Origin: Suillus spraguei
Lineage: Eukaryota > Basidiomycota > Agaricomycetes > Boletales > Suillaceae
DNA length: 64,000 nucleotides
Assembly (NCBI GenBank): GCA_016800925.1
Contig: JABCPU010000179.1
Location: forward strand, 62,001-126,000
Direction: 5' to 3'
Shown here: positions 1 through 64,000 of the stretch, piece after piece
Numbering within the stretch: the stretch's first letter is position 1
How the letters are laid out: every line of letters begins with the position of its first letter
The notes under the pieces: model-generated
The model's input: only the letters and a program-made list of their open reading frames with translations
The model's database searches: none
What the model was told of the DNA's origin: nothing
Made by a program: the position numbers and the translations under genes

Positions 1-25
1 ACTGGAAAGACTTGATCGACTTCAG

Positions 26-3000
26 ATGACTTCCCCTAGCAGGCGCAATCGTTGTCATGCTATCCATACCAATCAGACCAGATCCGCTGCTCCTGTACAG
101 CCAAATTTCATGCCAGCTGCGCCTGTTATGCAGCCTCCTCCTTACTTTGCACATCAACCGCTGCCAGTTGCCAATATCCTGGCTTGCCACGAAATGCAAT
201 CGAACATGTGTTGCATGCTCATCGTCCTCCTGTTGATTATAATGCACGTTTGAATGACCAGACAAATGCTGCTCACAACAACAGACGTCGTCAGCGTAAT
301 GTTCGTCGACAGCAGGACAGAGAGGAGATAAGACAGCAGGCGCAAGCAGAGCTCATGGCAGCACAGATACAGCCTCCGCATATACCTCATATTCCTAACG
401 AACCTGTTCAGCCTATTCAACCCGCACCTCCTGTGCCTCCTGTGTATGGTCCTATTCATTATGAGGGTGCAGTTGGTCCTCACAACTTTGATAATCCCCT
501 CCAATACTTTGCACATCCTGTACAACCTGTACCTGCACCACCTGAACCTGATAATCATGACCAGTTCAATGTCCAGTTTCGGCAGCAGCTTGAGGCAGAG
601 CGCATTAGAAATGACTTGCTTGAAAGACAAGCACAGAATGAATTTCTTCACCAGCAGCAGCAGATTCAGCATCAGTTGCAGCAGCAAGAAGCTGAGCGTG
701 TCCGTAGACAGGCCCAGGATGATCTGGCAGCCTTTCACTTGATGCAGCAGCAAGCTGCGCAGGGAAACGGAAACCATGCTTTGCACCAGCAGCAAATAGC
801 TGAGATAATTGCTAGACATGCTGAGAATGCTCGCCGTGAACAGCCGCAAGAAGCTGATTTGATGAATCGACAGCACGAGGCCCTCAGAACTTTGATGATC
901 CTCACATACCTAATCCTATGCCACCCAGAAATAATGTACCAGCACAGGAGGCATTTCGAAGACAGCAGATCCAATGGCAATTGCGCCAGCAAGAAGCCAG
1001 GAGGATCAATAGAGAGGCTGAGGAGGCTCTTCATCGACAGCAGCAGCAAGTTCGGCAACAGCAGATGCAGCAGCAGATGCAACAGCAATGCAGCAGCAAA
1101 TGCAGCAGCAAGAAGCTGGGCAGGTCAATATACAGAGTCAGCATGCTCTGGAACAGCAGCAGCAGGAACAGGAGCAGCACGATAGGCAGGATCGGGATCG
1201 TCTACGAGCAAGCCAACAAGAAGAAGCACGTCACAACCATGAGGAGCAGAGAGTTCATGAGCGGCAGGAGCGTCTTGAGGAGGCACTACATGAATATAAC
1301 GATCCATTATCTGAACGGCAACATGCAGAAGATGAGGAGAGAAGAAGAACACAGCAAGAAGAACAACGCCAAGAGCGTGAAGCAGAGGATGACCAGCGTA
1401 TCAATCAGGTCATTCCTGTTCCTGATGGAGCCCGAGCATATACGGAACCGATAAACCATCACACTCTTGGTCCTCTTAACGTAGAGTGCCCCAAATGTCA
1501 TGCACTTCACTTTGCATGCGAAAGACTATCCAACTCCTCTTTACGAAATCCTCGCTTTGGTATGTGCTGCTTGCAGGGCCAAGTCAGCCTTCCCCCATTT
1601 CCAGCATGGCCACCTGAGCTAGAGCGGGCCTATGCGGACAGAACATTTGTGTCCAAAATTCGCCAGTACAACAGTGCTCTTGCATTTACCTCTGTTGGTG
1701 TCAATATCGAGGATCGTGCTCTTCAAGGATCTGGCCCAAATGCTTTTCGTATTCATGGTTCTCTTCACCATCTCATGGGCAGTCTTTTACCTCCAGAAGG
1801 TGTCCAGCCTTCATACGCTCAACTTTATATATACGACTCTGAAGAAGCCACCAACATACGCACCACCCGCCCTGGAAATGAAGGCCTCGATCCTCAGATT
1901 CTCAGAGATCTGCACGATATGTTGCATCGCAACCACCCATATGCCGCTGTGTATAAGCAGGCATATCAAGTCATGCGAGAGAAGCCTCCAGAGGAGCAGA
2001 CAGACCTTTCTATGCTTATTCATTTCCAGCCAGGCACAGATGGTCGAAGATATAATCTTCCCACTGCCAATGATATTGCTGGAATTCTTCCTGGAGACGG
2101 ATCCGAGGAGGTGCGTCATGCACGCGACATTATCGTATATTATCAAGGCGGTCCGCTTCGGCGCATAAGTCAACTTAGCCATGCATACGCCTGTCTTCAT
2201 TATGTCATTCTCTTTCCTAAGGGAGAGGATGGCTGGGACCTCTACATTGATATGATCGTTCCTGTGGGTGGGCGTGCACGTGCAAAAAAAGTGACTCAGC
2301 TGCTGTATTACGCCTTTCGACTTCATCCCCGCCCCCCTCGCCTGGATCACAATAACATCTTTCGTGGTGGAAGGCTGTTCCAGCAGTATGTGGTTGATGC
2401 TTGGGCATCAATCGAGCAGAGCAGACTCAACTGGATAAGAAACAATCAGAAGAAGCTCAGGGCTGACTGCTACCGAGGGCTGACAGATAATGTTTTCAAT
2501 GATGGAGTGGGCAATTTAGCTGAGACAGGTCGTTCCATAATCCTTCCCTCCTCTCATAATGGAAGCCCTCGGTATATGCAGCAGCTGCTGCAGGACTCCC
2601 TGGCCATCTGCCGTGCCTGCAAGAAGCCCGATCTTTTCCTGACGATGACTGCCAATGGAAGCTGGCCTGAGATTACTGAGAATCTCCTTCCAGGTAAAGA
2701 GACATATTTTGATGCATTATTATGACATGATCCTGACGAGTTTTCTTATGTAGGTCAGAGTGCTGTGGACCGTCCAGACTTGGTTGCTCGCGTATTTTAC
2801 CAGAAGCAGAAGGCTCTCTTGAAGAAGGTTCGCGATGGCTACTACGGCAAGGTTGCGGGATTGGTGTACACCATTGAATATCAGAAGCGTGGCCTGCCTC
2901 ACATGCACCTTCTCATCTTCCTGGATCCAGATCACAAGATTCGCACTGTGGAACAGATCGACTCCTTCATCTCCGCCCAAATCCCTGACAGAAATGTCCA

Positions 3001-5749
3001 TCCACAACTCTATGAGGCCGTACAAAAATACATGCTCCATGGCCCCTGCACTACGCAGCGTTGCTTGGAGAATGGAAAGTGCAAGAAGCGTTATCCAAAG
3101 TCTTTCACTCCCCAGACATTGATGAAGGAGGACGGCTATCCAGAGTATGCCAGGCCAGACAATGGTCGCACCATCCAAAAAAATGACGACATCTTCACCA
3201 ACAAAGATGTCGTTCCCCACCCCCCGCAACTGCTGGTAGAATTCAACTGCCACATCAATCTCGAAGTCTGTGCTTCTATCAAGTCGGTCAAATACATCCA
3301 CAAGTACATCTACAAGGGAAATGACCGTGCCACATTGGAGATGACAGGACCGGTGGATGAGGTCAAAACCTATCTTGACTCCAGATACATCAGCTCCACT
3401 GAGGCCGCATGGCACATCTTTGAGTTTGGAATGCACCTTGAATGGCCCTCTGTCTATCGCTTGCCGGTCCACCTCCCAGATGAACACATGGTGTTTTATG
3501 ATCCTGAGGATAATGCACAGGATGTTCTTGAGCGCGCAGCAACCAAGGAGACTTGCCTCACTGGATGGTTCAAGGCTAACTCCAATAATGTCTTGGTGGC
3601 TGCTGGAGCCCACGACCACCTCTACCAGGACTTCCCCTCAAGATTCGTATGGAACAAGACGGCGTGGAAATACGCCAACGCGGAATAGCGATTGGAAGGA
3701 TGTACTCTGCTGCACCCGGCTCCGGAGAGCGCTTCTACCTGAGATTGCTTTTGACTGTAGTAAAAGGTATGGTCCTGACGTCAATTTTTATGAATAAAAC
3801 TTACCATGTCTTCAAGGGGCCACCTCCTATGAGAACCTTCGGACAGTTGACGGTGTCTTATGCGACACTTTCAAGGAGGCATGTCGGCGCAGGGGTCTGC
3901 TTGAGGATGATAATGAATGGATCCAGTGCTTGCAGGACGCCTCTCATATGAGCACTGGACATGGCATGCGCAACCTCTTTGCCATCATCCTCATACACTG
4001 CAACCCTACAGACCCCAGTGATCTTTGGAACCACTTCAAGGAGAATCTCTGCGATGATCTGCGCCACCGCCTATCACGCTCCCATTCAGCATCCCCGACC
4101 CTACAGATGAAGAGGTTCATGACTATGGTCTCTATCTCATCGATGGCATGCTCCGCAAAAATGGAAAGTCTTTGCAAGCGATTCCTCAGATGCCTGTACC
4201 TCAAATGGCAGCAAGATGGGGGGCCATGCAGGGAAATCAGCTCATTGCCGAGCAGCTCCAATATAACCAGGAGGAGCTCCAGCAGATGGTGAACCAAGGA
4301 GTGCTTTCTCTTAATCAGGAGCAGAGGACAGTCTTTGATGCAGTGGTCGATGATGCCATGCAACGTAATGAACAAAGACCTGGACATTCATACTTTGTCC
4401 ACAGTGCAGGTGGATGTGGAAAGACATATCTCTGCAAGCTCATTGCTTCAAAGCTCCGTGCTGAAGGCAAGATTGTCCTATGCGTGGCTTCCTCTGGAAT
4501 CGCTTCTCTCCTCCTGCCAGGCGGACGCACGGCTCATTCTCGATTCAAAATTCCAATTCCCATCAATGAGGACAGCTCCTGCAACATCAAGAAAGGAGAT
4601 GTCGTGCATGAGCTTCTCAAGGCCACCTCCCTCATCATCTGCGATGAAATTCCTATGCTACACCGTCACAATCTGGAATGCCTTGATCGCTCATTGCGCG
4701 ACCTTCTGAACGTCGATGCTGATTTTGGAGGAATGACGATGCTCTTTGGAGGAGACTTCAGACAGACCCTGCCGGTGGTGCCTCATGGATCCAGGAGCAG
4801 ATAGTGGGCGCTACATTTTGCAGATCTCGCATCTGGCCAAGGCTTCGCATCTTCCACCTAAAGACAAACATGCGGCTTGGCCAAGACCCCGCCTCTGATG
4901 AATTTGCAAAGTGGCTTCTTGAGATTGGAGCTGGGAAGGGCACACATGCAGATGGAACGGTCACCCTTCCGATTCATATGCGCTGCCCTGACAATGATAT
5001 CCGCTCTCTCATCAATGCCCTATACTCTCCTATTCTGCTCCCTGGGCATCCTCCTGTGAATGATTCCTTCTTCCTGGAAGTACCATCCTCTCCGCAAAGA
5101 ACACTGATGTGGACGAAATCAATGCCAACATTCTTGAATCATTCCCTGGAGATAAAGCGGTCTTCACCAGCGCAGACTCAATCACTGAGAAGGACTACGA
5201 CTACATCCCACCTGAGTACCTTCATACTCTCACGCCATCAGGGTTCCCTTTGCACAAATTGGAACTCAAAGTGGGTGTTCCTCTCATGTCGTTGCGCAAC
5301 TTGGACCCCACCAATGGCCTCTATAACGGAACTAGGATGATCCTCCTGTCTTGGACCACACGCGTCCTCAGGTGTCGTATTCTTAGAGATGGAGTTGATG
5401 AAGCTCATCAAGACGATCAGAACACTGTCCTAATCCCCGCATGACGCTGGATGCCACGTCTGAAGACAACCCTATCCCTTTCAAGCGTCACCAATTCCCC
5501 GTTCGTCTTGCGTTCGCTATGACAATCAACAAGGCTCAAGGTCAAAGTGTGAAGTGGGTTGGGCTGGATTTGCGGACTCCCGTGTTCAGTCATGGACAGC
5601 TGTATGTGGCTTTGTCTTGCTGCACTCACCCAGAGAGAGTGCGTGCCATCTTTCCAGAGCATGAAGAAGGGTCAAAGACAACCAATGTGGTGTATACAGA
5701 AGTGCTGAGAGGACTTAGAGATAGAGATGATATGGAGGCTGAGGATTGA
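26..5749 (+). pseudogene. Helitron Rep/helicase polyprotein, multiply frameshifted
   Basis: In order: a Gln/Glu/Arg-rich coiled region with CAG tracts (about 270-1400); a Cys/His cluster starting VECPKCHALHFACE near 1490; a Helitron-like N-terminal domain to 2693; an intron 2694-2753 that restores LLPG|QSAVDRP; the HUH motif PHMH at about 2900-2908; the two-tyrosine motif KYIHKYIYKG at about 3290-3320; Walker A SAGGCGKT near 4405-4430; Walker B LIICDEIPML; the FGGDFRQTLPVV motif; and a C-terminal [10 protein letters not shown] motif ending at 5749. A second intron runs from about 3768 to 3816. Frame changes occur near 190, 893, 1085, 3660, 4085, 4795, 5088 and 5440, so no single uninterrupted protein is encoded as written. 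The catalytic motifs are intact, which suggests recent decay or partly sequencing error. Confidence 0.85.
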
Positions 5750-5928
5750 TTGATGTATATTGATGTACTTTTATATAGAGGACCGAATGTATAGTGCACT
5801 TTTAGATGGTGCAGTAGATTTTAGTTTTAGTTTTCTTGAAATGCTGCTCAAAATGTACATGTCTGTTTTAAAATCCACTATGATTGCGAATAAGTTAAGG
5901 TGCACGAAGTAGTGATTATTAGGATGAA

Positions 5929-6153
5929 GCCAAGGCCAGAAAGCCAAAAAGAGTGCGAAGCACTCTTTTTGGCTTTCTGTGCCTTGGGCAAAAGAGAATT
6001 ATTGGGATGAAGCCAAGGCCAGGAAGGCAAAAAGAGTGCGAAGCACTCTTTTGCCTTCCTGTGCCTTGGGCAAACAGAATTATTAGGATGAAGCCTTGGC
6101 CAGGGAGCAAAAGGAGTGCGAAGCACTCCTTTTGCTTCCTGTGCCGAAGGCAC
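5929..6153. repeat. Three tandem long hairpins with C(GAA)G loops
   Basis: Hairpins lie at 5929-5989, 6012-6071 and 6093-6151, with periods of 83 and 81 bp. Each has an inner stem of about 18-19 bp closed by GTGC-GAA-GCAC and an outer stem. The arms differ between units but stay complementary. For example AGAAAGCC/GGCTTTCT in unit 1 becomes AGGAAGGC/GCCTTCCT in unit 2, and the outer GCCAAGGC/GCCTTGGGC becomes GCCTTGGC/GCCGAAGGC in unit 3. Spacers share an AATTATTRGGATGAA core. A fourth small hairpin GTGCC-GAA-GGCAC (6141-6153) overlaps the outer 3' arm of unit 3. The set lies 180 bp after the Helitron stop codon. Confidence 0.9.
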
Positions 6154-6298
6154 AACGGGTGGTGGACTCGTAAGTAAGGAATAGGTAAACTCATGATTTC
6201 CTGATGTGATAGAACATCTTGCCACGTGGTTAGTATGTGCCACAAATTTGGAATACTTACCTTTCCATGGACCTTTGATAAGCTAAACTTCATCTACA

Positions 6299-6305
6299 TA
6301 TAAAA
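6299..6305 (+). promoter_or_regulatory. TATA-like box of BTB1
   Basis: TATAAAA lies 90 bp upstream of the BTB1 start codon, a plausible core-promoter position. This is inference from position and sequence only. Confidence 0.35.
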
Positions 6306-6394
6306 TCATATCCATCGTCAAGAAAGGTATTTCGAATCTGTCCTTTTTTCACGCCTTTTCTGTATTCAAAAGTCTGCAGTGTCTGCTGTCGGTC

Positions 6395-7397
6395 ATGGAA
6401 AACACTGAGAAAATCGCTATCACTCAAGCTCGAGCACCATTCGATGATCATAATTGTGACATCATCCTCCGTTCAGCTGATGGTGTCGATTTCCATGTCT
6501 TCAAGCTCATTCTTTCCCTTATGTCACCCGTATTCAAAGACATGTTCGCGCTACCGCAGAGCGAATCGCAGTCAGACGTATCGTCTGTACCGGTCATTAC
6601 TGTGACTGAGAGTAGCACGATACTCGAATCCCTTCTTCTACTTTGCTATCCTGCCACCACCCCAACCTTTGGCAGCTTGGGTGACGCAAAGGTTGTGATG
6701 AAAGCAGCTAGTAAGTATGACATGCAAGCGGCCCTCAGCCGTGCAGGGGACCTCGTGATGGCACAATTTCCATCATATAACAGTAACTTTCTCGAGTTAT
6801 ACGCTCTCTCTTGTCAATTCGGATGGCTGCATCATGCGCAGACAGCCGCCACACAGGCCCTTGAGATCTGGAATCTCGGACGCCCTAGCCAGATGTTTAA
6901 TGGTATGCGGGACGTCACCGCTATGGATTACCACAGGCTCCTCGAATACCATTATGAATGCGGCATCGCTGCTCAAGCAGTCGGGAACTCTCTTTCCTGG
7001 CTGGATGTTCGACATAAAGATCTGGAAATGTGGGGAGAGTGCAAGTGCAAAAGATATAGCTTTGTGACACTCCAAACGCAGTTCGGAAATGTGAATGTCG
7101 GCCCGTGGTTCCATGAGTATCTGCTTTCGAGTGGGAGGGAGTTGTTGGCGAGGCCTTGCGAGTCAACCTTAACGGATTCGTCAGTTTACAATCTCGCTAT
7201 TGCCAAAGCGACTAATTGCGACACTTGCCGAGTCTGTATCGCTCAACATATGGACATATTCCGCACATTATATATCGCACAGGTCAAGAAAGTGGTCGCG
7301 ACTGTGAGTCAAGCCCATCCTGCTACTACAAGTTTCGTTCATCTCTGATTCGATACTCGCCTGAATTTTGTAGGTGAAATTGAGGACCGATGATTAA
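6395..7397 (+). CDS. BTB/POZ domain protein (BTB1)
   Basis: The exons are 6395-7303 and 7374-7397, giving 310 residues. The N-terminal BTB fold reads CDIILRSADGVDFHVFKLIL followed by LMSPVFKDMF (residues about 20-55) and the VITVTESSTILESLLLLCYP segment, as in BTB proteins where this domain mediates dimerisation. The C-terminal half is helical and carries two cysteine clusters, ECKCK (near residue 213) and CDTCRVC (near 275), that recur in the other BTB genes of this window. The last exon encodes only VKLRTDD behind a GTGAGT...TTGTAG intron. Without splicing, translation would run on to a stop at 7348. BTB proteins commonly serve as substrate adaptors or scaffolds, but no partner is evident. 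Expression could be influenced by the adjoining Helitron tail. Confidence 0.85.
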
Positions 7398-7642
7398 AGT
7401 ATTCGCTGTTGCTGCTATAGAGTGCCGTGTACTACCATCCGAGCTGGCGTTGTGTACTGTAGTGTGTTGGTGACAACGTATCTTGTGAGCTTATATGATT
7501 GAACAAGTTATGGATATGATCAGCAACACTGTATGTGTTGAGAAAGACAGGCCTTTGAAAGTGACTCGAGAGTTCTAGCCCCTGTAGCAATAGACTGCGA
7601 TTTCCATTTTGGTCCCTTCCTAATTTTGCCTTCTCCAGAGTG

Positions 7643-8741
7643 ATGTACTCAACCGTGCACTACAACTTTCTCGCGCGTCCTCTCCGCAGCCTCGTTTTCG
7701 CTTCACATCGTCCGATTATCCAGTTTTCTCTATATCCTAGTCCATTCCAGCTCAAAACAAGACACAGAAATGTCTTCACCGCAGTCACCAGAGCCCTCTC
7801 CACCTCTTGTGTCAGATGGTCCGACAGGAAGACCGACGACACTAAAGGCTCTGCTGCAACACCACCTTTGCACGAGAACATATACACCATACCAAATTTA
7901 CTGACGGTTTCTCGGATTCTTTCGTGCCCCGTCCTCGGTTGGTCCATCCTGCATGACGATTTCTTCCTCGCGACCGGATTGTTGGTCTATGCTGGGTTAT
8001 CAGACTTAGTGCGTACCCCACGAATGATCAGGTTGATCAAAAGCTGAGCTCTGAATAAAGGCCGATGGCTACCTGGCAAGACGCTTCAACATGCATTCAG
8101 TTCTCGGGACCATTCTTGACCCCGCTGCGGACAAAACTCTCATGACCACCCTCACGGTGACATTGGCTATGAAGGGATTGCTTCCCGGTGAGCAAACTGA
8201 ACAGTGGTCCATGTTTATTTGTCTGATGCAACCTCTAGTCTCGTTGGCCTCTATAATTATCGGGCGCGATGTGTTGCTGAGTCTTTCCGCCTTTTACATC
8301 CGTTATACCTCACTCCCCGCACCAGTACGTGTCAAACGAATGATTTTTTAGTATGCAGCGTTCACCAAATCTTCCAGAAAACCTTTTCTCGATATTGGGA
8401 CTTTTCTATACCATCTGCTGAAGTACGGCCCACCATGATCAGCAAAGTAGGATTCTTTGCACCCCATTTTGTGATTTGCTCAGCTTTCATTTGCAGTACA
8501 ATACCTTTGCTCAGCTTGCGTTAATGTGTGCTACAACCGTCACCCCCATCCTGCCTGCACAATATAACTTGTTTGTACCCGAAATGCAGTAAGCCAGTCA
8601 TATATTCATGTCTTTTCTTACCCTGACATGCTCAGAATTTTGGTGGCCGTGACAACGGTTTGGAGTGGGCTGTCCTACGTATTTTCCAAGGATGCTGTAC
8701 GGATAGTATCGGAAACACGCAAGAAGCTTCCGCCTTCATAA
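7643..8741 (+). CDS. CRD1: Cardiolipin synthase, mitochondrial (CDP-alcohol phosphatidyltransferase)
   Basis: Six exons: 7643-8008, 8061-8187, 8239-8334, 8379-8456, 8497-8588 and 8636-8741. Joining them gives the full CDP-alcohol phosphotransferase signature D-G-x2-A-R-x8-G-x3-D-x3-D as ADGYLARRFNMHSVLG followed by TILDPAADK, split by the first intron just before ADG. The N-terminus is rich in Arg/Ser/Thr and basic, as expected for a mitochondrial presequence. It is followed by PNLLTVSRIL and several membrane segments; IIGRDVLLSLSAFYIRY and RYWDFSIPSAEVRPTMISK match the eukaryotic Crd1 type. The enzyme condenses CDP-diacylglycerol with phosphatidylglycerol in the inner membrane. All introns are 40-52 bp with GT-AG ends and the frame is intact. 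Confidence 0.88.
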
Positions 8742-8871
8742 CGCGCGATTCAGCACTACCAAGGACCTAGTGCAGGGCTTACAAGATCTTGATTTAGAAT
8801 ACCGAACTAATGATACAACAACTATGATAACAACGGCCTGGCCAAACGGGAAGACATCGCGAAGTGAGGGG

Positions 8872-11800
8872 CTACGAGGTAGCCGCAATGGTTCTTCGAC
8901 GACGGACTTCTTGTAACGCATTAGAAATCGCTTGTTTGTTTGAGCTTGCTTCTCGCCAAGCCTCACTGACTTGCCTGAAAGGACATCAATCAAGACGGAA
9001 ACGTGGGGATCAGTGACTGGGCACCTACCTCACACGCCGTATAAATATGACACTTAGTACAACGCTCTTTATCGAGCGTGGTTTCTTCATAATCGCTGGT
9101 GGATTTTTTGGTTTGGGGTATCCTATCCGGGATATACAGGCCAGTATGCGCTTCTCACTATCAAACAAGATAAACGTACAGCATAATGATGCAGAAAATG
9201 CCCGTACCTTGCCTCAAAGTTCGAGAGGAGAACAAGAAGATAATGTTTCTGGTATACGAGATCATCTCGCAAGGTAGACTCGCGAGTAAACTTCGCCTTG
9301 AGGTACCGAATCTGGACGACGAGACCCTTGCACTCTTCTTTGTGCTGTTTTTTCAGCTCGACGAGCTGGTAGCCATCACTATTTTGTTGTTCAGCATCAA
9401 GATGCGGCACGAAAGCGCGCCATCACCTACGTCGCAAATCCATAATCCTTGATTTTGAGCTTCTCCTGGGCCGTCTTTAACTTCGTATGCTGGTTGCCGA
9501 GCTGCTCATTCAGGAGACGTATCTGAGTTTGGGCCTGCTTCTTGGCTCGCTCAGCTTTCGTCAGTTCATCCTTATGTCTCTCCTGCAGCTTCTGCTTCTC
9601 TGTCCGCAGAGTTTTAAGATCACGTCCAAACGCCTCGGCATCTCGCTTGACGCGTCTAAGGTCGGATTCAAGGGCTGCAACAGTGCGTGCAACATCGGTC
9701 TTCTCAATCGCCATGCGGTTTTTCTCCTCTTCGCTACGCTGTAGCTCGTCGGCTTGATTGGAGAGCGCACGCCTGAGGTCTTCAATTTCACCCAGATGCG
9801 AGTCGAGTTGATGGCGGCGGTTGTCATGCGATGATTGTGACTTTGCATAGTCATCGCGAAGCTTGTTGGCTCGCTGTTCAAGTGTCAGCACAGTGTAATA
9901 TTGTTATAAGAAACACTCACTTCTGATACTTCAGTGAACCGTCGCTGAAGTTCCTTGTGGTCATTGGCAAGAAGAGACCGCTCTTGCCGCAGCTGATCGA
10001 TCGTCTCTGTGTTTTCTTTGACTTTGCCTTCGAGGCGACGGGCTTGCTGCTCGATGTTTGCATTGGCTGTGCTTGTCAATCAGGAGGGACGGTTTGGGGA
10101 TTGCACGGTACGTACTTCGCAACTCGGTCTCAAGTTCCTTATTTTCGCGTTTGGCTTTTTGAAGCTGTCTCTTAACATCATCGATATCCTAATAACTTTC
10201 TGGTTAAAATACTTCTGACGATGGTTAAGGGAACGCACCGCCTCGGTTCGTTGTAGTTGACGAGCTACATCACTCTTCTCACGCTGAACACGGTTTTGCT
10301 CCGTGGACATCTGCCTGAGACGCGTCCTCTCGGCCTGTAGCTCAGCCTCGAGATCAGCAATGACAGCCTTTGCCTTTTCGACCTCCCGAGTATCAGCTCT
10401 CGATTGTCGGCTAGCTTCAGTGGCTCTCTTCGCTTCGTCCTTTGCGCTTCGTATTTCCATGTTCATCCGGTTCGCAGCATCTTGAAGGACCGCCTTTTCA
10501 CCTAGAAGGTGGCGTTTTTCTTCTTCCCATCGCTGTTTCATCGTGTCCAGTTCCTTGTTAACTGCATGAAGGTCCAATCTGAGAGCTTCGCTGGTCTTCG
10601 TCGGCGGTGTTGGGGGGTTAGAGGGGAGACCACTATGCGATACATCCAAGGAGCTTAGAAACGTTGGGTCAGGATATCGATATCACGCCAAAGACGCGCC
10701 ATGAATCATACCTTTCATCGGCGTCATAAAATCGTTGCAATGTTGATGTGTCCACCTTGACCATGCATTTCTGACAACGGAGCCTTTGGAGTCGGTGAAG
10801 TCGGCGTTCCTCGCGTCTCTGTAACCTTCCCATCTCGTTTTCCATCTGAGAAATCTTGGATCGAGCCTGTTCAAGATCTCTTGTAAGCGACACGGCTCCC
10901 AGCCCAGCATCTTCTAGCTCATCGAGCTTTTGGTCGATGCTATCGTTGGCACGGTCGAGTTCAGTTTGAAGACGGGCGATTTCGCTTAATAGCGGGGACA
11001 CCGAGGGATCGCCGACGGTGTTATTCAGCCACGAAAGCTATTGATTTTCCATCAGCAAGGAATCCTCAAACATTAAAATATCAATCAGCTCACATCTTTA
11101 AGAGGACCTCCAGGTGTCTTCGGAGCCCTGACAGACATCGATAATACATGCCGATGAATGGGTGAGATCCCACTGAGGTTGACCACCTTGTTTGGAGTTG
11201 CCATCTCGAAGCTGGTCGATCGAAGGGCCTTGATACGTGCCTGGAGTTGCTCTTTGTCCTTCTCCAGAATCTCGATCCTCTGGTCCTTAGCAGCGTCAAT
11301 AGCTTTCCGCGCAGGAGAGTGTTGGAGAAGCTCAGTGAGTCTCGCGATGTCTTTGTGTGCCTGTTCCAGCTCTGCCTCGAGTACATTCTCAAGTTCAGCA
11401 TTGCTCTCGTCTAAACGCTGTCCTTTCAAAAGCCGGGACATCTCCCTCTCGCGCTCTCTTTCTCTTTCGAGGGTTGAAATCTTGGCCTTCAGATCTGCGA
11501 CAACTTCTTGATCGGTGCGCATCTTCTGCTCCGCAGCTTCAAGAGCATCCTCCATTTGGCCGGCCATCAGTAATGCCCCTGCTTTATCCTTTTCCAGCGC
11601 TTCAGCACGGTCGTTAGCCTCTTGTTCCGCGGCCTCCAATTGGTTAAAGTGGTCTTGAGCGGAAGTGAGTTGCTCTTCGAGGTCTTGAATGCGTTCAGTG
11701 GTTGCTGTGACAGCCTCCTCGAGTTCGGCAGTATAGGTCTTTAGTTCGCGGACCTCCTCGTTGATATCCTTCCCAGAATCTGCAATGAGCTGCTGTGCTT

Positions 11801-14323
11801 CTGCGAGCTCCTCCTCCTTTGCGTCCAGCTCGTGTTGTAGACGTCTTGCAGCGGCTTCTTGAGCTTTGAGATCCTTTTCGAGTTCAGATGCCCGAGCATT
11901 GGAGCGCATTATTTCAGCCCCCATCTCGCTCAACTGACTGTGAAGATCATCGTTAGCCAGCTTGGCGGACAGCTGTTCCTTCTTCAGCTCCTTCTCGAGC
12001 TCGTCAACACGACGGTCGCTCATCATGATTTCATCCTCCAATCCTTGATCTGCGTGGTCGCACTCTGCAGGTCGGCTGTAAGGACGCTGATCCGCGTGTT
12101 GGCCTCCTTAATGCGCCCCGAGCTCCTTCCCATTCTCCATTACCTTCTCCGCCTGTATAGCCCTCTCCAGCGCAAGGTCACGCTCGCTTTGAAGTCGTTC
12201 ACGGATACGCTCCGCCTCCTTGGTCATCTCTTCCAGGGCTTGGTCGCTCTCTATAACCTTCTGTTCCAAGTCACCCATGATCTCTGCAACACCACTCTCA
12301 ACTTCATGCATGCGTTCCCGCCAACGTTCCTTATCCCGTGCGCGCTCATGCCGTTCAGTCTCAAGGTCCTTGTCCACGCTTTCCTTCGCCCCTGCAAGCT
12401 CGTCAAGCTGATTCTCCAGGTTCTCGATGAGCTCCTCCAAACCTTTCTTCTCTTCTGCCCACCCTTCTTCCCCTGCCTCCTCCACATCACCCAGTGCACT
12501 TCCTGCACTGACCCTTCGCGCCTTTCCAGAGCCCATACTCTCTAGACTGAGCCGTCGCTGATCAGCATCCTTTACCTCCTCGTACTTCCTCAACCGGTCG
12601 ACGAGTGCCTTGTTCTCTTCCTGCAGCTTCGAGTTCAGTGTGTGAAGGTAGTGATTCAGCTTCGGCGCGTCGAAGCGCGCCACACCGCGCTGACCTGTGC
12701 CCAGCGCAGGGTCGTACGAGGTGTTGGCACGTGGGTGTGTGGTGAGATCATGTGAGGACGCAGTAGACATGAAGGAGACCGATGCGCCGCGGAGCTCGAT
12801 GTCAGAGGGAGACGCGAGATGCTCACTGTCGCCTGCAGAGGATGCACTGTCTGGAGCATGCGCCTGTGCAAGAGGGTGCGACATGCGTCCTCGCCCTCGT
12901 CCGGCCGAGGGGTGATACCAGCAAATGCGGTGCGCATAGGACCCGCGGGCGTCGCGCTGACACCGGATGCACTTTCGCTGCTCCCACTTGAGCTCTCGGA
13001 TACAGGGAGAGCACTGAGCCGGTTGTGGGGGTGAGGAGTGAACTTTATACGTGGTCGGGCAGTGGAGTTGATGACTGAAAGAAGAAATGACCGCCTGCGG
13101 GCATGAGGTGTGAGGGGCTCTTCGCTTGCGTCTGTACCTAGTTCATTGTATGCAGATGGGATGTTGAACTGCGTACGAAGCCGCGGAACGGGTGTGAAAT
13201 CCAATACTGATCTGGCAGGTGATACAAATGCTGTTGAATGCGCACCTATGGTTCGGTCGTCGCTAATTTGATTGCTTGGATCGGACGACGCAGATGAAAT
13301 GTGGGCTCGCGGTCCGATTGCGTGGTAGTGTCCTCTCGCTCTGGTTCGGAGTCACTTTCTGGTGGTGGGTCCTGGGAAAGGTGTGGAGAAAGCTCTTGTT
13401 CATCGTTACCCTCATCCTCTGGAGGCTGCATCACAACGCTTGGAAGTGAAATGACAGCTGGAGAGGCGGTTCTCGAACGAGGTAACGGAACGTAAACACC
13501 AGGAATCGGTGACGGTGTTTCTGCAGGTAGAGGAATAGATCTGTTGCTGCGAGGTGTGGAGTTTGGGGGTGATGAGACAGGAGAGGGCGTCGTCCTGGAA
13601 AGTGAAGGCGTTCTCGTCCGTGCGAGCGGTTTTCGTAGCGCGACGTTACGGTATTTATCAAATGGCGAACGCTGGAACATGTTGAGCGCAATTAGAGTGA
13701 GAAGCAAGCAGCAAAGCATTCACCTGAGGTTCAGAACGTAACGACATCGAGTAATCGTATTTCTTCCTCGGCGTAGGATTGTCCAAAGGAATTTCGGGAG
13801 AAAACGGGGAGCTGGAGCGACTGACAGACTGTAGTGCATCCTCCAAAGACATGTCATCCACCTCATTCTCTTCTGGCGGCAAATGAGACTCCGGAATACT
13901 TTGCCTACTACGTGCGAGAGGCGAGTCTTCTGGTTCTGTATTCTCGTCGCTCTCGTGGGGAAGCGAGGCTATGGCGCTCGCTTCAAAGCTTTGTACGGGG
14001 CTCCGAGGGTATGGATATGTTCTAGAGGCAGAAGAAGATTTTGCTGAAACAGAGCGTGATGCGAGAGAGCTTGCAAAGCGTGCTGTGCTGGAAGTACTTG
14101 ATTGTAGCCTGATAGTTGAGGTCACCGTATGCGCCGAGATAGGGGCGGGTGTTGAATGCACCGGCAAGATATCAGGGCCATCGTCAGTTGAATGCTGGTC
14201 CGAGTCTGAGTCTTGTGCACCGGAATAATCGAAGGCAGGTAGTGATGGAAGAGAAGGTGGCTCTCCTTCGTCTGCAGCTTGAATTCTGCGCCATATTCGA
14301 GACGGTGTCTCAAGCATTGCCAT
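8872..14323 (-). CDS. Spindle-pole-body coiled-coil protein with C-terminal PACT domain (pericentrin/Pcp1/Spc110-like)
   Basis: A roughly 5.4 kb multi-exon gene. The start reads MAMLETPSRIWRRIQ, followed by a Ser/Pro-rich disordered N-terminus (14323 to about 12900). A long coiled coil runs from about 12700 to 9430 with an inserted RCQKCMVKV (10780-10800). The C-terminus reads LRDDLVYQKHYLLVLLSNFE (9430-9200), then an intron and ACISRIGYPKPKNPPAIM (9150-9040). This is the PACT signature that anchors pericentrin-family proteins to centrosome or spindle pole via calmodulin. The final exon encodes QVSEAWREASSNKQ and stops at 8872. Single- or double-base frame breaks occur near 13260, 12890, 12110 and 12045, although the coiled-coil register resumes cleanly each time; these could be consensus errors. 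Its 3' end converges on cardiolipin synthase, and a CACGTG composite lies about 120 bp upstream. Confidence 0.8.
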
Positions 14324-14444
14324 CTTAATGACGTTGCAGATTCCTTCGGATGCTCAGAATTTTGTCAATTGTTATGCACACGATAACGACTTACCGAGGT
14401 TGATGTTGTTGCAGATCACGACAACTCGATTGATGGCTACAGAT

Positions 14445-14468
14445 CACGTGGCCGCGTGTCATCACGTG
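14445..14468. promoter_or_regulatory. Double CACGTG (E-box) element upstream of the spindle-pole gene
   Basis: CACGTGGCCGCGTG (14445-14458) and a second CACGTG (14463-14468) lie 122-145 bp upstream of the start codon at 14323. A nearly identical composite occurs in the RING/She3 divergent promoter. Binding by a bHLH factor of the Cbf1 type is inferred from motif identity only. Confidence 0.45.
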
Positions 14469-14519
14469 CTGCTTGGAAGTCGCGTACTCGCTGAACAGTG
14501 AGGCTTTAAGGGTCGAACA

Positions 14520-17030
14520 CAATTATTTTTGTTGCAAGCATACTGTCAGGCCATCAGTGAAGGGCTCGACTCCAACTGTTCATCCTTTGCTACCTGCATA
14601 TATGACCCCGCAAAAATGGGCAACCAACTCAGCCTATTAGGAACACGAAGGATAGAGGTGCTAGTACATGCAGTCTGTCATCTTCAGCGCTGTGTCTGTG
14701 TCCCCATTTTCAACTGACTTGATTTACTTACTAGATTTATCTTATGTTGCTTCAGTGGGGCTAAGTCATTGTCTGGTGCCAACCCCTAGCAGTACTCTGT
14801 AAGTTTTTATCTCATGTTTTAGTATTCTCAACCAATATCCCCTCAAATCTCATTGCAACTTGTTTTCATGAGAAATCTAGCGAATGGCTGTTGTTGTCTC
14901 TGTCCGGGTCTTTTTCCTGCCTACAATCCCATCCCCTGTTCCATTTCTCGCAGCACAAGTGTCGTGACTGCTGTCCCATTCTTCCACGAGTTGCTTGAAG
15001 AGCAATTTGCACTCCCGGCCAGCCCACTGCCACTATCTTCCCTTGCTGCTGACTTATTGCAGTCACATGAAAATCTGACCCGACGAGCCATTCCCTCTGC
15101 GCACAGCCAACCACGCCTGAACCAGCCAATGCCAACTGACAGTAACCTGAAGCATCGCACTGGTGTTGCATCTCGCATGCGATGACGCAAAATCTGCATG
15201 GGTCGGATCTCAAGATTGATGACATTCACGAAGGGGACGAGGATATGCTGGAGGAGTTCAGCCTCACCTGTGAGGACCTCGAGGATGAAGCAGAGGAAGC
15301 CCAGCATGGTTGATGCAGGACGTGAGCTGTCTGCTCCGTCTGCTCCAGCTCGAACAGCCAGACAGCATGTACGCCCCACTCTGCCAGCACGGCTGCCAAG
15401 TGAGTATCAGCGGCTGCGTGGACGTGATGAAGAATAATTCTTCCCATCTACTCACATGCTATGATCGGCAAATTTTTTGTGACGAACCCGAGAATCCTTC
15501 CCTTTTCTGGTCGCTAAATCAATGTTTCAACTTGCTGACTCCTGGTCTCAGGCAGTGAATAATTGTGCTTGAGGATGCACCAGATTAAGGTATGTGTATT
15601 CATATGACGAGGATGCCAGTGAACAGCTGATTTTGCTGTATTTTGCCGTAGCAACGCGCTGACCTGGTCCGGGAAGCACAAGGACAGGGTCGACGCAGCA
15701 CAGCCGATGCAGCCAATGAGGAGCTTGAATGCCATGGATGCAGACATCACAGTTTCCGAGTCGCGCAGACAAGCTTGATTCACATTGTTCGTGGAGTCGT
15801 TGGAATAGCTTCTTCTTTCCCTCCTCAAATTAATTAATTAATTAAATTAAATTTTCGAGTGTACCATACACCTTTACTTAGGTTGATCCCCCCCTCGCTG
15901 ACTCCTAGGACGGTAGGACCTGTACACAATCTAATGCAAGGGCTCAATACTAAATATTAATATTCTCTTCTCACCGCTACGACTTTAGGATCCACCAGTG
16001 AACTAATCAACCACTAGTAATGTCTTTGGTGACTGACGCTCAACGAAATTATTAGTGGAACGAGAGTCACGAGACAGTTATTTGGTTACAATATGTATCA
16101 AAAGCTTCCCACTCATCACCAATGACCATTGTGGTCATCTGAAATGTTCATTAACGAATCTGCAACACGGACAACATACCTGCCTTGTATCATCAAGATA
16201 CTTGTGTCACACACCGTGGCAGAACCAGCACAGAAAAGGTTTCATATGAGCGCGAAAGTACTAATTGTCTGGGAATAATGCAGGAAGAAGACAAGCAGTA
16301 TCCAAACATATGCTGATACCAACAGAGAAGAGAGTATTTTCAGCGGCACTTGTCAAACGACTTCAAGTTGGGTTGATTGGCAGTGCGTACGTGGAATTGA
16401 CGGAACAACATACCGTTTCTTTCCCACAAGAGGTGAATCACAGTCTTGTGAGTGTATCATAAGACATCTTGGGACCATCCTCTTTCGGAATAAGTGCACC
16501 GCACCCGGGGAAAGGGGAGTCGGATGTATTCATGAGATCAAGGATTTGCATGTGACAAGAACGTGCAAAGGGACGTTATCAGTCCTCGGAGGCTCGCAAC
16601 ATGACATCCCCATTGTTATCGCAGTACCAGAGTGGCCGCAGTTGTCCGATCGTCAATCTTGCTGATGACATGGTTTGGACGCACGACAAGGATAGTGTAT
16701 ATTTTGCTGCAAGAGGTCAAACAACTAACCGGGAACGCGCTGATCGATTCAAGTGGCACCTGGACACCGCCTGGGGTGCGCATCAGCATGCACGATTTAG
16801 AATCGGGTAAGGTGCAGCATACCTTGATCAACGAAACGGGATGGAGGTAAAGATACTGGCCTACGGCTGCAAATCTATATGTTGTCTCGATCCTATCAAT
16901 TCGGATGTATTCCAAAATCAGCCTGTAAATCTGAAAGGGGAACCTCACGCCCACTGCAATACACCTCGGAAGGTGCGCCAAGCATGAAACTATTTGTGAC
17001 CTGACTCTAGTACACGGTAAGATAAATATC
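14520..17030. other. Intergenic region without a recognised gene
   Basis: Short open frames occur on both strands, for example an acidic 43-codon frame beginning MTQNLHGSDLKIDD (about 15181-15312), but none resembles a known family or shows splice support. An A/T-rich ATTAATTAATTAA tract lies at about 15829-15850 and a CCCCCC run near 15888. Nothing else is visible. Confidence 0.5.
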
Positions 17031-17031
17031 A

Positions 17032-18016
17032 TCAGCGAAAATCGATGTCCAGGCGAATCTAAGAGGAGGTAAATTACGGTCAGTCAGTCAATCGTGAGGG
17101 CTCTCACCTCCAGGATGATCGCCATTACCGGAAAGGCAAGTTCCTTTGCATATTCAGCAAACGTCCTCGGCACTCTCTCTCTACAACCAATACAACTTCC
17201 AGCCCTCTTTACCATACTCTCAATCCACTCGGGATTAAGGAGGCTTTCCACAGATGGTCGAACGCGGAGTGTTTCTATGACACTACTTTGGTATTCTTTA
17301 AGGGACAAGCGAGAAACTCCCTTCTTGCGGCAGAACTTGCAGTCGAGCGATGGAAGGGGATACGTAGACCAAAGACGGGTGAGCTGGGACATGGCTTGAC
17401 CGCAACTTGCGTGGTACTTGACCAACCGCTGGAAGTCTGAACCAGAGATAAAGTCCAATTCAGACACATATGCAGGCTCCCACACTGCAAAACGAAGCAT
17501 ATATCTTGCTGCCACAAGAGTCTCTGCCTCCGAACGGTAGCGACATGCGATGGCAAATACTCGCATAGGCTCTTTCTCTAGAAACCTAGGAGCCGTTATC
17601 ATTCTAACGATGAATATACCGACTCGCCTCATGTCGTATTTATCGGCGGCATCGAGAACAGACATGACAACGTCTAAGTTCTCGAGAACGGGTACGTCTG
17701 TGTCGTAGACAGGAGAACAAAAGCTCAACAGCTTCCGCAAAACGACGCTCTTCTCCGTCACTGATATGATGGGGAGACCGTGTTTTGTTTGGTCCGCAGC
17801 CGCATCATCGAGAGAGCTCGGCTGAGGTAAAGAGAACATGTTTGAAAAGAAAGACGATGCTAAGGAGAGCAATAACTTGTAGAAGTGGAAATCAACATTG
17901 TCCGCACTACGCAATATGATATCCCCTCTGTCAAAGGGGGCTCCGGCATCGACAGGTATCTGCCGTGGTTCGTCTTCGATGTCGGTATGCTTGTGCAAAG
18001 CCGTACATGTGTCCAT
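17032..18016 (-). CDS. BTB/POZ domain protein (BTB2)
   Basis: Exon 1 is 18016-17108 and exon 2 is 17058-17032, encoding IRLDIDFR before the stop. The intron is GTGAGAG...CTCTTAG. The BTB domain reads GDIILRSADNVDFHFYKLLL and SSFFSNMFSLPQP near residues 30-70. The helical C-terminal part carries the paired cysteine clusters CKFCRK and CIGC seen in its paralogues. The start is the first ATG after the upstream stop; an N-terminal extension of about 28 residues precedes the conserved APFDRGDI. It lies tail to head with BTB3 about 500 bp away on the same strand, so the two are probably tandem duplicates with substantial divergence. No catalytic motif is seen; an adaptor role is inferred from the fold. 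Confidence 0.82.
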
Positions 18017-18528
18017 TGTGGGAGGGTTCTAATGAGAACTTGGTTACAACTTTCCTGCAGTAACTCCTGCGACAAGCATTTCCAGGCCCATCCGCAGCGT
18101 GGAAGGAGTCTCAGGCTGATTGCAGCACTCTAAAATTACATAGATCTAATTTCGACAGAGCTTAGCTATAACCGTAAAAAATAACCCACTTGCTCTCTCA
18201 CCGCCCACTCAGTTCGATGGTATCGACTTGCTTCCGGATGATAGGATTGACATGTGAGTTGTACGTAGGTTCTCTGGGGAAAGTGATTGCAATACCAAAC
18301 AACATACAACAATCTATCATTAGATGGAAAATTCTCTACACTAGTCTAAATATCTATTTGTGTTGACTCACCAGAAGTACTTTTTATACGCTATCCGACC
18401 GGCAGATGCTAACTCTACTAGTAAGTCCTTGATAACAGGGTAATTGTAAGCTGGTTCAACTGTGACGGCTCAAAACCACTGAATCAGTAGCGGCTGATGC
18501 ACAAGTGCATAGCCGTGTCGACCCTCCA

Positions 18529-19497
18529 TCAAATGGAGATATCTAAAGTAATCTGCAGAGGTAAGTTTAGATCCTTACGAAAACTACAATTTAGCCATTT
18601 GCGTACCTTGGAAATGACTCTATCTAACTCTTCAGTAAAAGTCCCGGTGAACTGAACCATCTGCTTTTGCGCTCGCCGTTGACACGAGGGACAATTATTT
18701 GCCCTTTCAACAGCTTCTTCCAAGTTTTTTGTCAATGCTGCATCACAAGGAGACTCTTCCAAGGCAACGGATGTCTTGTCCATGTAATCAGCCCACCACT
18801 CCCGAGGATAAGTTCCATGCGTCAGGTACCTCACGTCCGCCTTCGAGCTACACGGACAGCAGTTTGTCCACCACTCGTAGAAACTGTGAGTTTGCGATTC
18901 TTTTAGCCAGTCCAAATTGTTGCAAAGCGTCCTGGCGGCTTGGCTGCAATTCAAGCGATATGCGGCAAGTCCCTGAATGACGTTATTAGGAAGGTGTGAT
19001 GCGGCAAGGGTATCCTGTGTTGGGGCTGTGTGACGAAGCGAATACCTCGCCGCAGTCCTGGCTTCTGGTTCAAGACGAAATCGACACGCAATCGCAAGGA
19101 TGTGCACGGGGTTGCTCTCTAGGAGGGAGGGGGCAACCATAGCTTTCCTCACCCTCTCTTCAACATCTTCCATTCCATATTTCATTGCTGCTTCTAGGAC
19201 TTCCTCCAGATCATTTATGTCCTCCAAAGCGGGATCTTTCACCGCTACTGGATAACAAAATCTCAGTAGGATGTCGAGTGTCCTGCTATTCTCCGACACC
19301 TGAATGACGTCTAGACCGTCGAACATCTCGTCGTTAGAGTTATTCCCTCTCGGTTGAGGAAGGTCGAACATCGCCTCGAAGAATGGAGAGGTCAGTGCGA
19401 GTATGCAGCGAAAGACGCGGAAGTAGACATTGTCTGAAGACTGCAGGATAATGTCTGCCTTTGTATTATTGAATGGCGCTTTGGCTTCGCCGGGCAT
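18529..19497 (-). CDS. BTB/POZ domain protein (BTB3)
   Basis: The start is MPGEAKAPFNNTKADIIL at 19497; an in-frame upstream extension to 19629 is probably 5' UTR because it lacks family similarity. The BTB domain is DNVYFRVFRCILALTSPFFE followed by AMFDLPQP. The C-terminal clusters are NCCPCSS and NNCPSCQRRA. A 54-nt intron (18606-18553, GTACGC...CTGCAG) precedes the last codons ITLDISI. The intron is a multiple of three and contains no stop, so a retained-intron form would simply add 18 residues. The final exon matches the IxLDxxF ending of its paralogues, which supports splicing. Confidence 0.82.
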   Translation of the reverse strand: MPGEAKAPFNNTKADIILQSSDNVYFRVFRCILALTSPFFEAMFDLPQPRGNNSNDEMFDGLDVIQVSENSRTLDILLRFCYPVAVKDPALEDINDLEEVLEAAMKYGMEDVEERVRKAMVAPSLLESNPVHILAIACRFRLEPEARTAARYSLRHTAPTQDTLAASHLPNNVIQGLAAYRLNCSQAARTLCNNLDWLKESQTHSFYEWWTNCCPCSSKADVRYLTHGTYPREWWADYMDKTSVALEESPCDAALTKNLEEAVERANNCPSCQRRAQKQMVQFTGTFTEELDRVISKVRKWLNCSFRKDLNLPLQITLDISI

Positions 19498-19639
19498 TGT
19501 GAGGGACTTAGTTAACGTGCAAGGGAAACTTAGAAATGACCGAAATGCAATTCGGAATCTTATAAGTGATTTGATGCGAGTATAGAAGTGAATTGGTGAA
19601 TTTGGCAACAGCCTTGCGTTGGTGCCCAACTCGCCTCAT

Positions 19640-20960
19640 GGACTGTTCGCTTCCAATGTTTCCGCTCTTCATGCCTTCATTACCTCATCTCATCATCGTT
19701 ATATATATCGCTGCGAGGGTTATCTTTCATTTCCCCCTTCTTGGCACACAACTGCGGGCTGGCAAGAAACGCCTAGCTGTACGAAAAGATCTTGTCCTTC
19801 TTTGTTCCCGGTCAAAAATATTAACGGATCTTATATCTCAGAACTGTGAGATCACACCACTCATTCGGGGGAAATTGAATAGTTATTTGCATACATGTCA
19901 AAGTATACAGTGAAGGAAAGCTGCTTGGAGGTAAAGGTGACTTAGAAAATCGGCCCTTACTGTGGCTGCATCCCAATTCCGCGGGGTTCTGCGCCGATTG
20001 AGCACATGATTTCTAGCATGAGCCCTTTAGCCAACATATCTAATCTACCCACCTCCCAGCTCATACTCTGATCCGAGGAGCGATTCCACTAGGACCCCAG
20101 CTGCCTCCCTGCAAGTTCTCGAAACAAGTCAATATTTACAGTGATATTCTGTCAAGACGCGGCACAATTAGTTTCGCAGATTTCACTTATTAATTTATAA
20201 ATGAATCTGTTGAGCATGAATTCACGCTCAGCCCGCTAGCAACTGCAGCCTGCCACATCGCTTACTAGTATGTGTATCCATGAATGGTACTTGGGAAGTT
20301 GCAGAAGACCGGGAATCATCGTCATTGGGTGTTTGAGGACGTGATGTTCCGATAATTGATAATTCGTTGAAAGAGCCTCATTGCATGGTTCCATCACGAC
20401 ATATCAAATACTTCATATACTCCACAGCTGGGTGATATTTCCATTGACAGTCTGGACGATAGTGTTTGCCAAGGCGTTTCCAGTCACAACGGGGCGATGA
20501 CACGTGTGGTGGAAGGTAGGGCTGGGGGTCCTGTTAGCCGATCTGGGAGGAACAAGTTAACATTAACATCAGGAGTTACTCCCCCGGGCAGTGGGGCGAT
20601 ATATGGTCTTTCACTAGAGACCCTTTTATAGACGAAGCCTGAGGAGGATAGTTCGTTCCTTCTAAATGATACCGCCGTCCATACATATTAATCCACTGGT
20701 CTCATCTTCATCCACGTACCGTCTAAAATGCTAGCAAGAACGCCGGACTAGTGGGCCCGTGCGGGAGTGCTTCACATCAGGGAATTCGCAACTTCATGGA
20801 TGCGGCGACAGGACGATGTATTGTCCTACAATAATTGAGTCTCGAAGGAAAAAAGTAAGGCTTTCTCACACGCCAGGGAAAAATTCGGTGCCGGTAGTTT
20901 CCGAGGCTACGATGGTTCACTCATGGTAAGTAGATCAAAAAAGTTTGTCTGGACCTTTGT
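19640..20960. other. Intergenic region, nothing recognised
   Basis: A TATATATA tract sits near 19700, upstream of BTB3. The remainder has stop codons in all frames and no visible RNA gene or repeat pair within this window. Confidence 0.5.
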
Positions 20961-20968
20961 ACATGCCA

Positions 20969-22161
20969 GAATGTCGTCGACAAAGTCCAAGGGTCATCCT
21001 GTTCAAAAAATAATCACCAACCACTTGATCCAACAGCAAAAAGTTCCAAATTCCTCCGGTCACTAATGCAATGCAACTACTATTCGACATATATAGAAGG
21101 TCGCGATGACAGACACCTCAAACATATTCTTGACCAGAATGCTTGCCCTACAGCCCCGGACCAGGTTCGTTCAGAAGTCCGTAACTATCTTGCCTCAAAG
21201 AACGGAAGTCAAGCATTACTACTCCCACCTATCCCAAATGCAGATTCTGCTTCATCCGAGCCTCCGTCAACTACGACTAATACTCCACAGAAATGGAAGA
21301 ACCTCTTTGGGTTTGTGGATCTCTCAGTCACTCCAGAGCAAGCAACACGTGCAAATTTCAAATTGATTCGGTGAGTTCAATGGGAAACTCTCCCAGTCAG
21401 TGCCGAATGCTGTCCATTGAAGGCGTTCGCACTCATAATCCACTTAATTGTACCTCATGCCGCCGACGTTGAGCGTTATTTCTTGGGTCTGGGTGGGGTA
21501 CAATCTGTAAAACGCTGCAACCTATCCGTTCAGACTTTCGAGTCTCTTAGCAAGCTACACCAATTTCTTGCACAAAGCGGATGATGAAGCTGGCAAGCCA
21601 GCACGTCGCAACATGCCCATATGCACACTCAATCAGAAGATGGACTTGACATAGCCTTAGCAAATGAAATTCAAAGGTCTTTTGCATGGGTGCCTCCACT
21701 TACTGGTGACTCTTGCAGCTTAGACAACGAATTTCTTGCAGGTCCAGAGTCGATGACGGATGAAGAACTGCTTGAAGAATTTAGCAGGTTTGAAACCGAG
21801 GCTCTAGAATCACACCGTGACTTGCAGGAAGGTGCTGACCAGGTATCCGTTCGAAGGAGGTATTATTGACTGGAACGAGCTGGAGAAAGTTGATAAAAGA
21901 ATTACACCTGCAGGATTTATTGAAGAGATTGACGTGATTAGCTGTGGGTCACAAGGCATGGAGGCAGTCTGGAACATTGATGCACTGTTGTCGTCGGAGG
22001 GTGTAGCATCTATGCAATAGTTTTAGATAATATTTTTGCCATGATACACTAGAGCACGTGAAAACACTCGACAATTCTGCCGATTTTTGCCATTCTGCCA
22101 AATACCGTTCTGCCGTTTTTTTGGCAGAACTCGCTCCAAAATATTTCTGCCCACAGCACTA
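20969..22161 (+). mobile_element. hAT transposon remnant with internal deletion (hAT-1)
   Basis: The coding relic begins MSSTKSKGHPVQKIITNHL and a BED-finger-like stretch (HLKHILDQNACP, about 21115-21150). It then jumps to the hAT dimerisation domain IVPHAADVERYF followed by VQSVKRCNLSVQTFESL (21440-21560), so most of the catalytic domain is missing. The tail LAGPESMTDEELLEEF and NELEKVDKRITPAGF (to 22020) is shared with a second relic at 34.8-35.6 kb. The 3' end TTCTGCCCACAGCACTA stops at 22161 and is the reverse complement of the terminus of that second relic. The 5' terminus and an 8-bp target duplication could not be found. Frame breaks show it is inactive. Confidence 0.75.
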
Positions 22162-22430
22162 TTTAAAGTAGCATACTCTTTATCAACGCTACTTGAAGTT
22201 CAAAATATGTACGTCAGAAGCTTCATAGTTTGCATTTATGACCTAACATGTGGTGGTCGGTATAATAGGCTGGCAGTATTATGTACCCTGTCCACCCAAT
22301 AATAAATATGTGTACCATCGTGTGGGACTCGGATGTGTAACCAATTAGATATTATCGTTGCAAAAAATATTGATACATGTACATTAGCAGGGTACAGAAA
22401 AGTGATGCATGTGGTCTTGTCTGGATAATT

Positions 22431-23409
22431 TCATTGACTATAGCTTCCGTTACACTCCTCACAACCTTCGCACTGCTCAACCATCTGAATCTGTAATCCC
22501 GGGCCAATGTCTGAATGTCTCGCGCGCCGCAGACGCTTAAAAAACCGAGGGGGAGGATCATGAGATCGTTCGTGCTGCGGTGATGAAGCAACGCTTGACC
22601 TGGGAAGTGCACGCTTCAGGCGTGAAGGTGTACTGGCAGGTTCAAGTACATCAGGGAGCTCTTCGAGCTTTACGTCTGACTTGAGGACAAGGGAAGGGTG
22701 TTCTTCTTGACGGAAGAAAGTACGCGAGTTATCGATACTCACTCTGCCTTTGCGTTTTCGGCCGTTGGGAGATGTCTGGAACGGGTTTGAACTAGTGCGC
22801 GTCAGCGACAGGACGCAAGTTCATTTGTGGAAGACGTACCGATCCAGGAATTCTCTTTCCAGATTATCATACTTCACCTGCAGACGGTTGGTGGCCTCCA
22901 GAGCAGCCTTGGCTTCCAAACGAGCGAGCTTCTCACTTGTGGCATACTGACGAGAAGCTGCCATGTGTGCCTCACATCTCTCCATCAAAGCATCCCGATC
23001 TCTACTCAACGCAGCGACGCGTGTTTTGAGCTGCTCGATCTCAGCAACCAACGGAGCAGGAGAAGGAATGTCCAAGTATAATTTGCGTACGCTGGGAGCC
23101 ATGAAGTCATGATATTTTTTGGGAACAAAAGATAGATCAGGCATAGCTGCATGACAATCTGAGCAAAGAATTCTCCAGGCAACTCATGAAACACACCAAT
23201 ATGGAATATGGTTCGACACGATGGGCACGAAGATTTCAGAGCATCATTTCCGGAATTTATATGGGCGCGTAGGCATTTTTCACAGTGGACGTGACCTAGA
23301 TAGCGTGAACAGGTTATCGCATGTAGAAATCTGAATCGGAGTAGGGCTGACCACACGGAATGCAGACGGGTTTCTTAATCTCCTCTAAACAAATTCCACA
23401 TTCAGCCAT
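22431..23409 (-). CDS. RING-finger protein, putative E3 ubiquitin ligase
   Basis: The start at 23409 gives MAECGICLEEIKKPVCIPCG, then an intron, then HVHCEKCLRAHI and SCPSC: a complete C3HC4 RING at the extreme N-terminus. A second intron (GTGTGT...CATGCAG) joins HI to AMPDLSFVPKKYHDFMAP. This is followed by a coiled coil (IEQLKTRVAALSRDRDALME) and, after another intron, a basic Pro/Ser-rich tail with KRALPRSS and FFKRLRRARH, likely a nuclear localisation signal. It ends GCEECNGSYSQ at 22431. RING domains recruit E2 enzymes; the substrate is unknown. The gene is divergently arranged with the She3-like gene across a 330-bp shared promoter containing a CACGTG composite. Confidence 0.8.
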
Positions 23410-23507
23410 GTGAGAGCGGTCTGCTAGTCGTTAGTAGTACGGACGAAACTTGGATTGAGAGAGATTCATTGTCATGAAATAAGAAATTAGGTAAACGCGA
23501 CCACAGC

Positions 23508-23521
23508 CACGTGACCGCGTC
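23508..23521. promoter_or_regulatory. CACGTG composite in the RING/She3 divergent promoter
   Basis: CACGTGACCGCGTC lies 99 bp from the RING start and 221 bp from the She3-like start. It differs at only two of 14 positions from the element upstream of the spindle-pole gene. Confidence 0.45.
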
Positions 23522-23741
23522 TTTCTTGGCAACATCACAACAGAGATAAATAAGGACCTCTAATCTTGGGCCAACTACCAACAGCCTATAACAGTAGTGC
23601 TGGTCGCATCAAGACTCAGAGCATCGACAGGGTCTTCCTGGACCCCCTGTTTTAAAGCAGCGCTTTAAATCATTGAAACAACTAAAATTCTGCTCATTTC
23701 TGTTGGCACAATCATTTTGATATCCATATTGCCTGTAGTGC

Positions 23742-25508
23742 ATGTCTAATTCTTTGCACTCTCCTTCCCGTCCGCTCTCAAGGTCTTCTTCACGTGGCTC
23801 CTTGCGTTCTGCACGAGCTTCGAGCCCCTCAATACTAAAAAACGATACAGGTATTGCTCCTTCACCTGTCCTTTCAGATTTCATTCAAGCATCTCGGTTC
23901 GTTCTATTTCATAGTTGCTGTTCGTAATCAAATGTCAACCTTGAAGCACTCCATTCGACATCAACAGGCACAATTACACAGCTTAGAAAATATCATTTTG
24001 CGTGGATCGCGTACGCTACCATCCGGCTTTATGGCACCCTCTCATTCTCCACATCCCTCGTCGGAGGATGTTCTGGATATAAGCCCTTGTCCTGTCTCAT
24101 ATACCACGAGTTTTTCAACTCCAAATGTGCAACGTCGCTCTAGTTTTGATGTTTTGCAAGGCCTCGCTGGTCGCGAGTCAAATCTACCACTTCCAAGGAG
24201 AGAAAGTGCGACACCAATATTGAAACGCGATGGAATCCGCGAAGGGATCCCCATGGATTTCGGCGGCAGTCCCGGACATGCCGTGAACACTAAGCGGATG
24301 TCTAGTCCAACGCGTACATTGAGTCGTATGTCACCTGCGCCTTTGTTATCTCATTTTACTAATATCTTATCGTTCTAGGGATACCTGTCGCTTCTGTAGG
24401 TCAGTCTTTCTTTCCCTCCCCTGCGACCAGGATTTCCCTCATTGTGAACGCGGTGACTTAATGCTATTAGGGAATGCCCGTGCGTTAGCCGACGATGGTC
24501 TCTCTTCAGCTCTGAACTCCCCGCCAGCAATTTTGCCGATTGACGCTCATGTTGGCAATAACTCGGACAATTTGAATGCCTCCAGTTCTTCACTACAAGC
24601 TCCATCATCTCCCAATAGACGTATCTCTCTTACACCTGGAGGGACAACTAAAGTCTTGGCAGATCTTCAGGCCGGTGTTATAAATGCTCGCAATGCCTTG
24701 GAAAATACCAAGTCTCAGCTTCGTCTCTCACAACGGACCGTTGCGCAGTTGACACGACAGACAGAGGATTTGAAAGAAGGTCGAGAACGCCTCAGACTAG
24801 AAAACGAAGGTCTCAACAATGTTGTAGCAAGAAAGGAGAGGTTGTTGCAAGAGGTTAGTTTGTCTTATCTTGATTTCTCTTACTGACCTATCGCAGGTTC
24901 TGGAACGGGCCCGCAAAGCTGAAGCCGAGGCAGCAACCTTAAAATCTCAGCTGAAAACAGAGACTGCGACCTCCAAAAAGTCCCTTCGTGAGATGGAATC
25001 TGCTCTCGCTGAATCAACGGCCCTTTCTCAGAAGGCTGAACGCGAGTATATTACATTGCGCGATAGCATCAAAAGCATGACGGAGAGTTGGAAACATGAT
25101 ACTGATAGACTCCGTGAAGAGATGCGGAAGCGCGAGGACAAGCTGAAAAAAGAAGCCGAATCAGTTGGTAAGAAGTATAAGCTTCTCGTAGACGAGATGC
25201 AGGAGGCGCATCGTCAGCAAGGTTCCGTGAAGGACCTCAAACATGAAGACCAGAAAATCAAGAAAGAGGTCGAAGAAGAGTTCCGCGAGGAGATCATAAA
25301 ACTGAAGGCACAGGTTGAACTTCAATCTCATCAAAGTGACGAGGCAGTAGAGACTGCGAGGTGCGTAGTGTTTCTTTCTTTCCCCGCATCTTGGTCTTAG
25401 GAAATTCGTTCGAACAGAGCTTTGGCGAGTGAGCTGGCTCGTCTCCGTCGCTTGATGCAGTCTGGTACCAAGTCCCCCCCACCTGACGCCGGAAACCCGT
25501 CTCCCTGA
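23742..25508 (+). CDS. She3-like coiled-coil RNA-transport adaptor
   Basis: The N-terminus is Ser/Arg/Pro-rich (MSNSLHSPSRPLSRSSSRGS). It is followed by a conserved segment LKHSIRHQQAQLHSLENIIL and then a long coiled coil containing NARNALENTKSQLRLSQRTV and AQLTRQTEDLKEGRERLRLE. I recognise this region as typical of basidiomycete proteins annotated SWI5-dependent HO expression protein 3. She3 tethers mRNPs to a class V myosin for directed mRNA transport. Introns split LSR|IPVASV|GNARALADD, LLQE|VLERARK and TAR|ALASELARL, and the C-terminus is SGTKSPPPDAGNPSP. Near 23890-23930 the frame changes without a convincing normal-length intron, so either a small indel or an unrecognised intron lies there. 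Assignment to the She3 family is by recall. Confidence 0.68.
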
Positions 25509-25960
25509 ACTGGGTGTCTCATTTCATTGCGTTGTCTAACTGTCCAAGAGGCCTTATTCACTGACATGGACGCCCATCTCATGTATATCACGCACACTCA
25601 TTCGCACTTTGCATATCTTACACCCTTCTAGCCTTGCTGTCATATACCCACCAGGATAACTTCAGATTATTTGTACATGGCGCATGATTTTCACTCTTCT
25701 ACTGTGCTACATTTAGTTCTCGTCCGAGTCGGGCACTTGAGGTGGGCATATGGTAATCACAAGTCAGAAGGTTTCAACTTGACGCGGACATACCCGGCTA
25801 CTTATAACCGGAGGCATAGCATTTACATAGTGGCACATGATTATTAACTGTATTGCATAACCTTGCTCGGAGTGCTTACCGGCCTTTTAAGCTTTGTTAT
25901 TGATTCAAATAAGTTTCACATCGTATCCCTCTTCATCTCTCTCCTTCACCATCTCGAACG
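25509..25960. other. Intergenic region between the She3-like and nitronate monooxygenase genes
   Basis: It holds the 3' flank of the upstream gene and the promoter of the downstream one. No RNA gene or repeat was seen. Confidence 0.5.
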
Positions 25961-27291
25961 ATGTCTGTTATTATCTCTACACCAATCACCGAGCTTTTTG
26001 GGATCAAACATCCCATATTGCTAGCAGGTCCGCGTCATAACTCTAGTGTCACCCTTCAGGGAATTTTATAATTTTGTAGGCATGAATGTGGCAGCTGGTC
26101 CGGAACTAGCAGCTGCAGTAACGAATGCAGGTGGACTCGGTGTCATTGGTGGGCATGGTTATACCCCAAAGGTGCTCCGGCAGCAGGTGCGTATCGCTGT
26201 GAGAGTTGAGCTTACATGGTCATTTAACTTGAAGTACAACGTCGCCACATCAGATCCAAGCTATTAAGAAGGACTTGAAGGATCCAAATGCACCGTATGG
26301 GGTTGACCTACTTATCCCTCAGGTCGGCGGGAATGCGAGGAAAACAAACGTAAGTTTTGCGCTTAGTGTTACGTGGCAGTTCTCCCGCGCTGAATCCTCT
26401 ATAGTATGATTACCAGAACGGGAAACTAGACGAGCTAGTTGATATCGTCATCGAGGAGAAAGCGTCACTTTTTGTTTGCGCTGTTGGTGTACCACCAAAG
26501 TATGTGGTTGATAAGTTACATTCCGCTGGTATACCCGTCATGAATGTGAGTTTCTTCTTATATTATGAGGACGGTGAGCTCAGTATGCCCTAGATGGTCG
26601 GACATCCCAAACATGTCGCGAAAGCTCTTGCAATGGGGGTTGATCTAATTTGTGCACAGGCCGGGGAAGGTGGTGGCCACACAGGCGATGTCCCTGCATC
26701 AATCCTTATTCCTGCTGTCGTGGACGCATGTCGCGGACATATCTCTCCGCTGACAAAGAAGCCGGTGTACGTCATCGGTGCTGGTGCTGTGTACGACGGG
26801 CGCGGACTCGCTGCAAACTTGGCGTGGGGAGCACAAGGTGTCTGGGTAGGCACCAGGTTCGTTGCATCCACGGAAGCAAATGCGCCCAAGGCACACAAAG
26901 ATGCGCTCATAAGCGCAGGATACGAGGACGCCATTACGACTCTAATTTTTACCGGCCGGCCCCTCCGAGTCAGGAGAACGCCCTACGTCGAGGACTGGTA
27001 GGTTTCCACCTTGTTACTGTTCCGCTTCGTTGTTTCAACGTGTATTTCAGGAATAACAATCGCCAGGCGGAGATTAAGGAACTCACATCCAAGGGTATTA
27101 TTCCTGCGGCTTGGGACATTGAACAACACCCAGAGAAGTCGCTGCAGGCTAGAACATTCTTAATAGGAAGAGTGGCAGCACTCATCAATGAAGTGCTGCC
27201 TGCTCAGCAAATTGTGGACGAGATGGTGTCAGATGCAGCGAAGATACTGCAGCACGGCGCTTCGCTAGTGTCGACTAGAGCAAAGCTATAG
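25961..27291 (+). CDS. Nitronate monooxygenase (2-nitropropane dioxygenase family)
   Basis: Six exons: 25961-26027, 26080-26186, 26254-26349, 26405-26545, 26594-26997 and 27051-27291. The joined protein begins MSVIISTPITELFGIKHPIL and continues with the class signature LAGMNVAAGPELAAAVTNAG and GLGVIGG. A central segment reads AQAGEGGGHTGDV, with the conserved histidine of the active-site region. The FMN phosphate-binding stretch is VIGAGAVYDGRGLAANLAWG followed by VWVGTRFVASTEA. These FMN enzymes oxidise alkyl nitronates and detoxify propionate 3-nitronate in the cytosol. The frame is intact across all exons and all introns are GT-AG of 48-67 bp. Confidence 0.9.
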
Positions 27292-27410
27292 GGTGCTTAC
27301 TAGATGGTTCTTAGATGTATCTTTATTCAGGCGCCCGCATAGTGTACATGACTTTTCTTTGTCTTGAAGGCGATCATGAATTACTCCGGTTCCCGGATCA
27401 ATCGATCACG

Positions 27411-27429
27411 CACGTGCTGTCACCACGTG
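27411..27429. promoter_or_regulatory. Paired CACGTG elements upstream of the HIRIP3-like gene
   Basis: CACGTG at 27411-27416 and 27424-27429 lie 95-113 bp before the start codon at 27524. The paired arrangement resembles that upstream of the spindle-pole gene. Confidence 0.42.
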
Positions 27430-27523
27430 ATTCGTTGTATGTCGCGACCAACGAACGATATCACTCAATGTCATTGCATCTGCAAAGCATTCGGCTCTTG
27501 CGCAGTGCGAACCACAAACACTA

Positions 27524-29504
27524 ATGGCCACACTCAGTACTGAAAAAATACAGAAAGCCACTACGAGGCTATTAGAAGAAGCTCGTGCCGAAGAGAAATT
27601 GAGGCATGTTATACATTTGGTCCCGTGTCCGGTAACTTTGTTGCGACTTATGCCCACTGTAGCAAGCTCACTGTACGCATTGTCCGTGAGAGGCTGGAGG
27701 AAAGTCTTGACCTGTCACCTGGGACTTTAGACGCAAAAGAGTACAAGACGTCTATCAAGAAAACTGTCGTCGACTATTTGGTAAGGCGGAATTCACAGCC
27801 GGGCATTGCATTGACCTGCCCTCCTAATGCTAACACTCCCTTTCTGAAGGACAATGTTTCAATGCCATTGAATGAGGCAGATAATGAGGAGAGCCAGACA
27901 AAACTCTCAAAGAAACGCAAGGTAGGGGCCGATGGAGAGCTTGACAAACCTCGCAAAGCCTCTAAGTCCAAGGCGCCCCCCGGAAAGAGCAAGAAAGGGA
28001 AGCAGGTGCTCAAGTCCTCCGTGAGCTTGCGCTATATCCCTTTATGTCCAGCTACTCGAACTCCCTTCTATCACATCTAGGCTATAGTGGACTCTGAGGC
28101 GTCCGAAATATCTGAAAACGAAGCTCCAGCTAGGAAGAAACAGGCTAAACCTCCGAAACATAAAACTGCGTTAGAACTGCAGAGTGAGAATGAGCATGAC
28201 GACGAGCATGAAGTAAAACCCTCCAGCTCCAAAGTATGTGTGATTCCTGCAAAGTGCCCACATCACTAATAGCATACGGCACTCTCAAAAGGCATCAAAA
28301 CCGAAGAAATCGATAAGCAGAACCGCTGTGAAGGAACATAAATCAGCTGTGAGTTGAAATTTAATTATATCTTGTGACTAGTCTTCTCTATTTACTACGT
28401 ATAGTCTACTGTCGAGTCTTCTGGGGACGAGGCTGATGCTAAGCGTTCATCTAAATCCGCTGTAACGTCTCCAAAGGAAGAAATGCTGTCAAATAAGAAG
28501 TCACCTTCAAAGGAGAAGCCTCTATCCAAACCTAAGGTGAAACATATTTCTCTCACTTCTGTATTCTGTCTGAATGATTCTCTTCATCAGTCATCCACCA
28601 AGCAGAATGTGCAACGTAAGGTGGACGATGAGTTCCAGGACGGAGCGAGTTCTTTCACCTCGAGCCCTCAGCAGTCCGTCGTTCTGAAACATGGACGTCA
28701 CAGCGAACCTGTATGTCCCATCTTTATGACCTAAGTTTCACAAAATTAACAGGCAACTAGCAGAATGACTCTGATATGTCAGTGGTCATCGATGAACCCC
28801 CGAAGAAAAGAAGGAAGAAACAAGAAAAGGTTTTTGGCTCTCCCATTGGCGTTCTATGTTACTTCTGATAGTATATAGGATTCTAACAAGAAAGCCTTGA
28901 CAGAACCTAAGAAGGCACGGAAGAGCAATGCAGGAGGGTCTAAAGATGATGAGACTGTCTCCAGACTCAAGGTAGGAGTGTCTTCTCTTCTATTTAACAT
29001 ATGCAAAACGCGATTTGATTTTTGCTTAGGCTATAGTGGTTGCTTGTGGCGTACGCAAGGTGTGGAAGAAAGAATTCGCAGATCTGGACACACCGTCGGG
29101 ACAAATTAAACGGCTGAAAGAAATCCTCAAGGACTTAGGGATGACGGGTCGCCTCACTCTGGAGAAAGCAAAGACCATTAAAGCAGAGAGAGAACTCGCA
29201 CAGGAACTTAGTGCGTACTTGGAATGACTCGCGTTGAAAACCAGGCTTATAGTCACGTTGTGTATTAGGAGATGTGCAAGATTTCGCAGAAGCGCAACGG
29301 CGGCGAGAAACGAGGAAAGAAAAGGGGACTTCGCAGGACGAACAATCAGGATCTGGAAGTGACGATGACGATGAGGACCTACCAGTAAAGAGGAAGGTTC
29401 GTATTATTTCCGATGGTTCTTGTCTTTGCGATTATGATGTTCCTTAGAAGACTGCGGGTGCAAGCATTCTAGCCTTTTTGGGGGACCAGAGTGACGACGA
29501 ATAA
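27524..29504 (+). CDS. HIRIP3-like histone chaperone with N-terminal DEK_C domain
   Basis: The N-terminal helical domain reads LLEEARAEEKL, then after an intron SKLTVRIVRERLEESLDL and KTSIKKTVVDYL, resembling a DEK C-terminal DNA-binding fold. A long, highly charged Lys/Ser/Glu linker follows, cut by many short introns. The C-terminal module VVACGVRKVWKKEFADL with QIKRLKEILKDLGMTGRLTL and KAKTIKAERELAQEL matches the conserved block of HIRA-interacting protein 3, a histone H2A-H2B chaperone with a CHZ-like motif. The end is KTAGASILAFLGDQSDDE at 29504. The nuclear basic stretches PKKRRKKQEK and SKKRKV fit chromatin function. At least nine introns were inferred; the exact borders of small middle exons are approximate. 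Confidence 0.65.
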
Positions 29505-30018
29505 CTTCGGATGACTTGATAGTTTACGTCTCACATCTCCTTGATATATCCTCTTGAATCCTATAAAACTTCCTATTGACTCAATGTTTTGTACTACATG
29601 CAGCTATAGCACAGTTCCCATTTCTGACCTTCTGTATCAGGCTTATCACAATCGAAGCCGAGCAACAACGATGTTACTGCGATGCTACACTTCTTATGGT
29701 ATGTGAGCAAAGCGAGAGGGTCAAACGCGGTGATCATGCAGGAACCAAGGGCTGTATCTTGCAGTGAATAAGAAATAGCTTTAAACACAAAAATTGACCC
29801 CATCTGAGGATCGCAGGATAATGTCAGCTTTCAAAGGGCGATGACGCGCAGGTGGACATGATCATTGAAAGACGTTTGTCCCATCAGCAGAGATTCGACA
29901 CAGATTCATACCCGTTTGAGATCGCAATTTTTCAAGTGTTTCAAATCAACTCTAGATGCGAGTATTCCGATGGGTGAATCATGGACTTTGAGACGAAGGG
30001 GGACCCACCTATATATTA
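29505..30018. other. Intergenic region, nothing recognised
   Basis: It has only short open frames without family resemblance. It marks the transition from the conserved gene block to the repeat-rich block. Confidence 0.5.
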
Positions 30019-31250
30019 TTGTGATTCCTCGACAGTCCCTTGCTTGCCGTGGGGCAGCGGGTAATCTGGATTGAAATTGCTTGCCCACCGATAATACTAT
30101 CGACAGGATTCAACAAATCTTGACATTCGAATCAATCAAGCGATGGTTCATTGCACAGGATATGTAATTGCAGCATGCCGCACGGCACCGCCCTGCAAAG
30201 AAGTTCGAGGAGCTCGACAAGAAATAGAAGTGCAGCACATGTTAGTCATGACTGTAATCAAAGAAAGTCCCTTTAAACGATAAGCATAGGGTTCAGAAGA
30301 TATGCGTAGCACTGTGCAACATCAAGCGGTGAAGTAAACATGAGGATAACACACGGAACGCGCCCTGGTAGTAGTAGGCGGTCAAATGAACCCTTGCCCA
30401 GCTTCCTCCTCAACGATTCAATCATACTTGACTTGACACGTCAGGCTTGTGAAAAATAGGACTTCCGAGTCGCTATAGCAAACTGCTGCAAACAACCTCT
30501 GCCTTGCTCAGGTTCGAATTTTTTTGTCAAGCTTCCTGTGAGCATTTTATGCGCTTCTATTGACAAGGGTTGGCACGGGATTAGAACCATTGGCAATACT
30601 CATTTCTGCAGGATCAACCCTGTTAAGATCCCGGAAGGCCGCTGTCGGCGCGTTACGAGTACTGATTTATGATCTTCCCTATGTCTAAGGGCTGACCATG
30701 TCTCCCACCACAATTAAGATGCAAGGCACATTGATGATAATATCCCCTTCCCCTATCAGGAAGATGTCAGAGATATCAAAGATTACGCCCCTCCTGCGCC
30801 GTCATTTAAACATGAGGAAGGTATCAAAATAACACCTTCTTCTCCCATGAGTGAGACACAAACAATCAGGGATGATGCCTTTTAAACATTGCGAGACCAT
30901 ACCGAATGGGTGCACCTACACGAATCATCACATGTTCGAACGACGGCTCGCTCCGACGGTAAAATTTAGAGAGTAATTTACAGATTGGAGACAGCTGGCG
31001 AGATCGGGAAGATGGAGTGGGGGTTATCATTGTAGCCCAGACATTGTCTCTCAGAACTGACATTGTTGCAAGCAGTGGACAGTTGGTGGTGGAACGCCGA
31101 GATTGGGAATATTATTTCAAGATGGAAAAGCCATGCGGCGAATGCGTTGTCCTAGAGTCCGATTGGTCACCAAGCGAGTTGTGAGTGGATCAAATGATGG
31201 TCCCGCAAGGTTTGGTCCAATCGAGATGGCGCACATTTGCATTTGTATGC
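30019..31250 (+). repeat. Segmental duplication R1, copy 1
   Basis: From CTCGACAGTCCCTTGCTTGC onward this stretch aligns by eye with 47214-48465 in the same orientation, with scattered substitutions and small indels over about 1.2 kb. It contains no intact gene. Its right end carries decayed WD40-like coding sequence. Confidence 0.85.
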
Positions 31251-31665
31251 GTTGTGTCAGTGTGATACTCGTCTAACTCCGAACAGATCACAACTGGCGG
31301 AAATGCAAGAACACAGTGCAAATCTGGGATGCCGACACAGGAGAGCTGTCTAAGACCGACAGTAGTAGTATGACCCGTACGTCGGATTTCGGAAGAAGTT
31401 TATCTCCGTGACATTTTAGCTGCCGTTCAATTAGGATATTCAATTTGGCGCTATCACTTCACTGCATTTGCTTTGTTCCACAATGACCGTCTCCTTCAAG
31501 CGCTTCACGCGGTAGAACGGTACGTTTGTGGAATCTCGACACAAATCTACCTGTCGGTGAACCCCTCCGCCGCGAAGCTGGCGTGTATTGTGCTACTCTT
31601 CCCGTGGATGGAAAGCTACTAGTAACAGATTGCAATGACTACAGTCTAATGTCACTTTGAATACA
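30960..31665 (+). pseudogene. WD40-repeat protein fragment
   Basis: In shifting frames one reads RVVSGSNDGPARFGPIEMAH (31170-31230), then VQIWDADTGELSKTDSS (31320-31370), then RTVRLWNLDTNLPVGEPLRR (31510-31575) and VDGKLLVTDCNDYS. These are WD40 blades with the usual SGSNDG, WD and LWN positions. The reading frame is repeatedly interrupted, so this is a relic of a beta-propeller protein. Its upstream half lies within repeat R1. Confidence 0.6.
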
Positions 31666-31814
31666 TTACCCACTCTAATACTGAATGTGTGTTCGTTCTT
31701 GGCCACCAAAAGATGAATCAAAAGTGTGCATCATCTTCAAGTTATGGCTCTTTAACAATAGAGCGCACTTGTGAAGACCTCCATGTTCTCAGTACTCCGT
31801 AACAGGACAATGCC

Positions 31815-31930
31815 ATGGTGTTACGCACATGTAGAATGCAGATTCATAAAAGATCTCTAGTTCATGTTGTGACCGCTGTATCAACAATCAGGGCAAGAGC
31901 CTCGTGGTGGTGATAAGTAAGTTCTTTACT
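31815..31930 (+). repeat. Dispersed repeat R3, copy a
   Basis: The core GTTACGCACATG followed by GCCTCGTGGTGGTGATAAGT recurs at about 51395-51540 and 56547-56700, same strand, with indels. The other two copies extend further with a shared GGACGCAAG...CTTCGAATTGGT segment. The element type is unknown. Confidence 0.65.
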
Positions 31931-32282
31931 CTTCATGCTGTCCTGCAGTCTACAATCGTCTTTACTTGTCGACCTCGCCATCCTTTTCTCATTGTTTTGT
32001 CCCCTTTCCCTTGGCGCCGCTCTAAGCTTTTCCTGCTATTCTTCAGCTTACAACGTCTTCACTTGTTATTGTCCTTCGGTCCACAATTACCTTGGCTTGC
32101 TGTTGTCATTCAGTCTGTGCTAGACTTTGTATTAGTCGATATCCAACTCCCGTAAGTAATACTCAATAATTTACCGCCCCCCCAATCACAACTCGTCCAG
32201 AACGAATTAGCGGCGGCGCTTCACTTACAGTAGGCCTTGTCTGCCTACATCGACCCCGCTCATTCTGATCGATCGTTCAAAT

Positions 32283-34255
32283 CTAATGCCGTCTCAGACC
32301 TGCCAACGACAACTCTTCAACGGCTTACAGGCTAGCTTACCACGAGGTCTTCGCTCGCATTTCAGGAGAAATTTGCTTGGATGATGCAATTTTCTACCGA
32401 AGAACCTTCGAAATTCTTGTTATACATTATACATCTCCTACGGAATGATTTTTCATGTACATGACAGTTGCAAGGCGGTACTTTTAGTGTTGGTATGACT
32501 TCTTTTTCTCACCCCATCATTTCATTGATACATCTCCAAAGTTATATTGCATTCATTTTTTGCTCGCTGGGAATGATACATGGCTCATACTTTTCCGATG
32601 CCTTCTGTCAGAACAAAGCCGCTAGACCCGCATTACTAGCGCACTGTCTCTCTGCCCAGAGAGCACTTACCTTCGCAGCATTGCGGCAGGGGGAAATGGT
32701 ATTGATTATGTGACCGGCGGATGCAACACAATTCCGAAAGACGCATCCGGTGAAGACATGTGCCTTTGACGAATCGTCCTCAAGCTCTTGGGTCGTCTGG
32801 GCCATCAACACTACCCTCAACAAACAGTTTAAGTATGCTTTGACCAACACGGCAGCATCGATGATCTCGACACAAGCATACAACTTGGTCGCAAACCATG
32901 TCTCTGTGCCTCGAGGGACATACTGACCATGATAGCTAGTTGAGCAACTTGGCCTTTTCACTTGAACACCACAAGGCAAAGCTAATGACCTCGATGAGGT
33001 TGCTGTTATGTGGGCCACGCGCAGGGTGCTGGGTGAGCATGATGTGGCGTTCGATTTGGAAAGCCTGTCGCGTATTCGCCATACGTAGTATTATTTCATA
33101 CCGACTGCAGTGATATACTCGCCCATCCTTGAAATACGTTTCCTATTTTCCTTCCCACCAGAGCATCTGAGCGAGCTGATGTGGTGTCAGAGTACTCCTG
33201 GGTGTTTGGAAAGACTAGAAATGCTCCAAGCACCTTGCAAGTGAAATTAAACATCGCGATTGTCATGAAATTCACAATGTGGCCCTTGTCAGTAGCCTAC
33301 TTTATTCGACATTGCATCTATAAAGTATCTTCACTCTTTAAATAACGAGAAGATAACCATGACCCTCAATTATGACGCTCCTTCATGCGCTCCTGCACGT
33401 ATCATGCTAATCGTTCTGCGGTGGCGAAAATAAGAACATCAGTAACTCGGACTCGAAAGACAATGAGAAAAAACGGGCTCACCCAGGCAATGTGGTGTTT
33501 TTAATGTAAGTCAAAATCTCATGTGCAGTTGGGGGCGTATTTGTCATTGCCAACATCACCAAAAAAACAGCAACTTGTGCATGCGCATGGAGTCCACGAG
33601 GACATGTAACCATCACTTCCACACTTATACACGAAATCGTTACCGTTGTTGTAAGTCTCGCCCGACCAGCACCCCGCTTTATAGGTGAATGGTCATAAGC
33701 ATGGTCTAAGGTTTGCACTGCAAAAGTGCTCACATGATCCCACCGGGGAACAGGGTAGTTTCGGCGGGCCGCTGTCAGCGAGAACTACGCCGGCCATCGC
33801 CGTGGCACTGATGATTACAGTGGCGAGTGAAGTGAGTATCATGGCTGAAACTTGAAACTTGATGGTGTTGTCTGAGTCAAGTACGTTGGCTTTTATGCAT
33901 GATTAGTATAGGATGCGGCCAAACGATTTGCATAAGCCAGCTCACATGCCGTAACATGTTTTCTTAAAGGCCTCAAATAATGTGCTGGACGCACTCGTGG
34001 CACGAGTCCAATTTTGATAGGATGATGATTGAATTTATCTGATTCGGGGAAGCGGCAGACGAACTCAGCGATAATGCACAGAGCGATTCTCGGTGCCCGA
34101 GCCCCGCATGGCTTTGCCGCCAACTAGAGAAAACACTAGTAACCAAGCCAGTGGTTGTGGTGTGAGTCGTGGCATGAGCATTTTGGAATAGTTAGATGAA
34201 ATTGTCATCTGAGCATTTTCTGCGGAATAGTTGGATGAAATCGTCATCGATATTG
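32283..34255 (+). repeat. Segmental duplication R2, copy 1
   Basis: From CTAATGCCGTCTCAGACC this stretch parallels 43072-45115 in the same orientation at high identity. Differences include a block of about 150 bp present only in copy 2 (43460-43612) and about 85-100 bp near 34125-34215 present only in copy 1, partly a tandem duplication of GAGCATTTT...GTCATC. Open frames of 80-150 codons on the minus strand are shared between copies but match no family I know. Confidence 0.88.
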
Positions 34256-34399
34256 GATGACTTTCCGTAGGCTGAAATATTCTGATTAGAATATCATATC
34301 ATATATTTACCCTTATTAGGCAGGTGTGCCGCGATGCCGGTGTTCATTTACAGTCAGTTCGTAACCATGTGTCATCTACCCCCCCAATAAACCTTAATT

Positions 34400-34426
34400 C
34401 TATTGGGGGGGTACCCCCCCCAATAG
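34400..34426. repeat. G/C-homopolymer palindrome
   Basis: CTATTGGGGGGG-TA-CCCCCCCCAATAG is a near-perfect palindrome; another CCCCCCCAATA arm lies just upstream near 34379-34388. Its function is unknown. Confidence 0.75.
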
Positions 34427-34827
34427 ACTTTACAGACGACTTACATCCGTTTTAGGCCACTAACGCCAGCGATATCCGCTGACATAATCAGCCTTGCTTG
34501 AGATGCATGTCACACAATGCGGCACCTCGCACAGTAATACTGAGGTATGTTTCAACTTTTCGTCAAGTATGCTAAAGTCTTTCTCTCCCGCCACTATCTA
34601 GGTGATTCTAAGTGCCCACTAATGGAGTGCCTACCTGACCTGTATGCCACCAGTGCCTCCAATCCTGCCCAATGCAACCTAGTAGTATTGATTTCCCGTC
34701 ACTTCTGACATTCTATCTGTGATACCTCACTCCCGGCAATGATAGCGGCAGCGAGCACCATAAGTCTCTCATTGTCACCGAAATGTTCAGCCTGGTCTTT
34801 GTCAAGAAGCAGCTGCTGGACTGCAAA

Positions 34828-35560
34828 TAGTGCTGTGGGCAGAACTATTTGTGTCTAATTGTGCCACCACAACCGGCAGAAGTGGCAGAATCACCACTTT
34901 TGCCACCTGGCAGAATTCTCAAAGCACTACAAGGCTATGTATATGACAATGTATGGTAATCATTGCTAAGAAACACCATCAGAAGAGCATCAGCGTGTCC
35001 ACATCCCACTGTCCATTGTCTTGTGAGCTTTGATCAACTACCATGATTTTGTCATCAATGGATTTCAGTAGAAGACCTTGGTCAACATGCTCCAACTCCG
35101 CAAAATTGTAAACTTGACCTTCCAACACTTCATCCAACCCATCAATCAGTACTTGTTCCATCGCATATTTTCGTGTTCCAGCAGGGCAAATGCTGTGTCA
35201 ATCTCATCAAGTGATATTGATTCAGGACCTGCAAGATCGTCATCGACATTCTGAGTCTGAGGTGCGAGTGGTGGTGCCCACGCAAAATTGGCTTCTAGAT
35301 CAGCAGCTACATCAACATTAATGCCCGGCTGGGCACCAGTATGCATGTGCACATGATGTTGATGAGTTGGCTTTCTGTTAGCCACGGCCTTCTGCTGAGT
35401 ATGGTAACAAAGAGTCGCTCAAATCTTTGCCAGTGCTTTGAATGTGTCTACCGAGAGGTTGCAACACTTCGGAGACTGAGTGCTACCCATGTCCGAGAAG
35501 AGGTGTTCGACATCAGCGGTGTGAGGAACAATGGATAGGAGGGTGATTGCAGACTAGGTT
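34828..35560 (-). mobile_element. hAT transposon C-terminal remnant (hAT-2)
   Basis: The minus strand reads IVPHTADVEHLFSDMGSTQ and CCNLSVDTFKALAKI, the hAT dimerisation domain. This is followed by HMHTGAQPGINVDVAADLEA, DDDLAGPESISLDEI and, to 34979, AELEHVDQGLLLKSIDDKI, matching the tail of hAT-1. The terminus TAGTGCTGTGGGCAGAA starts at 34828 and matches the hAT-1 3' end. An internal stop and frame breaks show that it is dead. The candidate target duplication next to the terminus is ACTGCAAA (34820-34827), but its partner was not found. Confidence 0.75.
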
Positions 35561-37499
35561 TGATTGAATGAGTGTATGGGGATTATTTCAGAATACATTA
35601 ACATATCAGCGGTATTGGTAATATTTTTGAGACTCCGGTATATTCTATTCTGGATTATTTTGCCTATGGAAAGTCATCCATTTACACATCAGGGTTTGCA
35701 ATATTTAAGACAGGTTTGAATGTCATGCGAAATGTGAAGATAATACTTAATATTTAGGTTGTCGTCTAAGCAGATGTAAAGTTTCAAATATCAAACAGAT
35801 CTTGCACGACAAGAAAAATATAAAGCATCAGCGAACATTTTGTTGCTGGCTGAACATTGTAAAGATACAATCTAGCCTGGGCTGTAGATAAACCATGGCC
35901 TGAGCTAGTATGCGAGTCTTGTGCTCTACCTAGTCTGCTTCACTTGCAAAGCAAGAGTGTTTGACCCTAAAGGGAATGCTAAGTTAGTATAGTTCAATAA
36001 AGCCCAACCTGTGGTGTGTGACTGCCATCAGAGGTAGCGAGATGCTAGTGGTGACCTCCAGTCTATGGGAAACTTGTGGTAAAACTAGTGGTAAGCGTGG
36101 GAATGCGGTAGGCAAGCGGTAGCATGAACAGTAAAACTGCAGTAGTACGAGCGGTAAAACTGCAGTAGTACGAGCGGTAAAACTGCGGTAAGCGTGGGAA
36201 CTTCTGCCATAAAACAAGTGGTAGTGTAGCAGTGAAGTGTGAGAAAGCGGTAAAGAGCGGTGGTGCATGCAGCAGTAAAGCAATTCTTGAAAAACAGTGA
36301 CTTCAGTAAAGGACTTTATTTTGTAGTGACAGTAGTGGTGACTATTCCTAAGTACTGTGTGTACTATAGGAGGGAAGTAAGGAAAGAGTACGGGTACCTA
36401 GGAATTTTATACGAAAGGAATAGCTATGGAAACGGAAGGGATAGGATTAACACGCAGCAGACATGTAATAAGACTGCACTACAGTTTACAAAACATCACG
36501 TACCAGCGAGACTGGATGGACATAGGACGGACAGTGGATCTTGCTTGTGGATGCCTAATGGGTTCGTGGAGATTGCCGAAGATCACCGCTTCACAGGAAA
36601 GTTGCCGCAGTACAGCTGTTAAGCTGCAATGAGGCTTCCGGAGTGCGGAACGATACCGTTAGATAGGGGTAAATGCATGGTAAAGTAGGATGGTGAAGCC
36701 GAAGGGTAAGGATAATGATTGCCATGTGACACCTATATGAAAATGTGCTGTTTCAAGCTCAGCATGAGTTTGTTCGTCACAATGTCATTGACAATAAGAA
36801 ATATAAATATATTTTTAATGCTAGCTTAAACTTCAAAATGAAACTTCACATTTAAAACTCGAAAAAACTTCAACCATTGCATGTGACTGAATGTTTGCTC
36901 ATGTATGAAGTTTAGACCGCCACTTAAACAGGCGTCAAAATTTAAAATACCTCCTGAAGATAAAACAAGAAGACAAATCATAAAGTTTTGTCTCTAGATA
37001 AAATTAATTGCCCGATGATCACCCACTTGTCACCCACTCACGATAATCTATACACCAATATATAGTACAGCAGAGTAATACTATTTTACAGTAGTAGTCA
37101 CAAAAAGAAATCACTCAGAAGCATTCATACAATCAGTGCTAAGCCTCTGTAAAAGCTAAGCAAGAGGTTAGAATCAGAGATGTGCAAGTAACAACTATTC
37201 TTACCAGTAGCAAGAAAACTGCAACAGACTGCATCAACATTTTTCATCATTTTGTTGGTACCTGGATTGAACTCGAGTGAGCCTTTCCACTGCTTGCTGG
37301 TCATTGGACCATTGGCATCATTAGTGGACTTATGCTCTCATGAAACACCCTGTTGAATGTTGTCCGGGCATGACTGGAACCAAGATTCACATTGATAAGA
37401 CCAGAATCTGTCATATACCATACTTCTGATCCCAGATCCGACCATATCTGATCAGATCTGATCGATTCTATTTCCGTCCGGTCCACAGATCCTGTCTGG
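35561..37499. other. Gene-less A/T-rich stretch
   Basis: Apart from the 23-bp repeat, no gene, RNA or transposon terminus was recognised. Short open frames lack family resemblance. Confidence 0.45.
36132..36190. repeat. 23-bp tandem repeat
   Basis: Two exact copies of a 23-bp unit beginning TAAAACTGCAGTAGTACGAG (36132-36154, 36155-36177) plus a partial third. GCGGTAA-type variants are scattered over 36060-36260, giving a locally repetitive GGTA-rich tract. Confidence 0.8.
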
Positions 37500-38270
37500 A
37501 TCACCCATCCGAATGTGCCTACTTCTCGCACTCTAACTCCCTTGTGTATATCTGCGTCTATCTCCTTTCGTCATTCCTCCTGTTTCCGGTATTCCAGCTG
37601 TGTATACTTCCGTCCTGTGTCACTGATCCATTACCTGTGTTTCATTTCCGATTCATGCTTACTGATCCGCTGCGCATTAACTAATAGACTTCCGTTACAC
37701 TTCGTACATAGCCCTCGGTCCTGGACTTGTTGATTATCCGTCTTAGATATTTACAGTATATAAACCACTTGTAGATCTCCGTAGAACCTTAGTTCGAATA
37801 TCATCTTAGATTCTGCTCATTCTGCTTCCTCCGGACTTAAGCCACTTTCCACTCTAAGTCATCTTCCGAGACTTAGGATTGATTCCTATAGTCTATATCT
37901 CTGACTCTATCTTCGGATAGTCTATCTCTGTTAGTTTCTAGTTAGGAACTCGTTCCGAAGCTAGTCTTAATCTTTGTTCTATTCTTATGTTCCAGATAAC
38001 CTTCGGACATATCATATCCGATACCTTCGGATGTCCGGATCCATCACGCAACTCCTTCCGGATCTTCGGACGTATAACTTCTCCCTGAAATAAGGGGCAT
38101 TACTCAGGAAAGGGGCACAGTGCATGAACTGAGGCCAAAGCCCTTCGGATCTCTCTACCTTTGAGTACAGTCTTAACAGGTCTTAACAGAATCCCACATT
38201 CAGCCCTGAGGTAGCCCACACCTGGGGCCTAGGCCACCAAGAAATGATTTCTACATTCCCGTCATCTAAA
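37500..38270 (+). other. Possible LTR-like or promoter-like sequence
   Basis: The stretch is pyrimidine-rich with repeated TTCGGA/TCCGGA words and a TATATAA near 37756. It resembles LTR DNA in texture, but no TG...CA ends or target duplication were found, so this is a weak call. Confidence 0.25.
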
Positions 38271-38272
38271 AA

Positions 38273-38782
38273 TTAAAACATAAGCGTGGCTGTCAATACA
38301 AGTAAGATAAACTTACTGTTATGCACATAGTATGTCCCGCACATGAAATCTACCTCCTCTTCTGACAGTTCATCATCAAAATAAGTCTGGCTGTTAATGT
38401 CCAGCATGAGGCCAAATGGTACCACTTCACTTGAAATGCCATTGAGAATGGAGGGGAGAACATTGAACCCAAGACTGCATAAAGCCAACCACCATATGAG
38501 CCTGCCATGAAGAAGTGCTGCTCTTGTGTGAGGCTGGTTCATGAATTCATGACGGTGCTGCTCATACATGACATAGTCAGCATAAACAGGCCTACAATGG
38601 GCAAGCTTGTGATCCTTGGGGGGGAAGATGTGTCCAAGTGAGTATGTAAGGAGTTCCATAAGTGGGCCTCGAGCGTGAGGCAGAACTGACATTGGTTGCA
38701 ATGTCTTTATGGCGATTCCTTTTTCAAGGAGGTTATGTGCAATCTTGGTGATATCCGAACCCCAGTCATGCTGAAGGTGCAC
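38273..38782 (-). pseudogene. Basidiomycete-specific hypothetical protein fragment
   Basis: The frame contains LLEKGIAIKTLQP, MNQPHTRAALLHGRLIWWLA and YFDDELSEEEVDFMCGTY. I recall this combination (RAALL-G-IWRLA, DDxLSExELDxICG) as a recurrent uncharacterised domain in agaricomycete genomes. It lacks a clear start and abuts truncated Gypsy coding sequence at about 38.8 kb in another frame. It is therefore likely a gene fragment brought together with the transposon by deletion or insertion. Confidence 0.4.
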
Positions 38783-38789
38783 ATCACCA

Positions 38790-39864
38790 TGGATACTTCT
38801 TTGATTATTCTCATACTAACTCCATCTGTGTCATATTCCACAAGGAATTCTCTGTCTCCAAGCTCGTAAGAGGAAATTTCATGTACTTCTGGCGCATGCC
38901 AGACATCTTGCATAGTGTTGAATTGATCATCATCCTCTGTTGGGATCAACAAGGGTACAGGTTCTTCCTCATCAGGGATTTCTTCAATTGAAGCTGAAGG
39001 AGTATTTTGAAGAGTTTTCGGAGGAACATAGAACTTGGATAGTTTCGGTATGTTTGTATCTCGTCCAGGGATTTCTTCTTCCGCTTTTCTTTTTTCATGC
39101 TTCTGTTCTTCTATCAGCTGTTGCTCAATAGGTTCTGGTCCAGCCTGATACTTGGGTTCGGAGTTGTTCTTGTGCTTCTCTGCGCAGGGAATCAGTGATA
39201 CTGCTCTTGGCAGTTGTACATGGGGGGTGGAGTTTGTAGTATGTGGCATTTGTATTTCAGGTTCTGGATCTTTTGGGACATCAGGAATGTTAATAGAAGG
39301 GGTGACAAGGGGTTTCGGAAGTTGTGAATTTTGCCATTTCTTGGGATGACAATGGAAAGCCAGGGGTAGCCCATTCTTCTTCCAATCTGTATCCAAGTCG
39401 ATTTCAATCTCATCAGACTTCGTTGTTCGAGGGAGGATGAGTGTTTTGGCAGCCCAATTTATACTGGGGTTCATGGTGCGTAACCACAGGATTCCCAGAA
39501 GGATTTGATCTCTTCATCCTAGTTTAGTGATATTGAACTTTCCATACATGGTTCATTCATCAATTTTGACCACTAGGAGACAGTAGTGCATGATCAGCCC
39601 TCCCTTGATAAGAGTTCCATCTGCTGTAGTGACTCGAAATGGTGTCTTAAGTTTTCGTTGTGTGATTTGATGGAGTTTCACAAACTCCTCAGAAATAAAT
39701 GTTCCTGCTGCGCTGGAATCAATGACAGCAATAGTGTCGACGGATTTTAAGCGGGTACGTGAGTGAAGAGTGATAGGGATATGAAGTTCTTTTCTTTCAC
39801 CTACAGCACGTACAAGCCTTAGTAATACATTGGGAGAAACATATGTTGAATCCATGTTTCTCCA
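38790..39864 (-). pseudogene. Gypsy pol fragment: aspartic protease and linker
   Basis: The minus strand from 39855 reads MDSTYVSPNVLLRLVRA then TIAVIDSSAAGTFISEEFV. This is a retropepsin-like active site with DSS where DSG is usual. Downstream come LWLRTMNPSINWAAKTLIL and an acidic linker ending near 38.8 kb. Reverse transcriptase, RNase H and integrase are absent. Stops lie between the protease and linker segments. Confidence 0.75.
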
Positions 39865-40339
39865 TGTTACAATCGTACGTACCCCTATTCATTTTCTTAC
39901 CTCATTTACCGTGTATATTACATAACATGACTCTGACTCATATGCTCAACGCATCTGTACTATAGTTGCCTTCCTCTTTTGGATACGCACTTACGTTCTC
40001 ACACTTCTCTTAGTCTGTGCGCACATATTGGCCTATTTAAGCACAGTGTACTTGTAGTAGATTCGCTACTTTAATCTTACTGGGTTTTACCTGGAATCTC
40101 CTTCGCTTAGGTCTCCAACCTAAGTCGTCTTGAATCGTCTCTAAGTCTAAGCACTCCTTAGCCTTAGTCTCTATTCTCGCGGATACCTCTTGGACTTATC
40201 CTTGAGGCTGAACCCTTGATCGTACTCGGAACGCGTTCCTTGTGCTTTCACCTTGTCCTCTTCTGGACATTGTAAGAACTCCCAGCAGACCGTCTGTGTC
40301 TTTTCACTGTCGCTGGTGACGCCACCCCAGTTCGTAACA
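39865..40339 (+). mobile_element. Solo LTR-A, inserted antisense between gag and protease
   Basis: It starts TGTTAC and ends GTAACA, is 475 bp long, and is flanked on both sides by the 5-bp duplication CTCCA (39860-39864 and 40340-40344). It contains CTATTTAAGC as a TATA-like box. It is the inverted relative of LTR-B (41307-42536). Confidence 0.9.
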
Positions 40340-40346
40340 CTCCAAT

Positions 40347-41177
40347 TTAAAAATCCTCTATAATCCGCCTCACAGTTTCTTCTTCTTCGTTTTCGACTTC
40401 GGTTTGACGGAGCAGAGTCTTCTTCTTCCTTTCAGGACAGTTATGAATGTGATGTCCGGTCTTCTTGCATCTGAAGCATTGTCCTTTCTTCATACACTCG
40501 GATCTTTCCATATCGGAGATTCGATCTACTACCATTGCATTCGAATCTTGACTTGGCGTGTAACGCATGTTTCCATAGTTCTTCTTCTTCTGCGGAGCAT
40601 GGCGTGCTTGTAACGCCAGAAGGCGTTGGTGGGAGTTGTCGATGGAAACGCATTGCAATATGACGTTGCGAAATATCTCTGAGACATCACCTGGCATGAA
40701 GAGCTTGGTTAGGATACCTAGGTTGAGGCCATCTTGAAAGAACTGAATCTTTGTTGCATCGTCAGTGATGTGGGCCTTGGCTGCAAGTGCCTCGAAATCA
40801 GCAATATAGGTATGGAGATCGCCGCTTCCTTGTTTGAGGTCCCTGAGCTTTGTTAATGCGGTCCCTCTGGTATCCACTGGTTTGAAAGCTTCATTGAAAC
40901 TTTTCATGAAATCCTTCAACGTCCCGTAACCGACTTTTTGTCCAGAAGTATCGGTTGACTGAGCATGAGCAAGGAATTGTTCTTTCCAAGATTTGGCGTT
41001 TTTCTCGGTCATGAAGGATGTAATGAAAATGATTTTTTGTTTATCAGTGGTGTAAAGCTTTTCATTGATATCAAAGCATAGGTTGCATGATTGGATGAAT
41101 TCCAGAGAGTTGTCACAATCTCCGTCAAAACCAGTTGGGAGACCGATTTTATATTCGAATTCTTTGGTGGTAGCCAT
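40347..41177 (-). CDS. Gypsy-type Gag protein with CCHC zinc knuckle
   Basis: An intact 276-residue frame starts MATTKEFEYKIGLPTGFDGD. The middle carries the retrotransposon gag fold (NAKSWKEQFLAHAQ, LKDFMKSFNEAFKPVDTRGT, DLHTYIADFEALAAKA). The C-terminus has the zinc knuckle CFRCKKTGHHIHNC with the C-x2-C-x4-H-x4-C spacing. Gag packages the element RNA into particles. It lies 130 bp downstream of LTR-B in the same orientation, fitting a 5' LTR-leader-gag order. The pol region is truncated, so the element is non-autonomous. Confidence 0.9.
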   Translation of the reverse strand: MATTKEFEYKIGLPTGFDGDCDNSLEFIQSCNLCFDINEKLYTTDKQKIIFITSFMTEKNAKSWKEQFLAHAQSTDTSGQKVGYGTLKDFMKSFNEAFKPVDTRGTALTKLRDLKQGSGDLHTYIADFEALAAKAHITDDATKIQFFQDGLNLGILTKLFMPGDVSEIFRNVILQCVSIDNSHQRLLALQARHAPQKKKNYGNMRYTPSQDSNAMVVDRISDMERSECMKKGQCFRCKKTGHHIHNCPERKKKTLLRQTEVENEEEETVRRIIEDF

Positions 41178-41329
41178 GATGATGATTCGTCTGGTGAGTT
41201 ATACTTTCTCGGTGCCTACACGCGTGGTCTTGCTGTCCGTTAGGGCTTTTATCAAGTTTTCGGGGTCGAAGACTAGATAGTCGACGATCAGGGGACTTTA
41301 ATCTTTTGTTACGAACTGGGGTGGCATCA

Positions 41330-41804
41330 TGTCACAACCCACAAATGAATTAACACAAGGGCAGAGACTAGGACTCAAACTAAGGTTATCACAAAGAGAG
41401 AGAGGAGCAAGGACATCTTGGATTGCTACAGTTGTAGATACAAGAGGTTTGAACTAAAGAACTACTACAGCGAAACTAGCTAACTATATACACATATTGA
41501 AACTGAGATATAAACTGAGTTTGAAACTACTAGCCAATCATAAAATAGAAACGAGAATTGTACGATGTGATAGTTGTGACATTGTTATGACATCATATTC
41601 TAGAAGATTCTAAGATCACGTGATACTATCTTATCTTATCTTATCCGATAGCATCATAAAAGATCTCTTCCTCTTCATCAGGAAGTTCGGTTATAGAAGC
41701 AGATATGGGAATTTCGATAGGATTTGGGTTTGTCTTAGCACTGGGTTTAGATGCTTTAGGGAAATTGAGAAAAGAGTAATGATTTGTATTTGGAATTCGT
41801 GACA
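41330..41804 (-). mobile_element. Solo LTR-C nested in LTR-B
   Basis: It runs TGTCAC...GTGACA, 475 bp, flanked by the 5-bp duplication CATCA (41325-41329 and 41805-41809). The uninterrupted site can be read in LTR-A (GGTGGC-GTCA-CCAGC). Its sequence is unrelated to LTR-A/B, so it is another family. On the minus strand an open frame runs from the first bases to a TAA and ends ITELPDEEEEIFYDAIG. Confidence 0.88.
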
Positions 41805-41983
41805 CATCACCAGCGACAGTGATAAGACACAGACAGTCTACTGGGAAGTTCGACTATGTTCAAAAGAGAACGGAGACTACTACTTAGAGAAGGTTCCAAG
41901 TAGGATCAAGGGCTCAGTCAAAGAGTCACGACTCTAAGACAATTGGTAGAATAGAGACTAAGGCTAAGGAGTGCTTAGACTTA

Positions 41984-42256
41984 CATCAGGAAATTCACAC
42001 ATTCCTTGACGTGCCCTTATGCGGACTTATTTACACTTAACTGCCTTGGTGAAATTGAATCTACTTGTCCAAAATTTCAATGTGAATGAATTCAGAAAAA
42101 AAAAGTTGAGATATATTAATATACATGTTTTATTGTATTTCGCACTCAAAAAATATAAGATATGCCAGGTGAATGATGTGAGAGAGAGCAAACAAGTTTT
42201 GAGATAAGTGAGTTAAGCTGATTAAGCATGTTAAGGAATGTGTGAATTTCCTGATG
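41984..42256. mobile_element. MITE of Tc1/mariner type nested in LTR-B
   Basis: The element is 273 bp with perfect 24-bp terminal inverted repeats beginning CATCAGGAAATTCACACA. It is flanked by TA on both sides (41982-41983 and 42257-42258). The empty site CTTAGAGAC is preserved in LTR-A, proving TA duplication. It has no coding capacity. Confidence 0.92.
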
Positions 42257-42536
42257 TAGAGACAATTCAGACGACTTAGGTTGGAGGCCTAAGTGAAGGA
42301 TATTCCAGGTAAAACCCAGTAAGATTAAAGTAAAGTATACAAGCATAATACAATGTGCTTAAATAAGCCAATATGTGTGCACAGACCAAGAGAGACGTGA
42401 GAATGTAAGTGCGTATCCAAAGAAGGAAGGCAACTATAGTACAGATGCATTGAGCATATGAGTCAGAGTCACGTTATGTAATATACAAGTAAAGGAGACA
42501 AAGAGAAAATGAATAGGGGCACGTACAACTGTAACA

Positions 42537-42968
42537 GGAGCACACAGAACGTATCATGGAGAAGGTACTCTTGCTTGATGATCTCAGTAATGAAGATCCA
42601 ACAAGCAGATGGAAGGATGTTGAGATCTCGAAACTTGGTAAATCCATTTATCAGCAAATCAGATAGTAAGTTGTTTTGTACGAAAATAAATGATTCAGAA
42701 TTAGATCCATTGGATGAGTCATAAAGCTTGTTGTTGATCATAGACTGAGTTTGGGTGATAAGATGTAAGACATAAGCATCATATACAGCTTGAATAACTT
42801 GTCCCCGTGGTGTGCTGCAAGGCACGGTGAAGTGGTACAGTAAATCGAGCTCAATCTTGCTGTTATCGCAGCCACCTGCATGGATTATATAATGTTTGTT
42901 GCTGTGTCGGCAGACTCGGAAACCCTTTCAAGAGATCCGACAAATTTGGTGACCAGCGCGTGAACAAC
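42537..42968. other. Unassigned stretch between LTR-B and R2 copy 2
   Basis: A minus-strand open frame (42825-42469) overlaps the LTR end and has no family resemblance. Nothing else was recognised. Confidence 0.35.
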
Positions 42969-43071
42969 GGGGTTATCACAGTCGACCAACGTTTTTCAGC
43001 GTTTTTCAGACCTCAAAACTTTTCTGAACAACGGGCGAAAAACGCCTTGCCAACGCAACTGTGAACTCCCC
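42969..43071. mobile_element. Small foldback/MITE-like element
   Basis: About 103 bp bounded by GGGGTTATCACAGT and ACTGTGAACTCCCC, imperfect inverted repeats, with internal GTTTTTCAGCGTTTTTC versus GAAAAACGCC complementarity. It abuts the left edge of repeat R2 copy 2. No clear target duplication was seen. Confidence 0.45.
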
Positions 43072-45115
43072 TAATGCCGTCTCAGACCTACCAACGACAA
43101 GTCTTCAACGGCTTAAAGGCTAGCTTACCACGAGGTCTTCGCTCGCATTTCAGGGGAAATTTTGGAGGTTCTCCTCAGGAAATTTGCTTGGGTGATGCAA
43201 TTTTGTACCGAAGAACCTTCGAAATTCTTGTTAGAGCATCATACTAATATCCTACGGGATGATTTTTCATGTACAAGACAGTTGCAAGGCGGTACTTTCA
43301 GTGTTGGTATGACTTCTTTTTCTCACTCCATCATTTCATTGATACATCCCCAAAGTTATATTGCATTCATTTTTTGCTCGCTGGGAATGATATATGGCTC
43401 ATACTTTTCCGATGCCTTCTGCCAGAACAAAGCCGCTAGACCCGCATTACTAGCGCACTCATCAGTAAACCCGTGAGTTCTTGCTGGTGATTGTGTTGAT
43501 TATTTTAGGTATATATTACCTTATAAGCTAATATCACGGAAAGATTTCCTATATATTCCTTTATATTGCAATATAAGACTATATACTTTCCTCATGAGTT
43601 CTCTGATGGCCCCTGTCTCTCTGTCCAGAGAGCACTTACCTTCGCAGCATTGCGGCAGGGGGAAATGGTATTGATTATGTGACCGGCGGATGCAACACAA
43701 TTCCGAAAGACGCATCCGGTGAAGACATCTGCCTTTGACGAATCGTCCTCAAGCTCTTGGGTCCTCTGGGCCATCAACACTACCCTCAACAAGCAGTTTA
43801 AGCATGCTTTGACCAACACGGCAGCATCGATGATCTCGACACGAGCATACAACTTGGTCGCAAACCATGTCTCTGTGCCTCGAGGGACATACTGACCATG
43901 ATAGCTAGTTGAGCAACTTGGCCTTTTCACTTGAACACCACAAGGCAAAGCTAATGACCTCGATGAGGTTGCTGTTATGTGGGCCACGCGTAGGGTGCTG
44001 AACGTGAGCATGATCTGGCGTTCGATTTGGAAAGCGTTTCGCGTATTCGCCATACGTAGTATTGTTTCATACCGACTGCAGTGATATACTCGCCCATCCT
44101 TGAAATACGTTTCCTATTTTCCTTCCCACCAGAGCGTCTGAGCGAGCTGATGTCCTGGGTGTTTGGAAAGACTAGAAATGCTCCAAGCACCTTGCAAACA
44201 TTGCGATTGTCATGAAATTCACAATGTGGCCCTTGTCAGTGGCCTACTTTATTCGACATTGCATCTATAAAGTATCTTCCCTCTTCAAATAACGAGAAGA
44301 TAACCATGACCCTCAATTATAGCGCTCCTTCATGCGCTCCTGCACGTATCATGCTAATCGTTCTGCGGTGGCGAAAATAAGAACATCAGTAACTCGGACT
44401 CGAAAGACAATGAGAAAAAACGGGCTCACCCAGGCAATGTGGTGTTTTTAAAGTAAGTCAAAATCTCATGATGTGCAGTTGGGGACGTAATTGTCATTGC
44501 CAACATCAACAAAAAAGCAGCAATTTTTGCATGAGCATGGAATCCACGAGCCCATGTAACCATCACTTCCACAGAAATACACGAAATCGTTACCGTTGTT
44601 GTAAGTCTCGCCCGACCAGCACCCCGCTTTATAGGTGAATGGTCATAAGCATGCGGTCTAAGGTTTGGACTGCAAAAGTGCTCACATGATCCCACCGGGG
44701 AACAGGGTAGTTTCGGCGGGCCGCTGTCAGCGAGAACTACGCCGGCCACCGCCGTGGCACTGATGATTACAGTGGCGAGTGAAGTGAGTATCATGGCTGA
44801 AACTTGAAACTTGATGGTGTTGTCTGAGTCAAGTACGTTGGCTTTTATGCATGATTAGTATAGGATGCGGCCAAACGATTTGCATAAGCCAGCTCACATG
44901 CCGTAACATGTTTTCTTAAAGGCCTCAAATAATGTGCTGGACGCACTCGTGGCACGAGTCCAATTTTGATGGGATGATGATTAAATTTATCTGATTCGGG
45001 GATGCGGCAGACGAACTCAGCGATAATGCACAGAGCGATTCTCGGTGCCCGAGCCCCGCATGGCTTTGCCGCCAACTAGACTGCGGAATAGTTGGATGAA
45101 ATTGTCATCAATATC
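43072..45115 (+). repeat. Segmental duplication R2, copy 2
   Basis: It is homologous to 32283-34255 in direct orientation. It contains an extra block of about 150 bp (43460-43612) starting CATCAGTAAACCC and ending CTGATGGCCC, and lacks the tandem GAGCATTTT block of copy 1. The high identity suggests a recent duplication. Confidence 0.88.
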
Positions 45116-45329
45116 ATGTGGTTCTAGGAACCAGTCGTGGGAAGTTTGAAATTTCCAAGTTGCTGCTACGCTTTGCACTTTGATTTCGAACAACCTCCGG
45201 AGAACCTGCACTACCATAACATCCTACGCAGATTGACTGTCCCTCATCCGGACCGATCATTCATATTTAGCGCGTACTCTGGCCCACTGACCACACCACA
45301 GGCACCTTCGTAGATGTAGGAAAAACTTT

Positions 45330-46380
45330 TTCAGGCTCTTCTATTCATCAAGATCCTGTCATACATCAGCTAAATTTTGCGGGTAGAAAGGTATGTGCCG
45401 AGTTCTTAGCGCTCCGTTTCCCTGATACAATTCAACGGAAAGCTCGCTCTCGCCGGCAATAATATTAACCCGTCCTTTTCCCAGATGCCTTTCAGTCAAA
45501 CATGTTATTTTCCTTTGACCCCTTCAACGTCAAGAATATTTGCACCGTAGACCAGGGCGTCGACACTGTCAAGGCTCATGGAATTTCATTATTGGTCACG
45601 GTTTAGGCGTCGACCACGCAGCAGCCCAGATCATCCCGTCAAAGACAAACTCGAGCAGATGAACAATCTTTTGCGAGATATCGTTGCGGCAATGAACGAT
45701 GATATCTTACTCATAATACTTGTGGATCACGGAATGGATAAGATCGGCATTCATTGCGGTGACTGCGTCTCAGAGACAATATCAGCTCTCTCTTTCCCAA
45801 CTTCAGAGGCCATTCGCCGATTATCACATTCCCAGACGCATCTACTTCTGGTAAGGAGCTGGATGCTGCCTGTAACGATTTCTCCATCACCTGGGCTAGC
45901 GTAAATGAAATAGACAGGCATCACCGTCTATTGCACTAGATCACTTTACTCGTTTAGGTTATCTACTTGCCCCGTTCTCTGGACTCAGTTCAACATCTTC
46001 CTGACGGGTGCTAGAGATCACAGACAGGGTCCGAGATGTGCACAACCTTAACAACGCATTCATATCCCTCACACCCTTCTCCACACTTGACTTGGCCAAC
46101 ACTAATACAAATCACGCCCTCTTATTCTTATTCTCACAGATTGTAGCCCCAGCGCTCCTAGTGACGCACACGTATCACAGCACAAGCCACCGATCGACAT
46201 TCTCATCTATCCAATGGATAAGTGCGTTCATCCTCGGAAAGACCCCCTTTTCGCATATTTCCATTGCTGTCAACACCTTTGGATCGTTCTTACTCAGGGC
46301 ACTGATAGTGTTACTGCTCGTCCTATGGAACCTCCCTCCACTCCTTCCTCAAAAACCGTCTCACCTAAATGCACCATGAG
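45330..46380 (+). pseudogene. GPI ethanolamine phosphate transferase (PIG-O/Gpi13) fragment
   Basis: In different frames one reads FSFDPFNVKNICTVDQGVDT (45509-45570), IGHGLGVDHA, SPDHPVKDKLEQMNNLLRDI and DILLIILVDHGMDKIGIHCGD (45630-45770). These are the metal-binding GVDHxGH and GDHGMxxxGxHGG regions of the alkaline-phosphatase-like domain. A C-terminal membrane segment reads FSSIQWISAFILGK and VNTFGSFLLRALIVLLLVLW (46200-46330). The protein normally adds phosphoethanolamine to the GPI anchor in the ER. The first half of the catalytic domain and most membrane helices are missing and frames shift, so this is a relic. It lies between R2 copy 2 and R1 copy 2. Confidence 0.78.
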
Positions 46381-47213
46381 ATGAGCTGCATTAGTGATGG
46401 CATTGTATTTTTATCGCGGTGTAGGCGTTTGGAGCTACTGAGCGTGGGGCGGTATTCAGAAGGCATTTGATGGCGTGGAAGACCTTTACGCTTGGGTGTT
46501 TGAGTGCTGGCTTTGGGCTTTGGGGGACTGAGGTTTTGGGAGGGAGGGTTTTTGGGGGGTGCGGTGCGTGAGGGGTGTTGAGAAATTGTGTTGGATTGAA
46601 TCGAGTTCCTATCACGCTGGTCACGTATCTCTTTATTATGACAAGACCTCGATGCTCGGGGGAGATTAGAACGTGATAGTTCAAGGATTTGGTACCCAGG
46701 GAAGGTTAGAGTGTATCCAACGGGTTGCAACGTTGGCTGAGACACTGTGGACACATGTACTGTCACTGCGTCAATCGCAACGACTTTGACGTGTTTAAAC
46801 TCTGCATTGAGGAGGTTGGGTACCTTTACAAGCATGTAAGTCAGCTGCCTAACAAGGGAGAATAATGTCGGTCTTCTCATCATACATCCTGTTCCATGGC
46901 TAGTCACTTGCCTTGAGCTTACGGCCATGGGTGCCGGCGAACGGACACCGTGCTTCGTTTTATTGTCCGTTTAATATAAGCAAGCGTTCATGTCGGATCA
47001 TTACGTCGTCATCCCGTCGTGCCTTTCAAAATCAACGTTATGCTGGGCTCTCAGGCTTCCTTCAGGCTGGTGCTCCACTCTGTCATTCAATGAAGACTCA
47101 CAACGCGAACTTGAACGCGATGTCCGACTCACCATCACCAGCTCCGGCCTGTTCGTGCACAGTGAGCATCCAACTTCCCGGCCTCCTAGTTAGGATTGTG
47201 ATCAATTGATTGC
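46381..47213. other. Unassigned stretch between the PIG-O relic and R1 copy 2
   Basis: It includes a G-rich tract (46500-46570). Open frames on the minus strand are proline-rich and unrecognised. Confidence 0.4.
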
Positions 47214-48465
47214 TCGACAGTCCCTTGCTTGCCGTAGGGCAGCGGGTAGTCTGGATTGAAATTCCTTGCCCACCGATAATGCTATCGACAGGATTCAATA
47301 TTCGAATCAAACAGGCGATGGTTTCATTGCACAGGGTATGTAATTGCAGCATGCCGCACGGCACTGTTTTGCAAAGAAGTTCGAGGAGCTCCACAAGAAA
47401 TAGAAGTGCAGCACATGTTGGTCATGACTGTAATCAAAGGAAGTCCCTTTGAATGATAAGCATAGGGCTCAGAAGATGTGCGTAGCGCTGCGCAACATCA
47501 AGCGGTGAAGTAAACATGAGGATAACACACGGAACGCGCCTTGATAGTACATAGTAGGCGCACAAATGAACCCTTGCCCAGCTTCCTCCTCGACGATTCA
47601 ACCATACTCGACTTGACACGTCAGGCTTGTGAAAAATAGGACTTCCGAGTCGCCATAGCAAACTGCCGCAAACAACCTCTGCTCTTGTGGGTCAGGTTCG
47701 AATTTTTCTTGACAAGCTTCCTGTGAGCATTTTACGCACCTCTATTAACAAGGGTTGGCACGGGATTAGAACCATTGGCAATACCCATTTCTGCATGATC
47801 AACCCTGCTGAGATCCCGGAATGCCGCTGTCGGTGCGTTACGCGTACGGCGTACTGGTTTACGATCTTCCCTATGTCTAAGGGCTGACCATATCTTCCAC
47901 CACAATTAAGATGCAAGGTACGTTGGTGATAATGTCCCCTTCCCCTATCAGTAAGACGTCAGAGATGTCAGAGATCACACCTCTCCTGCGCCGTCATCGA
48001 AACATGAGGGAGGTATCAGAAATGACACCTTCTTCCTTAAGTGAGACACAAGACAATCAGGGATGATGCCTTCTAAACATTGCGAGACCATACCGAATGG
48101 GTAATACGAGGTGTTGTGCACCTGCACGAATCATCACATGTTCGAACGACCGCTCCTACGATGGTGAAATTTAGAGAGAGCAATTTACAGATTGGCGACA
48201 GCTGGCGAGATCAGGAAGATAGAGTAGGGGTTATCATCGTAGCCCAGACAAAGTTGTCTCCCAGAAGTAACATTGTTGCAAGCGGTGGACAGTTAGCAGT
48301 GGAACGCCGAGACCGGGAATGCTATTGCAAGATGGAAAAGCCATGCAAGGAACGCGTTGTCCGTGAGCTAGAGTCCGATTGGTCACCAAGTGAATTGTGA
48401 GATGACGGTCCCGCAAGGTTTGGTCCAATCAAGATGGCGCACGTTTGCATTTGTATGCGTTGTGA
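47214..48465 (+). repeat. Segmental duplication R1, copy 2
   Basis: It parallels 30019-31250 in direct orientation. A longer frame survives here (48080-48400) with NIVASGGQLAVERRDRE and DWSPSEL, decayed WD40 blades. The alignment stops near 48465, before the best WD40 blades of copy 1. Confidence 0.85.
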
Positions 48466-49307
48466 GCTACTTCACTTTGGGATCTCGCTATTCAGATGTC
48501 AGGTTTTACTGTCGACGCTGCCGCTGCTGTTTTGTCAGTTTGTTGCTTTTTCGAGCGCAGAACGATAAGATGTTGCAGCTGGTTCCGATTCGGTCCATGT
48601 TCTCGATGCCGAATGATGCGGGTCAGAGTCACGACGGGATCAGCCCTGTTTTGCAGCGGGTGTCGGCATTGTATAATGAATAAGTGTATGCTTTTGACAT
48701 GTGGATCCCTGGGCCGTCTATTACCCTTCCGACATGCTGAGATTATGCTATGTTTGGCTAATTATCTTGGGTCACTTGTGGATGCACCCACGCCCATGTA
48801 TCATGACTCAAAGCCTGTTACCCTTTTTCGTCTACAGTAACATGTACAGTGTTTATGCCAAGACCAAAAGAATACTCAGTCCTATTTGGCCAATAGACTC
48901 CATGACGATACCGACACAACACCGCCTCAGCACACACCTTTCTCAGTCTCAAAAACTGAGCAAGGCTATATGCACGCACACCCTCGCAACTAGCATGGGC
49001 ATCAGTCGTTACGACTCTGCCATGGAACATACCGAAGTATGCAGTGTTTGTGGTAAGTGGTTTATAGCGAGTTGAAAGGGCACATTGTGGCAGGATGTAG
49101 CGAGAAGTAGTGCCCTGTATACTAGAATTTGGGTAATTGAGGGAGCTGTGGGAAGACTTCTACGTATTATAGTTGTCGAGGTCCTTTGTGAAGTACGGAT
49201 GGTTCGGTGCAAGTTCGGTATTTATTGATGTTTGTCAAGAACCGAGTTAGCTCGGAACCATAACAGTGTCCGAAAACTGGACAGTATAGGAACGACGCAG
49301 ACTCAAA
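48466..49307. other. Unassigned stretch, nothing recognised
   Basis: A 124-codon plus-strand frame ending at 49075 contains VCSVCGKWF but is otherwise unlike known proteins, so it is not called a gene. Confidence 0.4.
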
Positions 49308-51100
49308 TTACATGACTCTGCGATGCTCTGAATACTGCGGCGGAAGTTCAACTAAACCATTTTCGTCTGGTATAATATCACCAGCATCGGTATGCATAAT
49401 GATTCGAGTAGGAAGTTGGTAGACTGCGTTAGGGCTCTGACGGAAATTTAGCATCTGATTGAATAGTATGAGAGGGTGACTAACTGCAATGCTGCCGGCG
49501 GAGGCAGGAATTGGTTCGGATCCGGGTTCAACGGGTGGAGTAAGGTAGATAAGGTCTGTGTTCCGTCGTAATGGTGACGCTGGTCGAGGCCGCACAGCCA
49601 TCTGCTTGATGGGTGTCATATCAGATATTTGAGCGGCGCCATATATACCAGAGTCTGTGTTAGAAGGCTGTGTCCGATTGAAGGGCGCGGGAACGTGCCT
49701 AGACGCCAAGCTCGCATGAGACGCATAAGTGGGACTTGGTTGGAATGCAGATTGAATGGGTAGACCAAGGTAGCTAACAGGAGCAGAGAAGTCTGTGTTG
49801 GAGCTTTGACGCGAATGTTGTGATTGGTTGAATGATGAAGGACGGGTGCCAACTGCGAAGTTGCTGGCGGACGAATTGGTCATGTCTGACTGGATTCTTT
49901 GAGTAGGTCGTGTATGGTAGCCAAGGCGGTCTGTCTTGGATAGGAAAGGGGATTCTGGCGCAAGGTCACTGAAAGGGATGACTTCGTATTCTGGACCTGT
50001 ATGCTGTAGTCGACGTGGATAACTCTTTGTAGAAGACTGAACATCCCGAGAGCGAGATGCTCTCCGTTTACGCCACAAGTACACGCCGAGGATGACCAAT
50101 ACAATAACCACTGCCGCACTGACCCTGCAATAAGAGCATCATTGCTTGATGAACCATTCGTTGAACTAGAACTAGTTGATAGACTGGTCGATAGGGCCAT
50201 GGCTGTGGCTGACATGCCTGCAGTGGATGACGGTGAGTTGGTACTTAGGCATGAGACATTATTTGACCCTAAGACCTGCTGGAACCCAGAATCACCACCT
50301 TGCGTGCCCGTAGAGTCGGTGACAAAATACATGAGGGTCGTCGCTGCGTTAACGTCTACAACCGAGGTAAAAGAGCTAGTTGCAGATTTGAATGAGACTG
50401 GTTGTCCACCAGGAATAAGTTGCTGCAGTAAGATCAATAGATCGTTTTGATAAGATTGACGGTGATCTCACCGTAATAGTAACGGGCAGAATTGCACCAC
50501 TATGAATCGTAACGGTAAACTGACTACAGCAGTGGTAGGTCAGTGTGACAAAAAGTAGGCAAGCCAAACTTACTTGCATTGCGTCAGTGGGAGTGGTGCC
50601 AACTCAAACTCGTAAAGAGGTGAAAAAACTGCAGTGCTGCAGTTGTTATTTCCAACCTGATTCCCAACAATTAATATGTTTGTCGTCCCACCCGAACCGA
50701 ATCCAGTGGCGTCAGACATAGTGAGTAGAAACTGTGTTTGTGTCGAAAATGGCAACTGCGGTATTGAATAAGAGCCTTTGCCATTACTGAAGGCCGATGT
50801 TGGTACAGAGTAATTGTGATACGGTTCCAAAGACTGGAAAGCGCAAATATTAGCACGCGATTGATGCGCTTGAGACGATAGTGCAGACGAACGGGAGTCA
50901 AGAGTATCTCGAATGGCGCTTGCCCACCTAATATCCCCGATACAGTTCAGTGGGAGCTTATAAAATGTACTAGATATGCGCTCACCAGTCCATGAAATGT
51001 TGAGAGGATCGCATTGAGTGGGAGCCCCAACAGTCACACTGAACGCACGCGCAATAGAAAGACAAGAAGCAATACACGTAAAGAAGCAAATAAAGTGCAT
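49308..51100 (-). CDS. Secreted-domain single-pass membrane protein (agaricomycete family)
   Basis: The signal peptide is MHFICFFTCIASCLSIARA. Extracellular repeats follow: TQCDPLNISWTGG, an intron, QAPFEILLTP, a 59-bp intron with a CTAAT branch point, SLEPYHNYSVPTSAFSNGKG, SYSIPQLPFSTQTQFLLTMS and DATGFGSGGTTNILIVG. A second module has LIPGGQPVSFKSATSSFTSV. A Ser/Thr-rich stalk precedes an intron and the transmembrane helix AAVVIVLVILGVYLWRKRR. The cytoplasmic tail ends HTDAGDIIPDENGLVELPPQ followed by YSEHRRVM; this ELPPxY ending is one I recall as typical for the family. The topology suggests a wall-sensing or adhesion role, but no function is established. Confidence 0.75.
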
Positions 51101-51394
51101 ACTCTAGAAATGAGGAAGATGGTGGGTGTCGTCAAGGGATGTCTTGAAAAAAAGGAATCAGGTCGAGATGACCTGAACCTGTCAAATAACCTAATGAGTG
51201 AAATAACGTTAGCATGAACCTGCCCCAAGGCTGTTCGTGATCATTAATACTGCGCAGCCTGCAGGCGCCTCGAATCGGATTCCTTCACTCGCAAGTTTCT
51301 ATGAGCCCCCAAGAACAACTTTCAATGTTTGAAACACACTAGGAATAATGAGGGCTTTGAGTCGTGCCCTATGCATTTCTTAGTAAATTCTTAC

Positions 51395-51540
51395 AGTTAC
51401 GCACATGCAGAATGCAGACTCGTAAAGGATGTCTAGTTCATGGTGTGACCACTGTATGAATATGCAGGGGAAAGTTCATGACTCATGGAACATGCATGGA
51501 GCCTCGTGATGGTGACAACTGACAAGTAAGTTTTTTACAT
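51395..51540 (+). repeat. Dispersed repeat R3, copy b
   Basis: It carries the same GTTACGCACATGCAGAATGC core as copy a and continues into a GGACGCAAGCTTCGAATTGG segment shared with copy c. Confidence 0.65.
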
Positions 51541-54080
51541 ACATAGGACGCAAGCTTCGAATTGGTTGCCGTGACAATGCTCTGGGCGGTCGGCCTGTGA
51601 TTGACACCGAGGGTGGTCCTACGACGGTCAGGAGTTTCTTGCCGACCCTTTTTCTGTGTTAAACTGAGTGGCGGTGCGGTGCTAAGAGCAAAGATCCGCA
51701 CAATTGCGTTCGGGAAATCTGGATCCCTCTCTATGCACTGTGCCCGACCATCGTGCAACCTTCTGTCTGATGCCTTGGAGACTATCATGACTCGACAGAC
51801 GTGGACGATACCTTGGTCACCGTGAATGAGTTGTTGTTCATGTCTCTGTTCTATGCTATTTTCTCATACTTACACATATTGACATAGCATCCACGTCTCC
51901 AATCTCGCACCTTTGGCAAGTGAAGTCGTCAGGGAGGAACTGTATATCCACGGTTGTCTCAAACCACCTAAGCAGGACAATCGTTTTCTCCGCAAGCCAT
52001 AGTGAATTGATGTTCTAGGGCTTCTCCAGGTACTCCATCACTGCTGGCCCTTGACGCCTGTCTCCACAGGTCATTGGTTGGCGTGGGGGAGTAAAAATAG
52101 TCAAAAAAATGTTCAACTTGGTACGCCCTTTAATGAGTCGCACGATCTGTGCTCACTCCATAAGCATAGTCTCCTGATAGTGAGAAGAATCTTCGTATAT
52201 TCACTCCGACGGGACCATCTCCTAGTGATCAGTTGATCTACTGGTCTTGTAAGTCGCCACAGACGACCCTCGACTCGTCATCATCTCCTTTGATCTGAGA
52301 AAGCCCTATGTCAACTACCCAGTTTTGCGATTTCTGTAAATACTCGGACATCACGTTGCATACTACACAACCCTCGTCACTGGAGCTCGTGGACCTCAGT
52401 GAAGAGAACATTCCGCATACGATGGACCCCTTTTCTGCGGTTCCTAGCGCTCCGAGTTGCATCGATGAAGGCAGGTCAGTAGTCACAGTTCGTAGCTTCC
52501 TCCTGGTTGCATTAGTGGACTACCTAGGGTGAGGTAAAGACATCAGTTGTTCCCAAAGTCGAGTCAAAAAGCTGACTGTTAATGATTAAATGGTGATCAA
52601 CATTGATAAGACCGCCCGGTGGATAGTAAGCATGTGGAGGTATTCTCGCCATGGGTAAGATAGATGAAAGACGGGTGAGGGTAGTCGTGGAAGTACGTTT
52701 TCATGTTGACGGGTATGGTACTGGTAGAAATGTAAGTTTCCTGAGGAGAAAGTACTGATGAAGTGAGTAGCATAACAGTTGCCTAAGCTGATTGTCCTCG
52801 GACAGAGACTGAGTAGAGTTTTGCATCAGACTCAAATTATCTTAAAAAAAATACAGCTGGTACAGAGTCTGGTTGCAAGCTACAGAGAAGGTGACAGAAA
52901 GTCGCCATGAATCAATGATAAGTTGAGAGGGTAGTCACGACTCACAGAATCGCCCTAGATTGACAGTAATATGATAACCAGATCTGCCGTCATGGACGAA
53001 GACCAACTGATCCATAGCACCATGGTGAATATGATCCTAAACGTGACATAGCGGAAAGTAAGTTTCTGTTCCTACTTCAGTATCGCTATGTTAGAATTTT
53101 TTCCCACACCACCTTGGCAATTGACTCAATATTTACTCGTCCTACCTTCTTTTCTGTGCCACACATTAGACATTCAGTAACCCTTGGTGCTACCCCCGCT
53201 TTTTTCTTGTACCCATCTCAAATTGAATGGCACTGGAATTTTCGGGTAGAAGTCGCGTGTGGAACTGGCATTTGGTCACGGCATCTATGAGGCATGCGTC
53301 GGAAAATACTCGTTCACAAGATCCCTGAATGAACCGGTAATTAAATACAAGGCAGTGCTGCTGAGTACAGGGAAACGGGAGATATTATTCTTGAACACTG
53401 TCCAGGTCAGATACTTTCTCGAGGCAAACTTGTCTGCTGTGCCCGAACCGGACTTGAACATTGGCAACTTTAAGACAGGGAATGAGGTTTCTAGGCGATT
53501 CCTTTCATTAGGGTCGAGCACAGATACTTGAGCTGCATAGTGATGAATTCCAGCATGGCTTCGTGCATAAGACGTAAGTATCTTAGACGCGGGTCACACG
53601 GTATACAATCTCGCTGTCAGTTCAGTTACGTTGGCAAAGGGAAGCAGCGTGAGCACATTATTAACCAATGCACTTGTCCCACAGACAAAGAATTATGAAG
53701 GTCAGAGCCTGCAGGCCTTGCGATTTAACCGAGAACTATCAATGTACGACCCCCTTGAAGCTGCTCAGGAATACATGAAGAAACAACCAATGGAGGCTAA
53801 GTTTGAAGTTTGCAAGTCAGTTCATAGATATCCAAGGCAGTGTAACGCCAAGGAAGCTTCACTGGCTACACAATCTACTGCAATCAAGGTAGTGAGAGGA
53901 CTCAGAGGGGGGGTTTACGCAGAGCACAATATAATTAGTGTTTCAAACGTGTCCAAAGGCATGACTCGCCATGGAGTAAGTATCAATGTTGCATCAACAA
54001 TTTGCACAGGGGCTAAGACCAGTTAAGATGGACCTCTAAGAAAACTATCCATGAATGAATGTCAAGGTGTTCCGATAAAA
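51541..54080. other. Long stretch without a recognised gene
   Basis: Plus-strand frames at 53259-53531 and 53631-54026 (MAKGSSVSTLLTNALVPQTK) are unlike any family I know and lack splice support. No transposon ends were identified. Confidence 0.45.
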
Positions 54081-54087
54081 AAAATGC

Positions 54088-54172
54088 TGTCATCAGCAGG
54101 TTTTGAACCTACACAGGAAAGAGAAACAGATTTTGATTCTGTTGTGGTAATCATCAGGCTAAGGCTGGTGAC
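54088..54172 (-). tRNA. tRNA-like unit A, anticodon CAA, probable pseudogene
   Basis: This is the most complete unit: 5' GTCACCA pairs with 3' TGATGAC at six of seven positions. The anticodon loop is ATCAAAA. The B box is altered to GGTTCAAAACC. A T-run follows. Confidence 0.5.
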
Positions 54173-54228
54173 AATGAACTGCCAAAGAAACCATCACGGG
54201 TGAATATCAAGGTGTGTTCCGATAGAAA

Positions 54229-54312
54229 ATGTCGACAGGTTTCGAACCTGCACAGTCCAAGAGAAACAGATTTGGATTCTGTCGTGGCAACCACCAGGCT
54301 AAGACCAGCTAC
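54229..54312 (-). tRNA. tRNA-like unit B, anticodon CCA, probable pseudogene
   Basis: The anticodon loop is ATCCAAA on an intact ACAGA/TCTGT stem. The B box GGTTCGAAACC is intact. The acceptor is not paired and the following T-run is short. Confidence 0.42.
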
Positions 54313-54375
54313 GGTGAACTTTCAAAGAAACCGTCCACCAGTGAACATCAAAGTGTGCTCTGATAGAAAAAACCT

Positions 54376-54461
54376 CGTCATCGGCAGGTTTTGAACCCGC
54401 ACAGTCCAAGATAAACAGATTTTGATTCTGTGGTGGCAACTGCCTAGCTAAGACCAGTTAC
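54376..54461 (-). tRNA. tRNA-like unit C, anticodon CAA, probable pseudogene
   Basis: The anticodon loop is ATCAAAA, the T arm GCGGGTTCAAAACCTGC, and a TTTTTT terminator follows. The 5' acceptor half pairs poorly. Confidence 0.42.
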
Positions 54462-54524
54462 GATGAACTTCTAAAGAAGCCATCCATGAGTGAATGTCAA
54501 GGTGTGTTTCGATAGAAAAAACCT

Positions 54525-54610
54525 TGTCGTCGGCAGGTTTCAAACCTGCACAGTCCAAGAGAAACAGATTTTGATTCTGTTGTGGCAATCACCTGACTAA
54601 GACCAGTTGC
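54525..54610 (-). tRNA. tRNA-like unit D, anticodon CAA, probable pseudogene
   Basis: The anticodon loop is ATCAAAA, the T arm GCAGGTTTGAAACCTGC, and a TTTTTT terminator follows. The 5' acceptor half pairs poorly. Confidence 0.42.
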
Positions 54611-54668
54611 GGTGAACTTCTAAAGAAACCGTCCATGAATGTCAAAGTGCGTTCTGATAGAAAAAAAC

Positions 54669-54756
54669 TGTAGTTCAGCAGGTTTCGAACCTGCGTAGTC
54701 CAAGAGAAACAGATTTCGATTCTGTTGTGGTAACCACACTAGCGAGGCTAAAGTCT
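54669..54756 (-). tRNA. tRNA-like unit E, anticodon CGA, probable pseudogene
   Basis: The anticodon loop is ATCGAAA, the B box GGTTCGAAACC is intact, and a TTTTTTT terminator follows. The D region TAGCCT-CGC-TAGTG contains a small insertion, and the acceptor ends do not pair. Confidence 0.42.
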
Positions 54757-56204
54757 TTAACTCTCCCACTTGACGACTCATCCTAAGTTGAAGACCTATG
54801 GGCCCCTGATTGACACTGCCCGAAAAGATGACATGGACAGTAAAGTTCGAGCCTGAACGTCTACGAGACAATAGAATTGTCCCGACGAGTGACAAAGACT
54901 GAGATAATTCTAATTCACCATCATTAGCAGCAAGTTCAATGTGATTGACATTACCACTAAGTATACACGGAGTTTCTGGAAACACAGAAGGAAATGAGCA
55001 GATCTTAGAAAACGAGGACAGTGAAACACTGTTACCACCTTGAAGGCCAGACATGGAGGATTGGAGACGGGAGTCTCATCTTCCCACAAAACGGTGGTCA
55101 CGCAGAAATGCAGTTCATCCCAAACATAACATCGAGACCTCACGCGACCTCGAACTCGACATCGGTAGTGGAGTACGGCAATAAATCACTGAGGCCATGG
55201 GGATTTCAGCGAAAAACGAAATTGGCCCAAATGGCTGAGCGAACGAGCAATCAAGAAGACGGAGAATACCATTCAAGGGCAAGAGCAACAGACGCAGGAA
55301 GACGATCAATTTGAATGATGTCCCAGTGGTGAAACACGATATAACCCACTCCCTTGTAGTAGCGGGAATAAATCTACATGACACATTAGAATGATCGCAC
55401 AGGGTGTTCGGAAACCAATACAAGCACTTACCTTATTAGAAAGGTTCTGAGAAGTGGAAGCCTTGGAGGTAGAGCACGGTGGTCTGGCTTTCCATAAAGC
55501 AGCAGTCTTCGTACGAATCTCTGCTCTCTTCTCGTCGTAATGAGACCATACAGGAGTGTCATGCTGTTTCAAAGCCATATGGGATGCGGCAGAAGGAGAA
55601 AAGACAGTGGGAATATACTTCAGGCTAGATAGACCGGTCGAAATGTCTGTTCAGAATTATACCAACTGTCAATAGTAGGAATGTGTGCAGGACCAGATGT
55701 CAACTCCACGGTGACCCCATTATGATTGGAAACAAAACGCAGTACAATGCAGTCATGCAGAAAAGACGATAGCACGGAGAAATCTCGACTCGTCGTTAAC
55801 ATAAATAACAGTAGGGATATCAGTGAAGGGTCCAATGACTTGATAACAATTAAAGGCACAGTCGATGACTAAGATCAACATACGCAGTGAGAAATACAAC
55901 ACCAACTACTGTAATAGCGGGAATGAAGCACTGCGCAGCCTGAGTGAGTCGCATATCCTGGAGGGTAAGGGCTGCTCAGTGAGCTCAGGGAAGGAATCCG
56001 AAAAATAGATTCATTCGCCACTAATGTTGTGATATTGATAGTAATGCTCGCCAGCAGCTGTGTGTCTACCTCAGTGAGCACGGGGCACAGAGTCGCCGCA
56101 GACTGGCGTAGAACTGATTCATGTGACAGGACCGTAGCGTGAATAGTGTATACCGATAAAGTTCGGAACAAACATTGGTCGGACTTCAAAATAAGTTGCG
56201 GCAT
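54757..56204 (-). CDS. Unrecognised multi-exon gene
   Basis: Successive minus-strand open segments suggest one spliced gene. The first is 56204-55950 (MPQLILKSDQCLFRTLSVYT, with LLASITINITTLVANESIF carrying N-glycosylation sequons). The next, about 55870-55680, is SSTVPLIVIKSLDPSLISLL and VTVELTSGPAHIPTIDSW. The next, about 55620-55440, is HDTPVWSHYDEKRAEIRTKT. The last, about 55060-54780, is GNVNHIELAANDGELELSQS. Candidate GT-AG borders exist, but the 55115-55420 part is unclear and the 3' end runs toward the tRNA-like array. I do not recognise the protein. Residue composition is that of a real coding region, hence the call, but the exon model is approximate. Confidence 0.38.
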
Positions 56205-56546
56205 ATCGGCAAATCGAACCGTAACCTATCGTCCACCATAGCCAAGGGCATTTCACTCGCTTACCTATTCCTCCGGCGCTCGTGTATCTTATAGATTTCG
56301 ATGCTGCTTGTAGCTCCAGACAGCCTCGTGATTACATTTTTTCTTTCATATCTCCTGCCACATGGGTGGTGTCGTTACTATGTCAATCGATTTATGTATT
56401 GAGGTCTTCTGTTTTACTCATTCCTAGTTTGGCAGTAAGTGCAAGAATTCCTTTGTTTTCATTAGCTGTGACTCTCGCTCGCTTCCAGTGCAATCACAAT
56501 CGTTGGTTCTGCGGTGAAATCCTAATCAGGCAGTGAATAAATGCTA

Positions 56547-56700
56547 TGACGTTACGCACATGCAGCATAAAGGATTGTCTAGTGACCGCTGTATCAACAT
56601 TCAGGGCAAGGTTCATGACTCATGGAGCCTCGTGGTGGTGATAAGTAAGTTCTTTCCCCTCATGTATACAGGACGCAAGGCTTCGAATTGGTAGCCCTGT
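56547..56700 (+). repeat. Dispersed repeat R3, copy c
   Basis: It carries GTTACGCACATGCAG, GACCGCTGTATCAACATTCA, GCCTCGTGGTGGTGATAAGT and GGACGCAAGGCTTCGAATTG in order, matching copies a and b. Confidence 0.65.
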
Positions 56701-57125
56701 CTTTGACTGCCAAAACTGGCGAGTTTTCTCGTCCACAACGGGAACGAGCGCTGTCAGACAGGTCTTCTCTTCGAGAGCCGTTACCAAAATTGGCAAGCTT
56801 GCTATATAGCTTACGTCTCCCTCAGAATATCCAAAATAGGTTCATTTCAACATCGTCGCTCTTTCTTGTTCAGGAAATTCAACATTGCTGACTCATGACG
56901 CTCCTTGAAGTGGAACATATGTGGTAACTTTACACCATACATCTTTACGTCGTCCTTCTCTTTATAGATTGTCACAATTCATCGAATTGTTATTCACTCG
57001 ACTATCGATATGATGGCATCCGATTATCATCCTGGGGGATTAGCTTTAAAACGCGTCGTCTGGTGGTTCATGTCTCTCATCTTCCATACCCTCCCGACGA
57101 TAAACAACTCACTCATCGTCCACTA

Positions 57126-58773
57126 ATGGCATCAGCAATCAAGGACCACACCGCCGAAGAGAAGCCTAACGATCTTCCTCCACTCTTGTCCAAGAAATTT
57201 AACATCACCGATGTTAAGCAAGACGCGCTCAAGTGGGACAAGGAGTGGGAGGCAGCGATCGCATCGTCAACTGCAGCAGACGTCCTCAAGGAGATCACTC
57301 GTTCCTGGACGATTCTTTCTTTACTCCTAGTGACATCGAGTTTATCCAGGAGGATCTTTGCAGCGTTCAAGATAACGTCGCTAAAATCCTGCGCAACGTG
57401 TTTGACGAAGGTCACTTTGACACCATCTGGTTGTTGTTGAATGCCGCTGAGAAGAAGAGACATATCCTTGAAGGCCTCAAGGGGGCATCTACAGCACGTA
57501 CGCTTTGGGGGCAAGATTGTCGTGCTCTTTGCCCAGAGATCACAGTTTCGAACTTCCTAACCCAGGGCGGAAAGGGCTTCATTGACTTTCTCACTCGCGT
57601 CTTGGAGATATATGAGTCGTCCATTAAACCAGCATTCCTACCAAACTCATGGTGGGAGCAGGCGTCGAACCTGCCAAATCCATGGTGGGGACAGGCCTCG
57701 GATGTTCCAACCAAAAGACAGATATCCGAAAGCACAAAGCGTGTGTTTGAAGTCGCAACTATCGATAGGAATAAGTTTATAGGCGAGTTTTTTTTTGCTC
57801 ATTGAATATCATACGAGTCTAACGGTCAATAAACAGCGCATTTTGTTATGTTCTCGATGTTTTCGATCATAGGCGACATTACCAATCGTAGCGAGGGGAT
57901 GAAAGGAGTTCTACACGTCATGGAGAACACAGAGGGATATATCGCTCGATCCTTGGCACAGGTCAAAACGACTTTCAGAGATAAACCCCTTATCCGCTGC
58001 GACAACTGCACCAAGACGCCAGAAGACATCGGACAAGGTGTTCGCTTCATGGTGTGCAGTGCTTGTAAAACAAAACTCAACTTCGAGGTACACTATTGTT
58101 CTCAGTGGGTAGTCGTCCTTTCATCCCGCATTTATAATTTCCTCACGATGTTACGTCCGCTAGATTCTGCCAGAAACAAGACTGGTCCGTTCACAAAAAG
58201 GCTTGTGGCAAGAAACCAGTGTCGAAGGGTCTGAGCGGAACTAAGGGAGACTCCCTTTGGGCATTCGGCGACTCCAATCCTGCCGCCAACCTGATCCGCA
58301 GCCTCGACAAGAAGGAGGGTGGGCATCTCAGGAGCCTCAGAGACGTAGGCGTAAATCCCTGCAAGGGTAAACGTTCCCCTGCCGCAGAGCTTCAAGCCAA
58401 CATGCTCGAAGCCGACAGAAATGTCGATTACTTCCTCTTCACTGCGAAGGGTGAACCAGTTCGCTTTGTAATCGACGATCCAGGTGCCAAAATGGTCTTC
58501 CGGATCAACCGTGGTATGGTCATGACACAGACTAGTGAGACTGGTCTTGATGCTATGGGGGAGTACATACTCAAACTCATGAGCGGGTATCCTGGTTTGA
58601 GTCGGGACATCATCTTGAAGCAACTCTGCAAGGAACACGGGGCGGACACTACCAAAAAGATCGTGCAGTTGGAGCGGAAGACTCGACAACGTGGAAAGGG
58701 TACGTTTATAGAAAGCTGGGTGAAGGATTCAGCGAGCGTGTTTGGGGATTGGTCTTGGCTCGGATTGCTTTGA
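57126..58773 (+). CDS. MYND-type zinc-finger protein
   Basis: The start is MASAIKDHTAEEKPNDLPPL at 57126. A helical N-terminal region (FTPSDIEFIQEDLC, HFDTIWLLLNAAEKKRHILE) leads to the MYND finger: CDNC near 58000, CSAC at 58060, then an intron (GTGGGTAG...CCGCTAG) and YCSQFCQKQDW, VHKKAC. All eight C/H ligands are present. The C-terminal half has no recognised domain and ends GDWSWLGLL. An intron at about 57790-57837 appears to use a GC donor (ATAG|GCGAGT...AACAG), restoring KFIAHFVMFS. One frame break occurs near 57295 (DVLKE versus HSFLDDSFF). MYND fingers bind proline-rich peptides; a regulatory scaffold role is inferred. Confidence 0.8.
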
Positions 58774-58779
58774 ACGTGG

Positions 58780-59949
58780 GAGTGGTACGAAATTTCTCCT
58801 TCAATCATACCATAATCTCGAGCTCATGGATGTGTTTACAGTCGCTATGCTTGTGTCAAGGTCTCGAGTTTCGCTCACGGTCATCAACCATATTCTTTAT
58901 AAAAATACAAAACGCCAGATTTTCCTTTTTTTCTTTGTGGGTTTTGTCTTTGTAAATAGTTGTTTTTGAATAAGTCATGTACAGTATCCGTTGATCAAGT
59001 TGAGCCTCAGCGATGTTCGTTTACGTTTCACTTTTAATTGTCGTAGTAGTCTATGTATGGTGACGACGTCCAATTCAATCGGTCGGCGCTCAGTCACCAA
59101 AATATGCTATTCATCACGTGAGTCGTCATCATGAATCAAATTCTCAATCGGCTCTTATTTTCGGCCTTCATGCCTTAGTTATTCGTGTCATTCCCATTCT
59201 AAGTTCTCTGCATGTATGCAGTACTCTTACTTCCTTGAGGTCATGTCCACATGCGGTTCTTGGTAGACTTCTTCGCCACACCTCAGATGCTTTGTCTGCG
59301 TCGTAAACTTTATATGTTGCCCTGGATCACGTAAAAGGAGCAATCCAGGGACGGCAGCAAAAAGCTCACAGCCAACCTCAAGTCAATTGTCGCACCGTGA
59401 ACATGAAATGCCTGTCGCTGGTGAAACCTCACAACATATGCAACTACAGTACTAGCTGCTGCCACCTCCCCTGTTAGTGGATTCGGATCAAGCTATTCGA
59501 GTTCGCCTACCGCATGTCCGTTGATCACGCCAGTGGCCACCACTTGAAGATTTACAGGGCAGCTGCTTGTAATTTCAGACACCATCATCATCCGCGCATT
59601 GTTAGTTCCCAACTTCTAATTTCTGGTTGTATTTTTCGATCTCGCTGATATATCGATTGACCCATGTTTCTTTACTGATTCCTCAGTTTCATGGATTGTC
59701 ACCAGTGAGAATGTAAAAGTTTCATTTCGTTATTTCGTTATTTATAGATAAGTAACACTGTGACACTATTATCACCTCGGTGCTAGTATGCGTTGATGTC
59801 TGGCTCGTCTTGTGGCATAGTTATCTGAGTCTCTCGGCAGGTCTTGTAGTACAGCGTGCGCATTATCTGGTTCTGGCACAGAGACACGATATTCAATGAG
59901 CTACTGAGTACATTAGTTGGTCGAATGTTCTAGAGCGTGCAGTGTCGGG
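58780..59949. other. Intergenic region, nothing recognised
   Basis: A CACGTG lies near 59115. Open frames are short and unlike known proteins. Confidence 0.45.
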
Positions 59950-61085
59950 CTAATCATCATCGTCCATGTCTCTGCTTCTTCCCCCCCGACCTCGACCCCG
60001 ACCTCGACCCCGACCCCGGCCCCGGCCCGGCCTTCCGTCCGATGCCCCCCTGAAATTTTCCGCTGTTCCGCCCGGTACCGGATCCCTGAGGTCCAGGGTA
60101 ACCGGAACGCGTACGAAGGGTTTAAGCAACTCCATGTCAAGATCAACCTTTTCAAGTCAATATTATGAGCCTGATGCGCTGCTAACGAAGGAACAAAACC
60201 ATCAAGTCACCTTTGCCGTCAACATTTCGACCTCGTTGCTAAAAAACTCGGCGAATCTCGTCATATTCAGGATATTTGAACAGCAGTGCGAGCAACCAGC
60301 AGCTCGAACACCCTGGACTACTTCACCGACCCCCATAAGGACCGTGTGGCCAGATGGCTTGTCGTACAAGGATATTAGGCTTTTTCCCATGTAATCACTC
60401 CACCATTCCAATGGTCGCTGACCATTGAGCAGGAATCGACTGCCGGACTCGCAGCCACAAGAGCCGCCGATCATCCATTGGTATCCTGCTGCATTCAGCT
60501 ATCAAGGTAACTGGCTGTAATCCAAGATAGATCCGTGCCCAAGGATTGCACCGATATGCCACATCTCTGATGATAGGTAAGTAGTGCGAGCAGCTCCTTT
60601 GCTGTGATGAGGTCGATTTCTGGAACCCTCGCAGGAATGAGAGATTGGCGGAGAGTATATTTTGCAGCGAGCGTGGCTTCGATGTCTAGTTGGGCACGCA
60701 TTGCAAGCGCAAAGCATCTCAAAGGCTCTTTCTCCACGTGGCTTTTAAGCGCCTGGCGAACTTTGTGCTCAAGCGGTTTCAAGGAATATTTCCTGGCTGC
60801 CTCAAGGACAGGTATGATATCTTCGAGTTCATGCAGAGGAGGATCCTCCGCGAGAGTAGAAGGGTAACAGAATCTGAGCCAGATGTCAAGTACTCTGTGG
60901 TTTTCTTCCACGGGCACGATGGGCAGATCATCTTCGATCTGGTCTGATTGTGCCGCTTTCTCGATGATAAAGTCAAAAGACGGCGAGGCGAGGTTCAGAA
61001 AGAACGAGATCACGCGAAAGTCAATACCATCGGACGATCGAAGGATGATATCTGCTTTCTCATGCAGAAATGGCGGGGCCGCCAT
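59950..61085 (-). CDS. BTB/POZ domain protein with RG-rich C-terminal extension (BTB4)
   Basis: Exon 1 starts MAAPPFLHEKADIILRSSDG at 61085 and runs through the BTB and helical regions to SLGTDLSWIT (about 60500). The frame breaks between 60510 and 60475, then resumes as GGSCGCESGSRFLLNGQRPL and GCSHCCSN, the paired cysteine clusters of the family. A 63-bp intron (60210-60148) leads to VDLDMEL, the expected terminal exon motif, but no stop follows. The frame continues through LLKPFVRVPVTLDLRDPV into a tail of about ten Gly-Arg dipeptides and ends SRDMDDDD at 59950. The RG tract is encoded by a CGACCC/CGGCCC simple repeat (about 59978-60030). The frame break may be a real lesion or an error. 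Confidence 0.65.
59978..60030. repeat. CGACCC-type hexanucleotide-like simple repeat
   Basis: Runs of CCTCGACCCCGA and CCCCGGCCCCGG encode alternating Gly-Arg on the minus strand. This is unusually GC-rich for the window. Confidence 0.85.
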
Positions 61086-61482
61086 GAGGTTTCTTTACTT
61101 GTACTATGCACAGTATAGTCAAGCAAGATCTTTCTGTGCAATAAGTTAAACTTACCTTTGACTATGGAGAGAACACAAAGATGATTAATGGATTTCAGAA
61201 GGACAACAAATGGACGAATGAAACCCAATACATAAGATTAGCCCACAGGGTACGTTATATATATTCTCGGTACGTATTTCTACACAACTAGATGTGGTCG
61301 TGCCTCTAAGCAACCCTTAAGTAGAGATACCCTTTCTTAATATTCAAGTCCAACTGCTAGATCTAACCGAATCATGATTATGGACACTAGCTCATGGACG
61401 TGATCTCTCTAATGGCCTTTAAGAAAGTGTTTTACCACAGAATTGTGTACTGCCTTAGCGACGAGGATAGTCGGAATCGCGA

Positions 61483-62491
61483 TCAAAAGTCCATCTCTAG
61501 CTCGATCTATTGGGAGCTCTCAGGATTTGTCTGTGTTGTATAACAAGGTACATACCGGAGCGACAGCCTCCTCTACTTTTAGAGCAAGCAAGTTGCTAAA
61601 CTCTGTCATAGCTTCTTTTACCCGGCCGGAGCAAGTAGCACAAGTCGCACTTCTGACTTTTTGGATTGTCCTGTCCGCTGCCGTCCTCACAGTATCGCCG
61701 GATGGACTATCCTGTAACAGCTCGCATATCTCCTGCATATATCTGGTCCACCATGCAAGTGGAGGGGTATTCCAAGGAAAAAATCTTGTATCAGTACCCT
61801 GTCCACAGCAGTATCGTGACCCGTTGAAGATGTCACTAGAAGGACGAGCAGTGAATAGCCAATTGCAGCCACCCAGACTGCCATAATGATCTGTCATCCA
61901 TTTGAGGTCCTTCATTAAGGCTTGTACGGCGGTAATGCATTTTTTGTGGTATGTTATTAGGGCAAGAAGGTCGGATGCGGTGATCAGGTTGATCTCTGCA
62001 AATAACGCAGGAATTAAGGGTTGCCGTAAGTTGTATCTGGCGGCGGTGATGGTTTCATGCTTAAGCCGTGCGTTTCTCGCAATGGCGAAGCAGCGAAGGG
62101 GTTCTGCCTCAAGAACTTTTGGATTCGCCAGAGCTTGACATACTTTTCTTTCGATCAGCTCTAGTGAATACTTCCTTGCAGCTGCGAGCACAGAGAGGAT
62201 TTCTGTGAGGTTATCAAGAGAAGGATCCTCCGCCAGCGTCGATGGATAGCAAAACCTGAGAAACGAATCTAGAGTTTTATAGTCCTCAGACACGGCGATA
62301 ACTGCTAAGCCGTCCTTCATCTCTTGATCGGAAGCCCCATCGGACGCTTGAGGGAGGCCGAACAATGTCTCGAAGAACGAAGAGGCAAGGGAGAGGAAGA
62401 GCATGAAAACTCGAAAATCTACGCCATCAGCTGATCGTAAGATAACGTCTGCTTTAGCGTGATTGAACGGGGCTGAAGCACAAGTTGCCAT
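61483..62491 (-). CDS. BTB/POZ domain protein (BTB5)
   Basis: Exon 1 is 62491-61556 and exon 2 is 61506-61483 (IELEMDF), separated by a GTATGT...CAATAG intron of 49 bp. The BTB domain reads KADVILRSADGVDFRVFMLF followed by LASSFFETLFGLPQ. A helical region contains AARKYSLELIERKVCQAL. The C-terminal clusters are GSRYCCGQ and ATCATCSGR. The closest relative in the window is BTB4 (shared RSSDG/RSADG, AARKYSLE and TLAEDP stretches), so these two look like a tandem duplication, with a third, decayed copy following at the window edge. The frame is intact. Confidence 0.87.
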
Positions 62492-63539
62492 CGGTGATTA
62501 TGATCTTCGTGGTGTCATAAACAATGGCTGATCGTAGCTAGTGGATTAAACTCACCAGTTGAAAGTTGAAATTTGCGGGATGTGTTTGCGGGATGATGAA
62601 AAGGCTCTAATAAAGATGATAGAATAGAACTAGCCATGCGCTGACAGCCTGTTGGGGCGCAAACCACTGCATTTGGCATTTGTTACATACTTAGTGTCTT
62701 CTTTGACCTCATGGCTCCTTGGTATGTTCGAATCAACCTGGGTATTTGCAAAACGAGATGGTACGTGACGGTGATTAAGATACGCAGGAAGATAAGCCAT
62801 GCTGCGATATTGAAACTGGGGCTTTACCAAGTGACAATCCGACCAGTGTCTAATGCAACAGCCACTTTGTCGATCGGCAAGAGGCTATGGCTCAATCCTT
62901 CTCCATGGTATAAGCATCTAGTACGTTTTGCTATTAGTTCCGCCCCCAGATTCAGAGAGGGCGACTCGAAGTGCCTCGAGAGACTTGCAGCGCCAGAACT
63001 GAAAACTTGTCAACTAAAACGGGGATAGTCGCTATGGAATGTTTCCCGTTGCAGTCAGGTCTTGAAGGAAGTCAAATGTTACATTTTTTCACCTGAAATT
63101 GTGAACAGAGCTAGCAGAGACACGTATGATTGTGAAATTGATGCAGAACTTACGGAAAGTCCCGAGGATTGTCCGCGGTCATACATTTCTGGGTTCTGGG
63201 CTTCAGGCAATCCAGGAGATTATAATAGCCAAGACTTGCGCACCGAAAACATGGATTTAGTGACAAAGTCTAGTCGGTGAGAAGTAGAAAGTTAAGGGAA
63301 AAGGTAGCGGGCCTTGCCAACGACGGATGGTGCTGTAACTGATATCGCCATTAAGAATCCATGTTTATGGGAAAAGATACAAGGTTGTGACAGCATGCAA
63401 GTAGAAATACTTGGCTCAGTGGTATTCGAATTCAACTTCTCAGCAGTCTGAGTCAATAGAGACCATAGGCAGCTGAGTGCTACTCACTCCTGCTGATGGG
63501 TACGACGAGGTCATTTTGCTATAGAACTACATACCACCT
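62492..63539. other. Intergenic region, nothing recognised
   Basis: Plus-strand frames at 62711-63028 and 63062-63280 lack family resemblance and splice support. Confidence 0.45.
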
Positions 63540-64000
63540 TGTTCACGATCAGCAGTCTACCATCAGCTAGTATCAGAATTGTTTCGCGACCTAGGGTAAG
63601 ACACACCAGAACGATGGCATTTTCGACTTCTAGAGCAAAAATCTCACTAAACTTCGTCACGTTCGCTCCCACCTGATCCGAGCAAAGTGAACAGCGTAAA
63701 GTTCCGGACCATTTGAATTGTGTTGTACGCTGCTGTCTGCACAGCGTGACTGGACGGAGTATCCTTCGGCAATTCGAGTGTCACCTGCATGAATTTTGAC
63801 CACGACGCAACTGGAGTGATGTCCAAAGGTAAAAACCTCTGGACGGTCCCATTCCGCAGTTACAGTACTTTAGGCTGCTCTGAGCATCATGCATGCCAGA
63901 TATCCACTTGCGATCACAGGACCGTCACGACGGTCATAATGCCTGGTCATCCATCTCCGGTAGGCGCTCATGATTGTACGACAATACTACAAGTTTCGTG
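63540..64000 (-). pseudogene. BTB-family C-terminal relic (BTB6), continuing past the window
   Basis: In shifted frames one reads SWSKFMQVTLELPKDTPSSH, AVQTAAYNTIQMVRN and VTKFSEIFALEVENAIVL. These parallel the C-terminal part of BTB5 (WWTRYMQEICELLQDSPSGD, EFSNLLALKVEEAV). Frames change near 63670, so this copy is degenerate or carries an indel. The N-terminal part lies beyond base 64000. Confidence 0.65.

Follow-up and report, generated by a model that had tools for sequence, protein, structure and literature searches.

A tandem array of GAA-loop hairpins at the 3′ end of a RepHel Helitron family in Suillus spraguei

Results

The Helitron and its coding content

The window, that is the whole 64,000-nt stretch analysed here, corresponds to positions 62,001 to 126,000 of Suillus spraguei contig JABCPU010000179.1 (assembly GCA_016800925.1, 86.2 Mb in 1256 contigs; G000:C346:62001-126000 in our numbering). 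It opens inside a Helitron which begins with 5′-TCTAAGAAGAAAGGG and whose first 934 bp precede the window. The element and its coding features are the following.

1..6170, plus strand: window part of an autonomous-type Helitron, by its domains (whole element G000:C346:61067-68170, 7104 bp)
1088..2725, plus strand: ORF in which the Rep domain begins (Helitron_like_N, E 1.3e-35)
about 2694-2754, plus strand: probable intron behind the first Rep ORF, read from sequence only
2765..3688, plus strand: ORF with the remainder of the Rep domain (Helitron_like_N, E 2.1e-16; REP_ORF2-G2P, E 3.5e-07)
4148..4804, plus strand: first part of a PIF1-like helicase (PF05970, E 8.9e-60)
4804..5340, plus strand: ORF, weak PIF1 continuation (E 0.00035, below the curated cut-off)
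5109..5444, plus strand: ORF with the Pif1 2B domain (PF21530, E 2.1e-16)
5441..5749, plus strand: last ORF, weak Herpes_Helicase match (E 0.00023, below cut-off)

The combination expected of a RepHel protein, PF14214 with PF05970/PF21530, was found above cut-off in successive ORFs, and the reading frames are either broken or interrupted by introns. The translation of the ORF at 2765..3688 contains RGLPHMH, which we take to be the HUH-like motif of Rep. Elsewhere in the window, a 219-nt inverted repeat (88%) with further arms, 2.1-2.6 kb apart, occupies 39865-42536 and is probably a TIR transposon, and a degenerate tandem repeat of about 149 nt lies at 54012-54778. Two pairs of long direct repeats, 32283-34002 with 43071-44954 (10.9 kb apart) and 30022-31157 with 47207-48367 (17.2 kb), are 84-99% identical and are probably transposon copies. 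Among named sequences, those most similar to the flanking BTB gene come from Suillus and next from Rhizopogon, and one listed relative, from Suillus spraguei, is 70% identical.

Structure and folding of the hairpin array

Behind the last ORF the Helitron carries three tandem long hairpins, with unit spacings of 83 and 81 nt, and a short terminal hairpin.

5930-5987, plus strand: long hairpin A, stem of 20 + 7 bp interrupted by a single bulged base, loop GAA at 5957-5959
6013-6069, plus strand: long hairpin B, of the same design as A with one unpaired A in the window copy, GAA loop 6040-6042
6093-6151, plus strand: long hairpin C, bulged stem of 19 + 8 bp, loop GAA at 6120-6122
6141-6153, plus strand: short terminal hairpin GTGCC-GAA-GGCAC, which corresponds to the canonical Helitron 3′ hairpin and leaves 17 nt to the element end

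The inner stems of the three long hairpins measure 19-20 bp and are perfect or nearly so, the outer stems measure 7-8 bp, and the stems come to 27 bp overall. The window holds exactly three copies of GTGCGAAGCAC, each of them in the array. When positions 5915-6175 were folded as single-stranded DNA the energy was -92.2 kcal/mol versus -36.7 (sd 3.8) in 200 shuffles (z -14.8). Sequence and folding thus confirmed what an earlier sequence-only reading had described at this locus, three tandem hairpins which all have the loop C-GAA-G. The hairpin formed by d(GCGAAGC) has been called extraordinarily stable.

The short terminal hairpin falls within the interval covered by the sequence-only reading, yet was not mentioned there. 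It overlaps the outer right arm of hairpin C, and since the two share bases they cannot form together; DNA energies calculated for unit C favoured the outer stem (-30.2 versus -23.8 kcal/mol). Units A and B carry a weaker counterpart of the terminal hairpin, TGCC-TTG-GGCA (-2.6 versus -3.5), and each long-hairpin unit can be read as a duplicated end structure.

Element ends and insertion site

The 3′ boundary of the Helitron was placed by comparison with empty sites.

6167..6170, plus strand: 3′ end of the Helitron, CTCG; base 6171 (T) belongs to the host
6171..6206, plus strand: host flank, the terminal part of a high-copy element bounded by terminal inverted repeats, intact copies of which provide the empty site

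All four intact host-repeat copies that were fetched have GAAA^TAAG at the position of CTCG^TAAG in the window. As the intact host repeat has ...GTTTGAAATAAGTAAGG... in these four copies and the window has ...GTGGACTCG joined to TAAGTAAGG..., the Helitron ends at 6170, inserted between A and T. An end before 5900 revealed by empty sites, the outcome named at the outset as telling against the hairpins being a Helitron tail, was therefore not found, and an element that stops short of the hairpins is ruled out. The host element, seen also at L069 and L072-L075, has terminal inverted repeats CATCAGGAAATC...GATTTCCTGATG and is a short TIR element with many copies sharing an identical 35-nt end.

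Further empty sites were consistent with this insertion. On contig C86 the locus is present, about 99% identical on both sides, without the whole 26.5-kb insert, and for the solo element L031 the joined flanks align unbroken over 1-240 at C636 with 86% identity; a search for the empty site of the solo element L041, whose left flank is a repeat, returned none. The 5′ ends read TCTATAAAG or TCTAAGAAG, from a search pattern that itself begins with TC, and stand directly behind A at all five distinct solo ends and behind CTCG at junctions between elements. All 30 non-tandem 3′ flanks sampled start with T, and these flanks are unshared save for two pairs which are 99% identical and look allelic. 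Insertion between A and T, with no duplication of the target, is thus indicated by the empty sites, the A before 5′ ends and the T after 3′ ends. The 3′ terminus is CTCG, sometimes CTCA or CTTG, rather than CTRR. Canonical Helitron1 termini have a hairpin of 16-20 nt about 10-12 nt before the 3′ end; the terminal hairpin of the window element is 13 nt long and stands 17 nt before it.

Copies of the tail share the end from GTGCYRAAGGCRC to AAYGGGTGGTGGACTCR and diverge beyond it. The short hairpin GTGCC-GAA-GGCAC, together with AACGGGTGGTGGACTCG followed by T, probably makes up the minimal end signal. At L010 1337-1366 (C402:82428) the short hairpin and CTCG followed by T are present with no long hairpin in the 300 nt upstream; the upstream DNA looks unrelated to the Helitron family, and this end-like stretch may be a distinct element or a fragment.

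The proposal that the hairpins stand at a Helitron tail is upheld by the Rep and PIF1 domains just upstream and by the element end at 6170 behind the hairpins. The proteins and the insertion identify a Helitron, and as judged from its sequence the array forms the right terminus of a RepHel transposon of canonical (Helitron1-like) type.

Genome-wide copies and hairpin number

A search with the hairpin region, in which 40 of 410 candidates were scored, gave 40 matches over the full query. The exact core GAGTGCGAAGCACTC has 573 copies in the genome and its reversed control none, and the 3′ end pattern was found 289 times, with the foot of the last long hairpin retained in 271. At each of the 30 first-listed hairpin loci (17 distinct ends) a Helitron 3′ terminus lies at most 420 nt behind the core, and the other outcome that had been named as damaging, hairpins at many loci lacking a Helitron, did not materialize. 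In a strict tally of contigs up to C402, 157 of 198 hairpins had a strictly matched 3′ end no more than 420 nt downstream; most of the remaining 41 could not be read, and those read had a variant 3′ end (L022, L040, L054, L058, L062) or were rearranged (L026). Hundreds of occurrences in one to four copies might suggest that the hairpin unit is a small element mobile in its own right which landed in Helitron tails, but the Helitron end that follows at all 30 loci, and behind most hairpins of the strict tally, led us to reject this as very improbable. At L026 1274-1702 (minus strand), two long hairpins lack a 3′ end of their own and run into the inner part of another element with its three-hairpin tail, which makes this a rearranged Helitron.

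Among 52 distinct sampled tails, 29 carried three full-length units, 18 two, four only one and one tail four, a sample that favours three because 30 loci were chosen by similarity to the window triplet; some units were partly deleted. With one to four long hairpins in the sampled tails, triplication is not essential.

Elements of 882-1489 bp, too short to encode RepHel, also keep the hairpins (five examined: E3-E5, L031 and L041), and their longest stop-to-stop frames are 111-269 aa. This bears on the idea that the array acts at the RNA level, as a transcription or 3′-end signal of the transposase gene or as a source of hairpin RNA for silencing. The array does lie in the position expected of a 3′ UTR, about 180 nt past the last helicase ORF, and an RNA copy could form the same stems, but hairpins are kept where a transposase gene would not fit, and no Rfam family was matched at gathering score in 5500-6600 of the window; we consider an RNA-level role improbable. 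Short Helitrons (L062 1700-2060 and 4000-4560; L041) contain a long GGGAGAC/GGGAGAT repeat in the middle, seemingly a main cause of the length differences among short elements.

Paired changes and loop inversions

To compare the arms, the commonest form of each of the three unit types (A, B and C) was used. Five pairs were changed on both sides, so that the earlier count of at least four, with an AA/TT to TT/AA swap in the outer stem, proved sound: three lie in the inner stem, at columns 19/55 (A-T to G-C), 29/45 (A-T to G-C) and 23/51 (C-G to G-C, with both sides lost in type C), and two are the outer pairs of the swap. The accompanying claim that the diverged arms remain fully complementary stood for these paired changes and failed at an unpaired A in hairpin B of the window (AAAAA versus TTTT) and at column 20/54, where most type C copies have a G.T wobble. 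Among copies within one unit type, changes are nearly all one-sided, the exception being one B variant in which both arms are one base shorter in the A/T run, which leaves only three unit types as the basis for the two-sided changes.

Long-hairpin loops were found in both orientations. Among the 100 C-type matches listed of 279 the loop was GAA in 83, TTC in 10, AAA in four, TTT in two and CTC in one, and among the 100 A/B-type matches listed of 279 it was GAA in 82, TTC in eight, GCA in five, AAA in three and TTT in two, giving 12/100 and 10/100 inverted loops respectively. The terminal hairpin had only GAA or AAA in the 100 matches listed of 238 (0/100 flipped, scored by eye); Fisher p values were 0.0003 (12 vs 0/100) and 0.0015 (10 vs 0/100), which are too optimistic because the copies are related. 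Flipped loops were seen for three alleles (GAA/TTC, AAA/TTT and GCA/TGC), and since the rarer alleles AAA and GCA also occur as TTT and TGC, it is the palindrome centre that is being inverted. GAA to TTC loops within otherwise normally oriented units were noted at L042, L044, L051, L054 and L062:2466. We conclude from these patterns that the long palindromes fold or switch templates in vivo. Strict recognition of the loop strand is unlikely in the long hairpins, given that 10 to 12% of their listed loops are flipped, and the missing flips in the terminal loop could be explained by its shorter stem or by selection on the loop. Small inversions, hairpin and loop are terms used together in papers on chloroplast genomes and bird microinversions. 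Inversion of the hairpin tip would offer a mutational, non-selective route to paired changes, as an alternative to selection. At locus L039 a hybrid unit has a type A left arm and a type B right arm joined at the hairpin tip, as might follow from deletion or recombination at the palindrome centre.

Tail conservation and head-to-tail trains

On contig C346, elements E2 and E6, both long and with Rep domains, are 96.9% identical over 259 bp of tail and 89.0% over 4582 bp of body, the tail being the best conserved stretch between them, and the short elements E3-E5 match E6 in the tail only (E <= 1e-20). Tail conservation favours a function at the DNA level, and recombination or gene conversion within trains could be an added source of it.

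These data have to be weighed against the possibility that the long hairpins are a passenger expansion without a role, arising by slippage and duplication of an end palindrome, with conversion between arms and tip inversion maintaining their complementarity and their place inside a mobilised unit accounting for their spread. A hairpin number which varies from one to four with some units partly deleted, loops of three alleles flipped as by palindrome exchange, and within-type changes that are nearly all one-sided would all accord with such an origin. It is nevertheless rather unlikely in our judgement, as the foot of the long hairpin is retained in nearly all 3′ ends, the E2/E6 comparison singles out the tail, and the AA/TT to TT/AA swap still pairs even though the terminal loop makes use of its right side.

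Genome-wide, 127 junctions were found at which the 3′ end of one element is joined base-exact to the 5′ end of the next, and in the strict sample of contigs up to C402, 48 of 95 ends were followed by another element. Among the 100 junctions listed, nine fall on C392, six on C399 and five on C346; these five exclude the junction before E6, where CTCG has been lost. Trains of different Helitrons were observed on these three contigs and at L062 1031-5100. Neighbours on C346 measure 7574, 7197, 1489, 1084, 1462 and 7104 bp, and as they differ, trains as concatemers of one circle were rejected for this contig. E1 and E2 are similar only over about 180 bp at each end (E <= 1e-20), and E5 and E6 have different 5′ ends. 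Trains could arise from newcomers inserting exactly behind a resident 3′ end, or by recombination between trains. More hairpins were not tied to fewer junctions (8/12 ends followed with at least three hairpins, 40/83 with fewer), a comparison that measures the matter indirectly, with strict patterns and related copies, and in which junctions need not reflect read-through.

Discussion

The precise, structured and conserved tail described here is the 3′ terminus of a RepHel family. We think it reasonably probable that the tail is the Helitron end signal, with the long hairpins as duplicated and enlarged relatives of the end which aid the Rep-helicase in stopping and cutting. During rolling-circle transposition the 5′-TC...CTCG-3′ strand would be displaced as single-stranded DNA, and the GAA-loop hairpins would fold on it and help the Rep-helicase complex to stop and cut at the correct 3′ end. 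This termination role is proposed by analogy with Helraiser, whose hairpin is a transposition terminator. The number of hairpins would be free to vary (one to four among the sampled tails), with additional copies tolerated or mildly useful and not required. Function would account for part of the arm complementarity, and hairpin-tip inversion with template switching, to which the flipped loops point, for another part. A "reinforced terminator" is plausible; hairpin number gives it no support. A more tentative extension, possible though short of likely, is that RepHel prefers its own GAA-hairpin and GTGGACTCG end followed by T as a target, which would make the tail both terminator and landing pad. 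Newcomers would then land behind residents and build mixed trains, with hairpin number tuned by tip inversion and deletion.

In Helraiser, read-through is about 11.7% with the hairpin and at least 36% once it is deleted, changing the loop does as much harm as deletion, and a stem swap keeps about 90% of activity, in the parts of the report available to us (PMC4778049). This pattern, in which the loop matters and the stem is exchangeable, fits the GAA loops kept here on pair-changed stems. What we found on Helitron termination was obtained with a single reconstructed element, from a bat, that has one hairpin, and the hundreds of Suillus copies, with variable hairpin number, loop flips and junctions, offer a natural experiment on the 3′ hairpin and on trains. 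Palindrome inversion in a nuclear genome also calls for caution in reading paired changes as selection.

Plant centromeric Helitrons, reportedly described by Xiong, Dooner and Du in 2016, are likewise tandem, whereas the Suillus trains mix different long and short elements. Tandem Helitrons have been reported in plants, bats, flies and fungi, and truncated Helitrons inserted in tandem in plant centromeres, according to the passages seen of one account (PMC5148889). In the Helitron literature searched, where most subscription papers were outside our reach, we met neither a tandem hairpin array at a tail nor Helitrons inserted into other Helitrons.

With the bat elements Helraiser/Helibat1 the Suillus family has in common the TC start, A^T insertion, a palindrome near the 3′ end and RepHel, and Helraiser circles have a head-to-tail junction of exact ends (excerpts of PMC4778049 and PMC5876387). 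The portions consulted give Helraiser one 19-bp palindrome 11 nt from CTAG, whereas in Suillus the short hairpin stands 17 nt from CTCG, usually with one to four long hairpins in addition. HELPO1 and HELPO2 of Pleurotus ostreatus share a fungal RepHel, AT insertion and a subterminal hairpin, and HELPO2 ends in CTTG, likewise not CTRR; tandem hairpins go unmentioned in the sections available of their description (PMC4289320). The Helitron2-like FoHeli1 and FoHeli2 of Fusarium oxysporum have C-G-closed GAA-loop terminal hairpins (TCAGCC GAA GGCTG) but differ, in the extracts accessible, in having hairpins at both ends, asymmetric inverted repeats and the end ATTTT, the GAA hairpins quoted being 5′ (PMC5148889). 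Set beside these systems, the Suillus tail is an unusual and enlarged form of the known Helitron right terminus, set apart by its hairpin array and differing from the usual pattern in its CTCG end and hairpin spacing.
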